NCBI RefSeq assembly: GCF_045679555.1
Contig: NC_092091.1
Coordinates: 78,950,685-79,014,684 of the forward strand
Length of the DNA stretch: 64,000 bases
Source of the DNA: Salvelinus alpinus
Lineage: Eukaryota; Chordata; Actinopteri; Salmoniformes; Salmonidae
Direction: 5' to 3'
The notes beneath the pieces were generated by a model. It was not told the origin of the DNA. It saw only the letters and a list, made by a program, of their open reading frames with translations, and searched no databases. Shown here piece by piece: positions 1 to 64,000 of this stretch; positions within the stretch are counted from its first letter, which is position 1, and each line of letters begins with the position of its first letter. The translations under genes were made by a program, and so were the position numbers.

Positions 1-292
1 CTTAGAATGATGAACACATACCTTCATTTAAAACTTGGTTTCGATGTTGCTCTTCCCCTTGAGTCTTTTATATCAAAAAGGACAACAGAAGAAAAACATA
101 TTTGAGGATCATTTCTATATGAAATCATCAATATGAAATAGTTTTCAGAACAGATGCTATTTTATGGAGAAACAAACATTTTGTATAGCGAAATTCCAAA
201 ACAAATATCACTACTTTGCATTGGACATTGGTGCCAACAGAGGAAAGTAAGCATCTATTGTGATAAAGGGTAGAAGAAAGCATAAACAATAC

Positions 293-593
293 CTGTCTTC
301 CAGCTCGTTTTATCTCATCATGGTCTGTATCATGTCCTTTGTGTTCTGTTACTACACACTGACTGCAGATCAGCTTCTGGTCTGTCCTGCAGAACACCTC
401 CAGAGCTCTGTGGTGTTCCTGACAGAGTCTCTCCTCCAGGTCTCCAGTCACCTCCACCAGGGTGTGTCTCTGAAGTTTAGGTACTGTGTAGTGCTTCTTA
501 ACGTGGGTCTCACAGTAGTACAGGTTGCAGGTCAGACAGGACTTCACAGCTTTGACATCACAGACATCACAGACCATCTCTCCTGGCCCGATG
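293..593 (-). CDS. B-box zinc-finger exon, gene copy 1 (partial gene)
   Basis: An internal exon with an AG acceptor just above 593 and a GT donor just below 293. It encodes about 100 residues with two B-box-like zinc modules: CDVC...C..C...H followed by C..H...C..C...C..C..H..H. B-boxes in TRIM-type proteins are small protein-interaction domains. It is clearly related to the exons at 21097-21394 and 51872-52166 and keeps all the Cys/His positions visible in the set. The rest of the gene would continue off the left edge on the minus strand. Whether this copy is functional cannot be judged here. Confidence 0.78.
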
Positions 594-1069
594 CTAAGTG
601 GAAGACAACACAATTAAAAACAGTTTTTTTAAATACCTTATCTTGTTAGATTTATTGAGCAGCCTTACATTTTTGCATTCCCATTTCCAGTCCTAATTAT
701 TCCCCCCTCCTTTCTGCAAATACAAGCTAACCTGAGTGGTAGCTATAGTCATCACACGTTTAGGCATTCTTAGTCTCTTTACTTTCCTTGCAGCTAAACT
801 GCCTCAACTGTCTGAACCTTCTAGCACGAGCCTACACAAGAAGTGACCTCATAACTAGGCGGTGGGGACCTCTAGTGGCGGATACAACTCACAACACCCT
901 TTTCTTGAAAAATAATAGGAATATAATAGACTTGAATAAGACAGTGACAAAATTACTGATTACTCTGCTATTTTCCACTGCACATAATACACTACAAGGA
1001 TAAAAAGTAAAACAATGATTAGTGACATCAAATTGGATAAAATAACATAAATAAAACGTATTATCTTAC

Positions 1070-1179
1070 TCCTCTTTTTGAGTTAAGTCTCCCTCCTTGA
1101 ATACAGGTGGGGTAGCCATAGATCACTCTTCATGAATAGATAACTGGGGGCTGGTGACAGTGGTCTCTCCAGATGGATC
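1070..1179 (-). pseudogene. Degenerate Ser-Met-Lys-Ser exon, gene copy 1
   Basis: Lies upstream of the copy-1 B-box exon on the minus strand. It has an acceptor after TTGCAG and resembles the exons at 24118-24231 and 23832-23936, with recognisable MKSD and FKEGD stretches. Small deletions put these in different frames. It is probably a decayed exon; an annotation pipeline might join it to the B-box exon at 293-593. About 480 bp of intron without other recognisable content separates the two. Confidence 0.5.
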
Positions 1180-1242
1180 CTGCAAGCAGAAAAAGACAGT
1201 CCCATGATTCAATTGAACATACCAGAAACATGTGTCATGTTA

Positions 1243-1685
1243 TACAGTGCATTTGGAAAGTATTCAGACCGCTAGACTTTTTCAACATTTTGTTACGTTA
1301 CAGTCTTATTCTAAAATTGATAAAATAAAAGCAACTCCTCACAATAACCCATAATGACAAAGCAAAAACTTTTTTTTTATAAATGTTTGCAAATATATTA
1401 AACCTAATAAACATAAATAGCTTATTTACATATTTATTCAGACCCTTTGCTATGAGACTCGACATTTAGCTCAGGTGCATCCTGTTTCCATTGATCATTA
1501 TTGAGATGTTTCTATAACTTGACTGCATTCGGAAAGTATTCAGACCCCTTCACTTTTTCCACATTTTGTTACGTTATTATTCTAAAATGCATTAAATCGT
1601 TTTTCCCACCCCTCACCAATCTACACACACACACACACACACACAATACCCCATAATGACTAAGTTAAAACAGGTTTTTAGAAAT
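1243..1685. mobile_element. Two Tc1-type terminal fragments in direct orientation
   Basis: Two segments, starting near 1243 and 1528, share the phrase GGAAAGTATTCAGACC followed by an ACATTTTGTTACGTTA block. This matches remembered terminal sequence of a salmonid Tc1-like element. The second contains a (CA)n microsatellite at about 1622-1645. No transposase remains between them. Confidence 0.6.
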
Positions 1686-1699
1686 GTTTGCAAATGTAT

Positions 1700-2625
1700 A
1701 AAAATATATATATGCACACTACCATTAATCTCCTTGTTTTTGAAAGAAAAGCACATTTTGTTGTCCATTAAAATAATGTCAAATTGATCAGAAATACAGT
1801 ATAGAAATTGGTAATGTTGTAAATGACTATTGTAGCTGGAAACGGCTGATTTTTTAAATGGAATATCTACATAGGTGTACAGAGGCCCATTATCAACAAC
1901 CATCACTCCTGTGTTCCAATGGCACGTTGTGTTAGCGAATCCAAGTTTATAATTTTAAATGGCTAATTGATCATTAGAAACCCCTTTTGCAATTATGTTA
2001 GCACAGCTGAAACTGCTGTGCTGATTAAAGCAATAAAACTAGCCTTCTTTAGACTAGTTGAGTATCTGGAGCATCAGCATTTGTGGGTTCGATTACAGGC
2101 TCAAAATGGCCAGAAACAAAGAACTTTCTCCTGAAACTCGTCAGTCTATTCCTGTTCTGAGAAATGAAGGCGAGAAAATGCCAAGAAACTGAAGATCTCG
2201 TACAACTCTGTGTACTACTCCCTTCACAGAACAGCACAAACTGGCTCTAACCAGAATATAAAGAGGAGTGGGAGGCCCCGGTGCACAACCGAACAAGAGG
2301 ACAAGTACTTTATAGTGTCTAGTTTGAGAAACAGATGCCTCACAAGTCCTCAACTGGCAGCTTCATTAAATAGTACCCGCAAAACACCAGTCTCAACATC
2401 AACAGTGGAGAGGCGACTCCGGGATACTGGCCTTCTAGGCAGAGTTCCTCTGTCCAGTGTCTGTGTTCTTTTGCCCATCTTAATCTTTTCTTTTTATTGG
2501 CCAGTCTGAGATATGTTTTTTTCTTTGCAACTCTGCCTAGATGGCAAGCATCCCAGAGTCTCCTCTCCACTGTTGACGTTGAGACTGGTGTTTTGCGGGT
2601 ACTATTAAATGCAAGGACTGACAAA
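1700..2625. mobile_element. Palindromic Tc1 derivative (foldback element), truncated
   Basis: The left part reads into the start of a Tc1 transposase on the plus strand (ATG at 2106, helix-turn-helix region to about 2447). The right part, about 2447-2624, reads a transposase N-terminal segment on the minus strand, so the halves face each other. Both contain the STRKTPVSTSTVERRL stretch. Stops and small deletions disable both. This head-to-head layout is a known abundant form in salmonids; the right arm is shorter here. Confidence 0.7.
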
Positions 2626-2691
2626 CCATGGTGTCAAAATTATAGTTTGAACCATGTTTTGAGGCTATATAGTGTTTGATTAAATATAAAG

Positions 2692-2817
2692 TACTAGTCA
2701 CAAGTTTGGATACACATTCTTTATTTGTACTATTTTCTACATTGTAGAATAATAGTGAACATATCAGAACTATGAAATAACACATATGGAATCATGTAGT
2801 AACCAAAAATGTGTTAA
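2692..2817. mobile_element. Tc1 terminal-repeat fragment
   Basis: Contains CTAGTCACAAGTTTGGATAC followed by a block about a TTGTAGAATAATAGTGAA motif. This is a remembered terminus of a salmonid Tc1-like family. No coding sequence remains. Confidence 0.55.
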
Positions 2818-2973
2818 ACAAATCAAAATATTATTTGCCAACAAGCTGCCCAATGTAGTTATCATTCCTTTCCAATAGATGGATGCCGAAGCTAATTGAA
2901 AGTAGTTTTATCTTCAAAGCAAGTTATTCTGGTTACATTTGACGTGAACCTGTTACAATGGACAAGCTAACTA

Positions 2974-4611
2974 CGGTTGAAGTCGGAGGTTTACATACAC
3001 CTTTGCCAAATACATTTAAACTCAGTTTTTCACAATTCCTGACATTTAATCCTAGTAAAAATTCCCTGGCTTAGGTCAGTTAGGATCACCACTTTATTTT
3101 AAGAATGTGAAATGTCAGAATAATAGTAGAGAGAATGATTTATTTCAGCTTTTATTACTTTCATCACATTCCCAGTGGGTCAGAATTTTACATACACTCA
3201 ATTAGTATTTGGTGGCATTGCCTTTAAATTTTTTAACTTGGGTCAAACGTTTGGGGTAGCCTTTCACAAGCTTCCCACAATAAGTTGGGTGAATTTTCAC
3301 CCATTCTTCCTGACAGAGCTGGTGTAACTGAGTCAGGTTTGAAAGGCCTCCTTGCTCGCACACGCTTTTTCAGTTCTGCCCACAAATTTTCTATGGGATT
3401 GAGGTCAGGGCTTTGTGATGGCCACTCCAATACCTTGACTTTGTTGTCCTTAAGCCATTTTGCCACAACTTTGGAAGTATGCTTGGGGTCATTGTCCATT
3501 TGGAAGACCCATTTGCGACCAAGCTTTAACTTCCTGACTGAAGTCTTGAGATGTTGCTTCAATATATCCACATATTTTCCTCCCTCATGATGCCATCTAT
3601 TTTGTGAAGTGCACCAGTCCCTCCTGCAGCAAAGCACCCGCACAACATGATGCTGCCTCCCCCGTGCTTCACGGATGAGATGGTGTTCTCCGGCTTGCAA
3701 GCCTCCCCTTTTTTCCTCCAAACATAACGATGGGCATTCTGGCCAAACAGTTCTATTTTTGTTTCATCAGACCAGAGGACATTTCTACAAAAAGTACAAT
3801 CTTTGTCCCCATGTGCAGTTGCAAACCGTAGTCTGGCTTTTTTATGGCGGTTTTGGAGCAGTGGCTTCTTCCTTGCTGAGCGGCCTTTCAGGTTATGTTG
3901 ATATAGGACTCGTTTAACTGTGGATATAGATACTTTTGTACCTGTTTCCTCCAGCATCTTCACAAGGTCCTTTGCTGTGGTTCTTGGATTGATTTGCACT
4001 TTCGCACCAAAGTACGTTCATCTCTAGGAGCCAGAACGCGTCTCCATCCTGAACGGTATGACGGCTGCGTGGTCCCATGGTGTTTATACTTGCGTACTAT
4101 TGTTTGTACAGAGGAACGTGGTACCTTCAGACGTTTGGAAATTGCTCCCAAGGATGAACCAGACTTGTGGAGGTCAACAATTTCTTTTCTGAGGTCATGG
4201 CTGATTTCTTTTGATTTTCCCATGATGTCAAGTAAAGAGGCACTGAGTTTGAAGGTAGGCCTTGAAATACATCCACAGGTATACCACCAATTGACTCAAA
4301 TTATGTCAATTGGCCTATCGGAAGCTTCTAAAGCCATGAAGTCCTTTTCTGGAATTTTCCAAGCTGTTTGAAGGCACAGTCAACTTAGTGTATGTAAACT
4401 TCTGACCCCCTGGATTTGTGATACAGTGAATTATACGTGAAATAATCTGTCTGTAAACAACTGTTGGAAAAATGACTTGTGTCATGCACAAAGTATATGT
4501 CTTAACCGACTTGCCAAAACTATAGTTTGTTAACAAGAAATTTGTGGAGTGGTTGAAAAACGAGTTTTAATGACTCCAACCTAAGTGTATGTAAACTTCA
4601 GACTTCAACTG
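2974..4611 (-). mobile_element. Sleeping Beauty-type Tc1/mariner element, near full length
   Basis: A 1638-bp element with inverted ends (GTTGAAGTCGGAGGTTTACA on the left; its counterpart on the right) and a TA dinucleotide on each side. Inner repeats of the same phrase lie near 3170-3195 and 4385-4405, giving the two-site inverted repeats typical of this subfamily. Length matches an intact salmonid Tc1. It carries the transposase remnant at 3233-4223. Inverted ends are well preserved, so it may still be a substrate for a related transposase. Confidence 0.95.
3233..4223 (-). pseudogene. Tc1 transposase, broken by frameshifts
   Basis: The start ATG at 4223 is in the family context MGKSKE. The paired helix-turn-helix region is readable to about 4000. 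The frame then shifts near 3995-4010 and again near 3585-3600, and a third change near 3355 gives an abnormal C-terminus. The DDE residues are visible in the correct segments: [16 protein letters not shown] and [10 protein letters not shown]. The enzyme would cut and paste DNA at TA sites, but this copy cannot make a full-length protein. Confidence 0.93.
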
Positions 4612-5947
4612 TATATGTGTTCTTACTGCTACGAGAATGAACTCTCTGATCTGGGGCAACGATCGGCTCAAAAATGAACGGATTCAGTAGGTTTATTGGC
4701 TCCCTAAGTAACATTATTTACTCTGTCATAAACTCTTTCTCAGACTTGGTGTTACTCGACTACTCTGTAAATTCAGACATTTTTGGGGAGTTTCAAAACT
4801 CAGGGCTGCCAACTTCAGAAGAAAGCTTGGAGTGAGATGTGAAATTCATTGCCCCTGGCACAACCCCTAGATGAGAAAATGTTACTGTTTTAAGGCTAAT
4901 TTCCTGCAATTCCACGTATGTTTTATATGGCTTAGGCCTATGACCAGGGTAAAAAAATATATATAAAAAATACAGGTCAGGTGTATTCAGGACGCTTTGA
5001 ACATTAAATGAACACTCAATTCAACTACTTTGTTACTTTGAGATTTTGGGGGGGAAGACATTTTAAGTACGCTAATATTTTGTTAGGCATCTGGAGGCTT
5101 TATTCAGACAGTAAGGAAGTGAGATATGCATGTGTTAGAAACAATGGGGAAGTTGGAAGCAGGGATCGATCCCTGTTCTCAAGTGGAAAGTTGTATGCGA
5201 CGCCAGGGAGTGTTACCACTACACCAAAGCTTTGCACAGGAAATACTAATATTAATGGTTGATGGCAGTGGGGAACCAAATCGTAGATTACAGTCTCCTT
5301 GTCCATAGACTGCTTTCAAGGTAAGGACACAAACGTTTTGTATTTAGTAATGTGGGTGAACTCTCTCTTTAAAATAGGACTGGTAGAAAATCCTGCTTGC
5401 TGTCCAGGAGTGTTGGCCACCCCTGATCTAAGTTTCCCAAGTGCTCGGTGCTTGAAAATGTTTTTGTTATAACAATTCATTTAAAGACAAATCCCATGAA
5501 TATTAATATTAAGTTGGATTATGTCTACTATTTGAAGATCCTTGCTATCATCTTACTTTAGACAAAATATGATGTGTTTATGAGTTGTGAGTCCCCTACC
5601 ATCTCTGCTTAGCATGTGCACAAATCTAAGATGTCCAAAAGTATATTTGATTCCTGGAGCATTTAATATCCAATGCTTATTTGTATGACTTATTCAAAAC
5701 TGTCCATGAATGGCTGCAAATATAGCCTCATAATTCATTTTTCAAAGACACAAGGTGTATCATATTTCAAATATGTGATTACACTGTCTGGGAATAGTAA
5801 TAAAGTGTGGGGAATAACAGCCGTGTTCTTGCTGATAAGCCAGTAATTACCTTTTATTTTAGCCCATTGTTAAGAATGAGAATTGTTCCACCGATCAGAC
5901 TAAATCAAGTAAATAGATAATTAAATCTACTGAAGACAAAATGACTG

Positions 5948-5989
5948 ATTTGCCTAGTTAAATAAAGTTGAAATAAAATAAATAAATGA
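5948..5989 (+). repeat. HpaI-SINE/LINE 3' tail remnant
   Basis: GCCTAGTTAAATAAAG followed by an A/T-rich run matches the 3' tail shared by the HpaI SINE and its partner LINE in salmonids. The body of the element is absent. Confidence 0.5.
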
Positions 5990-6284
5990 ATCTTCCCCAC
6001 ACCCTAACCAAATAATGTTTTCTATTTATTGTCCCCCCTCTAGAACCAAACGTACACTTTCGGGTTCACAATCTGACAAAATGATTTTCATATTTACAAA
6101 TCAGTCCACCCTAGTAAACTTCCCTGCTAAAACATACTGTAGGTATGTTTGCTTCCTTTTCATTGTCACAACCTTAACAAGGGGACTAATACAAGTGTGG
6201 ATTAAATCGACTTTAGTACATGCTGACAAAAGGCAGCATTCTTCAATTGGGACGGGAGTAACAGCAACCTAATTTTGTTGACAA

Positions 6285-6382
6285 CATTGTATATAAAACA
6301 GCGCTACCGTGCTACTCTTTACAGTTTTATAAACTCAGCGGAGAACGTTCTCTCTCCATTCAGCTCCACTCTAATCGTGAGT
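6285..6382 (+). promoter_or_regulatory. Possible TATA-type core promoter and first exon
   Basis: A good TATA box (TATATAAAA at 6290-6298) is followed about 30 bp later by a pyrimidine-rich start-site-like stretch. About 60 bp further a donor-like CGTGAGTG occurs near 6377. No downstream coding exon was found on the plus strand, so this is only a candidate; it could be chance or a decayed transposon promoter. Confidence 0.25.
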
Positions 6383-8180
6383 GTCGTTTCTTTAAAACAT
6401 GCATCCAATCAATCCCCTTTAGCTATTACATAACTAGACCGATCAGGTTTCAATGTGCCCCCGTCCACAGTGCTGTGGCAAAACAGAACAATGATAGAGG
6501 TACCACTCACGTTACATTTCAGGTGCAGATGCTCCGATTTCAAAATGATTTGGAGCACAGATGAAAAGTTAACGCGCTGACTATACAATGGAATAATTAG
6601 AAAAATAATTCTGTACTTTTCATTGTGTGAGATATAAGAGGTGTGCCGTGAGAGCATGAGAAGAGGGTCAAATGTGTGTTTACGGCCAATGTGTGAGAGT
6701 TGGAAGCTCTGAACTTTATCTCCTGCCAGTGATGTCAATATGGTGATTACAGTTACATGTAACTGGCGTTGTAAAGCCTAGTGTTTCCATTCTTATTTAA
6801 ATCCACAATAGTCCCGTTTTAGGAATGTGCATAATGCTTTTATCATAATGCCTTCAATTACAAATTACATGTTTCCATTAGTGCGTTCGTAAATTCACTC
6901 TGGCTAGCTACTCCAATTTTCAGCGCACTCTCGTCTGAGTGTGCCAGAGCTCAGAATACGTTATTCAATTGTTAACAGCAGCACAGTTACAAACGACCCA
7001 GATAACATGACAACAACCTATCCAGCTCTGCTAGGGCGAGTAAAATGATCAGAGTGAGGAGTTCTCTGGAAGTATCTAGCCATCTTTAGCCAGTTAGCTT
7101 GGGTGCTTGACTGCCTTTGTGAGATCAGAACATCCAGATTAATTCTATTCCTCAACTAGAGTGTCCAGTGTGCGCTCTGAACGTTTCCATTGTCGGTTGG
7201 AGAACGCTGTCATAATGGTCACTGCCCTATAGATACCTCACTCATTGCCTCAAGCCACACCTCGCCACACACACCAAACGGCAGCAAACATACAGTACCT
7301 CAAAGTCTGTTCAAGAAAGTACAAGAACGTTGAATGGGGAAACGTGTTGTTCAGTAGCAAACGTTCAAGTGAACTGAATGCACCTCATCTATACGGGTGT
7401 TAGCTATCGCCAATTAACGCTTGATCTGATTGAATTTAGGGGCTCGATTCAGAGGATATTTAGCCAACATACACATAGCGGTTGTTTTGGCCGTGTCGGT
7501 AATGGAACTGCGTTAGAGCTGTCAAATCTACAAGCGGAAAGCAGACATTACCATTGGCTGCACCATGTTGCATTAAAATAAATCCCATGCAGCCTTTTTA
7601 CAAGTTCGATCACTGGAATGTGAGACGTCATTTCCATCTCGATTAGGCTGAGATAAATCATCATTATTCAGTATGAGTCATAATACCCACAAAACCTTTT
7701 GGTCAAACAGGGAAATGGTTCCAATCGTTTTTCCACCATACATTTTTCCCATAGGAGATTTTTTAGAAACCTTTAAAATAAGGGCTGTGTTTTGTGTAAA
7801 CTTACCCTGATAACCGTGTAAATCTCTCTAGGACAAGGTGACTTTATCAATATATTCACCTGTATTTACCCCCCTCTGTACTTATAACGCCAATTAGCTG
7901 CTAATGTGGCTATCATAAAGAACTACAAATGCCATGATAATCTGGACGAGACTGCCGAATCGGGGCAAAGGTAAGAATCTCTGTATTAACCATTGAATGT
8001 TTGTTAAATGTAGTAATGTATAAGTCGGCTAAATGTTTTTAAATTGACAATTCTGTGGACTGTCTTGTGCAAGGTTTAAATTGACGCAATATTTTGTTTA
8101 ATGATTTTCAATTTGAGCTTCATTATTTCTGTATAGCCTACACTTTCTCCTTCTGAACTTCTAACACATCGAGATGACTA

Positions 8181-8428
8181 ATGACTACATCATAATGCCT
8201 ACATCATAATGCCTACATCATAATGCCTATATCATAATGCCTATATCATAATGACTACATCATAATGTCTATATCATATTGACTACATCATAATGCCTAC
8301 ATCATAATGTCTATATCATAATGTCTATATCATAATGACTACATCATAATGACTACATCATAATGCCTACATCATAGTGTCTGTATCATAATGCCTGTAT
8401 CATAATGCCTGTATCATAATACCTATAT
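8181..8428 (+). repeat. 14-bp minisatellite, about 18 units
   Basis: Tandem copies of TACATCATAATGCC with single-base variants (TATATC, GACTAC, GTCTAT). The variants are interspersed rather than blocked. No coding potential. Confidence 0.95.
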
Positions 8429-9822
8429 TTACTAATGACATGTATTCATTTGTTACTCTCGTTACAATAAACATATTATAGAAAGCTTTGTAATAAATAA
8501 ATTGCATATGCAGTATTTCCGAAGGATTCAAAGGTATTAAACGTCATCATACTTCCTTTTTGAATGTCAATTTGGAAAGAACACCCATTTGTAATATCAA
8601 AACATGCAACAGAAATGTGGTTCAAGCTTGTGTCTTGTAATAATAACTTTATAGACGTCCTTACCTTTGCCTGTCTGTTGTGTTGGGTATCTGGAGTCGT
8701 ATGTCTACCAGTGGAGAAGCAGCTGTTTTATAGTGATGTGGGTGTAGTTTTACTTCATGAAGTGATTGGTCACCCTCATCTTAAAGGCGTTCCCTTTCTA
8801 GTCAGTCATGCGATTTCTTGGAAATCCTGGGTTGAGTTGCTGCCAGACCACATTGCTGATGCACTCCAGATCTTACAACGTCTGGGATAGTTATTAAATA
8901 TATCAGGAGGATACTTAAGCAAATAAAAGATGACTGGTCATTGGTCAGAATAATCAGATCAGATTGTGATGTTATGCAGTGGGCCAAAATCTCCATCCAA
9001 CCTGAAAAGGCTAAAATTCCAGGCATTTTCTTTTTTCAAAAAACTCTTACACTAAAATGTTCACAATATCAGCGTGTTATTTCAACCTGATGAAATATCA
9101 TCAAACAAACACAGGTGAGTGAGAACTTTTTGGGTGAATAACGTAATAACTTCAACTAATCATGTAATAACATACAAAATCAATGTGTTGACATGGCATA
9201 TTATCAGAGGGAGGGAGGGAGAGAGGGAGGGAAAGATAATGGAAGGGGAGAAGGCTGCCACTACAGTCCAGTGTTTCAAGACAAGTGCAGTAGATTACAG
9301 AAGTATTATATTTCAGGTACACATCTACTAAAAATTGATTCTGAAGAAGGCATGTGATGACACTGCAAAATGTGGATATTGATTAGTGTGTTGGGTAGAC
9401 TACCAGCTGGTTCTGTTTGCTTCCCAAATGGCTCCCTTTTGTTTATTTAGTGCACTACTTTTGACTACGGGCCGGAACAGAGTGTACAAAACATTAGGAA
9501 CACAATAAATTCAGCTTTTTAAATGACCTTTTAGCCAAGTCACATTTGGCAAGTTATTTTAACTCTCTCCCACTGGCCTCCCCTACCAGAATTACACTGC
9601 TTTGTTGGTAATTCAACAACACACAATAATGGCATGAACACATTTTATAGTGCAAAAGGACCTTAGTTGACATTAAAATGTTGTATTCTATACACAGATT
9701 TTTTTCAGGGGGCCCCATTTCAATTTTACATGGGGGGAGTTGCACTGGATATCCATGTAAGAGTTGAACTGTTGTTTCTATTTGTAACTAAATTGAAATG
9801 TGTATTTTATGTCTTTAAAGCA
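8429..9822. other. No recognised gene
   Basis: The longest frame, 8564-8890 on the plus strand (108 codons), has no family motif, signal or exon-like borders that I trust. A GA-rich run lies at about 9209-9250. The rest is A/T-rich DNA with no recognised repeat. Confidence 0.45.
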
Positions 9823-11105
9823 GGGTTCATCAACTAGGTTTGTCTTCAGGCCAAATTCTTTCTGAGATAATAGTCGGCGGGCCAGAACATAATTATTATA
9901 TAATATTAGCACAATTAATTGGCCTACACTTGAAATTTAAAAATTTTACTACATGCGGTTAGTACATAATAAATTCAGTGACAATAACATAATTTAAATC
10001 TGATTACGCTCAAAAAATCACCATATCTCTATTCAAATATATATTTCTCTGTGCGTTGATTGGTGGGGAAAAAACAGGTCGCCGTAGCGTACTGTAGGCT
10101 ACAGTACTTTTTTAAAGTCAACATCCGTTCCTGAACAATTATCTTAATAGCAACAGAAAATTTCGCTCTCAAAAAGTATCAAAAGAAAGGTGGATAATGA
10201 AAATCAAAGTTTCAGGGAAGAATATACAGAGAGATAAATTAATCTTACCATCTTTCCCCAATGCCAAGCCTGTGTGTTTTATTTGCAATGAAAATGTGGC
10301 TGTTTGCAAAGATTTCAATCTCAGACGTCATCATGAATATAATAAGCATGAAACTTTCAAAGTGGCCTTCCCGCTGCAGACATGAGGTCCGACGCAGAAT
10401 CATTGAAGCGTTAACTGCAAGCTACACACTGCTTTTTTTGACTGACATTCTCTGTGCTTAAAAGGGTTAAATCTCCAGTTACTAGGGAGAGGGAAAACAG
10501 TTGTGGACATTGTGGAAAAACTTCAGGCTTTTACCAGGAAGCTTGAGTTGTTCGATTTGGACTTGTCATTTGAAAGGCTATTGCACTTCAGCACACTGAA
10601 GAAGCAGAGGGACCAGGCCGCAGCATTGTCACAGAGGATATGGAAGATTTCATCAAGCGGCTGAGGGACAACTTCTCCAGCAGATTTGAAGACCACAGCA
10701 TTCCCAAGGATATCATTGCGTTTGTACTTGATCATCTCACAGTCAGAGAATTCTCCTCCCTTGTTAAGAAAACGATACCCTCACTGGATAAGGCCGCAAT
10801 TCAAATTGAGCTGATTTGAATTCAGACATCGAGCCAAATCAGCGATGCGCTCAGGAGTGCCGAATCTTTGTGTGCGTTTTGGGTGGCATGTTCAGAGGAA
10901 TACAGCACAATGAAGAAACTAGCAATTTATGTGCTAACAATGTTTGGATGATTTACACCTGCAAGTCCTAATTTTCCTCTATGAACGCAATATACACTCA
11001 CGACAGCAACTGGGGAGGACTGCCTGCGCATCAAGATCACATCCATCTTACACGACATCCACAAAATCGTGTCCGAGGGGAAATGCAACTTTTCCCATTG
11101 ATTAA
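9823..11105 (+). pseudogene. Decayed BED-finger, hAT-derived protein (GTF2IRD2/ZBED-like)
   Basis: From 10197 the frame encodes a zinc-finger-like C..C...H...H segment (KPVCFICNEN ... RRHHEYNKH). Further on, 10465-10750 encodes a block typical of hAT-derived GTF2IRD2-like proteins (KTVVDIVEKL, FDLDLSFERL), and 10750-11100 their C-terminal dimerisation region (LVKKTIPSLDKAAIQIEL, STMKKLAIYVLTMFG). Several stops and frameshifts separate the blocks, and most of the catalytic core between finger and C-terminus is missing. Upstream, CAGGGTTCATCAACTAGG at about 9823 could be a hAT terminus. Inferred to be a dead transposon copy rather than a host gene. Confidence 0.75.
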
Positions 11106-11394
11106 CTCACTTAGTAGTCTATATTACTGTAAATAATAACATTATTGTGAGTGCTTATCCAGGGACATTTAGGTCTCAAGCTGACCGTATTTTCTGTTTG
11201 TTCTGTCGTTACAGGAGCAGACTATCCCGATACAGACATTCAGACACAGACATCGCCTTTTTTTCTTTAAATTATTGTTTTATGTAGGATGCTACATTTT
11301 TGTCCAGTTGCAACTGTAAGAAGGCCTAATAAAAAAAAATCCCATTTCTATTAGGCCATATGTTTTTTTTATTGCGAAAGATGCTGTTAATAAC

Positions 11395-11925
11395 TTCTCT
11401 AGGATAGGGGCAGCATTTTCACTTTTGGATAAATAGCATGCCCAATTTCAACTTCCTTCTTCTCATCCCCAGAATATAAGATATGCATATTATTAGTAGA
11501 TTTGGATAGAAAACAGCCTGAAGTTTCTACAACTGTTTGAATCATGTCTGTAAGTATAACAGAACTTATGTAGCAGGCAAAACCCCGAGGACTAACCATT
11601 CAAATTTTTTTTTAGGTCACTGTCTGTTCAATGAGGTTTCATTGGAATACTGGATTTCTAATCACCCTGTTTTCAGTTCCTACTGCTTCCACTGGATGTC
11701 ACCAGTCTTTGGAAATAGGTTGAGGTTATTCCTTTGTGCAAAGAAGAAGTAAGGTCACCTGGAAACAGTCTTTCAACAGTCTTTAGAACCTTGTTTGAGG
11801 CTTCTACTGTGAACGGGGAGAGAATAAAAGCTGATTGAGTAAGAGGTCTGCCAGAAGGCCATGTGCTCATTCAGGCGCACGCCCGTGAGAGGTAGCTGCG
11901 TTCCTTTTCCTTTCTAATATGATAG
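11395..11925 (+). mobile_element. TTAA-type DNA transposon, left-end fragment
   Basis: Begins AACTTCTCTAGGATAGGGG after TTAAT and shares long stretches with the left part of the element at 21705-23131. Shared parts include the AGATATGCATATTATTA region, the TTTCTACAACTGTTTGAATC region and a GTGAGAGGTAGCTGCGTTCC stretch near 11888. No transposase is present. It runs directly into the next repeat. Confidence 0.5.
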
Positions 11926-12750
11926 TGGTGTGGGGGCTGTGCCTTGGCAAAGTGGGTGGGGTTATATCCTTCCTGTTTGGCCCTGTCCGGGGGTATCATC
12001 GGATGGGGTCACAGTGTCTCCTGACCCCTCCTGTCTCAGCCTCCAGTATTTATGCTGCATTAGTTTATGTGTCGGGGGGCTAGGGTCAGTTTGTTATATC
12101 TGGAGTACTTCTCCTGTCTTATCCGGTGCCCTGTGTGAATTTAAGGATGCTCTCTCTAATTCTCTCTTTTTCTTTCTCTCTCTCGGAGGACCTGAGCCCT
12201 AGGACCATGCCTCAGGACGACCTGACATGATGACTCCTTGCTGTCCCCAGTCCACCTGGCCGTGCTGCTGCTCCAGTTTCAACTGTTCTGCCTGCTGCTA
12301 TGGAACCCTGACCTGTTCACCGGACGTGGTACCTGTCCCAGACCTGCTGTTTTCAACTCTCTGGAGACCGCAGGAGCGGTAGAGATACTCTTAATGAACG
12401 GCTATGAAAAGCCAACTGACATTTACTCCTGAGGTGCTGCACCCTCGACAACTACTGTGATTATTATTATTTGACCATGCTGGTCATTTATGAACATTTG
12501 AACATCTTGGCCATGTTCTGTTATAATCTCCACCCGGCACAGCCAGAAGAGGACTGGCCACCCCTCATAGCCTGGTTCCTCTAGGTTTCTTCCTAGGTTT
12601 TGGCCTTTCTAGGGAATTTTTCCTAGCCACTGTGCTTCTACACCTGCATTGCTTGCTGTTTGGGGTTTTAGGCTGGGTTTCTGTACAGCACTTTGAGATA
12701 TCAGTTGATGTACGAAAAATGATAGATGAAAAAGTAAGTTTGATTTGATT
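11926..12750 (+). repeat. Interspersed repeat with teleost-wide 3' end
   Basis: The 3' part (about 12565-12750) contains GGTTTCTTCCTAGGTTTTGG and CAGCACTTTGAGATATCAG and ends in a TTTGATTTGATTT tail. The same 3' part occurs on the minus strand at 62878-62998. The 5' part has no significant frame. I recognise it as an abundant fish repeat but cannot name the class. Confidence 0.55.
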
Positions 12751-13246
12751 TGCCACTTGCCTGCCCATCCACGAACCAAAAGGCTCTTTTAAAATATCCA
12801 CTTAATCAATACTATAAAACTTTATATTTTCGCATACATAAAATGCATACTATTTAGAATGCAAGTCTAGGTATTCAGACATGGCCACTGTAAAAATGTA
12901 AGAAGACTCAATTAGGCTTATGGGTCATTCTTGGGCTTGGATAATATTTCAGTCCCTCTGACTTTTTATATAATATTTCAAGTATTGGGTCACCAAAATG
13001 AAATGTAAAAGATGTTGTATATAAATTGAAATGTCCAGTATAATGAATTGAAATAGAAGAGCATTACCAACCAAACTCCACCAATAAAAATGGTCAGTCC
13101 ACCCTTATGTGCCATCATTAACAGGAAGTGACATCATTCAACAATTTTCAACTGCATGGTACAGAAACAGTTAAGTAATCACATTCTTTCAGATCTGTAT
13201 TTTGCTGTTTTTTAAAGTCAGGTGGGGATCGTTGAGCTGACCACCT

Positions 13247-13608
13247 CAACCCCATTACATGAAATAAAGATGGAAAACTAGTACTTATCAAAATTATACA
13301 TTAACCCATAAAAATATACCATCTATTAATTTAATGCACACCATGTGGTCTCTGTTAGGGAATCTAGTTGATAGGTAATCGACTAGAAGGACTGTTCCCC
13401 GGACTCCTCGTGTAGGGATTTGTACAATGCACGAACAAGGCTATTGAACTTGACATTGGTGTCTGTCTTTATTCCTTATCCAACATATCATACTGAAACA
13501 GTCTCCTGTCCTTCACCAGATGAGGAGCAGAGGCCATTTTGAGCCAAAACACTCAACCCGTCACATGTTTCATTGTAACAGGGTTGTAAACCTGTGACAG
13601 GGTTGAGG
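13247..13608. repeat. Left cluster of TCAACCCCGTCACATG-like motifs
   Basis: Copies start near 13247 (TCAACCCCATTACATG) and 13553 (TCAACCCGTCACATG), with inverted forms near 13574 (GTAACAGGGTTGTA) and 13594 (TGTGACAGGGTTGAGG). They sit between the left inverted end and the ORF. Arrangement in both orientations resembles subterminal binding sites of a transposase; that role is inferred. Confidence 0.55.
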
Positions 13609-13897
13609 TATTAACTTTATTTATGAATATTGCATCTAAACAAATTAATTATTCAAAATATTATACATTATATATTGTTGATATTCACTTATGAAACATG
13701 CTGTAATGTGTTCCATATGAACAAAACATATATTTTAAGGCAGGCAGCCTAGGGGTAGGAGAGAATGTCGCAAGGCTCTTAACTTCAGTTGTCCCTTTAA
13801 GTCGCTCTAGATCCTAAATTACTCAAGGATTATAGTGTATGCATGTATATATTCTAAGAATCTTTGATTTAACATTATCCATTGAAACATCTAGGGA

Positions 13898-14675
13898 ATG
13901 ATGGCGCCCACATCAGCAGCAGAAAGACAAAGGCAGTGTCGAGCACGTCAAAATGCTGATCCAGAAAAAAGGGAACAAGACCTTGAGAGATGGAAAAGAA
14001 ATGTTGAGGCAGGGAAAAAAGAAAAAGATCAGTGATTTAAGTGAGAGAGACCAGCATCAGAAGCATAAACAGTGGAGAACAGCTTACAAAAGAAGCAAGG
14101 AGAGGAAAGGAGGACTGAGGAACTTGACAACTCCTCCACAAAGTCCAGATGTTGAACGTGCGATGGAGATGATGCCAAGCCCGATAAAAGCGGTGCCCTC
14201 CAGCATGAGAATACACCAGGTCATCACCCTTGCTCCTGGTGAGCTGATGTCTCGTGATGTCAGTTGCTTTTGTTCCTCAAAGAAGGACCTACACTGTACA
14301 TGCTTTAACACACAGCACTTCAGTTTCAGGCAGAAGGTCCTGGCTGCTCCAGAACAGCCAGTTATTTTTGAAAATCCACAACCTGTGGGTGAAATCCAGT
14401 GGGGAAATGCAGGTGTTCTTGGGCAGTGGTGTGTAGTGGAATATGATGATGACCTTTATCCAGGCTTCATCCTCGGCAAGGATGAAATGAGTGTTCAAGT
14501 GAAATGTATGCATCGTGTAGGACCAAACAGATTTTTCTGGCCTTCTCCAGACGATATCCACTGGTATCAGTTTGATGAAGTCCTTGAGATGATTCCACCC
14601 CCACAGCTTGTGACATCCTGCCACGTAGAGGTTGAGAGAGATGTGTGGGCCAGACTCTCAGGAAGAAAACCATGA
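13898..14675 (+). pseudogene. Transposon-associated ORF of unknown family, one frameshift
   Basis: ATG at 13898-13903 follows an acceptor-like CTAG. It starts a basic N-terminus (AAERQRQCRARQNADPEKR) typical of short ORFs on fish transposons. Near 14015-14030, in an A-rich run, the frame shifts by one base into the long 240-codon frame that ends at 14675. That part has a Lys/Arg-rich segment, a cysteine cluster (CFCSSKKDLHCTC) and a C-terminal beta-type region (WCVVEYDDDLYPG ... FWPSPDDIHWYQF) that could be a Tudor-like barrel. No catalytic triad is visible. The frameshift could be a sequencing error in the A-run. Confidence 0.6.
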
Positions 14676-15019
14676 ATGAATGAATATGGTGCTCCTGAGA
14701 AGAAGGATAGTCATGCTGACACTAGTGCTGTAGTTACGTCTGTTCTAGCATTATAAATGACCTTGGAAAATGTTCCTACAGTTTGATGACACGTTTAACT
14801 TTTCTGATGAACCCTGTTGAATGTTATTAATTATGCCTGATACGTTTTTATTTGTTTCGATATTTACTGCAGTTTGGTTAATAAAACCCAGATTATTCTA
14901 AATATATCTAATATTCTTATTACATGGTTGTTTACAATGAAATGCAATGTTTTGGGGTAAATCTTGGAGGGATTTTGATAGTAAACTAAACTAGTTTATA
15001 TGGAAACCGATGTGTCTCT

Positions 15020-15390
15020 TCAACCCCGTTACAGCATTCAACCCCGTCACATGACAATATTTGTTAAATAAAATGGCAAAGATGAATAAATATGAATTGA
15101 ATGTTTTCTGAGCTCAGTCTGCAATGTTAAGGACAATCCGAAGAAGATTAGATTTATGTTAAAATTCTGAATTGAAAGCATTTTTTTATTTAAATGATGA
15201 ACCTGCTGACACAATGTGTCTATTTCAGGGTTTAATATAGCAAAATTGTGAGATTTGACATACATTTCATATTTATAATTATTGCATTGGTTTGGGGGAC
15301 ATGAGCATTAGGTAAATGTTGATTTTATAACAAGTATCTTTTATAATCATATTCAGACAGCTTCCATATTGTCTGTGATGGGGTTGAAGA
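15020..15390. repeat. Right cluster of TCAACCCCGTCACATG-like motifs
   Basis: TCAACCCCGTTACAG at 15020 and TCAACCCCGTCACATG at 15038 are in direct orientation. An inverted copy (TGTGATGGGGTTGAAG) lies at about 15374-15389. Together with the left cluster these flank the ORF and lie within the inverted ends. Confidence 0.55.
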
Positions 15391-15561
15391 TAAATGGTGT
15401 CCGTATCAGCCAAAAATGAACAATAATAAAATGGCTTTAATGCCTGAGGTGGGAAAATATGTTTTCTTTAAGGTTTAATATGTACTTAATGTTGTGGGGT
15501 GTTCAGAAAATGCATTTATTCTAGTAAAAAAAAAAATATTACCGCAGACCAAGAATGACCC

Positions 15562-16267
15562 TTAGAGCGCTCTCAATGAAATGACCCCCTATCAAAGTTC
15601 GGGAGAAAAACTTCATAAACACGATTGCATATGGTTTCTTTCAACATATGCATTTCTTATTTTAAGACGAATATATAAATAATATAGGGTGAATAGCTTA
15701 AATCTCAGCGTAAAATAGTGGTGTAAAAGAGAACACCTTTCATGGACGTCCTTGTCCTCAGCCATTATGCGATTGGCACTGTAGTGAGATGGGCCTATTT
15801 TGACCCCCGCAACTAATTCGAAAGGAGTTGGGAAATCGGTCCTTATTATCACATTTCTTGAGTTAAATAAAAATTGCCTTCCAAATAATCTTACACCAGA
15901 CTTTCATAATAAAAAGATCAACCTACCATTTCTCCTGCTGTCTTGCAAGTCAAGGGGTGAAGCCACAGAAAGGGAGAAAAGTTGTCGAATGTAGGCCTAC
16001 TTCCAATTTCTAACAGGAAAGAATTTGAACAAACTCTCGCTTTAAAAATGTTTTTCTAAGAGGCAGAATATGTAGTTCTAATATTTCACATTTTGTCGTG
16101 GAAAATATAGGGTCAAATTAATGAAAAACTGGAAATAACATGACACATCTGAGAAATCTTGATATTGGCATACGCCGCAAACTACTTTAAATATTGATTG
16201 TCCATTATATTTGATAAAGTGGAAATGTGTCTTCAGTTCGTGGTTAAATGCCGTTAAAATACAAACA
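15562..16267. other. No recognised gene
   Basis: A/T-rich DNA. Short frames at 15613-15852, 15800-15994 and 16078-16281 show no motif, repeat match or convincing splice borders. Confidence 0.45.
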
Positions 16268-16480
16268 TGATCAGAAAACATTACACAGTATTCGTATCAC
16301 CTTTTTGTCAACCTTGTGACAGTTGTAATCACTCCTTTGTTCCTCCTGGTGGCGGCAGAGGACTTTGGAGCTGATGGGTTTGGAGTGATGGCAGACATGA
16401 TTGAAGGCGCACACAGATGATTTTAGAGGTAGAGACCCAAATTTCTTTATATTCAATATGTTTATGATGTAAGGAGATTG
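16268..16480 (-). other. Paralogous block downstream of GTPase exon, copy 2
   Basis: Aligns closely with 46928-47140: shared ACAGTATTCGTAT start, TGACAGTTGTAA, CTCCTTTGTTCCTCC and ATGGCAGACATGAT. Both blocks lie 3' of an AIG1 exon on the minus strand, so they duplicated with the gene. The short frames do not agree between the copies, so it is more likely a 3' flank or non-coding sequence than an exon. The LINE at 16612 inserted just beside it. Confidence 0.5.
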
Positions 16481-16611
16481 GTCACAGAGATTAAATTAGA
16501 GAATTTATTTTCTCTACACCTTTCTAATCTCTTTCACCTCTCCCTTCCCAATGTCCTTTTACTTTCATTAACTATTTGTTCATACTTATTGTAATTGATA
16601 TATTGATATAC

Positions 16612-18390
16612 AGCTGCGGTTATCCCCCTCTTCAAAGGGGGGGACACTCTTGACCCAAACAGCTACAGACCTATATCTATCCTACCCTGCCTTTCTAAGG
16701 TCTTCGAAAGCCAAGTCAACAAACAGATTACCGACCATTTCGAATCCCACCGTACCTTCTCCGCTATGCAATCTGGTTTCAGAGCTGGTCATGGGTGCAC
16801 CTCAGCCACGCTCAAGGTCATAAACGATATCTTAACCGCCATCGACAAGAAACAATACTGTGCAGCCGTATTCATTGACCTGGCCAAGGCTTTTGACTCT
16901 GTCAATCACCACATCCTCATCGGCAGACTCGACAGCCTTGGTTTCTCTAATGATTGCCTCGCCTGGTTCACCAACTACTTCTCTGATCGAGTTCAGTGTG
17001 TCAAATCGGAGGGTCTGTTGTCCAGACCTCTGGCAGTCTCTATGGGGGTGCCACAGGGTTCAATTCTTGGACCGACTCTCTTCTCTGTATACATCAATGA
17101 TGTCGCTCTTGCTGCTGGTGAGTCTCTGATCCACCTCTACGCAGACGACACTATTCTGTATACTTCTGGCCCTTCTTTTGACACTGTGTTAACAACCCTC
17201 CAGGCGAGCTTCAATGCCATACAACTCTCCTTCCGTGGCCTCCAATTGCTCTTAAATACAAGTAAAACTAAATGCATGCTCTTCAACCGATCGCTGCCTG
17301 TCCAACATCACTACTCTGGACGGCTCTGACTTAGAATATGTGGACAACTACAAATACCTAGGTGTCTGGTTAGACTGTAAACTCTCCTTCCAGACTCACA
17401 TCAAACATCTCCAATCCAAAGTTAAATCTAGAATTGGCTTCCTATTCCGCAACAAAGCATCCTTCACTCATGCTGCCAAACATACCCTTGTAAAACTGAC
17501 CATCCTACCAATCCTCGACTTCGGTGATGTCATTTACAAAATAGCCTCCAAAACCCTACTCAATAAATTGGATGCAGTCTATCACAGTGCCATCCGTTTT
17601 GTCACCAAAGCCCCATATACTACCCACCACTGCGACCTGTACACTCTCGTTGGCTGGCCCTCGCTTCATACTCGTCGCCAAACCCACTGGCTCCAGGTCA
17701 TCTACAAAACCCTGCTAGGTAAAGTCCCCCCTTATCTCAGCTCGCTGGTCACCATAGCAGCACGCGTTCCAGCAGGTATATCTCTCTGGTCACCCCCAAA
17801 ACCAATTCTTCCTTTGGCCGCCTCTCCTTCCAGTTCTCTGCTGCCAATGACTGGAACGAACTACAAAAATCTCTGAAACTGGAAACACTTATCTCCCTCA
17901 CTAGCTTTAAGCACCAGCTGTCAGAGCAGCTCATAGATTACTGCACCTGTACATAGCCCATCTATAATTCAGCCCAAACAACTACCTCTTTACCTACTGT
18001 ATTTATTTATTTATTTTGCTCCTTTGCACCCCATTATTTCTATCTCTACTTTGCACTTTCTTCCACTGCAAACCAACCATTCCAGTGTTTTTTTACCTGC
18101 TATATTGTATTTACTTCGCCACCATGGCCTTTTTTATATTTTTATATATATATATATTTTGTTTGCCTTCACCTCCCTTATCTCACCTCACTTGCTCACA
18201 TTGTATATAGACTTATTTTTCACTGTATTATTGACTGTATGTTTGTTTTACTCCATGTGTAACTATGTGTTGTTGTATGTGTCGAACTGCTTTGCTTTAT
18301 CTTGGCCAGGTCGCAATTGTAAATGAGAACGTGTTCTCAATTTGCCTACCTGGTTAAATAAAGGTGAAATAAAAAATAAAAAATAAAAGA
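16612..18390 (+). mobile_element. LINE, 5'-truncated (L2/CR1-like, HpaI-partner type tail)
   Basis: Begins abruptly inside the reverse transcriptase, at the sequence matching 37452 of the second copy. It ends with CTACCTGGTTAAATAAAGG and an A-rich tail, the tail shared with HpaI SINEs. 5' truncation is the normal result of target-primed integration. Clearly the same family as 36108-39590. The 3' untranslated region (about 17945-18350) is A/T-rich. Confidence 0.93.
16640..17945 (+). pseudogene. LINE reverse transcriptase, broken
   Basis: The first frame (to 17329) has RT motifs in order: AFDSVNHHILI, MGVPQGSILGPTLFSVYIND and the catalytic YADD (LYADDTILYT). A short deletion near 17300, relative to the second copy, shifts the frame; the C-terminal part (17340-17876) then carries YKYLGVWLD and the thumb region. 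Another shift near 17780 scrambles the last residues. The catalytic box is intact but the protein is split. Confidence 0.9.
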
Positions 18391-18879
18391 ATATAGCAAC
18401 AATCACAACATTTTTATTTTGTATGTATTTAAATGATACATGTACTTATTTTTTCCTTTGATGTTTAGAAGATTTGTCATGGGATATGTTACATGCATTT
18501 TTCTATAATAAAAGAATGCTGAGATTTTTTAAAAATGAAATCATTATGCTACATCTTTGACAAAAATGCAATAGACTTCTCTCCCATACTGTATAGTTGT
18601 GTCATTATGTTTATATGAATGAGTCCTTGCAGCATTAAATCTGTATATTCAAACAGGTCACTGATTGCAGTACTATAATGTTCTCAGAAAAGGAAAATCA
18701 AACGCATAAACAAATGTATACACAGTGCCACAACCAACATTTTCCCAGGGGCCATTCTCTTGATATAACACTGTTGCTGGGATAATAAAGCCAAATCAAA
18801 TCAAATCATTATCTAGATATACCACTATGTTACTGGAATAATAAAGCCATTCTGTTAATCTAGATTTAACACTGTTGCA
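18391..18879. other. 3' flank of gene copy 2, no gene
   Basis: A/T-rich. It shares short stretches (for example AAAGAATGCTGAGATTTT) with 47395-47410 near copy 3, so it belongs to the duplicated block. Nothing coding seen. Confidence 0.45.
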
Positions 18880-19670
18880 CACAGAGAAATCATCATCATA
18901 TTAAAGTGATGGTTGTACTTGACATTCAGTACTTTAAGAAATGTCACTCGTCTGCAATTACTATTCAAGTGTTGAGGTTGGTGTATAGTTCATATAATGT
19001 GTAAACAATTACAATGTGTCCACATACAGTCGTTAGACAAACTGTAAATCAACCAACCAACCAACCAGTCAAAACAATGACAGATGGTAATGTTAGATTC
19101 TCAGCGTTCCCAGCATCCCCTTGTTTTACTACTTCCCTCTCTCAGCCTCTTGAAACATCTCATTGGTGTAGTGGCTTGTTCTACAGTATTAAACAGGAAC
19201 AGGCAAGGCAGAGACACTAAGCAAGGTCAGAACATTGACTGATTTCCAGTATTTATACATGTTGCACACAAAGAAATCACATCAAAGTGATGGTTGTACA
19301 TGAAGACTTGACAATACACTGAACAAATAAGGTATTTAGTAATCTAAGAATCATAATTTGTAATCAATTAATGTTTCTGTGTCATGGCTGGTTTACACTT
19401 CACTCTAGAAACGTCTGTAAAGCATTAGAATGTGTCCACAGACAATCCAACCAACCAGCAACTAACCAACCTACCAGTCAACCACCCAACCAGTCAAAAC
19501 AATGACAGATGGTAATGTTACAGACTCTCATTGTACACAGCATTGACCTTGTTTTACTACTTCCCTCTCTCAGCCTCTTGTAACATCTCATTTGTACAGT
19601 GGCTTGTTCTACAGCATTAAACAGGAACAGGCTGGGCAGAGACACTAAGCAACTACTTCTCTTTCTCTCA
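18880..19670 (-). repeat. Imperfect tandem duplication of the GTPase 3' end
   Basis: Two units about 370-425 bp apart share TGTTGCACACA-AGAAATCA, GTGTCCACA, CCAGTCAAAACAATGACAG, the coding-like CTCAGCCTCTTG-AACATCTCATT segment and AACAGGAACAGGC. The unit nearer the gene overlaps the C-terminal codons of the exon at 19478-20268; the distal copy (18880-19250) is untranslated. A third related C-terminal stretch lies at 19660-19700 within the exon. Confidence 0.55.
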
Positions 19671-20268
19671 GCCTCCTGGAACATCTCATTGGTGTAGTAT
19701 CTTTCTCCATTCCTCCTGACCATCTTGTTAATCTTCTCAAGCAGTTCAGTGACCTGGGAGGGATTCGTATCTTTGTTGTTAAAGACATGATATCCCCCTT
19801 TGCATTGGGAAAGTAAACTTTTCAGATCTGGATTTTCAAGCAGGAAGTCTTCAATTGTTACGTCATCATCAAGAAGGTCTCCATGTGTGAAGAGAACCAT
19901 GGTGTAATTGGATGCTTCATCACCAAAGAATCTCTGAATCATCTCCACAGTTCTCTGTTCCTCTTCAGTGAATCTTCCCAGCTTGATCACAACCAGGAAC
20001 ACATGGGGACCAGGAGCAGAGAAAGAGATGCATTTAGCAATCTTTTTCAGTGACTCCTCATTGGACAATGTAGTATCAAACAAACCTGGGATGTCGATAA
20101 CAACTACACTTTGCTCATCCACCTTCTCCTTTCTCTTGTTACAGTCTTTTGTCAGACAAACAGAGGAAAACTTTGATGGGAAATCTTTCCTCCTCCCCAG
20201 GATGGTGTTTCCTGATGCACTCTTCCCAGCTCCAGTCCTCCCCACCAGAACAATCCGGACCTCGTGTT
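19478..20268 (-). CDS. AIG1/GIMAP-type GTPase exon, gene copy 2 (terminal exon)
   Basis: An acceptor (CTCTAACAG) ends at 20269. The exon opens with HEVRIVLVGRTGAGKS, whose GRTGAGKS is the P-loop. It continues with the switch and G3 motif VVIDIPGLFDT and the AIG1-typical SAPGPHVFLVVIKLGRF and FTHGDLL. A C-terminal region follows with the GIMAP phrase RYYTNEMFQEAER. After that the usual charged coiled-coil tail is replaced by about 55 residues from a local duplication. GIMAP proteins bind GTP and many act on internal membranes of immune cells. The stop is at 19478-19480. The upstream exon in phase is the linker at 20917-20959. Confidence 0.9.
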
Positions 20269-20741
20269 CTGTTAGAGTAGAAGGACAATGTTGTTTCCTT
20301 TAACATGAGTATAACCTTGATGTTCTTCCTGTTAGCACATTGACAAACTGCATGTTTCACTAAAATAATTGTGAATGGATGAATGAACGACATCACCAAA
20401 GTTAGAACTCGAGCAGATTTTATTCCTCAGAGCTCTATTGTAGTTTATCTTAGTAATGTCCCATTATTTCTTTCTTCCATTTCATAGAGGGAAACTATTA
20501 AATGGAAACATCCCCCTAATTTCAGTAGAGGTTCCCCTGCTTGTGCCAGTATACTAACCAATACAAAAAGCTGCTTTTTCAGTTTCACACTGCTTCTTGG
20601 CTGCAACTAACATTTATGGTCAGTAGAATATAACCTTTTTCCAAATTAAACCTGACTTTATGAATCAGTGGAATTATTTAAGAAACAAGGAGGCCTACGC
20701 TTTCAATACTTGACACCAGTCATAGTAGGGTACTTCCTTAC
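20269..20741 (-). other. Intron of gene copy 2
   Basis: Contains, at about 20676-20712, the single-copy sequence (ACAAGGAGGCCTACGCTTTC) that is expanded into the 49-bp minisatellite at 49111-49701 in copy 3. Nothing coding. Confidence 0.7.
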
Positions 20742-20887
20742 CTGAGGGTTGCTGACACCAGTTGACTTTGCTTTCTATTTTCCAGCTCAGTGCAGACAGT
20801 GACAGAGTACTGAGTACCACATTGCAGGTCAGAGAGAGTGATGCTGGGTGAAGATGTGGTAGTGATGTGTGGTTATGTCCCTGGACT
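20742..20887 (-). pseudogene. Half fibronectin III exon, gene copy 2
   Basis: Encodes the C-terminal half of an FN3 module (ITLSDLQCGTQYSVTVCTEL), close to the exon at 50235-50504. The donor CAG|GTAAGG is intact, but the N-terminal half and the acceptor are missing. Its donor is in a different phase from the GTPase exon, while the linker exon joins the GTPase exon in frame. Inferred to be a dead exon that is skipped. Confidence 0.75.
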
Positions 20888-20916
20888 GTTTATTCTGTGT
20901 TTCCACATATACCTAC

Positions 20917-20959
20917 CATCATCTGAGGTCAGCGTTGTGTGTTGGTCTCCATCAAAACT
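20917..20959 (-). CDS. Linker exon, gene copy 2
   Basis: A 43-bp exon encoding SFDGDQHTTLTSDDG, between acceptor CCTAAG and donor GATG|GTAGGT. It starts in phase 0 after the B-box exon and ends in phase 1, which fits both FN3 exons and the GTPase exon. The counterpart in copy 3 is at 51619-51687. Confidence 0.6.
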
Positions 20960-21096
20960 CTTAGGCTGTGAAAACCAAAGAAGAGTCAATCCTTTCTGTG
21001 ATTTTCTGTATTTTGCTTTTGACACATAAACCCCTCTATATCGAGAAAATACTGTACATCGTTCAATGAAGTGAATGAAAACAAACCAGGAACTAC

Positions 21097-21394
21097 CTGT
21101 CTTCCTGCTTTCTTTATCCCATGGAGGGTGGTATCATGTCCTTTGTGGTTTGTCTCTGCACACTGACTGCAGATCAGCATCTGGTCTGTCCTGCAGAACA
21201 CCTCCAGAGAACTGTAGTCATGTTGGCAGAGTCTCTCCTCCAGGTCTCCAGTCACATCCACCAGTGTGTGTCTCTTTAGTTTAGGTATTGTATAGTGTTG
21301 TCTGATGTGGGCCTCACAGTAGGACACACTGCAGGTCAGACAGAACTTCACAGCTTGGACCTCAGAGCAGATATCAAAGGATACCTCTCCTGGC
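21097..21394 (-). CDS. Two-B-box exon, gene copy 2
   Basis: Acceptor CACCAG and donor GACAG|GTAGTT bound 298 bp encoding about 99 residues. The first module reads FDICSEVQAVKFCLTCSVSYC...H, the second CQHDYSSLEVFC..C.QCAETNHKGHDT. Copies 1 and 3 have CD(V/I)C at the start; here the first Cys is Phe (VSFDIC), so the first zinc module has lost one ligand, while the second is complete. The exon joins the preceding exon through a split Arg codon (CG|G). Confidence 0.9.
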
Positions 21395-21704
21395 CTGGTG
21401 GGAATTGGATAATAACATTTATCAAATACATTGATCAAAAGAACCTGATCCATTCAGTTTAACACAAAGGCCTGATAATAAACTCAGCAAAAAATGAAAC
21501 ATCCTGTCACTGTCAACTGCGTTTATTTTCTACAAACTTAACATCTGTAAATATTTGTATTAACATAAGATTCAACAACAGACAAACTGAACAAGTTCCA
21601 CAGACATGTGACTAACAGAAATGGAATAATGTGTCCATGAACAAAGGGGGGGGTCAAAATCAAAAGTAACAGTCAGTATCTGGTGTGGCCACCAGCTACA
21701 TTAA

Positions 21705-23131
21705 CTTCTTATGGCTGCAGGGGCAGTATTGAGTAGCATGGATGAAAGGCGCCCAGAGTAAACGGCCTGCTCCTCAGTCCCAGTTACTAATATATGCATA
21801 TTATTATTAGTATTGGATAGAAAACACTCTAAAGTTTCTAAAACTGTTTGAATTATGTCTGTGAGATTAACATAACTCATATGGCAGGCAAAAACCTGAG
21901 AAGTTCCACTTCCTGTTTGGATTTTTTCTGGGGGTGCCATATTTTCAACCAAGCTCTCATTGAATATACAGAGAGATATGGATGGGTTTTCACTTCCTAC
22001 GGCTTCCACTAGATGTCAACAGTCAATAGAACTAAGTCTGATGACTCTAATGTGAAGGACGGTCGAAGGAGACAGAAATTAGTAATCACTGCCATGAGGT
22101 GACCATGCATTCAACACGCGCGTTCACGTGAGAGGCAGCTCCGTTCCATCTCTCAATTGAAGAAAATTTAATTCTCCGGTTGGAACGTTATTCAAGATGT
22201 ATGTTAACAACATTCTAAAGATTAATTCAGTACATCATTTAACATGTTTCTACTGACTGTAACGGAACGTTTGGACATTTCGTCACGTTATAGTGGTCGC
22301 GCTTTGAGACTTTGGTTAGGGTATTTGGTGAACAATTCAAAAGTAGCTAATTTGACATAAATAACGGACATTAACGAACAAATCAAGCATTTATTGTGGA
22401 CCTGGGATTCCTAGGACTGCATTCTGATGAATTCATCAAAGGTAAGGAAACATTTATCATGTATTTTCTGGTTTCTGTTGAGTCCAACATGGCGGCTAAT
22501 TTGGCTATTCATCTGAGCTCCGTCTCAGATTATTGCATGGTTTATGTTTCCGTAAAGTTTTGAAATCTGACACAGCGGTTGCATTAAGGAGAGGTATATC
22601 TATAATTCCATGTGTATAACTTTTATTATCATCTATATTTATGATGAGTATTTCTGTTGAAACGATGTGGCTATGCAAAGTCACTTGATGTTTTTGCAAC
22701 TAGTGAATCTAACGCCTCAATGTAAACTCAGATTTTTTTATATAAATATGAACTTAAACAAAACATGCATGTATTGTGTAACATGAAGTCCTATGAATGT
22801 CATCTGATGAAAATAATCGAAGGTTAGTAATTAATTTTATCTCTATTCTGGTTTTTGTGAAAGCTATCTTTAGCTGGAAGAAATGGCTGTGGTTATTGTG
22901 GTTTTGTGGTGACCTAACATAATTGTTTGTAGTGTTTTTCGCTGAAAAGCCTATTTGAAATCGGACACTTTGGTGGGATTACCAACAAGATTACCTTTAT
23001 AATGATATAAGACACATGAATGTCTGACGAATTTTAATTATGAGATTTCTGTTTTTTGAATTTGGAGCCCTGCACTTCGACTGGCTGTTGTCATATCAAT
23101 CCCGTTAACGGGACTGCAGCCATAAGAAGTT
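21705..23131. mobile_element. Non-autonomous TTAA-site DNA transposon nested in Tc1
   Basis: TTAA flanks both sides (21701-21704 and 23132-23135). The ends are inverted: CTTCTTATGGCTGCAG on the left and CTGCAGCCATAAGAAG on the right. A 4-bp TTAA target is the mark of piggyBac-like elements. No transposase ORF, so it is non-autonomous. Related sequences occur at 11395-11925 and 24514-27595. Confidence 0.75.
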
Positions 23132-23135
23132 TTAA

Positions 23136-23580
23136 GTACTGCAGTACATCTCCTCCTCATGGACTGCACCAGAATTGCCTGTTTTTGCTGTGAGATGTTA
23201 CCCCACTCTTCCACCAAGGCACCTGCAAGTTCCCAGACATTTCTGTGGGGAATGGCCCTAGCCCTCACCCTCCGATCTAACAGGTCCCAGATGTGCTCAA
23301 TGGGATTGAGATCCGGGCTCTTCGTTGGCCATGGCAGAACACTGCCATTCCTGTCTTGCAGGAAATCAAACACACAACGAGCAGTATGGCTGGTGGAATT
23401 GTCATGCTGGAGGGTCATTTCAGGATGAGCCTGCAGGAAGGGTACCACACGAGGAAGGAGGATGTCTTCCCTGTAACGCACAGCGTTGAGATTGCCTGTA
23501 ATGACAACAAGCTCAGTCCGATGATGGTGTGACACACCGCCCCAGAGCATGACGGACCCTCCACCTCCAAATCGATCCCA
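23136..23580 (-). pseudogene. Tc1 transposase C-terminal half
   Basis: Encodes the catalytic second Asp region (LQHDNSTSHTAR) and the Glu region ([20 protein letters not shown]), ending in a normal Tc1-like C-terminus (RRRCTAVLKT). The DNA-binding domain and first catalytic Asp are missing. It is a different Tc1 family from the element at 2974-4611. Confidence 0.87.
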
Positions 23581-23831
23581 CTCCAGAGTACAGGCCCCTT
23601 ACAATGAAGATCTGTGAAGTTATTTGGATTTTTACAAATTATCTTTGAAAGACAGTGTCCTGAAAAAGGGACGTTTCTTTTTTTGCTGAGCTTATAACAC
23701 ATGATAACCTACCTATAACTCTTTTATCATGATGTGTATTTTTGTTTTGCATTAAGTCACAGCTCTTATTTCATGAGGTTAGCATTATTATGACAGTGCG
23801 CTATTTACAGCTGGGCTCAAACCAATCTCAC

Positions 23832-23936
23832 CGTAGAGAGACCCCTCCTTTGAAATGAAGAGGGATATCCATGGATCGGTCACTCTTCATTGATAGAGTA
23901 TCAGAGGAAATAGACTCTGCTATCTCTAATTGGCAC
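23832..23936 (-). CDS. Second Ser-Met-Lys-Ser exon, gene copy 2
   Basis: 105 bp (35 codons) with acceptor and donor (TACG|GTGAGA). The protein has ISSDTLSMKSDRSMDIPLHF. It starts by completing a split codon and ends in CG, which with the first G of the B-box exon gives Arg. This matches the N-terminal repeats of fish NLR/TRIM-like proteins as I remember them. Confidence 0.78.
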
Positions 23937-24117
23937 CTAGTAGTACAAGACAGTCAGGCAAAACACACTAAAAACAACAAAAAATGAATAAAACGAATCA
24001 TATTCCTCAATAATTATCTGAATCACAGTAACGTGAAATCTTTTTCTAGCCACCTACATTAATTAACATAATCATTAGGCACTTATTGACTTTTCCAGGT
24101 AGAACATAGATTCTCAC

Positions 24118-24231
24118 CGTTCATTTTGCTGTAAGGTCCCCTCCTTCAAACTAATAGGGATATCCATTGAGTTGTTACTCTTCATTGAAAAACAACCAGA
24201 GGAAATAGACTCCGCTCTCCCAGGATGGACA
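24118..24231 (-). CDS. First Ser-Met-Lys-Ser exon, gene copy 2
   Basis: 114 bp (38 codons) with acceptor TTGCAG and donor AACG|GTGAGA. The protein includes SSGCFSMKSNNSMDIPISLK. Its length is a multiple of three with the same phase on both sides, so this exon type can be duplicated or skipped without breaking the frame. It joins the start exon in frame. Confidence 0.8.
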
Positions 24232-24513
24232 CTGCAAGTAATACATGACAGTCAGACAGTTGTAGTAAATACTAAAATCAGAGCAGAACAGCCACACTCA
24301 CCTGGGTCAACATCTGTGAAAAGATTATTTATTTTTCCTAGTGATGAGAATGTGAGACATTTGTTATTTCAATTTAATGCAAAAAATACATAAAATCTCC
24401 AGATGATGTTGATGCAGGTGAGTGCAGCATGCGGTGCTGTGAAACACAAAAAGACATGTAGAATTACTACTGCTCCTTGAAGACTGCACCTGTAGAACTA
24501 CCACTGGCCTTAA

Positions 24514-26057
24514 ACTTCTTAGGGATAGACCCCTTGTTTTCCATTTTCACCTAAATGACATACCCAAATCTAACTGCTCAGGCCCTGAAGGATATGCATA
24601 TTTTCTTGGTACCATTTGAAAGGAAACACTTTGAAGTTTGTGGAATTGTGAAGTGAATGTAGGAGAATATAACACAATAGATCTGATAGAAGAAAATACA
24701 AAGAAAAAAAAACGTTTTTTTTCTACCACCATCGTTGAAATGCAAGAGAAAGGTCATAGTTATAGCCATCACTGCTAGTAATTCCGATAGTGTCCACAAG
24801 GTGGCAGCAGTGTATGTGTAAAGTTTCAGATGGATAACTTGAAAAATGAGTTCTCAACAATACTTTTAGTGTCAAGTCCGCAGGTACATTTTGGCAAATC
24901 GTGAATGAGACATTCACATTCACATTCCATTTTTCTGCAAGAAAATCGTCAAATCTGTATACTTGGACTTTGATTTCCAAGTATTAGTAGCCATATTATG
25001 TTCAACATTTGCAAAACAACCAGTTTTCTTAACTTCATAACTCCAAATATTCTTATATGTTGTGTCCAAAAGGAAAAGGCATGCTGTCGCAAAAGGTTAG
25101 CGTGCATTATGCGACCGAGACAGCGTTTCCGGATACTCCCGTAAAGCCCAGCTCATTGCCTATCTAGCTGGCTTTGTTTGACCACGATTTGACAAAGATA
25201 CAGTCCTTCAAGTGATGGCTGCTCTGAAGGCGTCGCTCTCTGACCAAATATGGTGTTCTATAGGATATACTACACCCCTAATGAAATAGTGAAGTCTTGT
25301 TACCTTCTAGGATCTCTGAGGAATACATATGTAACAGTATAACTTTACGTCTGTCCCCTCGCCCCGACCCGGGCGCGAGACAGGGACCCTCTGCACACAT
25401 CAACAACAGTCACCAACGAAGCATCGCTACCCATCGCTCCACAAATCGGTTCCCTTGCAGAGCAAAGGGAACCACTACTTCAAGGTCTCAAAGCAAGTGA
25501 CGTCATCGATTGAAAGGCTATTAGCGTGCACCACCGCTAACTAGCTAGCCATTTCACATCCGTTACACATACGAACGTGATTTGACTCGTTCAAACAACG
25601 TTTAGGGTGAGAGTTTCACAGATTGCTTTGTTTGCAAATTGAACGAGTTGAAATATAAAATCGATTGCACGTGCTATATGAACCTTTTTGGGATCTGAAA
25701 AATGATTGTATCTAACAAAACGACACGTCATCTCTGGGACCCTTTGGATGATACATTCTGAAATGTTGGTTTGATTTAAGTACACATTTCACCTTCAGAG
25801 GTGAATTTATCAAACCTTTCACATTGAAAAAAGTGTTTTGTTGTTAGGGGCTCTTCTCAAACAATAGTATGACATTTTTTCGCAGTAATAGCTACTATAA
25901 ATTGGACAGTGCAGTTATATTAACAAGAATTTAAGCTTTCAGCCGATATAAGACACTTCTATGTACCGACATTTGTTGTTACTCTAAAATCTGTGATCTT
26001 GATATAACGCGCTGCATGATTTACAACTGTCCCGTTGACGGAACACCGATCCTTAAG
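24514..26057. mobile_element. TTAA-type DNA transposon or left part of a larger one
   Basis: Preceded by TTAA (24510-24513) and starting ACTTCTTAGGGATAG; ends near CCGATCC before TTAA at 26053-26056. Contains the LTR-like insert at 25330-25567. No transposase seen. It abuts the next element, so both may be one larger element with a nested copy. Confidence 0.48.
25330..25567. mobile_element. Short LTR-like element
   Basis: 238 bp with TGTAAC...GTTACA ends and CATA repeated on both sides (25326-25329 and 25568-25571). Contains the stretch CATCGCTACCCATCGCTCCA that recurs, slightly changed, at 32311-32365. Could be a small solo LTR. Confidence 0.48.
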
Positions 26058-26061
26058 TTAA

Positions 26062-27595
26062 CTTCTTAGTGATCCCTTCGCGCGCCAATCCCACAAAACC
26101 CAGTGAAATAGCAGCGTGCCAAATTCAAAAACAGAAATACTCATAATAATAATAATTAATAAATCATACAAGTGTTATACACCGGTTTAAAGATGAACTT
26201 CTTGTAATCCAGCCACGGTGTCAGATTTCAAAAAGGCTTTAGGGCGAAAGCAAACCATGCTATTATCTGAGGACAGCACCCCATCAAACATACACATGAG
26301 GGGGCCTCCCGGGTGGCGCAGTGGTCTAAGGCACTGCATCGCAGTGCTAGCTGTGCCACCAGAGTCTCTGGGTTCGCGCCCAGGCTCTGTCGCAGCCGGC
26401 CGCGACCGGGAGGTCCGTGGGGCGACGCACAATTGGCTTAGCGTCGTCCGGGTTAGGGAGGGTTTGGCCGGTAGGGATATCCTTGTCTCATCGCGCTCCA
26501 GCGACTCCTGTGGCGGGCCGGGCGCAGTGCGCGCTAACCGAGGGGGGCGGGTGCACGGTGTTTCCTCCGACACATTGGTGAGGCTGGCTTCCGGGTTGGA
26601 GGCGCGCTGTGTTAAGAAGCAGTGCGGCTAGGTTGGGTTGTGCTTCGGAGGACGCATGGCTCGACCTTCGTCTCTCCCGAGCCCGTACGGGAGTTGTAGC
26701 GATGAGACAAGATAGTAATTACTAGCGATTGGATACCACGAAAATTGGGGAGAAAAGGGGATAAAATTTATTAAAAATAAAAAATAAAAATAACATACAC
26801 ATGAAAATCATAATTCAACCCGCCAGGCACAACACTAAAGTCAGAAATAACATATAATGCATGCCTTACCTTTGAAGATCTTCTTCTGTTGGCACTCCAA
26901 TATGTCCAATAAACATTACAAATGGTCCTTTTGTTTGATTAATTCTGTCATTACATCCCCAAAATGTCAATTTGGCGCGTTTGATTCTGAAAATACACCG
27001 GTTCAAACTCGCGCAACATGACTACAAAGTATCTAATAAGTTACCTGTCAACTTGATCCAGACATTTCAAACAACTTTCCTAATACAACTTTAGGTCTTT
27101 TTTTTCGTAAATAATCTATAAAATTTAAGATGGGATAAACTGTGTTCAATAGCGGATAAAAACAACGTGGAGCGAGCTTTCAGGTCACACGCCTTTAACA
27201 AACAGTACACTTCAATCGACCCTCGTTCTGAACTGCCATACTTCTTAATTTCTCAAACGGAAAAACATCAACCGATTTCTAAACTGTTGACATCCAGTGG
27301 AAGCGATAGGAACTGCAAGCAAGTGCCTTAGAAATCTAGATCCCCATAGAAATCACATTGAAAAGAGTACCTCAAATTTTTTACCTGGAAGGTTTGTCCT
27401 CGGGGTTTCGCCTGTCAAATAAGTTCTGCTATACTCAGACATCATTCAAACATTATTCGAAACTTCAGAGTGTTTTCTTTACAAATCTACTAATAATATG
27501 CATATCCTAGCTTCTGGGCCTGTGTAGCAGGCAGTTTACTTTGGGCACACTTTTCATCGGGACGTGAAAATAGTGCCCCCGAGCCTGAAGAAGTT
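26062..27595. mobile_element. TTAA-type DNA transposon carrying a SINE
   Basis: TTAA lies at 26058-26061 and 27596-27599. The ends are CTTCTTAGTGATCCC on the left and GAGCCTGAAGAAGTT on the right, a partial inverted match. The right part matches, inverted, the fragment at 11395-11925. The SINE at 26300-26792 is nested within it. Confidence 0.52.
26300..26792 (+). mobile_element. Large tRNA-derived SINE with perfect target duplication
   Basis: The head has RNA polymerase III box A-like (TGGCGCAGTGGTCTAAGGC) and box B (GGTTCGCGCCC) sequences, as in a tRNA-Leu-like promoter. An A-rich AATAAAAAATAAAAATA tail ends it. A 12-bp duplication ACATACACATGA flanks it exactly (26288-26299 and 26793-26804). 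It resembles the SlmI type, but the name is from memory. Confidence 0.93.
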
Positions 27596-27654
27596 TTAAG
27601 GACTGCACCTGTAGAGGTTAGTAGTCAATTAACGGTTACACAAACTATCTGCAG

Positions 27655-28440
27655 TGTCCCTACGCACACTCAATAAACTATATCTAGCGTACACACACAC
27701 ACTACATTGACACTCCCACACACATATTCTACATAAGCCCACACATCCACAGTTTTACACTCATCATTGGCTGCTGCTACTTTATTTTAGTCTTATTATT
27801 ATAATAATAATTATTATATATCCTGTAGCCTAGTCACTTTACCCTGCCTTCATTTACATATCTACCTCATACCTCGTACCGCTGCACATACTGGTACTCC
27901 CTGTATATAGCCGCACATTGATCTGGCACTGGTACTCCCTGTATATAGCTCCACATTGATCTGGTACTGGTACTCCCTGTATATAGCTCCACGCTGATCT
28001 GGTACTGGTACTCCCTGTATATAGCCGCACATTGATCTGGCACTGGTACTCCCTGTATATTGCTCCACGCTGATCTGGTACTGGTACTCCCTGTATATTG
28101 CTGCACACTGATCTGGTACTGGTACTCCCTGTATATTGCTCCACACTGATCTGGTATTGGTACTCCCTGTATATTGCTCCACACTGATCTGGTACTGGTA
28201 CTCCCTGTATATTGCTCCACACTGATCTGGTACTGGTACTCCCTGTATATAGCTCCACATTGATCTGGTACTGGTACTTCCTGTATATCGCTCCATTCTT
28301 GTATATTTGATTCCTTGTGTTACTATTTCATTATTATTTTTAAACTCTGCATCCTTGGGAAGGGCTCGTAAGCAAGCATTTCACAGTGAAGTCTAAACCA
28401 GTTGTATTAGGCGGTTATGACAAATTACATTTGAACTACC
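27655..28440 (+). mobile_element. LINE 3' untranslated fragment
   Basis: Ends with GCTCGTAAGCAAGCATTTCA and a T/A-rich tail similar to the 3' end of the LINE at 29240-32092 (TTGTAAGTAAGCATTTCA). It contains the 38-bp minisatellite that such LINE tails often carry. No coding part. Confidence 0.65.
27888..28300 (+). repeat. 38-bp minisatellite, about 11 units
   Basis: Unit TACTGGTACTCCCTGTATAT plus AGCTCCACATTGATCTGG, with variants GCCGCAC, GCTCCACGC and ATTGCTGCAC. Because 38 is not a multiple of three and the unit lacks minus-strand stops, all three minus frames stay open; this is not a gene. Confidence 0.96.
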
Positions 28441-28535
28441 ACTGGCCCTTGATTTTCCCTCACAGTCATTTACACCAAATCTATTGGCTAGAATTAAAGC
28501 AATTAAAACATCCCATCATGCTTAGGTTCATTATA

Positions 28536-28752
28536 GGGGCGGCAGGTAGCCTAGCGGTTAAGAGTGTTGGCCCTTTAACCGAAAGGTCGTTGGTTTGCAT
28601 CACCGAGCCGGCAAGGTTGGAAAAATCTGCCGTTCTGTCCTTGAGCAAGGCAGTTAACCCCCACCGATGACATAATGTTGATTAAGGCAGCCCCCCGTAC
28701 CTCTGATTCAGAGGGTTAAATGTGGAAGACACATTTCAGTTGAATGCATTCA
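28536..28752 (+). mobile_element. HpaI-like tRNA-derived SINE
   Basis: Starts GGGGCGGCAGGTAGCCTAGC, the remembered head of the salmonid HpaI SINE family, with a box B-like segment (TCGTTGGTTTGCATCACC) and the CTTGAGCAAGGCAGTTAACC core. The 3' part has the TCTGATTCAGAGGG...GAAGACACATTTCAGT variant tail. Confidence 0.85.
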
Positions 28753-28970
28753 GTTATGAAACTGACAAGGTTTCCCCTAGAATAAAATGTTCTGTTAACT
28801 ATGTAATTTACTATGCAGTAACTCAGTATCCTTACTAGAAATCATATGAACATATTAGTATATATCTGAGAGGTGTGTTGTATTTTTGGTCAAAATCCTC
28901 TTCATCCTCTGTATTACAAAATTATAGCATAGGATATAAAAGTGTTGAACAAGCACACACCCCCCTCTAC

Positions 28971-29074
28971 CTCATATCAGGGTCCATGGTCTCATCAAGA
29001 TCCTCAAATGGTGACCCATCCTTCTGTCTTTCTTTAGGGATGGCTCCACCCTCAGCCCCCTGATGATAACACAT
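28971..29074 (-). CDS. Start exon, gene copy 2
   Basis: The exon spans 28971-29130 (acceptor TTTACAG at 29131, donor GAG|GTAGAG). The first 56 bp are untranslated; ATG at 29074 begins MCYHQGAEGGAIPKERQKDG and continues to an AG that combines with T of the exon at 24231. The style matches N-termini of fish NLR/TRIM-like proteins. The untranslated part and first codons are the sequence expanded 30-fold in copy 3. Because the exon starts at an acceptor, an upstream non-coding exon and promoter should exist but were not found. Confidence 0.7.
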
Positions 29075-29239
29075 AACTCTGAGAGGAGGTCTCACAATCC
29101 TGAAGAGGATTGGTCTAGTCCTGTATCAATCTGTAAATAAGAAGAGTAAATACCAATATTTAAACAAAAGCAGTCGGCCTACTGTCTGCCTGCTGTGCTG
29201 GGGATTTAAAATTGACATTATAATAACATTCTGTAAAAC

Positions 29240-32092
29240 ATTTTGAACAGTCTATTTAGCACCACAAACCGATGCTGGCACTAAGACGGCACTCAACGAG
29301 CTGTATAAGGCCATAAAGCAAACAAGAAAATGATCATCCAGAAGCAGCGCTCCTAGCGGCCGGTGACTTTAATTCAGGAAAACTTAAATCAGTTTTTCCT
29401 CATTTCTACCAGCATGTCACATGTGCAACCAGAGGAGAAAAAATAACTTAGAGCACCTTTACTCCACAAACGCATACAAAGCTCTCCCTCACCCTCCATT
29501 TGGCAAATCTGACCATAATTCTATCCTCCTGATTCCTGCTTCCAAGCAAAAACTATAGCAGGAAATACTAGTGACTCGCTCAATACGGAAGTGGTCAGAT
29601 GACGCGGATGCTACACTACAGGACTGTTTTGCTAGCAAAGACTGGAATATGTTTCCCGGGACTCATCCAATGGCATTGTGGAGTATACCGCCTCAGTCAT
29701 CGGCTTCATCAATAAGTGCACCGACGTACGGTCACTGTGGGGACGACGTCGTACATACCCCAACCAGAAGCCATGGATTACAGGCAACATTCGCATTGAG
29801 CTAAAGCTGCCGCTTTCAAGGAGCGGGACACTAATCTGAACACCATCAGACAAAGCGTCAATACAGGATTAAGATTGAATCCTACTACACCGGCTCTGAC
29901 TTTTGTCTGATGTGGCAGGGCTTAAACTATTAGGGACTACAAAGGGAAACCCAGCCATGAGCTGCCAAGTATTACAAGTCTACCAGATGAGCTAAATGCC
30001 TTTTATGCTCGCTTATAGGCCAGCAACACTGAAGCATGCATGAGAGCACCAGCTGTTCCGGACGACTGTGTGATCACGCTCTCTGTAGCCGATGTGAGCA
30101 AGACCTTTAAACAGGTCAACATTCACAAAGCCGCGGGGCCAGATGGATTACCAGGACATGTACTCAAAGCATGCGCGGACAATCTGCCAAATGTCTTCGC
30201 TGGCGGTTTCAACCTCTCCCTGACCGAGTCTGTAATAGATACATGCAGATCACCATAGTCCCTGTGACCAAGGAAGTGAAGGTAACCTGCCTAAATGATT
30301 ACCGCCCCGTAGCACTCACGTCGGTAGCCGTGAAGTGCTTTGAAAGGCTGGTCATGGCTCACATCAACAGCATCATCCCGGATACCCTAGACCCAGTCCA
30401 GTCCAAACTGAAGTGGGTCTAAGGTGGCCGGTAAGGTGGAAGTGATATGACCCTTGACTAGGCTCTCAAAGTCCTTCATGATGACAGAACTGAGCAGTAG
30501 TGGGGCGGTATTCATTTTGTTCCGTTATCTTGCCTTCTTGGGTACAGGAACAATGGTAGCCATCTTGAAGCAAGTGGGGACAACAGACTGGGATAGGGAG
30601 CGATTGAATATGTCCGTAAACACACCAGCCAGCTGGTATGCGCATGCTCTGAGGACACGGCTAGGGGTGCCGTCTGGGCCAGCAGGCTTGTGAGGGTTAA
30701 CACGTTAAAATGTTTTACTCACGTCAGCCACAGAGTAGGAGAGGGGCGCAGTCCTTGTTTGCGGGCCGCGATGGTGGCACTATTATCCTCAAAGCGGGCA
30801 AAGGTGTTTAGTTTGTCTGGAAGCGTGCCGTTGGTGTCCGTGACGTGGCTGGTTTTCTTTTTGTGGTCCGTGATTTCCTGTAGACACTGCCACATACGTC
30901 TTGTGTCTGAGCCGTTGAATTGCGACTCCACCTTGTCCCTGTACTGGCATTTCGCTTGTTTGATTGCCTTGCGGAGGGAATAACTACACTAAGCTAAGGA
31001 CCCTGGGACTAAACACCTCCCTCTGCAACTGGATCCTGGTGTTCCTGACCGGCCGCCCCCAGGTGGTAAGGGTAGGCAACAACACGTCTGCCACGCTAAT
31101 CATCAACACTGCGGCCCCTCAGGGGTGCGTGCTTAGTCCCCTCCTATACTCCCTGTTCACCCACGACTGCATGGCCAATCACGATCCAACACCATTGTTA
31201 AGTTCACCGACAACAATGAGACAACCTATAGGGAGGAGGTCAGAGACCTGGCAGTGTGGTACCAGGACAATAACCTCTCTCTCAATGTGAGCAAGACAAA
31301 GGAGCGGATCATGGACTACAGGAAAAGGCGGGCCGAACGGGCCCCCAATAACATTGACAGGACTGTAGTAGAGCATTTCAAGTTCCTTGGTGTCCACATC
31401 ACCAATGAACTATCATGGTCCAAACATATCAAGACAGTGGTGAAGAGGGCACGACAACACCTTCTCCCCGTCAGGAAATTGAAAATATTTGGCATGGTTC
31501 TACAGCTGCACCATCGAGAGCAACCTAACCCGTTGCATCACCGCATTGTAAGGCGCTACAGAGGGTAGTGCGTACGGCCCAGTACATCACTGGGGCCAAG
31601 CTTCCTGCCATCCAGGACCTATATACTAGGCGGTGTCAGAGGAAAGCCCCCAAAAATTGTCAAAGACTCCTGTCACCCAAGTCATAGACTGTTCTTTCTG
31701 CTATCGCACGGCAACCGGTACCGGAGCGCCAAGTCTAAGACCAAAAGGCTCCTTAACAGCTTCTACCCCCAAGCCATAAGACCGCTGAACAATTAATCAA
31801 ATGGCCACCCGGACTATTTACATTGACACCCCCCTTACATTTGTTTTTACACTGCTGCTACTCGCTGTTTATTATCTATGCATAGTCACTTCACCACTAC
31901 CTACATGTACAAATGACCTTGACTAACCTGACTCGGTACTGGTACCCACTGTATATAGCCTTTTACTTTAGATTATTTGGTAAATATTTAATTAACTCTT
32001 TCTTGAACTGCACTGTTGGTTAATGGCTTGTAAGTAAGCATTTCATTCAGAGCATGTGACAAATAAAGTTGAATTTGGTTAGATTTGAAAAA
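29240..32092 (+). mobile_element. LINE of a second family (jockey-superfamily, Rex/CR1-like), rearranged
   Basis: Contains an endonuclease remnant (about 29280-29800: GDFNSG-like region and the LPHPPFGKSDHNSI-like region), RT segments ([10 protein letters not shown] at about 30290; [14 protein letters not shown] at about 31110; [12 protein letters not shown] at about 31270; FKFLGVHITNELSW at about 31375) and a 3' end with GACAAATAAAGTTGAATTTGG. The catalytic YADD region is lost to a deletion near 31190. An inverted piece of a related copy sits at 30425-30975. Confidence 0.85.
30425..30975 (-). mobile_element. Inverted LINE segment inside the plus-strand LINE
   Basis: On the minus strand it encodes the endonuclease-RT linker and RT start of the same family (KVESQFNGSDTRRMWQCLQE, TNGTLPDKLNTFARFE). 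At the left junction both orientations stop at equivalent positions (LDPVQ on plus, LDPL on minus), a head-to-head fusion. Stops interrupt it. Confidence 0.85.
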
Positions 32093-32310
32093 CACTACAG
32101 GCATTAGGCAGAAAGTGTTAATGAATAATATAAAATAACAATAAAAGATTGAACCCAGCAACATAGCCTAGGCTACAGTATCTTGTAATGGTAACATTGA
32201 AATAAATAAATACATTGAAATAAATATGAAGTTCAGCCCACTTGATATTCATAAAGTCATTTCGTTGTCTTTTTCATGACGGTCATCTTTAGTGAATTGT
32301 ATTAGGCCTA

Positions 32311-32430
32311 GGCTGCACACATCAACAACGGTCGCCCACGAAGCATCGTTACCCATCGCTCCACAAAGGCCGCGGTGTTTAGTTTGTCTGGAAGCGTGCC
32401 GTTGGTGTCCGTGACGTGGCTGGTTTTCTA
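32311..32430. repeat. Chimeric fragment: LTR-like piece joined to LINE piece
   Basis: 32311-32365 matches part of the element at 25330-25567. 32371-32430 matches 30806-30860 of the inverted LINE segment nearly base for base (TTTAGTTTGTCTGGAAGCGT and onward). The two are fused within a few bases. Confidence 0.6.
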
Positions 32431-32461
32431 CCATCTAACACTACACTCACACACAAAAAAA

Positions 32462-32662
32462 CTAAAAGGGTGGTACATCACCACCACTTACCACACCCTG
32501 TAACTCTTCTGATGTCAAGTCTCGCACACCCAAATACCTCTCTGCAGCTGCCACCACCTCAATTGTCTGCGACTTACGTTCCATCCCTGCTGTACATAGC
32601 ATTGCTATAAATGCTAAAAATCCAATCTTACTGAAACATATATCTGAAACGTAATGAAACAA
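32462..32662 (-). pseudogene. Fragment of a repeat-encoded protein
   Basis: Minus-strand frame with ERKSQTIEVVAAAERYLGV and LTSEELQGVVSGG. I recall this phrase from multicopy salmonid ORFs associated with LINE/gag-like genes but cannot name the protein. The surrounding sequence has no continuation. Confidence 0.35.
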
Positions 32663-33148
32663 CAGGGAGCAGGTCTCGAAACCTCCACCTCCTAGCCCGA
32701 GGTCCGGCGCCGGAAAAGCATGCGCGTGCGGTAGAGTCGATTTCCGCGCTTATAAACCCAGGGTCGTTACAGTATAGAAGCAGGTCGAATTGTTGCTAAA
32801 AGTTGCTAAATTACGTTGTGCTATCATTGCGTAAAAACGTAAAACGGCGTCATTACGTAGAATACACAATAACGTTACTCAAATTGACTGGGCATCTCGG
32901 CGAAAAATATGATTTGACATTTGTTCGTTTAGATTTGTTTGTTAATCATATATTTTTGTTTGTAAAAGTAATATAAACACAACACATTTCATATGATCAG
33001 ATATTTGTATTTTTAAACACAACACATTTAATTATTGAAAAATTACACATTATTGAACAATTAAATTGTATTTATTTTATTTTTATCTAGGTAACCTACA
33101 CATTCTGAACAATTATAGTTTTAAGCAGTGTATTGTTAGTTAGTTATC

Positions 33149-33290
33149 GTGCCTGGCTGCAAAAGTGCATTGTGAGTGACGTCAGCAGCAGACGCTCAGC
33201 TCGTGCACAGGCAGCAATGATTTGCAATTTGCGGAAATTGCTGTTGCCTGCTGCTGACGTCACTCACAATGCACATTTGCAGCTAGGCAC
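33149..33290. repeat. Strong hairpin: 43-bp inverted arms
   Basis: Arms 33149-33191 and 33248-33290 are nearly perfect complements (GTGCCTGGCTGC...GACGTCAGCAGCAG against CTGCTGCTGACGTC...GCAGCTAGGCAC), with a 56-bp loop. It lies in a region with repeated GTTGCTAAAAGTTGCTAAA motifs (about 32788-32812 and 33374-33470), probably a short transposon. Confidence 0.8.
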
Positions 33291-33899
33291 GTGTGTTGTG
33301 ACTGAATGTGTGACAGAGAAAATCGTTTTTTAGAGGGAAAATACGTGCATTTTAGCGCTGAGTCACTTTTAAAAAGTTGCTAAAAGTTCAACAACAAAAA
33401 ATGTAAGTAGCTAAATTTGTTGCCAGGGTAGTCTGAGAAGTTGCTAAATCTAGCAACGAAATTGCTAAATTGGCATAACTGGTCATGAGTTCCTCAATCA
33501 ACAGCCCGGCTCCAAGCTGGAGAGAGCCGACACCCTGGAGATGAACGTTTGCTTCCTGAAACGTCAGCAACAGTACCAGCCAGTGAGCTCTGTTATGGGT
33601 GTAAAATGAAAATGACACAGTGCTGCCATCTGTTGGTAAATGTTAATTACTGCAACTCCAGTGTTTTTACTGGTGTGCCTGAGATAGATACCCGTATGTA
33701 TTGCAATGTACTGAACAAGACTGGTTACTCGCATCAATGTCTCGGTCTCGTCATTTAACATTCAAACATGATGTCCGAGTCGGATAACTAACCACGATTT
33801 CCTCAAATTAGAGTAGCCTGTTATGGTTTACAAAAAAAATACTTATTTGAGTAAAAATTTCGCCGGAATTGACCTTAGCTAGAGTGAGTTTGCTAGTTA

Positions 33900-34700
33900 G
33901 CAGTTAGATTCATTGTTGTTAGCACCGGGTAGACCGAGGTAAAGACAGTTTCAGGTTGGATATTCGATGGATATTCGCCTGTAGTTTTCATTACGTCCAC
34001 CAACAGCAGTTAGGGACCGTCAACATAGTGACAAATCACATTTTTTAAATTTCAATAGCTCTTTAACCATTACTCCAAATACTTTTAAAACTGGTTGTAG
34101 CTAACCCAATGGCATAGACACACATTGCACACCCTTTAGTTTGTCCATTTTAATCTCACAAGATTTTAAATTCATTTTTCAAAATGTAGAATTTCAATAG
34201 CTCCTTGGTCATGTGACCTAATTACTTCAAACAAGGTTCAGAATGTCCACTGACTACCCTTCTATATTGCACACCCTTTAGTTTGTCCATTTTCAAAATG
34301 TAGAATTTCAATAGCTCATTGGTCATGTGACCTAGTGACTCCAAACAAGGTTAAGAATGTCCACTCAGTAGGCCTACACATTGCACACCCTTTAGTTTGT
34401 CCATTTTAATCTCACAAGATTTTAAATTAATTTTTCAAAATGTAGAATTTCAATAGCTCCTTGGTCATGTTACCTGGTGACTTCAAACAAGGTTCAGATT
34501 GTCTACTCAGTGGGCCTACACATTGCACACCCTTTAGTTTGTCCATTTTCATCTCACATGATTTTACATGGATTTTTCTAAATGTATAATTTCAATAGCT
34601 CCTTGGTCATGTGACCTAATGTCCGCTGACTACCCTTCTATATTGCACACTCTTGTTTGTGTACTTTCATCTCATGCTATTAGACTTAAATCTGTAAGCT
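33900..34700 (-). repeat. Left arm of large inverted repeat, with tandem units
   Basis: Contains five tandem units beginning ATTGCACACCCTTTAGTTTG near 34134, 34266, 34380, 34522 and 34642 (spacings 114-142 bp), each with CAATAGCTCCTTGGTCATG. 34446-34664 is nearly identical, inverted, to 41549-41764. At its outer edge 33930-33985 matches, inverted, the sequence just before the gag start at 42045. It could be the LTR/leader of a Gypsy-type element in minus orientation or the arm of a foldback transposon. Confidence 0.7.
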
Positions 34701-36107
34701 TTGCAGGCCTTCATTTTACATGTAAAACATTTTTTTTTTATATCAACAAATGTTCCATCCTCGCAATAACTATCTTTCACACGGACACTGAAAAGATCCG
34801 CAAATGGCTGTATGTGGTATTGATCAAGGACAGGAGAGGTGTTCGAACAGAGGTGCGTAAAGGAAGGCGCACAGGTAGGCCTCATGAAAAACACTGTTTC
34901 ATATGCTCTTTTTAATCACAGTAATAGGCAGGGATTTGTCAGTCACAGTGAGCTTGATAACATGATATAATCCTTTTCATAGCATCACTTTCATATACTG
35001 TACATTAAGACATCCTTCTATGTTGAGTATTAGAACGCAGTTTACATAACCTGATAATGACTTGATATTTGGGTGCATTCACAACAAGCCACCTGCAGAC
35101 AACTTACAAAATGCAATATTGCATTTGAGGGTTCGTTTTTCTGATGAAAATAGTTATTTGATGCATGGTCTACTATTTCTAACTGGGAAAATAATTTCCT
35201 AAGTCATTTGTGAGTAAAATTATTTTTCCAAAATTGATTTAGGTACATTTTTGTGAAGAGGTATGAGGGTTGTGATATGGGTCATTTAATAGTAAAATCA
35301 TTTAAGGGATCAATACATTTCTATATTGCTTCCCCAGTATCTGCAAAGAAGCATCAGGCCAAGTGTTTTTGATTGACCCTGCTGGACAGAAAGAGAAGGA
35401 GGAATCGGAACACGCTGCATTCAAATTCAGGTCTTAGTTATTCCATTGTACTGGATCTAATACATATTAGCATTTTACATACATTCATAAGTGTAATACT
35501 TTTTTCTGACATACTGTGAAAAACTCTCTTGGCTGCTGGCTCTGTCACTTTCAGACATGCACAGAGCAGACTTGAACCACAGGGGTTCTCTGTAAAGAGA
35601 GAGTAATCCAAAAGGCACAGACACACCCCTTGACTTTCAATTGGCACCGTTGACCTGTATGTATTCTCTCCTGATTGGCTCTGTGGTGCACAGTCTGGCA
35701 GTCTGACTAAAGTGCCAGAGGTATGAGGAGAGACATTCTCCTTTTTATTTATGGGAACAAATATTTCCTAACACTTTGGATCCTATTCTTGGACAGTTAG
35801 AAGACACAATGCATCAATGCAAAAAAAAAATTATTACTAATTACTGTCCATGAGTAACCTCAACCTTGTGGGTCTATGGGTGTTTGGGCCTATAAAATGC
35901 CAACTCAATTCTACCACTGACTAGTCTCTCATGCCCCTATGAATGGGGACACATGGCAATAGTTTTTAATTTAAACCAGTCCTTTTTTACTGGAGTACAC
36001 TAACCCCTAATTGGGGCTATTTTCTTGACACATAGTAGCAGTTTACCAGATAAGAAGTCAGATAAGAAGATCAAAAAGTAGATTGTTGTAAGGGTGTATT
36101 ACGTCCT
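34701..36107. other. No confident gene
   Basis: Two exon-like frames exist: 34745-34875 (TEKIRKWLYVVLIKDRRGV, followed by a donor-like GTAGG) and 35340-35435 (ASGQVFLIDPAGQKEKEE, after an acceptor-like CCCCAG). They might belong with the PHD exons at 40536-40878, but frames and borders are not good enough to call. Confidence 0.35.
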
Positions 36108-36189
36108 GTGCTGGCCCCATTGTCATATCCATTCTGGATTCTGAGTGGTAAAATCATAGCTGAAAAATGCCTCTATGTATGTGTATACA

Positions 36190-37063
36190 TTTTCCGCCAA
36201 GACAGAACTGCCAAAGGGGGTGGAGTTGCAATCTACTGCAGATACATCCTGCAGAGTTCTGTCTTACTATCCAGGTCTGTGCCCAAACAGTTTGAGCTTC
36301 TACTTTTAAAAATCCACCTTTCCAGAAATAAGTCTCTCACTGTTGCCACTTGTTACAGACCCCCCTCAGCCCCCAGCTGCACCCTGGACACCATATGTGA
36401 ATGAATTGCCCCCCATGTATCTTCAGAGTTTGTACTGTTAGGTGACCTAAACTGGGATATGCTTAACACCCTGGCCGTCCTACAATCTAAGATAGATGCA
36501 CTCAATCTCATCAGGTACAACCCCAAATCCGTAACCATGGGCACCCTCATAGATATCAACCTGTCCTCTAAATACACCTCTGCTGTCTTCAACCAGGATC
36601 TCAGCGATCACTGCCTCATTGCCTGCGTCAGTAATGGGTCCGCGGTCAAACGACCACCCCTCATCACAGTCAAACACTCCCTAAAACACTTCAGCGAGCA
36701 GGCCTTTCTCATCGACCTGGCCCAGGTATCCTGGAAAGATATTGACCTCATCTCGTCAGTAGAGGATGCCTGGTTATTCTTTAAAAGTGCTTTCCTCACC
36801 ATCTTAAATAAGCATGCCCCATTCAAAAAATGTAGAACCAGCAACAGATATAGCCCTTGGTTCACTCCAGACCTGACTGCCCTTGACCAGCACAAAATCG
36901 TCCTGTGGCGTTCTGCATTAGCATCAATAGCCCCCGCGATATGCAACTTCTCAGGGAAGTTAGGAACCAATATACACAGGCAGTTAGGAAAGCAAAGGCT
37001 AGCTTTTTCAAACAGAAATTTGCATCCTGTAGCACAAACTCCAAAAAGTTCTAGGACAGTGTA
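36190..37063 (+). pseudogene. LINE endonuclease and linker, broken
   Basis: GGGVAIYCR and LLTVATCYRPP-like segments, then LLGDLNWDML and, after frame changes, LIDINLSSKYTSAVFNQDLSDHC, the DH.. box of apurinic-type endonucleases. The enzyme would nick target DNA to prime reverse transcription. A stop at about 36403 and a frameshift near 37040 disable it. Confidence 0.85.
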
Positions 37064-37249
37064 AAGTCCATGGAGAATAAGAGCACCTCCTCCCAGCTGC
37101 CCACTGCACTGAGGCTAGGAAACACTGTCACCACCGATAAATCTACGATTGTCGAGAATTTCAATAAGAATTTTTCTACGGCTGGCCTTGCTTTCTACCT
37201 GGCTACCCCTACCCGGTCAACAGCTCTGCACCCCCCATAGCAACTTGCC

Positions 37250-38824
37250 CAAGCCTCCCCCATTTCTCCTTCACCCAAATCCAGATAGCTGATGTTCTGA
37301 AAGAGCTGCAAAATCTGGACCCCTACAAATCAGCTGGGCTAGACAATCTGGACCCTCTCTTTCTAAAATTATCCGCCGCAATTGGTGCAACCACTATTAC
37401 TAGCCTGTTCAAAATCTCATTCTTATCGTCTGAGCCCCAAAGATTGGAAAGCTGCCGCAGTCATCCCCCTCTTCAAAGGGGGAGACTCTCTAGACCCAAA
37501 CTGTTTCAGACCTATATCTATCCTTCCCTGCCTTTCTAAGGTCTTCGAAAGCCAAGTTAACAAACAGATCACCGATCATTTCAAAACCCACCGTACCTTA
37601 TCCTCTATGCAATCTGGTTTCCGAGCTGGTCATGGGTGCACCTCAGCCACGCTCAAGGTCCTAAACAATATCATAATCTCCATCGACAAAAGACAATCCT
37701 GTGCAGCCGTATCCATCGACCTGGCCAAGGCTTTCGACTCTGTCAATCACTGCATTCTTATCGGCAGACTCAACAGCCTTGGTTTCTCTAATGACTGCCT
37801 CGCATGGTTCACCAACTACTTCTCAGATAGAGTTCAGTGTGTCAAATGGGAGGGCCTGTTGTCCGGACCTCTGCCAGTCTCTATGGGGGTGCCACAGGGT
37901 TCAATTCTCGGGCCGACTCTTTTCTCTGTATACATCAATGATGACGCTCTTGCGGCTGGTGATTCTCTGATCCACCTCTACACAGACAACACCATTTTGT
38001 ATACTTCTGGCCCTTCTTTGGACACTGTGTTAACTAACCTCCAGACGAGCTTCAATGCCATATAACTCTCCTTCCGTGGCCTCCAACTGCTCTTAAATGC
38101 AAGTAAAACTAAATGCATGCTCTTCAACCGATCGCTGCCCGCATCTGCCCACCCGCCTAGCATCACTACTCTGGACGGTTCTGACTTAGAATATGTGGAC
38201 AACTACAAATACCTAGGTGTCTGGTTAGACTGTAAACTCTCCTTCCAGACTCATGTCAAGCATCTCCAATCCAAAGTTAAATCTAGAATCGGCTTCCTAT
38301 TTCGCAACAAAGCATCCTTCACTCATGCTGCCAAACATACCCTCGTAAAACTGTCTATCCTACCGATCCTTGACTTCGGTGATGTCATTTACAAAATAGC
38401 CTCCAGCACTCTACTGAGCAAATTGAATGCAGTCTGTCACAGTGTCATCCGTTTTGTCACCAAAGCCCGATATACTACTCACCACTGCGACCTGTATGCT
38501 CTCGTTGCCTGGCTCTCACTTCATATTCGTCGCCAAACCCACTGGCTCCAGGTCATCTATAAGTCTTTGCTAGGTAAAGCCCCGCCTTATCTCAGCTCAT
38601 TGGTCACCATAGCAGCACCCACCCGTAGTACGCGCTCCAGCAGGTATATTTCACTGGTCACCCCCAAAGCCAATTCCTCCTTTGGCTGCCTTTCCTTCCA
38701 GTTCTCTGCTGCCAATGACTGGAACAAATTGCAAAAATCACTGAAGCTTGAGACTCATATCTCCCTCACTATCTTTAAGCATCAGCTATCAGAGCAGCTT
38801 ACAGATCATTGCACCTGTACGTAG
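37250..38824 (+). pseudogene. LINE reverse transcriptase, catalytically dead
   Basis: RT motifs are in order: RPISILPCLSKVFE, AFDSVNHCILIGRL, GVPQGSILGPTLF. The catalytic box reads YTDN instead of YADD (first copy LYADDT; here LYTDNT), so both metal-binding aspartates are affected. A stop at about 38062-38064 replaces the Gln codon seen in the first copy. The C-terminal domain (38117-38824) is otherwise open to ICRPW-type end residues. Confidence 0.9.
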
Positions 38825-38830
38825 CCCATC

Positions 38831-39204
38831 TGTAACGGTTTTCCTCTGTGGAAGAAGGAGAGGACCAAAGCGCAGCGTGGTAAGTGTCCATAATGTTTAA
38901 TAAAGACAATAAACTGAACACTTCAAAAATACAAAACAACAAACGTGAAAACCGAAACAGTACTATCTGGTGCAGACACTCAAAGACTGAAGACAACCAC
39001 CCACAAAACCCAACAGAAAACAGGCTACCTAAATATGGTTCCCAATCAGGGACAACGATTGACAGCTGCCTCTGATTGAGAACCATATCAGGCCAAACAC
39101 AGAAAACCAACACAGAAATAGAAAACATAGATTACCCACCCAACTCACGCCCTGACCACACTAAAACAAAGAAAATACAAAAGAACTATGGTCAGAACGT
39201 GACA
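38831..39204 (-). mobile_element. Solo-LTR-like element in LINE 3' region
   Basis: 374 bp, reading TGTCACGTTCTG...CCGTTACA on the minus strand, with TG...CA ends and an exact 5-bp duplication CCATC (38826-38830 and 39205-39209). Same family as 47522-47922. The duplication length and ends fit an LTR element that lost its internal part by recombination. Younger than the LINE it interrupts. Confidence 0.85.
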
Positions 39205-39590
39205 CCATCTGTAAATAGCCCATCCAACTACCTCATCCCCATATTGTTATTTATTTTATTTATATATTTTTTTTAAATTATCCCTACCGCAGTATCTCTA
39301 CTTGCACATTCATCTTCTGCACATCTCACTCCAGTGTTTATTTGCGAAATTGTAATTATTTCGCCACAACGGCCTATTTATTGCCTTACCTCCCTAATCT
39401 TACTTCATTTGCACACACTGTATATAGACTTTTGTATTGTGTTATTGACTGTACGTTTGTTTATTCCATGTGTAACTCTGTGACGCTGTTTGTGTCACAC
39501 TGCTTTGTTTTATCTTGGCCAGGTCGCAGTTGTAAATGAGAACTTGTTCTCAACTGGCCTACCTGGTTAAATAAAGGTGAAATAAAATAA

Positions 39591-40535
39591 ATGTAAAAAA
39601 TACTGTTTGTGGGAATGTCTTATGTCCGTCCTACATGTAGTGTTGGGTACATGGAATACTCCTCAACTGCATATATCATAAATTGCTATTGCAAATAGAA
39701 GTATTATGTTCAACAACTGACATTTTCAGATATTATTTTGACAAACACACTTTGGTGCTTACAATTCATTCTCTATTGTCATAGATTTGGTGGGCACTGT
39801 CATCTGTGATCTTTGTGATATGACTTTCTTTAAGCACGTACTGATGAAACTATTACTTCATATTTTTTTCTTAGTCTACAAACACTACATTTATTCACTG
39901 TGATAGGGTTGGATCCTATATGCTACTTTTATTATTGTCCTGTAAATGGTTCAGAAGCTATAATTTAGGCTGTGTGTAGAATGGGGCATAAAGGAAATTA
40001 CCTCTACTACTAAATTACTACTAGATTATAGTGATGAGGAAAACAGCATACACATTTGGATTGTGTATCCATTTGCCTATAACTAATCATAATTCCATTA
40101 TTTTTACATAAAAAAGAGAATACTTCAAAATGAGAAGATCCTGCCATGGAAAAGACGACAGGGTGGACATAAAGTGGAAAGGAGGGGAAATAACTCAACA
40201 CCATGCAGCAGGACACCTTCAACTGCGGGGTTTTTGTAATGTTTGATAGTTATATTTTCAATAATGAATGGTTAGCTGTTATGTGACAGTTAGGTCAAAA
40301 ACTCTATTTTATTCTTTGGTGTAGATGGCCAAGGAAGTTGCACAGAACTTCCCCAACATCCCAAATTGATATGGAACCTTTAAAGACACATGGAGCAACT
40401 GCAAAAAGAAATGGCTGAGGATATACTAAAAATGTCTGGTATGTAATGACATTTATTTCAAAGTAAATGTAAATTCTTAATTTTTATGTAGTTGTGTGGG
40501 ACAGCCATATGTTCAGTTCATGCCTATGATTTCAG
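39591..40535. other. No confident gene
   Basis: A/T-rich. A plus-strand segment at about 40323-40440 (MAKEVAQNFPN and, after a stop, TFKDTWSNCKKKW) looks like a decayed exon before the PHD exons, but I cannot assign it. Confidence 0.35.
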
Positions 40536-40878
40536 AGTTCAACAAAGCCAACAACTGCTTCACGTGTGCCACTGATGAAGAACCTGGATGTGGCCCAAAA
40601 ACTGACTGGGTTAGTAACTTTATTTAACATGTTTATAATCTTTTGACAACAGTGACAGCATGTCAGACAATTTATGATATAACACAATGTATGGCTAATT
40701 CGTCATTCATCATACTGCATTGATATTTGATATTATTTATAACGTGTTACGCTTTGTTTTGTTTTAGATTGAATGTTTTGCATGCCAACGGTGGTTCCAT
40801 GTGCTGTGCCTAGGAATGAAGACAAAAGAGTTCAACAGAGTAAAGAACACAAACTGGAAGTGCAGTCTTTGTTGTTGA
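40536..40878 (+). CDS. PHD zinc finger in two exons (C-terminal end of an unknown protein)
   Basis: Exon 40536-40609 (acceptor TTTCAG, donor TGG|GTTAG) and exon 40768-40878 (acceptor TTTTAG, stop TGA). Together they read C-x2-C-x16-C-x2-C-x4-H-x2-C-x17-C-x2-C, an exact C4HC3 PHD pattern, including DWIECFACQRWFHVLC across the junction. The protein ends right after the finger. PHD fingers bind histone tails, and several DDE transposases also end in one. The N-terminal part was not found, so this is either the tail of a transposon protein or of a lost gene. Confidence 0.62.
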
Positions 40879-41429
40879 AAATGTATGCTATACCCCATCC
40901 ACACTGAAGAGGCTCTGAAATGTACATCAACCCGGGATAAAGAGAAAGTTAACACTGTGAAATGTTTCATACTTAATTGAAGTTAAGTGTCTGTTGACAT
41001 GTTGGAAAAGATTACAGTTCTACAATTTCTGTTAAATATGTCAATATTACATTTTATTCATTGATTTACTGGCCACCATTACTGTGGTTACATGTTCAGT
41101 ATATGTATTGACCAGCAAACCCACTGCAGCCTACCTCACTAGCTCACTCTCCATCCCTCCTTTGGACAATTAATAACATGACTCTCGTACCTTGCCCTTT
41201 TCCTTTATGGTTGATATTAACGATGAAAGGAGATATTATCTGTCTCTCTCCTATTGTGTACCACTGTTAAATAGTGTGGAAATATAAACTGGGAAAATAG
41301 GTACTTAGAAATACCAACTATTGTAGATAAATATTAAAGAAAAGGGTAAACACAACACTGGACTGAACCCCCTAAGTGTCAAACTAATATTAATGTACAA
41401 CAATATAGAAGATACATGACTAGAGGTTA

Positions 41430-42040
41430 TGCAATATGGGTGTATATCCACTGCACGCTTCTTAGGTGTGTAATTCACATGACCAAGGAGTTATTGCAAA
41501 TTTGAAACTACGAAAAATGTACGTTACACCGCGTGATTTTACAGTACACAAACAAGAGTGTGCAATATAGAAGGGTAGTCAGCGGACATTAGGTCACATG
41601 ACCAAGGAGCTATTGAAATTATACATTTAGAAAAATCCATGTAAAATCATGTGAGATGAAAATGGACAAACTAAAGGGTGTGCAATGTGTAGGCCCACTC
41701 AGTGGACATTCTGAACCTTGTTTGAAGTCATTAGGTCACATGACCAAGGAGCTATTGAAATTGGAATGTAAAAAAAGTTTGTACTTTGTTTATGCTCCCT
41801 AACTAATTCAACTTGGAATACAAAATGCTGCTCACATTTCCACATGTTTATTAGCTTTGGAAAGCAAATTAATGTCCAAATCATGAAAATAAGACCTGTG
41901 CAATGTGGTGCGCAATTTTTTCAACATCGTGACACTTATTTGGAGTCTGTGGCTCAAGTGGTTTGAAAGCTATTGAGGTTTGAAAGCGCGAATATCCGTC
42001 GAATCACCTACTTCAAACTGTCTTTACCTCGGTACCGGTT
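41430..42040 (+). repeat. Right arm of large inverted repeat
   Basis: Carries at least two tandem units in the opposite orientation to 33900-34700; 41549-41764 matches 34446-34664 inverted with only a few differences. It leads directly into the gag start at 42045, and CTGTCTTTACCTCGGTACCG at 42018-42037 is the counterpart of 33930-33950. Confidence 0.7.
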
Positions 42041-42044
42041 AGAC

Positions 42045-42557
42045 ATGGCAGCGAACATTCCCACTCCCGCCATTATGAAGCTCAGCGGAAATTGGAGCAC
42101 GAACTGGAATACGTTTAGAGGTGAATGGGAGGACTGTGCACTAGCCACAGGACTTCTGGAAAAGGACGATGAGGTAGTGGCTGCCACTTTGAGGATTATA
42201 AGACGGGCTATTCTTGATGCTCTTGAACATTACTTTAAGCCAGCAAAGAACGTTATCTACGAGCGTTATGTTTTCGGTTGTTGGAAACAGCAGGACGGGG
42301 AGTCCATTGACAGCTTTGTCACTAGGTGCTTTAAGAGATGAACTGATCAGAGATAAGACAGTGCTTGGTATAACTGATGAGGGCACCCGCAGACGTTTGC
42401 TGAGAGAACGTGACCTGACGCTGGTCTTGGCAGTGGAGACATGCCGTGCAGCAGAGCTTACTGATATACGGATAAGGTCCATGGAGCTAGAAAGGCAGCA
42501 TATGGACAATGTCAATGCTACATTCAGGCTGCCAGTAAAGAAATTCCCCTTTGCCAC
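42045..42557 (+). pseudogene. Gypsy-type retrotransposon gag, 5' part
   Basis: Starts at ATG 42045 with MAANIPTPAIMKLSGNW, the opening of a K02A2.6-like fish Gypsy gag. An internal deletion lies after VVAATLR and a frameshift after SIDSFVTR (about 42325); the next frame has LGITDEGTRRRLLRERDL. Gag would form the particle that packages the element's RNA. The frame is cut at 42557 by the hAT insertion and continues at 45505. Confidence 0.78.
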
Positions 42558-45504
42558 CAGGGGCGAAAATCTGATATCAACCTTGGAGGGGACAATTACA
42601 TTACATTTTCTCAAGAGCAATTCCTGAGGGGGACACCAAAAGTAGTGCTGTAACACATAGCCTACGTTGTAATATGTTAAATGTATATTGAGGAACCATA
42701 ATTCCTACAACTGAATAATTGATAGGTACAGTAGTTAACTGAAGGGTTTAACCAACTTGTTCAAATGTTTAAATCATTATAATACTACTATTAATAATAG
42801 TTATAGCATTGCTCCTTACCAGTCCAGTATGTATGCAGGTATTCGTACTTACAACTAGCAATATCAAGAAAGGCCAGTAGGTAGCAATGGTACTGTACAC
42901 TGTATGGGTGTAGTTTTCATAAATACAATGAACATGGTGTGATCTCATCTAAAATAATCTCCATTGAGAACCATCACAAAGTTAGTCTCCGTATTGAATT
43001 GACCTTTTAATTTGACTTTTTCTGATACATTTATATAGTCATTAAATGTGCCACTGGCCTGAGTCTACTACAATATCTTTACAAGAACAAAAAGCTTAAA
43101 ATAAGTACAGTTCTAAAAGCAAAATAACTACTTCAATGAAAAACCCAAATAAATCAAACAAAATATCCTTCAGTCAGTGTCTCAACTCTTCAAACAGCAG
43201 CTATGGACAAGTATGTCGCACAAAGTATGCAATTTTAAATAAAATAACATGAAATAAATAATTTGTAAGTGTACTGTCGTGTACTGTCATGTACTAAAAA
43301 CTACTCTCCTCTAGGCTGCTTAGTACCCGCTCATACTGCCCTAGCACAGCTCTAATAGCAGTATTCCGCACAGTCCACCTTGTTGGACATAGGGGTTTCC
43401 GGGTGGGCAGATGTGTTTCTTTGGACGTGGCAATTGATTCAAACATGCTCTTAAACTTTCCTGACTGGCCATAGAGGACACCTAACTGATGGACCCAAGA
43501 AAGGGAATCCCGGATCAGTGGGGAGGCTGAGCAGCCAGCCTGTGTAATCAGATTTACACAGTGTGCTCCACAATGGACATAGAGGGCTAATGGCTGCTGC
43601 CTTCTCACAATTGCCTGTGCACCTGTGTATTTTCCTGCCATGTTTGAGGCACCATCGTAACTCTGCCCACGTAAGCCAGACATGGGCAAATTGAGCCTCA
43701 ACAACACTTCAGTTGCCACTTTCGCAATGCCCTCGCCTGTTGTCTCCGACACCCTGTATAGCCCAATAAACTCCTCGTGAGGGACAAGGTCATGGTCAAC
43801 ATAATGCAAAAAGACACTCTCCTGTTCAGCACCAGAGACATCTTGAGTACCATCAACAATTAATAAAAAATTGTACAATCGGAAGAGACCTAATCTCAGC
43901 TGCAATGCCTCGAATGATTGTATTGGCCATGATGTTCAGAATTTCATTCTGTGCTTTGGGGCCTCTTGAAACGTCAACACTCTGTTGGCAAGAGTTTGCG
44001 GTTCAAAAATTGTGGGTGTGGCTGATATGGTTGTGCCATCACTGAGGTAACTGGACAATGCTGTGCCACTGTCCCCTATACTGGTGCTGCTGGCAACAAG
44101 GGTGACACCTGGTCCTGCCGTGGCTGTGACATTGTTCTCTGAAGTCTCTCTCCCTGGCTCTTTCCCTTTCACCACCCTCACAGACTCAGTCTGTCTCCTA
44201 GAAAAGAAATAAGGTGTTTGCCGTACTCCTAACTACCGGTACCCAAAACTACACAATTAATCACAACAGCAATACCATTGCCATAAACAAATCTTAGTTC
44301 AGTCATCAGTTTAAGTTGAGAGCGGGGGTATCCATGGCATTTTCCAATTATGTCCCTATTTTACAAGTAAAAAAAATTGAGAACCTTTCATAATGTTGCC
44401 AAACAAAGACTCAACAAACTTACCTGAGACTCCCTGTCTCTGCCAGTCTGTCCCTGCCTATCTGTCCCCAGCTCTGCTGTCTGTGTGCCATCTGTTGCCT
44501 GCTCTGCCTAATGACATCATTGTGAAACATTCCATTAGCATTTCACTTCTTTCTTATGAACATTTTATCAACTCGTCTTTGAGATATTAGGCTACTAGAG
44601 TTCTTACTTTGCGTTTTGGTGTACTGAAAAATACTCTGATGTATTCCATTTTTCTACCTGGCTGGCTGGCCGGTCTAGCTGCACACACACACATTTACAC
44701 AACATATGCTACAACCTTTTCAAATTTTAATATAGTTTGTTTCATATTGGCTGGCTTCCAACAATAGCTGAATTTGTAAAGCTAGCGAGCACCAATTCCG
44801 TTTCTGTGGTGTTTGCTATAATCTTAAAAAAAAAAAAGGTGAAATAAAATAAATGTAAAAAAGTTCACTAGCGACAATTTAGCTTTTGCAACGAGACCAT
44901 TAAATATATTTAAGACAATGGTATAAGAGAGTGTAGTTCTGTTCAGTTTGGACTTCAGTTTATAGCTAACCTTATCACAGGGACTTTGAAGCACTAAAGC
45001 TGCATGCTGATCTTGGAATAAATTGACGATAGCAAAGATTCCATCTTTGACGACGCCACATAAATGGAATAGGTACTAGCTAGCTTGCTAGTTAATGTTT
45101 GCTTTAGTTTGCGCGCTAGCTCTGCAAATTCAGCTAGTGTGTGAACCCTGCCAACATAAAAATGTAAACATTGCTATGGCGCGATTGACTGGATTAACCT
45201 CACGTCAGTTACGTACATGTGCCTTTCGGACAGTAGATACGAACCCTCTATTACCTTGCCAGCTAAAGAACTGGCAGTGGATCAAACCATTGTGAGGCAA
45301 AGGGCGGGGTGGTCGCAATCTTTTGAAACTTAAAAAGGCGCTATTAAGTGTCTATAATCAACACAACTGCTTTCATTGCGTATTATTAATATTATTGAAA
45401 TTACATAGTTATGTTTACAGTGATAGATTGGGGGGGACAAATCATATTTTTCCCAGGATGGGGGGGTCGTGTCCCCCCCGTCCCCCCTGGGATTTCCGCC
45501 TATG
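42558..45504 (-). mobile_element. hAT transposon inserted in gag, 8-bp target duplication
   Basis: Ends CAGGGGCGAAAATC (left) and GATTTCCGCCTATG (right) are near-complementary, and TTTGCCAC is duplicated exactly on both sides (42550-42557 and 45505-45512). An 8-bp duplication is diagnostic of hAT elements. The interior holds a broken transposase at 43294-44181. The remaining 44200-45480 and 42600-43290 are A/T-rich and without genes. Confidence 0.87.
43294..44181 (-). pseudogene. hAT transposase (ZMYM/TTF-type), broken
   Basis: The frame at 43294-43905 has VDGTQDVSGAEQES, YDGASNMAGKYTGAQA and YVHCGAHCVNLIT, typical of hAT-derived proteins with a DUF4371-like domain, then PTRWTVRNTAIRAVL. The upstream frame 43936-44181 (ending RVLTFQEAPKHRMKF) is the N-terminal side, joined by a frameshift near 43930. 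The C-terminal dimerisation domain is missing. Confidence 0.82.
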
Positions 45505-45512
45505 TTTGCCAC

Positions 45513-45780
45513 AGCTAATGCTAATACTACAGCCAACTCTGCAGTAGACAACCCCAAAACGTGCCGATATTGTGGCATCTCTCACAGAAAGGGAAAAGAA
45601 CACTGCCCAGCCTATGGAAAGATATGCAAATCTTGTGGTACAGCTAATCACTTCGCAAGGGTCTGCATGAAAAGCAAGAGAAAGGAGGGTAAAGTGCACT
45701 CCATTGAAACAAACACAGATGAAGGGAACAACAGCACACAGCACTTTTTACCGGTGTGCTTGAGAAACCTGTGGGTATTG
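45513..45780 (+). pseudogene. Gypsy-type gag, nucleocapsid part
   Basis: Continues the gag frame after the hAT duplication. Has two zinc knuckles, CRYCGISHRKGKEHC and CKSCGTANHFARVC, which bind the element's RNA. Downstream of about 45765 the sequence changes to a segment shared with 33697-33767 (GCAATGTACTGAACAAGACT), showing that protease, RT and integrase regions have been deleted. Confidence 0.8.
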
Positions 45781-46145
45781 CAATGTACTGAACAAGACTG
45801 GTTACTCACATCAATGCCTCTGTCTTATCATTTAACATTCAAACAAGCTCCTCCTCCTGTTCAGCACCTGTCAATCAGGGTTACTCCAGATGTGTCCAAG
45901 AGATTGTGCACTTCCTCTCCAAGGATGAGGTGAAGACACAGTCCAAGAGAACTGCTGAGCAACTTCCAGTCTGCAGCCATCCTCTGATAAGAACAGAATG
46001 GAGAGTGACCTGCCTCAGCTCAGCTCCCCAGCACAGCATCAGCAAAGAGAAGAGTCCAGTCAACAGTGCCCTCTGGAGACCTTGGTAGAGTCCTACAGGT
46101 TGGAGCTCCAGTCTCAGACAATCACAATGGACCATGTTCGTCTAA
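45781..46145 (+). other. Unassigned segment after gag
   Basis: Starts with about 65 bp shared in direct orientation with 33697-33767. The frames at 45906-46088 and its neighbours (SKDEVKTQSKRTAEQLP) look protein-like but match nothing I recognise. Possibly a remnant of the 3' part of the Gypsy element. Confidence 0.35.
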
Positions 46146-46249
46146 AATGAATGCCATGGACAGCAGTGAGAATAGGAAGATATATTCCTCATATTCTGTT
46201 TATGCATGAGGTAAAACGTTGGCTTATCTCTCTGTACTGGTACAGATCT

Positions 46250-46832
46250 ACTACTTACACCACTCCTCAGGATCCCTCCCCCTTGATCCATCTTCCTCTA
46301 CTTTCTTCACTGCCTCAGCATACGACAACTTCTGCACTACTCTAACCCTGGAAACCTCAACCTGTCTCTCTCGCACGGGACATTTCTGATCCCCAGCCCC
46401 ATGGGCACCACTACTTTCCCCAATGCTACACATTCCTTTGTCTCATGCCCTTCTGAACACTTCTCAAACCTAGGATCCTCCCTCCTACACACTGCTGCCA
46501 CATGCCCATACACTTGACACCTGTAACAATGTAAAGTATTTGGCACAAAAGCTCGTACAGGATAACTTATATATCCTAACATCACTTTGTCGGGCAAAGA
46601 CTCATCAAAACTCAAAGGAACAAGCAATGACTCTTCTGTTTCACCACTTTCACCACGTCGCACCAAACAACGAGCATCACAAACACCGGGAATCTTTCTC
46701 TTCAGTTGGTCAACTTTTACATTTACTGCTACCCCAGTAATCACTCCTTTCAATTGCACCCTTTTCTTGAGAGCGAAACAATTCACATTTCTTGCCCCCA
46801 TTCGTTTACAGCCGAGCGCCTTCTCCCTCTGA
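46250..46832 (-). pseudogene. LINE ORF1-like protein with zinc knuckles
   Basis: Minus-strand frame with NCFALKKRVQLKGVITGVAV, IPGVCDARCLVRR, then knuckles CYRCQVYGHVAAVC and CSEGHETKEC. This is the ORF1 (RNA-binding) protein of a fish non-LTR element. The C-terminal part (46250-46340: LSYAEAVKKVEEDG) is in a shifted frame. No RT lies nearby. Confidence 0.72.
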
Positions 46833-46927
46833 TCAGCAGAAACACAAACAATTACCCCTTCTGGTTACCCTCACCGATTCCTCAGCAACCAACTCTGTTT
46901 TCACCCACCCTGAAACCACAAATGGTT

Positions 46928-47140
46928 ATACAGTATTCGTATAATCTTTTAGTCGTCCCCGTGACAGTTGTAAATACTCCTTTGTTCCTCCAGGTAGAGG
47001 CAGATGACTTTGTGGAGCTCATGGGTCTTTCGATGATGGCAGACATGATAGGAGTGAAGGAGCTCAGGGAAGCTTTCTTTTAGGTACAGAGACCCAATAA
47101 TCATTATATTAAATGCGTTTATGATATGAAGAGTGGTCAC
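46928..47140 (-). other. Paralogous block downstream of GTPase exon, copy 3
   Basis: Counterpart of 16268-16480, in the same place and orientation relative to the AIG1 exon. Marks the 3' boundary of the duplicated unit as far as I can follow it. Confidence 0.5.
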
Positions 47141-47521
47141 AGAGCTGGAATTAGATCACTTATTCTCTCCCTCCCTCCCTTTATTTCACTTTGTCTTTGT
47201 TCATACATATTTTAATTGACATAGCAACAAACACCATACTTTTAACACAAAGTTATTCAAAAAGTTATGTATTTATTTTCTTACAAACAATTGTTGTTTT
47301 AAAAAGCCCTAAATGATAAAGTGTGTACATCTTTGTTCGTTTGATATTAAGTAGATGAATCAAGAGAAATGTTACATGAACTTTGTAAAAGAATGCTGAG
47401 ATTTTGAAATGAAATCAACCAACCAGTCAGAACAATGAATAATATTACAGACTCACAGTATCTCCCTTGTTTTACTACTTCCCACTCTGTCGCTTGAAAC
47501 ATCTCATTGGTGTAGTGGCTT

Positions 47522-47922
47522 TGTCACGTTCTGACCATAGTTCTTGTGTGTTTTGCTTGTTTTAGTGTTGGTCAGGACGTGAGCTGGGTGGGCATTCTAT
47601 GTTGTGTGTCTAGTTTGTCTGTTTCTGTGTTCGGCCTAATATGGTTCTCAATCAGAGGCAGCTGTCAATCGTTGTCCCTGATTGGGAATCATATATAGGT
47701 GGCTTGTTTTGTGTTGGGATTTGTTGGTGGTTGTTTCCTGTCTCTGTGTTTTCTCTGCACCAGCTAGGACTGTATCGGTTTGCCACATTTGTTATTTTGT
47801 ATTGTTGTAAGTGTTCACGTTGTTCGTATTATTAAATATGTTGAGCACCAACTACGCTGCGTCTTGGTCCGATCCCTGCTACACCTCCTCTTCTCTTGAA
47901 GAGGAGGAAGGCTGCCGTTACA
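47522..47922 (+). mobile_element. Solo-LTR-like element
   Basis: 401 bp, TGTCACGTTCTG...GCCGTTACA, with an exact 5-bp duplication GGCTT (47517-47521 and 47923-47927). An ATTAAATATG polyadenylation-like signal precedes CTGCGTCTTGGTCC near the 3' end. It splits the 3' flank of gene copy 3; the same flank is uninterrupted at about 19150-19200. Confidence 0.87.
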
Positions 47923-48194
47923 GGCTTGTTCTCCAGCAGTAAACAGGAACAGGCAAGGCAGAGACACTAAGTAAAGTCAGAACATTGACTGATATATGAA
48001 TATATCAAATAATAAAGTCAAACAATTTGTACAATGTACAGCGCTGTTAACTATGGACTCTTTCATTGAGTCCTGCATCTATCTACTACTCTAGCTCCAA
48101 TACTTCCCCCCACACCGACTCGACCTTTGGTCCAACAACTGCCCGAACAGCTGTTCCAACAACTGGTCCAGAAACTGCTTCAGTTATAGCACCA

Positions 48195-48860
48195 ATCTAG
48201 CTAGAAGATGATGCATATGTTTCAGCTTGCTCTGTAGCTTCTCTTTCATGTTTTTCTTCTTCCATTAGACGCTCTCCTTCAAACTTTTCCTTCAGTTCTT
48301 CCATCTCTTTGCGTCTTTTCTCTTTGTTCTCTCTCAGGATCCTGTTTATTTTCTTCAATTTTTCTGTCAGCTTCTTGTAACATCTCATTGGTGTAGTATC
48401 TTCCTCCATTTATTTTCACCATCTTGTTTATCTTCTCAAGCAGCTTAATGACCAGAGGGATTCTGATCTCTGTTGTTGAAGACATGATATCCCCCATTGT
48501 TTTATGAAATGTTGAAGATCTGGAGAATCATCCACATGGTCTTTAATTGACGTTCCCTTGAGACGATCTCCGTGGGTAAATAGGACCATTGTTTAGTTTG
48601 CAGCCCATTCTCCAAAGGTTGTCTGAATGATCTCCAGTATTTCCTTCTGCTCAGGTGTGATTCTACCCAGCTGGATCACAATCAGCAACACATGGGGACG
48701 AGGAGCAGACAAAAAGATGCACTTTGATATCTTTATCATTGCCTCCCCTTTGGTACAGTTGGTGTCAAACACACCTAGAGTCTTGATAACAGTGACCAAT
48801 TGCCCATTCACCTCACCTTTGACCTTTATGCAGTCTGTCATATTTTTCCTTACACAATGT
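48195..48860 (-). pseudogene. AIG1/GIMAP-type GTPase exon, gene copy 3, broken
   Basis: Retains KISKCIFLSAPRPHVLLIVIQLGRIT, FTHGDRLKG, GGRYYTNEMLQEADRK and a normal charged coiled-coil tail (EKRRKEMEELKEKFEGERL). The P-loop and acceptor are gone: intron-like sequence matching 20350-20400 of copy 2 runs straight into codons after the P-loop. The G3 motif is altered (KTLGVFDT), a TAA stands at about 48592, and frameshifts follow near 48480 and 48380. Cannot bind GTP normally. Confidence 0.9.
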
Positions 48861-49110
48861 GAGAGGAAGAATGGACGGCATCACCCATGTTAGTAGGCTT
48901 TCATTTTGTTGAGGGAAAACTATTTTACTGAAACATTTCTCAAGATTAGTCAATTTTGCAGAGGTTCTCTTTCTCTATAAGTCAATACAATAAGCTGCAT
49001 TTTTAGTTTCACACTGCTTCTGGACTCCAACGACTAACATTTGTGGTCTATAGACTATACACTTCAAGCAAATGAATGATAACTTAATGAATCAGTGGAA
49101 ACATTTAAGA

Positions 49111-49701
49111 AACAAGGAGATCTACAGTTTCAATTAATACACTGATTATTTATACTAAACAAGGAGGCCTACACTTTCAGTTAATACTCACTGATCCTTT
49201 AGACTAAACAAGGAGGCCTACACTTTCAGTTAATACTCACTGATTATTTAGACTAAACAAGGAGGCCTACACTTTCAGTTAATACTCACTGATCCTTTAG
49301 ACTAAACAAGGAGGCCTACACTTTCAGTTAATACTCACTGATTCTTTAGACTAAACAAGGAGGCCTACACTTTCAGTTAATACTCACTGAGTCTTTAGAC
49401 TAAACAAGGAGGCCTACACTTTCAGTTAATACTCACTGAGTCTTTAGCCTAAACAAGGAGGCCTACACTTTCAGTTAATACTCACTGATTATTTAGACTA
49501 AACAAGGAGGCCTACACTTTCAGTTAATACTCACTGATTATTTAGACTAAACAAGGAGGCCTACACTCAGTTAATACACATATTATTTAGACTAAACAAG
49601 GAGGCCTACACTTTCAGTTAATACTCACTGATTCTTTAGACTAAACAAGGAGGCCTACACGTTTAGTTAATACTCACTGATTCTTTAGACTAAACAAGGA
49701 G
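49111..49701 (-). repeat. 49-bp minisatellite, about 12 units, in copy-3 intron
   Basis: Unit AAACAAGGAGGCCTACACTT plus TCAGTTAATACTCACTGATT and ATTTAGACT, one unit shortened near 49565. It lies between the last FN3 exon and the GTPase exon. The same place in copy 2 (20676-20712) has one unit. Confidence 0.96.
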
Positions 49702-49861
49702 GGGCTTGAAGTAGAACATTTCCACTAGTTCAGATTGTTCCACTTCCACCCCCACTAGTAAATTGAGTAGCTTGCTGTCTATGATATGTGAGAATTGGTA
49801 CTAGGTTCCGATATTAGTTTTTGAAACAATTTTACGACAAGTCGGCAAGTGCAGGCCTTAC

Positions 49862-50131
49862 TAGTGCAGATGGTTGTAGAGACTGGTTCACTCTGTTCCC
49901 CATTGTTCAGCACAGTAGAGACACTGATGGTGTACTGAGTACCAGGTCGTAGGTCAGAGAGTGTCTTGTGACAGTCATCAGGGTATGCTGCCTGAGTTTC
50001 TGTTCTTGGGCTGCAGTAAGATATGAGGAACTGCTGAGGGTTTTGATCCGGTTCGAGAGTCGTGGTCCATCTTACAGAGAGGGAGGTAGATTTCAGCTTC
50101 TTTAAAGCCAAGTCTCCTGCGGCTGGGACCT
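49862..50131 (-). CDS. Fibronectin III exon (fourth), gene copy 3
   Basis: 270 bp, acceptor TATTTTAG, donor ACTA|GTAAGG, phase 1 on both sides. Encodes a complete FN3 fold: LKSTSLSVRWTTT (B strand), QFLISYCSP (C), LSDLRPGTQYTISVSTVLN (E-F). The exon is intact although the gene as a whole is broken. Its 3' half is very close to the exon at 50771-51037, suggesting recent conversion or duplication. Confidence 0.87.
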
Positions 50132-50234
50132 CTAAAATAAATTGTAAACAAGAAAAGGAAGGTGTTAGTATATAAAACAGAGTGATCTGACTGGAAATTG
50201 CATGACATTTTTTATTTCTGAATTTGGTCCTTAC

Positions 50235-50504
50235 TTGTGGTCAAGGTGATTGACACTATTTGGCTTTGCACCCCATCTTCCAACCCAGAACAGACAGTGA
50301 CTAAGTATTCAGAGCCACATTGCAGGTCAGAGAGAGTGATGCTGTGTGAAGATGTGGTAGTGATGTGTGGTTCTGTCCCTGGACAATGGTAGGAGATCTG
50401 GTAATGATGTTGGGTTTGGTCCAATCCTGGTGGCTGGTTCCAGCTAACAGCAGCTGATGTGGTGTCCACTGGGTCAACAGTCAGCTGGTCTGGAGCAGGA
50501 AGTA
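50235..50504 (-). CDS. Fibronectin III exon (third), gene copy 3
   Basis: 270 bp, acceptor CCCCTAG, donor CACAA|GTAAGG, phase 1-1. Shows DTTSAAVSWNQPPG, YQISYHCPG and LSDLQCGSEYLVTVCSGLED. This is the module type whose half remains in copy 2 at 20742-20887. Confidence 0.87.
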
Positions 50505-50770
50505 CTAGGGGAAAATACATTATTGTTAGTGTTACAGTTTAACTCCAGAAATATACTACAGGAGGAAAAATAGAATAAGTCCAGGGATAAACATGTCTGT
50601 AATTGCTTTTGATTTGGGAAGAAATAAGTTTAAAAAAAAACAGAAGTCACAACAGAAGTTAACTTGTAATGTTACAAAATGTCTGTTCTGGTTACTGGTA
50701 AAGATATTAGCTGTAACAAGGTGAGGTAGATTAACACAGATGAACAGCAATAAGAAGGTAGATCTCTTAC

Positions 50771-51037
50771 TAGTACAGATGGTTGTAGAGACAGGTTCAC
50801 TCTGTTCCCCATTGTTCAGCACAGTAGAGACACTGATGGTGTACTCGGTCCCAGGTTGCAGGTTTGAGACAGTTTTGTGGCATTCCTTAGTATTTTCTGT
50901 GCAGGGATTTTTTCCTGGGCTGCAGTAGGATATGAGGAAGCGTTGTGGGACTTTCTCCATCCCTTCAGCCTTGGTCCAATGGAGAGTGAAGGAGGTATCT
51001 TTCAAATGGTCTACCTTTAAGTCTCTGGGTGGAACCA
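50771..51037 (-). CDS. Fibronectin III exon (second), gene copy 3
   Basis: 267 bp, acceptor TGCTCCAG, donor ACTA|GTAAGAG, phase 1-1. Shows LKDTSFTLHWTKAEG, FLISYCSPGKN and VSNLQPGTEYTISVSTVLN. Intact frame. Confidence 0.87.
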
Positions 51038-51135
51038 CTGGAGCATAAATCATGATTTATTTTAAGATCCATAACAATATCTCTCTTAAAACACAAAGTA
51101 TGTCAGTACAACATGACTAAAATCAAACTCTTTAC

Positions 51136-51372
51136 CTATGAATACAGATGCAGAGACCCATCTGCTTTGTCTGCCATCTTCTCCCTCTGTGGCCACACTG
51201 AAGTGATACTTTTCACCAGGTTGGAGACTGCTTATTTCAAGCTGATACACATATTTCATTCTTGATGAGCTTGTTTCTCAGTCACATTCCCAGGTAATTC
51301 TAAACTGTTGTGGTCCCTCTACTCCCTCAGGAGAACTCCAGTTCAGAGACAGTCTGATGTCAGCAACAGGAT
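51136..51372 (-). pseudogene. Fibronectin III exon (first), gene copy 3, with a stop
   Basis: 237 bp, acceptor TTTCCAG, donor ATAG|GTAAAG, phase 1-1. Shows LSLNWSSPEGVEGPQQFRIT and EISSLQPGEKYHFSVATEGE. A TGA follows WECD in the middle of the module, so translation would end here. Confidence 0.82.
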
Positions 51373-51618
51373 CTGGAAATCACCAGGACACCAGGAGGGG
51401 GCAGCACTGGTGAAGACATGACAGGAGACAAAAAACACACAATTGGAACTGTATTTACGAACACAAATGCATATCTGAATTTAAGGAGAAACAAATGATA
51501 TCTTAACAAATCATTGTTTTATTGTATGTTCATCATTGTTCACAAGTTATAAGCTATCACTTAAGGTCTCAAAACACTACTTTTGAGTCAGTTAATTATT
51601 GATTGTACATGCACTTAC

Positions 51619-51687
51619 TGGCGACTGTCTCTGACCTTTGGTGTTGCTCTCCATCAAAAGTCTTGAGTGTTGCTCTCCATCAAAAGT
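51619..51687 (-). pseudogene. Linker exon, gene copy 3, internally duplicated
   Basis: Counterpart of 20917-20959. Acceptor GTCAAG and donor CCA|GTAAGT are kept, but TTTTGATGGAGAGCAACAC is present twice in tandem, changing the frame. Confidence 0.6.
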
Positions 51688-51871
51688 CTTGACAGTGGAA
51701 ACAGAGTAAGAAACAATCTTTTCATTGAAAAAACTAAATGTTTATGTTGCAAAACAAGCAATGATAAAGCTTGTAGCTTGAACTTGCATAAACAGTACTA
51801 GCAAATGCATAATCTTCTGTAATAAGTATATTCAGTTATCCACTCAATAAAATGAGGAGGAAATCGGCTAC

Positions 51872-52166
51872 CTGGTGTCCAGCTTGTTTCATCCCATCAT
51901 AGATGTATCATGTCCTTTGTGCTTTGATACTGAACACAGACTGCAGATCAGCACCTGGTCTGTCCTGCAGAACACCTCCAGAGCTCTGTGGTGTTCCTGA
52001 CAGTCTCTCCTCCAGGTGTCTATTCACATCCACCACTGTGTGTCTCTTTAGTTTAGCTACTGTATAGTGCTGTCTGATGTGGGTCTCACAGTAGGACACA
52101 CTGCACGTCTGACAGAACTTCACAGCTTGGACCTCAGAGCAGATATCACAGACAACCTCTTCTGGC
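51872..52166 (-). pseudogene. Two-B-box exon, gene copy 3, frameshifted
   Basis: First module intact (VVCDICSEVQAVKFC..CSVSYC...H). A 2-bp deletion relative to copies 1 and 2, in the LEERL region near 52003, shifts the frame before the second module, whose codons survive in another frame. Splice signals are intact. Confidence 0.88.
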
Positions 52167-52219
52167 CTGGATGGGAATTGGAAAATAACATTTATCAAAT
52201 ACATTGATCAAAATAACCT

Positions 52220-53303
52220 TGTAGCGGTATTAGAGAAAGGTAAAGAAGATTTTGTTCGGGCGCCAGGCAGGTATTAACCCTGCCGAAAGAAAAGAATAGT
52301 AGAACAGCGAGAGTACCACTACCAGACCCACACACATCAACAGAAGAGACTGCCTAGAGTGTAGCCTGTTGACCAGATAGCCAGCGGAGAGAAAAAATAA
52401 TAAACACCCTATAGATCCCACATCACATCACAGTCCTTCCACAATTCTTGGTAACCCCACCAAGCATACCTCATATAACAATAATGGCAGAGCAAATAAA
52501 CAGCAACTTCATACAATAACAAATGAACCCAGTCATCACACAGAGGATTGGCAACAGTTTGTATTCTCTGTTGTGAAGGAGTGCAGAGGGTAGGAATGTG
52601 TGGGGTTCATATACACACTACTTCACCAAGCATACCTTATATAACAATAATGGCAGAGCAAATAAACAGCAACTTCATAAAATAATGAATGAAACCAGTC
52701 ATCACACAGAGGATTGGCAATAGTTTGTATTCTCTTCCTGGTGAGGAGTGCAGAGGGTATGAATGGGTGGTGTTCATATACACACTAGTCCAGTTCCAAT
52801 GAAACTTCAATGTACTTAGGAAATAGAGTCAGTTTCAGTGTGAAGCACTGGAACATAGCGGGAAAAGAAAGAGAAAAAGAACAAGAGAGGGCTTAGCTGT
52901 GGTCTGGAGGGTGCAGGTATCCGGTCTGACTGTCCGATGGTATGTTGGGTTGTAGTTGAACGCTTCGCAACAAATGTTGCTACTAATCCATTTGATCCAT
53001 AACCATCGCGGTCCCAAATGAGAACAACCACGTCGTCGAGCGATCACACCGAGGATTGATCCAAACACTATACAACCACATACGCTGAAGACAAACAAAA
53101 AACCTCTGCAGCATAGCACACAACAAAAACTGTCGCGGTCACAAATGAGAACAACCACGTCTTCGCATAGCACACACAAACCAAACTGTCGCGCCAACAA
53201 GAGCTCCCCTCCAATAGAGCTTAACGAGCTCTTTTATCTCCTCCTTCCTACTGCTCATGTGCTTTTAAAGTGGCAGCGCACTTAAGTGCCGGATTTTGCC
53301 ACA
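52220..53303 (-). mobile_element. LTR-like insertion in copy-3 intron
   Basis: TGTAGCGG at the left and TTGCCACA at the right, with ACCT on both sides (52216-52219 and 53304-53307). Comparison with copy 2 near 21442 gives the empty site: the intron reads straight through AACCTGATCCATT there, and AACCTAATCTATT here after the insert. It contains a 166-bp tandem duplication (about 52457-52788) and, on the minus strand, TGGCGCCCGAACA near 52260, which matches a tRNA-Lys primer-binding site. Confidence 0.6.
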
Positions 53304-53307
53304 ACCT

Positions 53308-53845
53308 AATCTATTTAGTTTAACCCAATGAGTCCCACCATAACGCCGGCTTGATTTTGGACTTCTAACCCCTTTTAAGCAACGTGTGTTTGAGCTACAG
53401 CCTTCTGGGTTGTACCATTGGATTCTATTTATTCTGCATCTGTTGATACCAACCATTAGTGTGTGTGATTAACGGGGACTTAGGTAGAGCTGTCAGAATG
53501 GTTTGAGCTACAAACTATTAAACGCTACATATGAGAAGCTGAGACTCTCACACACATGTAACATGCTTGACGCTCACAAGCTACACAAGAGTTGTTAGAA
53601 GGTAAGTGGTTCTTCTACATAGAAGATCATAGGAAATCCCAGGACATACTGTCTATAATACTGTAATAAGCTCACAGTTGCTGTCACAAAGGAGGGACCA
53701 TATTCCTGTAAAGCTTAGAGAGCATCTCATGTTAAATACTGTTGAAGTTATATGGCTACAGGTTCATCTAGTTCACCTAAAGCTCATTCTGGTAGGAAGC
53801 TGCTCTAGACCCGTGCAAATAGTATCTGGATAATATGTGTGAAAT
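53308..53845. other. Intron or flank of copy 3, no gene
   Basis: Begins with sequence alignable to the copy-2 intron, then diverges. Nothing recognised. The two Ser-Met-Lys-Ser exons of copy 2 have no counterpart here or elsewhere in copy 3. Confidence 0.5.
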
Positions 53846-55105
53846 CAAATGTTATTAGTCACATGCGCCGAATACAAGTGTAGACCTTACAGTGAAATTC
53901 TTACTTACAAGCCCTTACCATCAATGCAGTTAAAAAAATATGATTATGAATAAGAATTAAAAGTAACAAGTAGTTAAAGAGCAGCAGTAAAATAACAATA
54001 ACGAGACTATATACAATGTGCGGGGGCACCGGTTAGTCGAGGTAATTGAGGTGATATGTACATGTAGGTAGAGTTATTAAAGTGACTATGCATAGATAAT
54101 AAAAGAGAGTAGCAGCGGCATAAAGGGGGGGGGATGCAAAAAGTCTGGGTAGCAATTTGATTAGATGTTCAGGAGTCTTATGGCTTGGGGGTAGAAACTG
54201 TTTATAAGCCTCTTGGACCTAGACTTGTCACTCTTGTACCACTTGCCGTGCGGCAGCAGAGAGAACAGTCTATGACTAGGGTGGCTGGAGTCTTTGACAA
54301 TTTTTACGGCCTTCCTCTGACACCGCCTGGTATAGAGGTCCTGGATGGCAGGAAGCTTGGCCCCAGTGATGTACTGGGCCGTATGCACTACCCTCTGTAG
54401 TGCCTTGCGGTCGGAGAACGAGCAGTTGCCATACCAGGCAGTGATGCAACCAGTCAGGATGCTCTCGATGGTGCAGTTGTAGAACTTTTTGAGGATCTGA
54501 GGACCCATGACAAATCTTTTCAGTCTCCTGAGGGGGAATAGGTTTTGTCGTGCCCTCTTCACGACTGTCTTTGTGTGCTTGGACCATGTTAGTTTGTTGG
54601 TGATGTGGACAGCAAGGAACTTGAAGCTCTCAACCTGCTACTCTACAGCGCCGTCGATGAGAATGGGGCCGTGCTCTGTCCTCCTTTTTCTGTAGTCCAC
54701 AATCATCTCCATTGTCTTGATCACGTTGAGGGAGGGGTTGTTGTCCTGGCACCACATTGCCAGGTCTCTGACCTCCTCGCTATAGGCTGTCTCGTCGTTG
54801 ATCAGGCTGTTGTGTCAGACACTGTTGTGTCATATGCCAATTTAATGATGATGTTGGAGTCGTGCCTGGCCGTGCAGTCATGAGTGAACAGGGAGTACAG
54901 GAGGGGACTGAGTACGCACCTCTGAGGGGCACCTCAGTTGAGGATCAGAGTGGCGGCTGTGTTGATACCTATCCTTACCACCTGGGGCCGGCCAGTCAGG
55001 AAGTCCAGGATCCAGTTACAGAGGGAGGTGTTTAGTCCCAGGGCCCTTAGCTTATTGATGAGCTTTGAGGGCACTACAGTGTTTCAGAAGGCTTCTATGT
55101 AGAAT
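53846..55105 (-). mobile_element. LINE of the second family, 5'-truncated
   Basis: Minus-strand copy of the 29240-32092 family. The RT C-terminal part is readable: YNCTIESILTGCITAWYGNC, ALQRVVHTAQYITGAKLPA and RLFSLLPHGKWYKS in one frame (54161-54562), and upstream RT parts in others. 3' end at the left (ACATTTGATTTCACAC-like tail on the minus strand). Confidence 0.9.
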
Positions 55106-55411
55106 CCGTTTTGCCTTCCAAACAATCAAAGAACCCATTCTTTCAACAACAACAAAAAATTGGTAGAATGCTATTCCACCACAAAGAACCCTTTTGAAAC
55201 CCTTTTTATAAGAGTGTTTCTAAGTGTCAAACAATTATATGACTTTGACCAACTGGGTTTAAACCTGAACCTTCTTTGCACCACAAGACTGGGTTGAGAT
55301 AAAACTATACCTTTTCAATTGCCACATGTGCTTTGTTTTGGGGGTTCGGGCCTTGTTTGGTGACCCGTCCTTATATTTTTTTATGGATGGCACCACCCTC
55401 AGTCTACTGCT
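55106..55411 (-). pseudogene. Remnant of start exon, gene copy 3
   Basis: The coding part matching copy 2 (GGGTGGTGCCATCCATAAAA on the minus strand) lies at about 55340-55411, next to the minisatellite. From the last unit's ATG the frame meets TAG after MSYPEQ, so the original N-terminus is lost. The remaining 55106-55330 is plain A/T-rich sequence. Confidence 0.6.
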
Positions 55412-57692
55412 CTGGATAACTCATTTTAACTCTCAGAGAGGAGGCCAAACAGTCCTAAAGATGACTGGTCTAGTCCCATATCAATCTGATGATAACTCAT
55501 TATAACTCTCAGAGAGGAGGTCTCAGAATCCTGAAGAGGACTGGTCTAGTCCCATATCAATCTGATGATAACTCATTATAACTCTCAGAGAGGAGGTCTC
55601 AGAATCCTGAAGAGGACTGGTCTAGTCCCATATCAATCTGATGATAACTCATTATAACTCTCAGAGAGGAGGTCTCAGAATCCTGAAGAGGACTGGTCTA
55701 GTCCCATATCAATCTGATGATAACTCATTATAACTCTCAGAGAGGAGGTCTCAGAATCCTGAAGAGGACTGGTCTAGTCCCATATCAATCTGATGATAAC
55801 TCATTATAACTCTCAGAGAGGAGGTCTCAGAATCCTGAATAGGACTGGTCTAGTCCCATATCAATCTGATGATAACTCATTATAACTCTCAGAGAGGAGG
55901 TCTCAGAATCCTGAAGAGGACTGGTCTAGTCCCATATCAATCTGATGATAACTCATTATAACTCTCAGAGAGGAGGTCTCAGAATCCTGAAGAGGACTGG
56001 TCTAGTCCCATATCAATCTGATGATAACTCATTATAACTCTCAGAGAGGAGGTCTCAGAATCCTGAAGAGGACTGGTCTAGTCCCATATCAATCTGATGA
56101 TAACTCATTATAACTCTCAGAGAGGAGGTCTCAGAATCCTGAAGAGGACTGGTCTAGTCCCATATCAATCTGATGATAACTCATTATAACTCTCAGAGAG
56201 GAGGTCTCAGAATCCTGAAGAGGACTGGTCTAGTCCCATATCAATCTGATGATAACTCATTATAACTCTCAGAGAGGAGGTCTCAGAATCCTGAAGAGGA
56301 CTGGTCTAGTCCCATATCAATCTGATGATAACTCATTATAACTCTCAGAGAGGAGGTCTCAGAATCCTGAATAGGACTGGTCTAGTCCCATATCAATCTG
56401 ATGATAACTCATTATAACTCTCAGAGAGGAGGTCTCAGAATCCTGAAGAGGACTGGTCTAGTCCCATATCAATCTGATGATAACTCATTATAACTCTCAG
56501 AGAGGAGGTCTCAGAATCCTGAAGAGGACTGGTCTAGTCCCATATCAATCTGATGATAACTCATTATAACTCTCAGAGAGGAGGTCTCAGAATCCTGAAG
56601 AGGACTGGTCTAGTCCCATATCAATCTGATGATAACTCATTATAACTCTCAGAGAGGAGGTCTCAGAATCCTGAATAGGACTGGTCTAGTCCCATATCAA
56701 TCTGATGATAACTCATTATAACTCTCAGAGAGGAGGTCTCAGAATCCTGAAGAGGACTGGTCTAGTCCCATATCAATCTGATGATAAGTCATTATAACTC
56801 TCAGAGAGGAGGTCTCAGAATCCTGAAGAGGACTGGTCTAGTCCCATTTCAATCTGATGATAACTCATTATAACTCTCAGAGAGGAGGTCTCAGAATCCT
56901 GAAGAGGACTGGTCTAGTCCCATATCAATCTGATGATAACTCATTATAACTCTCAGAGAGGAGGTCTCAGAATCCTGAAGAGGACTGGTCTAGTCCCATA
57001 TCAATCTGATGATAACTCATTATAACTCTCAGAGAGGAGGTCTCAGAATCCTGAAGAGGACTGGTCTAGTCCCATATCAATCTGATGATAACTCATTATA
57101 ACTCTCAGAGAGGAGGTCTCAGAATCCTGAAGAGGACTGGTCTAGTCCCATATCAATCTGATGATAACTCATTATAACTCTTAGAGAGGAGGTCTCAGAA
57201 TCCTGAAGAGGACTGGTCTGGTCCCATATCAATCTGATGATAACTCATTATAACACTCAGAGAGGAGGCCTCACAGTCCTGACAATGACTGGTCTAGTCC
57301 CATATCAATCTGATGAAAACTCATTATAACACTCAGAGAGGAGGCCTCACAGTCCTGAAGAGGACTGGTCTGGTCCCATATCAATCTGATGATAACTCAT
57401 TATAACACTCAGAGAGGAGGCCTCACAGTCCTGAAGAGGACTGGTCTGGTCCCATATCAATCTGATGATAACTCATTATAACTCTCAGAGAGGAGGCCTC
57501 ACAGTCCTGACAATGACTGGTCTAGTCCCATATCAATCTGATGATAACTCATTATAACACTCAGAGAGGAGGCCTCACAGTCCTGAAGAGGACTGGTCTG
57601 GTCCCATATCAATCTGATGATAACTCATTATAACTCTCAGAGAGGAGGCCTCACAGTCCTGACAATGACTGGTCTAGTCCCATATCAATCTG
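55412..57692 (-). repeat. 76-bp minisatellite, 30 units, built from the start exon
   Basis: Exactly 30 x 76 bp (anchor GATAACTCAT first at 55415 and last at 57619). On the minus strand each unit runs ATTGATATGGGACTAGACCA ... ATGAGTTATCATCAG, that is, the untranslated start and first five codons of the start exon at 29130-29060. Every unit boundary recreates CAG|ATTG, the exon's acceptor junction. The outer acceptor TTTACAG is at 57690-57696. Most internal units are nearly identical; the units near 57250-57690 form a separate GCCTCACAGTCCTG variant group. Confidence 0.97.
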
Positions 57693-58387
57693 TAAATAAC
57701 AAAAGTACAACCTTTTAGACAAACACTGCTGCTTTGCTATTGGTAAAAGTCCAATACACATTGTTACATCCCTCTTCATGTATTATCTTATGATCATACA
57801 AATGGAGATTGGGCGTCTGATATCGTTTGTTGAACTTTCCTGAAAGCATTGTGGGGATACATAGGTACATTGACTCCTTGACCATTCCAACCACTTATCT
57901 GTTTCTGGGTCACGGAGAAGGATGAAGGAGTCGAGGACAGAACTGACTTTTGTCCAATTGAGAATCTCGCACGGTTGTTCACTAGTCCTGTACCTATCTA
58001 GTACATGAATAAAACATGGAGTGGAATAATGAGTGTATCAGTTATCAGTGTAATGAAAACATGGACTGGACTTAGAGTATTGACCACTATAGGCTACAGT
58101 ACATATAAATAAGAGTGTCTTAAATCAAGGTATCTGTCCAGCACAGACAACATACTCTCATAATTATATGCTGATGGCTGCTGTATGATAGGCTAGTATG
58201 ATCAATCATTTGATTAAGGATATTGCAAGTCATTTTATTGAAATTATGGTCACAAATATTAGTGTTTAATTTGTTATAGGCAGTCTTCCACTCTGTCATT
58301 ATAGGCCTATTATTTATCTGATGGAAAACAGTGGATATTGTCTTCGGGTGGCTTAGTCTGCCTCCTGTCCCTCTTATCACCATGGGT
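57693..58387. other. Upstream of gene copy 3, no confident gene
   Basis: A minus-strand frame at 57794-57982 (SFSVTQKQISGWNGQGVNVP) resembles a phrase I associate with fish repeats, but I cannot place it. No promoter recognised. Confidence 0.35.
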
Positions 58388-58550
58388 CAGAGGAGGCTGC
58401 TGAGGGGAGGAAGGCTCATAATAATGGCTGGAACGGAGCGAATGGAATGGAAACCATGTGTCTGATGTTATTGATCCCTTTCCACAAATTACACACCAGC
58501 CATTACCACGTGATTGTCCTCCCCAATTAAGGTGCCACCAACCTCCTGTG
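58388..58550. mobile_element. Short palindromic element (MITE)
   Basis: CAGAGGAGGCTGCTGAGG at the left and CCACCAACCTCCTGTG at the right form imperfect inverted ends, around GGCTGGAACGGAGCGAATGG and its partial complement CCAGCCATTACCACG. This is a common salmonid palindromic repeat. Confidence 0.62.
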
Positions 58551-58930
58551 CCATGTGTACACCTTCCTGAAAACTATGGCACTGTACTTTGCTAAAATCT
58601 GATCTGCCTGTTCATGTCCTTAAAGATGAGAATCTTCCGATGTGGTTAACCAAAAAGATGACAAGAGAGAATGAGATGATGAATATCGAACAGATATGTC
58701 ATATTTTTGGTCCGTCCATAATTTGTATCCTGCTTGTACCAGGGCGCGGTAACAGGAATCCTTTTCTCTAACTATAAGTCACATGATTTCATGAGAAAAT
58801 GTTTCTGCAGTGAGGGTGTATAAAGCAAGTCAAGGTGTGCTTGGATGAATGTCAACAAGATGTTTAACCAGCATTGTTAAAATAACTATGTTTTAGTTCA
58901 ATCCGACCATACCAGTTCATGTCCTAAAAC

Positions 58931-59360
58931 CCTCAAATCCAAATCTGGACCAGTTCCTGTTCCACTGCTTTCCCCCTTCTCCCCCTCTATCAGGGACTGA
59001 TTTAGACCTGGGACACCAGGTGGGTGCAATCAGTTAACAGGTAGAACAAAACCAGCACCATTTCAAGATTTGAATACCCCTGCCCTAAAATAAGACTATG
59101 TTCAAATGTAGTCCATGAAGAGGTAGGCCTATTAGGATTATGTGCACAGCTATTAACCTCACGTGTAGCTATAGCAATTGATTAGGGGCCAGGAGTATTC
59201 AAACGTTACCCTACGAGGACTGGACTACTGCTGGTTTCCTGTTCTACCTGATAATTGATGACAGCCACCTGGTGTCCCAGGTCTAAATCAGTCCTTGATT
59301 AAAGGGCAAGAATTAAAAACAAGCAGTGGTTTAGAGGTCCAGATTTGAATTTGAGGGGAT
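58931..59360. repeat. Inverted pair of one interspersed repeat
   Basis: 58931-59095 and 59180-59360 are the same repeat in opposite orientation: both carry GACTGATTTAGACCTGGGAC (or its complement), ACCAGGTGG, the CAGGTAGAACA stretch and an AAATCTGGACC end. About 85 bp separates them. No coding sequence. Confidence 0.65.
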
Positions 59361-59763
59361 TAGGCCTACAACTATATTGAGAGAAAGATTGTATTATTCT
59401 GCATATGAAAATGATCAGATCTCACAACGTTTGGAGAAGTATGTCACAGGAAACCCATTCATGTGACATTATTATATTGCAATCTTCTGAGACTTGCAGC
59501 GCAACTGCAAAAAAATACTACCTGGAACGCTGCCAGATTTTTTGCAGTTGCAAGAAGTAAAAAACAAAAACATTAATTTGACAATTGTTTAATGTATGCT
59601 AAGAACAAATAAAACCCTTTTTGTGAACTTCCTTGTGCGCAATCTGTCATTATGAGAGATCTGGGCAATTTGATTTTTAACTGTTCAAATTACCTGAGAG
59701 GAATCGCAGTTGTTACGACATTGTGAGTCCTAAAGTCTTTCCCAGTTTGAATAAGAATCAGCC
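59361..59763. other. No recognised feature
   Basis: A/T-rich; no gene or repeat identified. Confidence 0.4.
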
Positions 59764-60140
59764 TATCACGAATCCCGCCGAAGATGGTTCCTCTTCCTGT
59801 TCGGGCGGCGCTCGCCGACCTACTAGCTGCCACCAATCCCCTTTTCTGTTTCAGTTAGTTTTGTCTGATTAGTATCACCTGTTTCTTGTTTGGGTTTTGT
59901 TTTGGGCTATTTAAACCCGGTATACCCGCCTGCTTTTGTGCGGGCTTGTTTTTCTGTTCATGTGTGGATTTATGGATTCCTTTTTCCAGACGGTTTCGTC
60001 CTGTTTGTTGGACTTGGTTATTTATGCGCCCTTGTGTTTGGCGTGACCGTTATTCTGTTCCTGGAATAAAGACCCACGTTTGAACTAACTCTGCTCTCTG
60101 CGCCTGACTCCTCCACCCACTACTCCTAGAAGCCGTGACA
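59764..60140 (+). mobile_element. Solo-LTR-like element
   Basis: 377 bp, TATCACGAATCCC...GCCGTGACA, with an exact 5-bp duplication CAGCC (59759-59763 and 60141-60145). The first dinucleotide is TA instead of TG, a likely point mutation. GGAATAAAGACCC before CTCTGCGCCTGACTCC gives a polyadenylation signal in the expected place. Confidence 0.82.
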
Positions 60141-60838
60141 CAGCCTACCTGCCAGTCATCAAACATATCTTATCCTGACACTTTTAAACATATCTTAATA
60201 ACCTGACACTTCTATAAAACATGTTGACTTATCATTTTCCTGCTGCATTCAGTGTAGCCTGGAGCATGTAATCAAAGGGTGGAAGCCTAAGGTGTTGTTC
60301 CAGACGTAAGACGAGGGAGATAGGCGGGGGGTGAAGGGAGGAGCATCTGCAAATGCATCACTTGGGACCCCGCCGCGTGGCGGGCGCAATAAGTAGTCCA
60401 CTCGAGTGGCCCCTTCCTAATCCAAATAAATTAGGGAGTGTGGTGTCCCGCTTTTTATACCATATCTGACTTTAGATATCCCTGTTTTTCTACAGTGAAA
60501 AGACTACAATAGCCACAAAGCTGTTGACAACTAAGGCAATCCATGACTGCAGTGTTTAACATAGCAGTCAACCTATTTCCTGTAGTCTCAAAATGATTCA
60601 ACATTTTGTTTAAAGTAATAAAGTGTTTTTTTTAATGTCTACTTCAAAATGGAGCACACTTTATTAATAACATGCATTAAATCATATGAAATATGTTGAC
60701 TCACCCACATAAGTATACTTAGATGCACATGTATCAACTCTGATGGTTTTCTTTGTTTTTGGTAATGGCTATACTAATGTAGCATCTACCTGAGGACAAG
60801 GCACTTGGTAATAGCCTGTAACTCACATCTCCCATGTA
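60141..60838. other. No recognised gene
   Basis: A GC-rich patch lies at about 60300-60440 (CCGCCGCGTGGCGGGCGC). Otherwise A/T-rich with no recognisable repeat or frame. Confidence 0.4.
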
Positions 60839-61372
60839 TACAAAAATATAAATGCAACATGCAACAATTTCAACAATTTTACTGAGTTACAGTTCATATA
60901 AGGAAATCAGTCAATTGAAATAAATTCATTAGGCCCTAACCTATGGATATCATTTAACTGGGCAGGGGTGCAGCCATGGTTGGGCCTGGGAGGGTTTAGG
61001 TCCACTCACTTGGCAGCCAGACCCACCCAGTGGGGAGCCAGGCCCAGCCAATCAGAATGAGTTTTCCCCACAAAAGGGCTTTATTACAGACAGAAATACT
61101 CCTCAGCACCCAACCCTACAACAATCCCGCAGGTGAAGAAGCCAGATGTGGAGTTCCTGGGCTGGTGTGGTTGTCTGTGATTGTGAGGCCAGTTGGACGT
61201 ACGTCTCTAAAACGACGTTGGAGGCAACTTATGGTAGAGAAATTAACATTTAATTCCTGGCAACAGCTGCAGTCAGTATGCCAATTGCAAGCTCCCTCAA
61301 AACTTGTCAGGTGGATGGATTGTCTTGGCAAAGGAGAAATGTTCACTAACAGGGATGTAAACACATTTGTAG
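60839..61372 (-). mobile_element. Tc1-like element, heavily deleted
   Basis: Starts with ACAAAAATATAAATGCAACA and TTACTGAGTTACAGTTCATA, a remembered salmonid Tc1 terminus, and later has CTCTAAAACGACGTTGGAGG and GCAAAGGAGAAATGTTCACT from its far end. The transposase centre is deleted. A third Tc1 family, distinct from 2974 and 21480. Confidence 0.75.
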
Positions 61373-61473
61373 AGGTGCTGAGGGTGGTGCAGCACCCCCT
61401 GCTAAATCAAAATGAAATAAATACAAATAAAAAGCCTTTATTACTCCTGTATGAGTGGACAAACATTTTGTAA

Positions 61474-61659
61474 TTTTTTTGTTTATCCTTTATTTAACTA
61501 GGCAAGTCAGTTAAGAACAAATTCTTATTTACAATGACGGCAATGGGTTAACTGCCTTGTTCAGGGGCAGAACTACAGATTTTCACCTTGTCAGCTCTGG
61601 GATTTGATCTAGCAACTTTTCATTACTGGTCCAACGCTCTAACCACTAGGCTACCTCAG
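61474..61659 (-). mobile_element. HpaI SINE
   Basis: Minus strand: head TGAGGTAGCCTAGTGGTTAG, box B-like region, and the tail CTTGCCTAGTTAAATAAAGG. Complete at both ends by remembered consensus. Confidence 0.9.
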
Positions 61660-61779
61660 ATCAAATTTTCTTGAACACTGGGACACTTTTTGGCTATGAA
61701 CGCAGCGTGAAACATCAATTCTCCCAATTGTTGTTGTGTTGTCTCGCCTTAGGGTAGGTTGGAGCCCAAAGACTGTATC

Positions 61780-61974
61780 CATAGAGATAGATAGAGGACT
61801 CATCTTTATATCTATGACATTATAGTGTTTGTGACATCATGGGCAGCGCCACTGAGGCTACAACCCATAAGAATCCCCATCCAATTGACTATTTTAAAAT
61901 GGCGGAAGCCGTCAATGGCAATATCCATGCTATAATGACTTATATCCATGATGAGTCCTCTATCTAACTCTATG
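61780..61974. mobile_element. Palindromic MITE
   Basis: The outer 24 bp of each end are inverted copies with one mismatch (CATAGAGATAGATAGAGGAC on the left). The centre holds ATGGGCAGCGCCACTGAGGC and AAAATGGCGGAAGCCGTCAA. No coding potential. Confidence 0.8.
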
Positions 61975-62292
61975 ACTAATTTACATTTTATCTGTGACTG
62001 AGTCATTCAGGAAATACATTTAGCTTGGCCAGAATAATTTATATATATTATATTATAAATTCAGGATAAACAACTTTCCGTCTGTTCTTTGAAAATATTT
62101 TAAAAGACACTCAATCTACTTTACATAGCTAATATGATATCAAATTGATAAAGACAATTTTAGGCTACTTTGGTTATTGTCAGATATGATGAATTCAAAC
62201 AAAGCCTATTAGCCTAATCATTTTTACAATTGTGTGTTTATTGGCTCTAAATAGGATTAGGAATTTGCAGAAAATATTTCATGAATTCAAGC
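61975..62292. other. No recognised feature
   Basis: A/T-rich DNA without frames or repeats that I can place. Confidence 0.4.
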
Positions 62293-62775
62293 TGTCACGA
62301 TCGTCTATAGGAGAGAGTGAGAACCAAGGCGCAGCGCTTGAAAAGAACATCTTTTATTTAGAAGAGAACAAACACAAAACGAAACCACTTTACCAACTAA
62401 CAAAATAACAAAACTGACGAACGTGAAGCTAAGCATGAACTAGTGCATACATGCAACATAGAACATCGACATAGACAATTACCCACAAATACATGATGCC
62501 CATGGCTGCCTAAAATATGGCTCCCAATCAGAGACAAATGAAAAACATCTGTCTCTGATTGAGAACCACTCAGGCAACCATAGACATACCTAGACACATC
62601 ACTCAACCATAGACTTTTCTAAACACCTACACTGAACACTAAAACATCTACTCTACTTAACCCCCTAAACCATACAACACCCTAGACAATACAAAAACAC
62701 ATACTACACCATGTCACACCCTGACCTAACTAAAATAATAATGAAAACAAAGATAACTAAGGCCAGGGTGTGACA
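62293..62775 (-). mobile_element. Solo-LTR-like element
   Basis: 483 bp, TGTCACACCCTGGCC...CGATCGTGACA on the minus strand, with an exact 5-bp duplication CAAGC (62288-62292 and 62776-62780). Near its 3' end is the CGCTGCGCCTTGGTTC motif common to the other members. Contains an inner inverted CAGAGACA...TGTCTCTG. Confidence 0.85.
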
Positions 62776-62877
62776 CAAGCATTAGCCTTTAATTATGCCT
62801 TCTGGTTGTGTAGGTGATTATAGGGAAATGTGCCATTATTATTGCAATAAGGCTGGTAGTCTAAATGATCATCTTAA

Positions 62878-62998
62878 ATTAAATCAATCACATCAAATGT
62901 ATTTCTAAAGCCCTTTTTACATGAGCCGATGTCACAAAGTGCTGTACAGAAACCCAGCCTAAAACCCCAAACAGCAAGCAATGCAGATGTAGAAGCAT
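62878..62998 (-). repeat. Interspersed repeat 3' end
   Basis: Minus-strand match to about 12625-12750: TAGAAGCA..., GCTTGCTGTTTGGGGTTTTA, GGCTGGGTTTCTGTACAGCA and a TTTGATGTGATTGATTT tail. Only the 3' portion is present. Confidence 0.65.
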
Positions 62999-63453
62999 GT
63001 GGTGAAAACACTTTGCAAAGTGAGCCGACACTGCAAAAGGCAGTCAAGACATCCGTTTCCTCCTGTATTTTGGTTGCACAACACTTTACGACAGTGGTCA
63101 CCAACCTATTCTGAGTCAAGATCACTTTCACGTAAAAAAACAAACAGAGATCTACAGCTCAGATTTGTTTTAAACGTTAGGCCTACTTAACATTTTTAAC
63201 ATTAACCTTATAAAAAGAGTCTGTAGGAATGAGGTTTGTGCAGCAGGCCGGATACATTATCACAGCATATTGGCTATATATCAGTCCTGACAATATTGTT
63301 CTTCTCAGACCACATTATAATTTCAAAACTCGAGCTTTGATAACATAATAGACCAGCTGATGTAGCACTTGCGAGGCACAGCTGAGCATAAATTGAACAA
63401 ATTAGCTTTTTTATTTTACTGGACTGATGGTACCTGCATTTATTCACATGCTT
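62999..63453. other. No recognised gene
   Basis: Unassigned sequence; the frames at 62874-63143 and 62929-63190 lie over repeat sequence. Confidence 0.4.
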
Positions 63454-63620
63454 TCAAGACAACTGGGAGGTCGGAGGAAAAAAACGAGGTAAAATTATGG
63501 CAACAGTGATCTTCAGGTCAGAAATTCGGAGCTCTAGAAAGATGCCAGAGTTTCCGACTTGGAATTCTGAGTTGGTTGAACGTTCAAAAGATTTTTCCCA
63601 GAGTTCCCAGTTGTTCTGAA
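63454..63620. mobile_element. Palindromic short element (MITE)
   Basis: TTCAAGACAACTGGGA at the left is mirrored by TCCCAGTTGTTCTGAA at the right, and inner CTCTAGAAAG / TTCCGACTTGGAATTC segments fit a known salmonid palindromic repeat. The rest of the window, 63621-64000, has no recognised gene. Confidence 0.75.
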
Positions 63621-64000
63621 CGCACTGACAGAGATTTAATCTCAGCGGAGGGAGGGAAATAGCAGCAGAGGGTCCACCTCTCACGGTCCCTGCTCTCTCC
63701 TTCCTTTCCTCCAGTGAGACAGACCAGAGAGAGGGGACACTGTCTTCCACCTGATGGCGGAACTCGAGTCGCACCGCATCTGCCTCAGGCACAAATTAAT
63801 GTTGGTCCTATGACCAGAGAAAGTGAAATACTCCTCGATATTGATGTATATTGAGTAAATTGGTTTGAGAATGTTTTAGTATGTTTCTAACTGTGGTTGT
63901 AAATTAGGAGTAGTGACTAATGTGTTATGGGTTAGATGGACTGTGACTGCATTGGGGATCTGAGGCGGCTCATAAATTAAGGTTGTGGTAGTAGAGGGGT

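What the first reader, a model, noticed from the sequence alone, without database searches (positions are those of the whole stretch)
19478..29130. A composite gene joining fish NLR/TRIM-like N-terminus, two B-boxes and a GIMAP GTPase, intact across six exons
Seen directly: exons at 29074-28971, 24231-24118, 23936-23832, 21394-21097, 20959-20917 and 20268-19478 have acceptors and donors, and their lengths (104+114+105+298+43+791) give 1455 nt, exactly 485 codons including stop. Every junction keeps the frame. Known: B-boxes belong to TRIM-type proteins, AIG1 GTPases to GIMAPs. Inference: one protein couples a ubiquitin-type scaffold module without a visible RING to an immune GTPase. The combination, in a repeated cluster with NLR-like N-terminal exons, may be a little-described fish immune family.
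Basis: partly seen in the sequence, partly recalled or inferred. Interest (0 to 1): 0.78.

Follow-up and report, generated by a model that had tools for sequence, protein, structure and literature searches.

The report
B-box/GIMAP fusion gene in Arctic charr
This is a real fish gene that joins two zinc-finger "B-boxes" to an immune GTPase, a worn-down member of a salmonid gene family that seems to mount one shared front end on several different immune modules.

Summary
The composite gene is real. A database protein of Salvelinus alpinus (P0001, "GTPase IMAP family member 5-like isoform 2-T5") equals the last 436 of 486 residues exactly once exon 5 starts 6 nt earlier, at 20965. It starts inside exon 2, so the coding start is unsettled.

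"Intact" is oversold. The longer form, complete in S. fontinalis P0169, is repeats, double B-box, linker, five FN3 domains, AIG1. The window gene keeps one broken FN3 remnant in intron 5, has lost the usual GIMAP tail (its last ~57 residues are former 3'UTR), and lacks one conserved B-box-1 cysteine. A copy at 47-56 kb is a pseudogene; a third runs off the left edge.

Wider result: the same front end precedes AIG1, URGCP/very-large GTPase and C-type lectin domains. In this window the linker exit and the AIG1 and FN3 entries fit phase 1. My paper searches found no description of the AIG1 form. Expression and function are untested.

The parts
28971..29074 (-). Exon 1, coding start MCYHQGAEGGAIPKERQKDGSPFEDLDETMDPDM; exits in phase 2
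   Evidence: 83% identical to residues 1-35 of P0169; donor gtag, exit phase 2. Not present in P0001.
24118..24231 (-). Exon 2, first SMKS-type N-terminal repeat, phase 2-2
   Evidence: gcag acceptor and gtga donor; 63% to P0169 residues 37-74. P0001 starts at a Met inside it.
23832..23936 (-). Exon 3, second SMKSD-type repeat, phase 2-2
   Evidence: ctag acceptor and gtga donor; 65% identical to exon 2 over 26 residues.
21097..21394 (-). Exon 4, double B-box; first conserved Cys of B-box 1 replaced by Phe
   Evidence: PF22586 and PF00643; ligand count; PDB relatives MID1 tandem B-box, TRIM25, TRIM29.
20917..20965 (-).
   Evidence: Matches P0001, P0010 and P0169.
20744..20887 (-). Decayed FN3 exon remnant in intron 5 (5' half missing, in-frame stop), not in the mRNA model
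   Evidence: 85% DNA identity over 134 nt (20886-20753) to the FN3-3 exon of the 47-56 kb copy; protein match with stop.
19478..20268 (-). Exon 6, AIG1 GTPase, entered in phase 1; residues after about 19652 derive from a former 3'UTR
   Evidence: PF04548 211 bits; 78% to P0169 AIG1; breakpoint 19662/19652 against copy 48361/47974, the latter beyond the stop after the copy's GIMAP-type tail.
51883..52165 (-). Pseudogene copy: B-box exon with frameshift
   Evidence: Two frames needed to cover it.
49862..51406 (-). Pseudogene copy: four FN3 exons; the first has a stop, the other three (51037-50771, 50504-50235, 50131-49862) are open and read as phase 1-1
   Evidence: tblastn; splice and phase check, which kept only exon lengths divisible by three; Pfam fn3 on two of the open ones.
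48282..48868 (-). Pseudogene copy: AIG1 with lost P-loop region, stop and frameshifts
293..586 (-). Third copy, cut by the window edge: open B-box exon (68% to exon 4); its repeat exon near 1181-1059 matches in two frames, each with a stop

Best explanation
The gene is a reduced char (Salvelinus) member of a multi-exon salmonid family. A shared front end (exon 1, SMKSD repeats, double B-box, short linker) leads into FN3 exons and then an AIG1 GTPase exon related to a salmonid GIMAP subfamily. Shown: in this window the linker exit, the AIG1 entry and three open FN3 exons all fit phase 1, so FN3s can be lost, and AIG1 joined straight to the linker, without breaking the frame. Shown: this copy lost its FN3 exons, its GIMAP tail and one conserved B-box-1 cysteine, yet stays open and is annotated as coding. 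Inferred mechanism: a cytosolic AIG1 GTPase switch that is brought together by the remaining B-box (B-boxes drive self-assembly in TRIM proteins; recalled). Having no RING it is not itself a ubiquitin ligase. It more likely acts as a scaffolded GIMAP, possibly by co-assembling with the longer B-box relatives and modulating them.
For: Exact database protein. Paralogue P0010 with the same linker-AIG1 junction, on a contig of the same length. Longer form P0169 with five FN3. FN3 remnant and replaced tail. Phases. AIG1 of P0001, P0010 and P0169 forms one clade (100/98), sister to salmonid GIMAPs P0042, P0048, P0049, P0056 (100/97). GTPase domain closest in sequence to solved GIMAP4 and GIMAP7 and modelled mostly at pLDDT 70-91. 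P-loop GRTGAGKS present by eye (motif recalled).
Against: No RNA evidence was available. B-box dN/dS is not low: 0.55 against the 586-293 copy and 0.84 against the pseudogene copy (few sites). The two FN3-less genes are the only ones among 93 scorable proteins that lost a B-box-1 position, which also fits decay. The window B-box 2 has Asp at a position that is His in 51 of 78 and Asp in 23 of 78. The full-length model is poor (mean pLDDT 55.9; residues 1-173 under 50). The scaffold function is inferred only.
Confidence: 0.68

Rival explanations
1. A decaying copy: transcribed at most by inertia, open by chance for now, with no function of its own.
For: Lost B-box-1 Cys, lost FN3s, lost GIMAP tail with 3'UTR read as protein; sister copy at 47-56 kb is already dead; B-box dN/dS 0.55 and 0.84.
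Against: Six exons, all splice sites and the whole 486-residue frame are open; the Cys/His set of B-box 2 is kept apart from one Asp shared with 22 other proteins; the AIG1 P-loop is kept; paralogue P0010 shares the same short junction, so the short form is not unique to a dying copy.
Confidence: 0.33
2. The short form is only one splice isoform, or an annotation choice, of a locus whose normal product contains FN3 exons.
For: P0001 is called isoform 2-T5, so other isoforms are implied; P0169 (named isoform X2), 94% identical to P0010 in the front end, has five FN3.
Against: In the window, intron 5 holds only one truncated FN3 remnant with a stop, so this locus cannot make the long form. It remains open for P0010, whose DNA I could not see.
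Confidence: 0.12
3. Two neighbouring genes (a B-box gene and a GIMAP gene) wrongly merged.
For: Gene-prediction merges are common (recalled); P0203, with seven AIG1 before a C-terminal B-box, looks like one.
Against: Same junction in two S. alpinus proteins and the same domain order in S. fontinalis and in the pseudogene copy; phases fit at every join; the AIG1 exon's phase-1 acceptor leads straight into the domain, with no Met in that frame between acceptor and P-loop.
Confidence: 0.05

Closest known systems
GIMAP/IAN GTPases (AIG1 family), salmonid GIMAP8-like and 7-like
   Same: AIG1 domain, P-loop and sister clade in the tree
   Different: B-box front end added; no glycine-rich C-tail as in P0042, P0048, P0049, P0056
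TRIM proteins (MID1, TRIM25, TRIM29 B-boxes)
   Same: tandem B-box related in sequence and weakly in fold (MID1 at E 2.0e-3, second of 193 matches)
   Different: no RING and no TRIM coiled coil
S. fontinalis P0169, annotated fibronectin-like isoform X2
   Same: same front end and AIG1 clade
   Different: five FN3 domains between linker and AIG1; B-box-1 Cys/His set complete
Salmonid B-box-FN3-URGCP / interferon-induced very large GTPase proteins (P0168, P0170 and others)
   Same: same front end; P0168 lies on a contig of the same length as P0001's
   Different: output is the URGCP GTPase, not AIG1
Zebrafish NLR-B30.2 family (PMC4852459)
   Same: short N-terminal repeat exons and reported exon shuffling (passages and section 3.2 read)
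   Different: no FISNA, NACHT, LRR or B30.2 here
Sturgeon P0113 (RING, B-box, TRIM coiled coil, two AIG1)
   Same: B-box and AIG1 in one protein
   Different: its AIG1 domains fall elsewhere in the tree, so probably a separate fusion or a merged prediction
Paramormyrops P0120 (PYRIN, FN3, AIG1, twice)
   Same: FN3 directly before AIG1, in a non-salmonid fish
   Different: PYRIN instead of B-box; its AIG1 domains form their own clade

Membership tests
GIMAP (AIG1) GTPase | AIG1-type G domain | tested here: met
   PF04548 211.3 bits, cutoff 27
GIMAP (AIG1) GTPase | Groups with GIMAPs in a tree | tested here: met
   Sister to one set of salmonid GIMAPs, 100/97; four other salmonid rows lie elsewhere
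GIMAP (AIG1) GTPase | Charged/coiled C-terminal tail, often with a hydrophobic end | tested here: not met
   Tail replaced by former 3'UTR. Not all GIMAPs have the hydrophobic end (recalled), so I do not treat it as excluding.
GIMAP (AIG1) GTPase | GTP binding or hydrolysis | not testable with these tools
   needs a biochemical assay
TRIM | B-box zinc finger(s) | tested here: met
   Two by Pfam; B-box 1 lacks one conserved Cys
TRIM | RING | tested here: not met
   No RING family at E up to 1
TRIM | TRIM coiled coil | tested here: not met
   PF25600 absent, present in P0113
Fish NLR (NLR-C / NLR-B30.2) | FISNA-NACHT | tested here: not met
   absent
Fish NLR (NLR-C / NLR-B30.2) | N-terminal ~30-residue repeat exons homologous to those of NLRs | tested here: inconclusive
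   Repeats of similar size on single exons; kinship to NLR repeats recalled, not aligned
Salmonid B-box-FN3 front-end family (proposed here) | exon-1 peptide, SMKSD repeat, double B-box and linker in that order | tested here: met
   exon 1 absent from P0001
Salmonid B-box-FN3 front-end family (proposed here) | FN3 after the linker | tested here: not met
   Only a broken remnant. Filed as a reduced derivative, not a full member.

The most novel reading that the evidence does not exclude
Salmonids and some relatives carry an undescribed modular immune system in which one front end (SMKSD repeats, double B-box, phase-1 linker, FN3 spacers) is mounted on interchangeable output modules (GIMAP GTPase, very large GTPase, C-type lectin, and more distantly stonustoxin-like and NLR modules), and the B-box parts let different outputs assemble together. 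The window gene would then be a short, FN3-less form that co-assembles with and tunes the longer members.
Probability: 0.3. Interest if true: 0.72.

Novelty: new variant of a known kind. Interest (0 to 1): 0.5.

Why it matters
Exon shuffling of N-terminal repeats, and with the B30.2 domain of fintrims, is reported for zebrafish NLRs (PMC4852459). Here the same kind of shuffling appears to reach two GTPase families and lectins, in this window through a phase-1 exit after one linker exon. If confirmed across genomes, it gives a concrete rule for how fish build new immune proteins. It would also explain why databases name members of one family "fibronectin-like", "protogenin B", "GTPase IMAP 5-like" or "up-regulator of cell proliferation-like". 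Two GIMAP4-like genes were the most induced genes in the gills of parasite-resistant steelhead (PMC7901748, passages), so salmonid GIMAP variants are of practical interest; nothing I saw there concerns this gene.

Tried and rejected
Rejected: chance exon assembly (exact database protein). Rejected as the main reading: merged neighbouring genes (see rivals). Rejected: one common origin of the fish B-box/AIG1 proteins seen; sturgeon P0113 and Colossoma P0203 AIG1 domains lie far from the char clade, and P0203 looks like a merged prediction.

Led nowhere: Rfam, 0 matches at gathering thresholds. Own-genome search did not complete. The full-length structure model left residues 1-173 under pLDDT 50, so it says nothing on domain arrangement. 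The B-box-only model (mean pLDDT 70.9) gives only weak fold matches, none at E of 0.001 or less. dN/dS rests on 98 and 55 codons. The papers listed for S. alpinus genome annotation (listing only) gave no sign whether P0001 has RNA support.

Limits of the counts: the B-box-1 count aligned 97 proteins (P0001, P0010, P0113, P0121-P0214). Four alignments did not cover all eight positions and are left out; P0190 was flagged as broken by the script but reads intact around an insertion and is counted as intact. That leaves 91 intact and 2 broken of 93. All three protein searches see only proteins within a length range of the query; one search lists 120 of 3724 hits, searches list all of theirs (46 and 50). 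The tree holds only proteins from these lists.
Full report
What was checked. Pfam finds AIG1 (211 bits) and two B-box families, with no RING, TRIM coiled coil, NACHT or FN3 in the spliced protein at E up to 1. A protein search returned P0001, S. alpinus "GTPase IMAP family member 5-like isoform 2-T5", 100% identical over 90% of the query, and P0010, 78% identical over 87%, on a contig of the same length. P0001 implies that exon 5 starts at 20965, which adds Pro-Lys. With that change the model is 1461 nt and P0001 is an exact suffix starting at residue 51. The window is therefore most likely Arctic charr; this is inferred from the exact match, since the own-genome search did not complete.

Coding start. 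P0001 begins at a Met in exon 2. Exon 1 is supported by homology: P0169 matches it at 83%, and the motif M[SC]Y[HQ]QG occurs in 28 of the 214 returned proteins, in 27 at residue 1. Which start is used here is open.

What the gene came from. P0169 of S. fontinalis (899 aa) has the same front end, then five FN3 domains, then AIG1. The window's own copy at 47-56 kb has the same order: B-box, linker, four FN3, AIG1. It is dead, with a frameshift in the B-box, a stop in FN3-1, and a broken AIG1 lacking the P-loop region. In the window gene, intron 5 holds a 5'-truncated FN3 remnant with a stop, 85% identical over 134 nt to the copy's third FN3 exon. So this gene lost its FN3 exons. Its 3' end also shows a loss: it aligns to the copy's coding sequence up to 19662 and resumes at 19652 with copy position 47974. 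The copy still shows the salmonid GIMAP tail (matches to P0042 down to 48113, then a stop in the tail's last readable frame near 48065), so 47974 is 3'UTR there. The tail seen in salmonid GIMAPs is gone from the window gene, and its last ~57 residues read former UTR. P0010 and P0169 also lack the glycine-rich end.

B-box condition. Of 97 B-box proteins aligned, 93 could be scored at all eight conserved Cys/His positions of B-box 1. 91 keep all eight, and the two that do not are P0001 (first Cys to Phe) and P0010 (third Cys to Gly) (P0190 corrected by eye). These are different changes, in exactly the two FN3-less char AIG1 genes, while P0169, P0113 and P0203 keep theirs. That fits relaxed constraint on B-box 1 in the short form. 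B-box 2 of the window gene keeps its Cys and His positions except that one position is Asp, as in 23 of 78 proteins (His in 51 of 78). Reading these positions as zinc ligands rests on the known B-box fold (recalled).

Exon phases. Exit phases are 2, 2, 2, 0, 1. The repeat exons are phase 2-2. The three open FN3 exons of the copy are best read as 267-270 nt, phase 1-1; the scan kept only lengths divisible by three and also gave shorter variants. The linker leaves in phase 1 and the AIG1 exon is entered in phase 1. These modules can therefore be added or dropped after the linker without shifting the frame. I saw no DNA outside the window, so the rule is not shown for the lectin or URGCP forms. 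Among 17 returned proteins with a recognisable linker, only P0001 and P0010 run from linker straight into AIG1; the other 15 continue into what read by eye as FN3 starts.

The wider family. A search with the front end of P0010 gave 46 proteins; a search with the front end of P0125, in a longer length range, gave 50. By the listed Pfam domains, AIG1 occurs in 2 of 46 and 2 of 50; URGCP domains in 1 of 46 and 17 of 50; C-type lectin in 2 of 46 and 2 of 50; stonustoxin-like domains (PF18078/PF21109) in 20 of the 50, 18 of these with a RING; PF01419 (jacalin, name recalled) in 1 of 50; FISNA in 1 of 50. P0168 (B-box, FN3, URGCP) lies on a contig of the same length as P0001 and P0010. Leaving the stonustoxin type aside, the B-box-FN3 members are from Salmonidae, Esox, Dallia and Umbra, with one smelt (P0190) and one anchovy (P0205) protein. 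Front ends cross the output types: P0010's is 94% identical to P0169's (AIG1) and 82% to P0176's (very large GTPase), and the window B-box exon is 91% to P0168 (URGCP) against 88% to P0169 (AIG1). That is a hint of swapping or gene conversion, not a test.

Where the GTPase came from. In a tree of 132 AIG1 domains from 122 proteins, P0001, P0010 and P0169 form one clade (100/98), sister to salmonid GIMAPs P0042, P0048, P0049 and P0056 (100/97). Four other salmonid rows (P0035, P0038, P0040, P0047), the sturgeon (P0113) and Colossoma (P0203) B-box/AIG1 proteins, and the PYRIN-FN3-AIG1 protein P0120 lie elsewhere. As far as this sample goes, the char fusion arose in the salmonid line from a local GIMAP subfamily. 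I saw no member of that clade outside Salvelinus, but the searches are length-limited and one search shows 120 of 3724 hits, so absence is not shown.

How it probably works. The AIG1 domain is closest in sequence to solved GIMAP4 and GIMAP7 and is modelled mostly at pLDDT 70-91, in a model whose overall mean is 55.9. The B-box exon is related to the MID1 tandem B-box, TRIM25 and TRIM29. I infer a cytosolic GTPase switch gathered by its B-box. Without a RING it is not itself a ligase. It may co-assemble with longer relatives. None of this is shown. The main rival is decay (0.33).

Selection. Nei-Gojobori dN/dS of the B-box exon is 0.55 against the 586-293 copy (98 codons) and 0.84 against the pseudogene (55 codons). 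Both are too small to decide, and neither argues for strong constraint.

Literature. Searches for GIMAP/AIG1 with B-box, fish, NLR, fibronectin, teleost, salmon or fusion and for very large GTPase with fibronectin, fish or B-box listed no paper on these fusions, judged by titles and abstract starts; some searches listed only 20 of 56, 20 of 41 and 10 of 21 papers. The two papers listed were opened by term: one mentions AIG-GTPases and B-boxes among the partner domains of an oyster protein expansion, the other lists GIMAP and TRIM separately (PMC8195603 and PMC9334734, passages). AIG1 fused to CARD and HINT is reported in lancelets, and to death, kinase, ARM and hint domains in a snail (PMC12373286 and PMC7053062, passages; "b-box" has 0 occurrences in both; FN3 not searched there). 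AIG1 taking new partners is therefore known. Howe et al. (PMC4852459, passages and section 3.2) describe exon shuffling of N-terminal repeats among zebrafish NLRs.

Noticed in passing
window 55415-57692: A 76-bp unit repeated 30 times at 97% match that contains the start-codon region of exon 1 (ATGAGTTATCATCAG) beside the pseudogene copy: a minisatellite made from a gene start.
   Followed up: partly
window 49110-49702: A 49-bp unit repeated 12 times between the last FN3 and the AIG1 exon of the pseudogene copy.
   Followed up: no
window 27889-28295: A 38-bp tandem array of about 11 copies in intron 1 of the gene.
   Followed up: no
window 51641-51692: The linker exon of the pseudogene copy is duplicated as a perfect 26-bp repeat.
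   Followed up: no
window 19000-19652: The 3' end of the gene is partly duplicated in tandem: 19652-19416 matches 19224-19000 at 82%.
   Followed up: partly
window 13902-14675 and 61000-61473, + strand: Open frames of 257 and 157 aa without any Pfam match.
   Followed up: no
window 43294-43935, - strand: DUF4371 fragment; reverse-transcriptase-like ORFs at 16607-17876 and 36405-38824 and Tc1-like ORFs at 3233-4017 and 23038-23598 by eye from recalled motifs.
   Followed up: no
P0190 (Osmerus eperlanus): A B-box-FN3 protein that also lists PF01419 (jacalin lectin, name recalled): a further possible output module.
   Followed up: no
P0203 (Colossoma macropomum): Seven AIG1 domains followed by an SMKSD repeat and B-box at the C-terminus, the reverse order; probably a merged prediction.
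   Followed up: partly
Atlantic salmon paper PMC7560756 (passages): Reports a 9.2-kb duplication of coding exons 5-10 inside a 14-exon GIMAP8 gene, heterozygous in 6% of farmed and in no wild fish; whether that gene belongs to this family was not checked.
   Followed up: no
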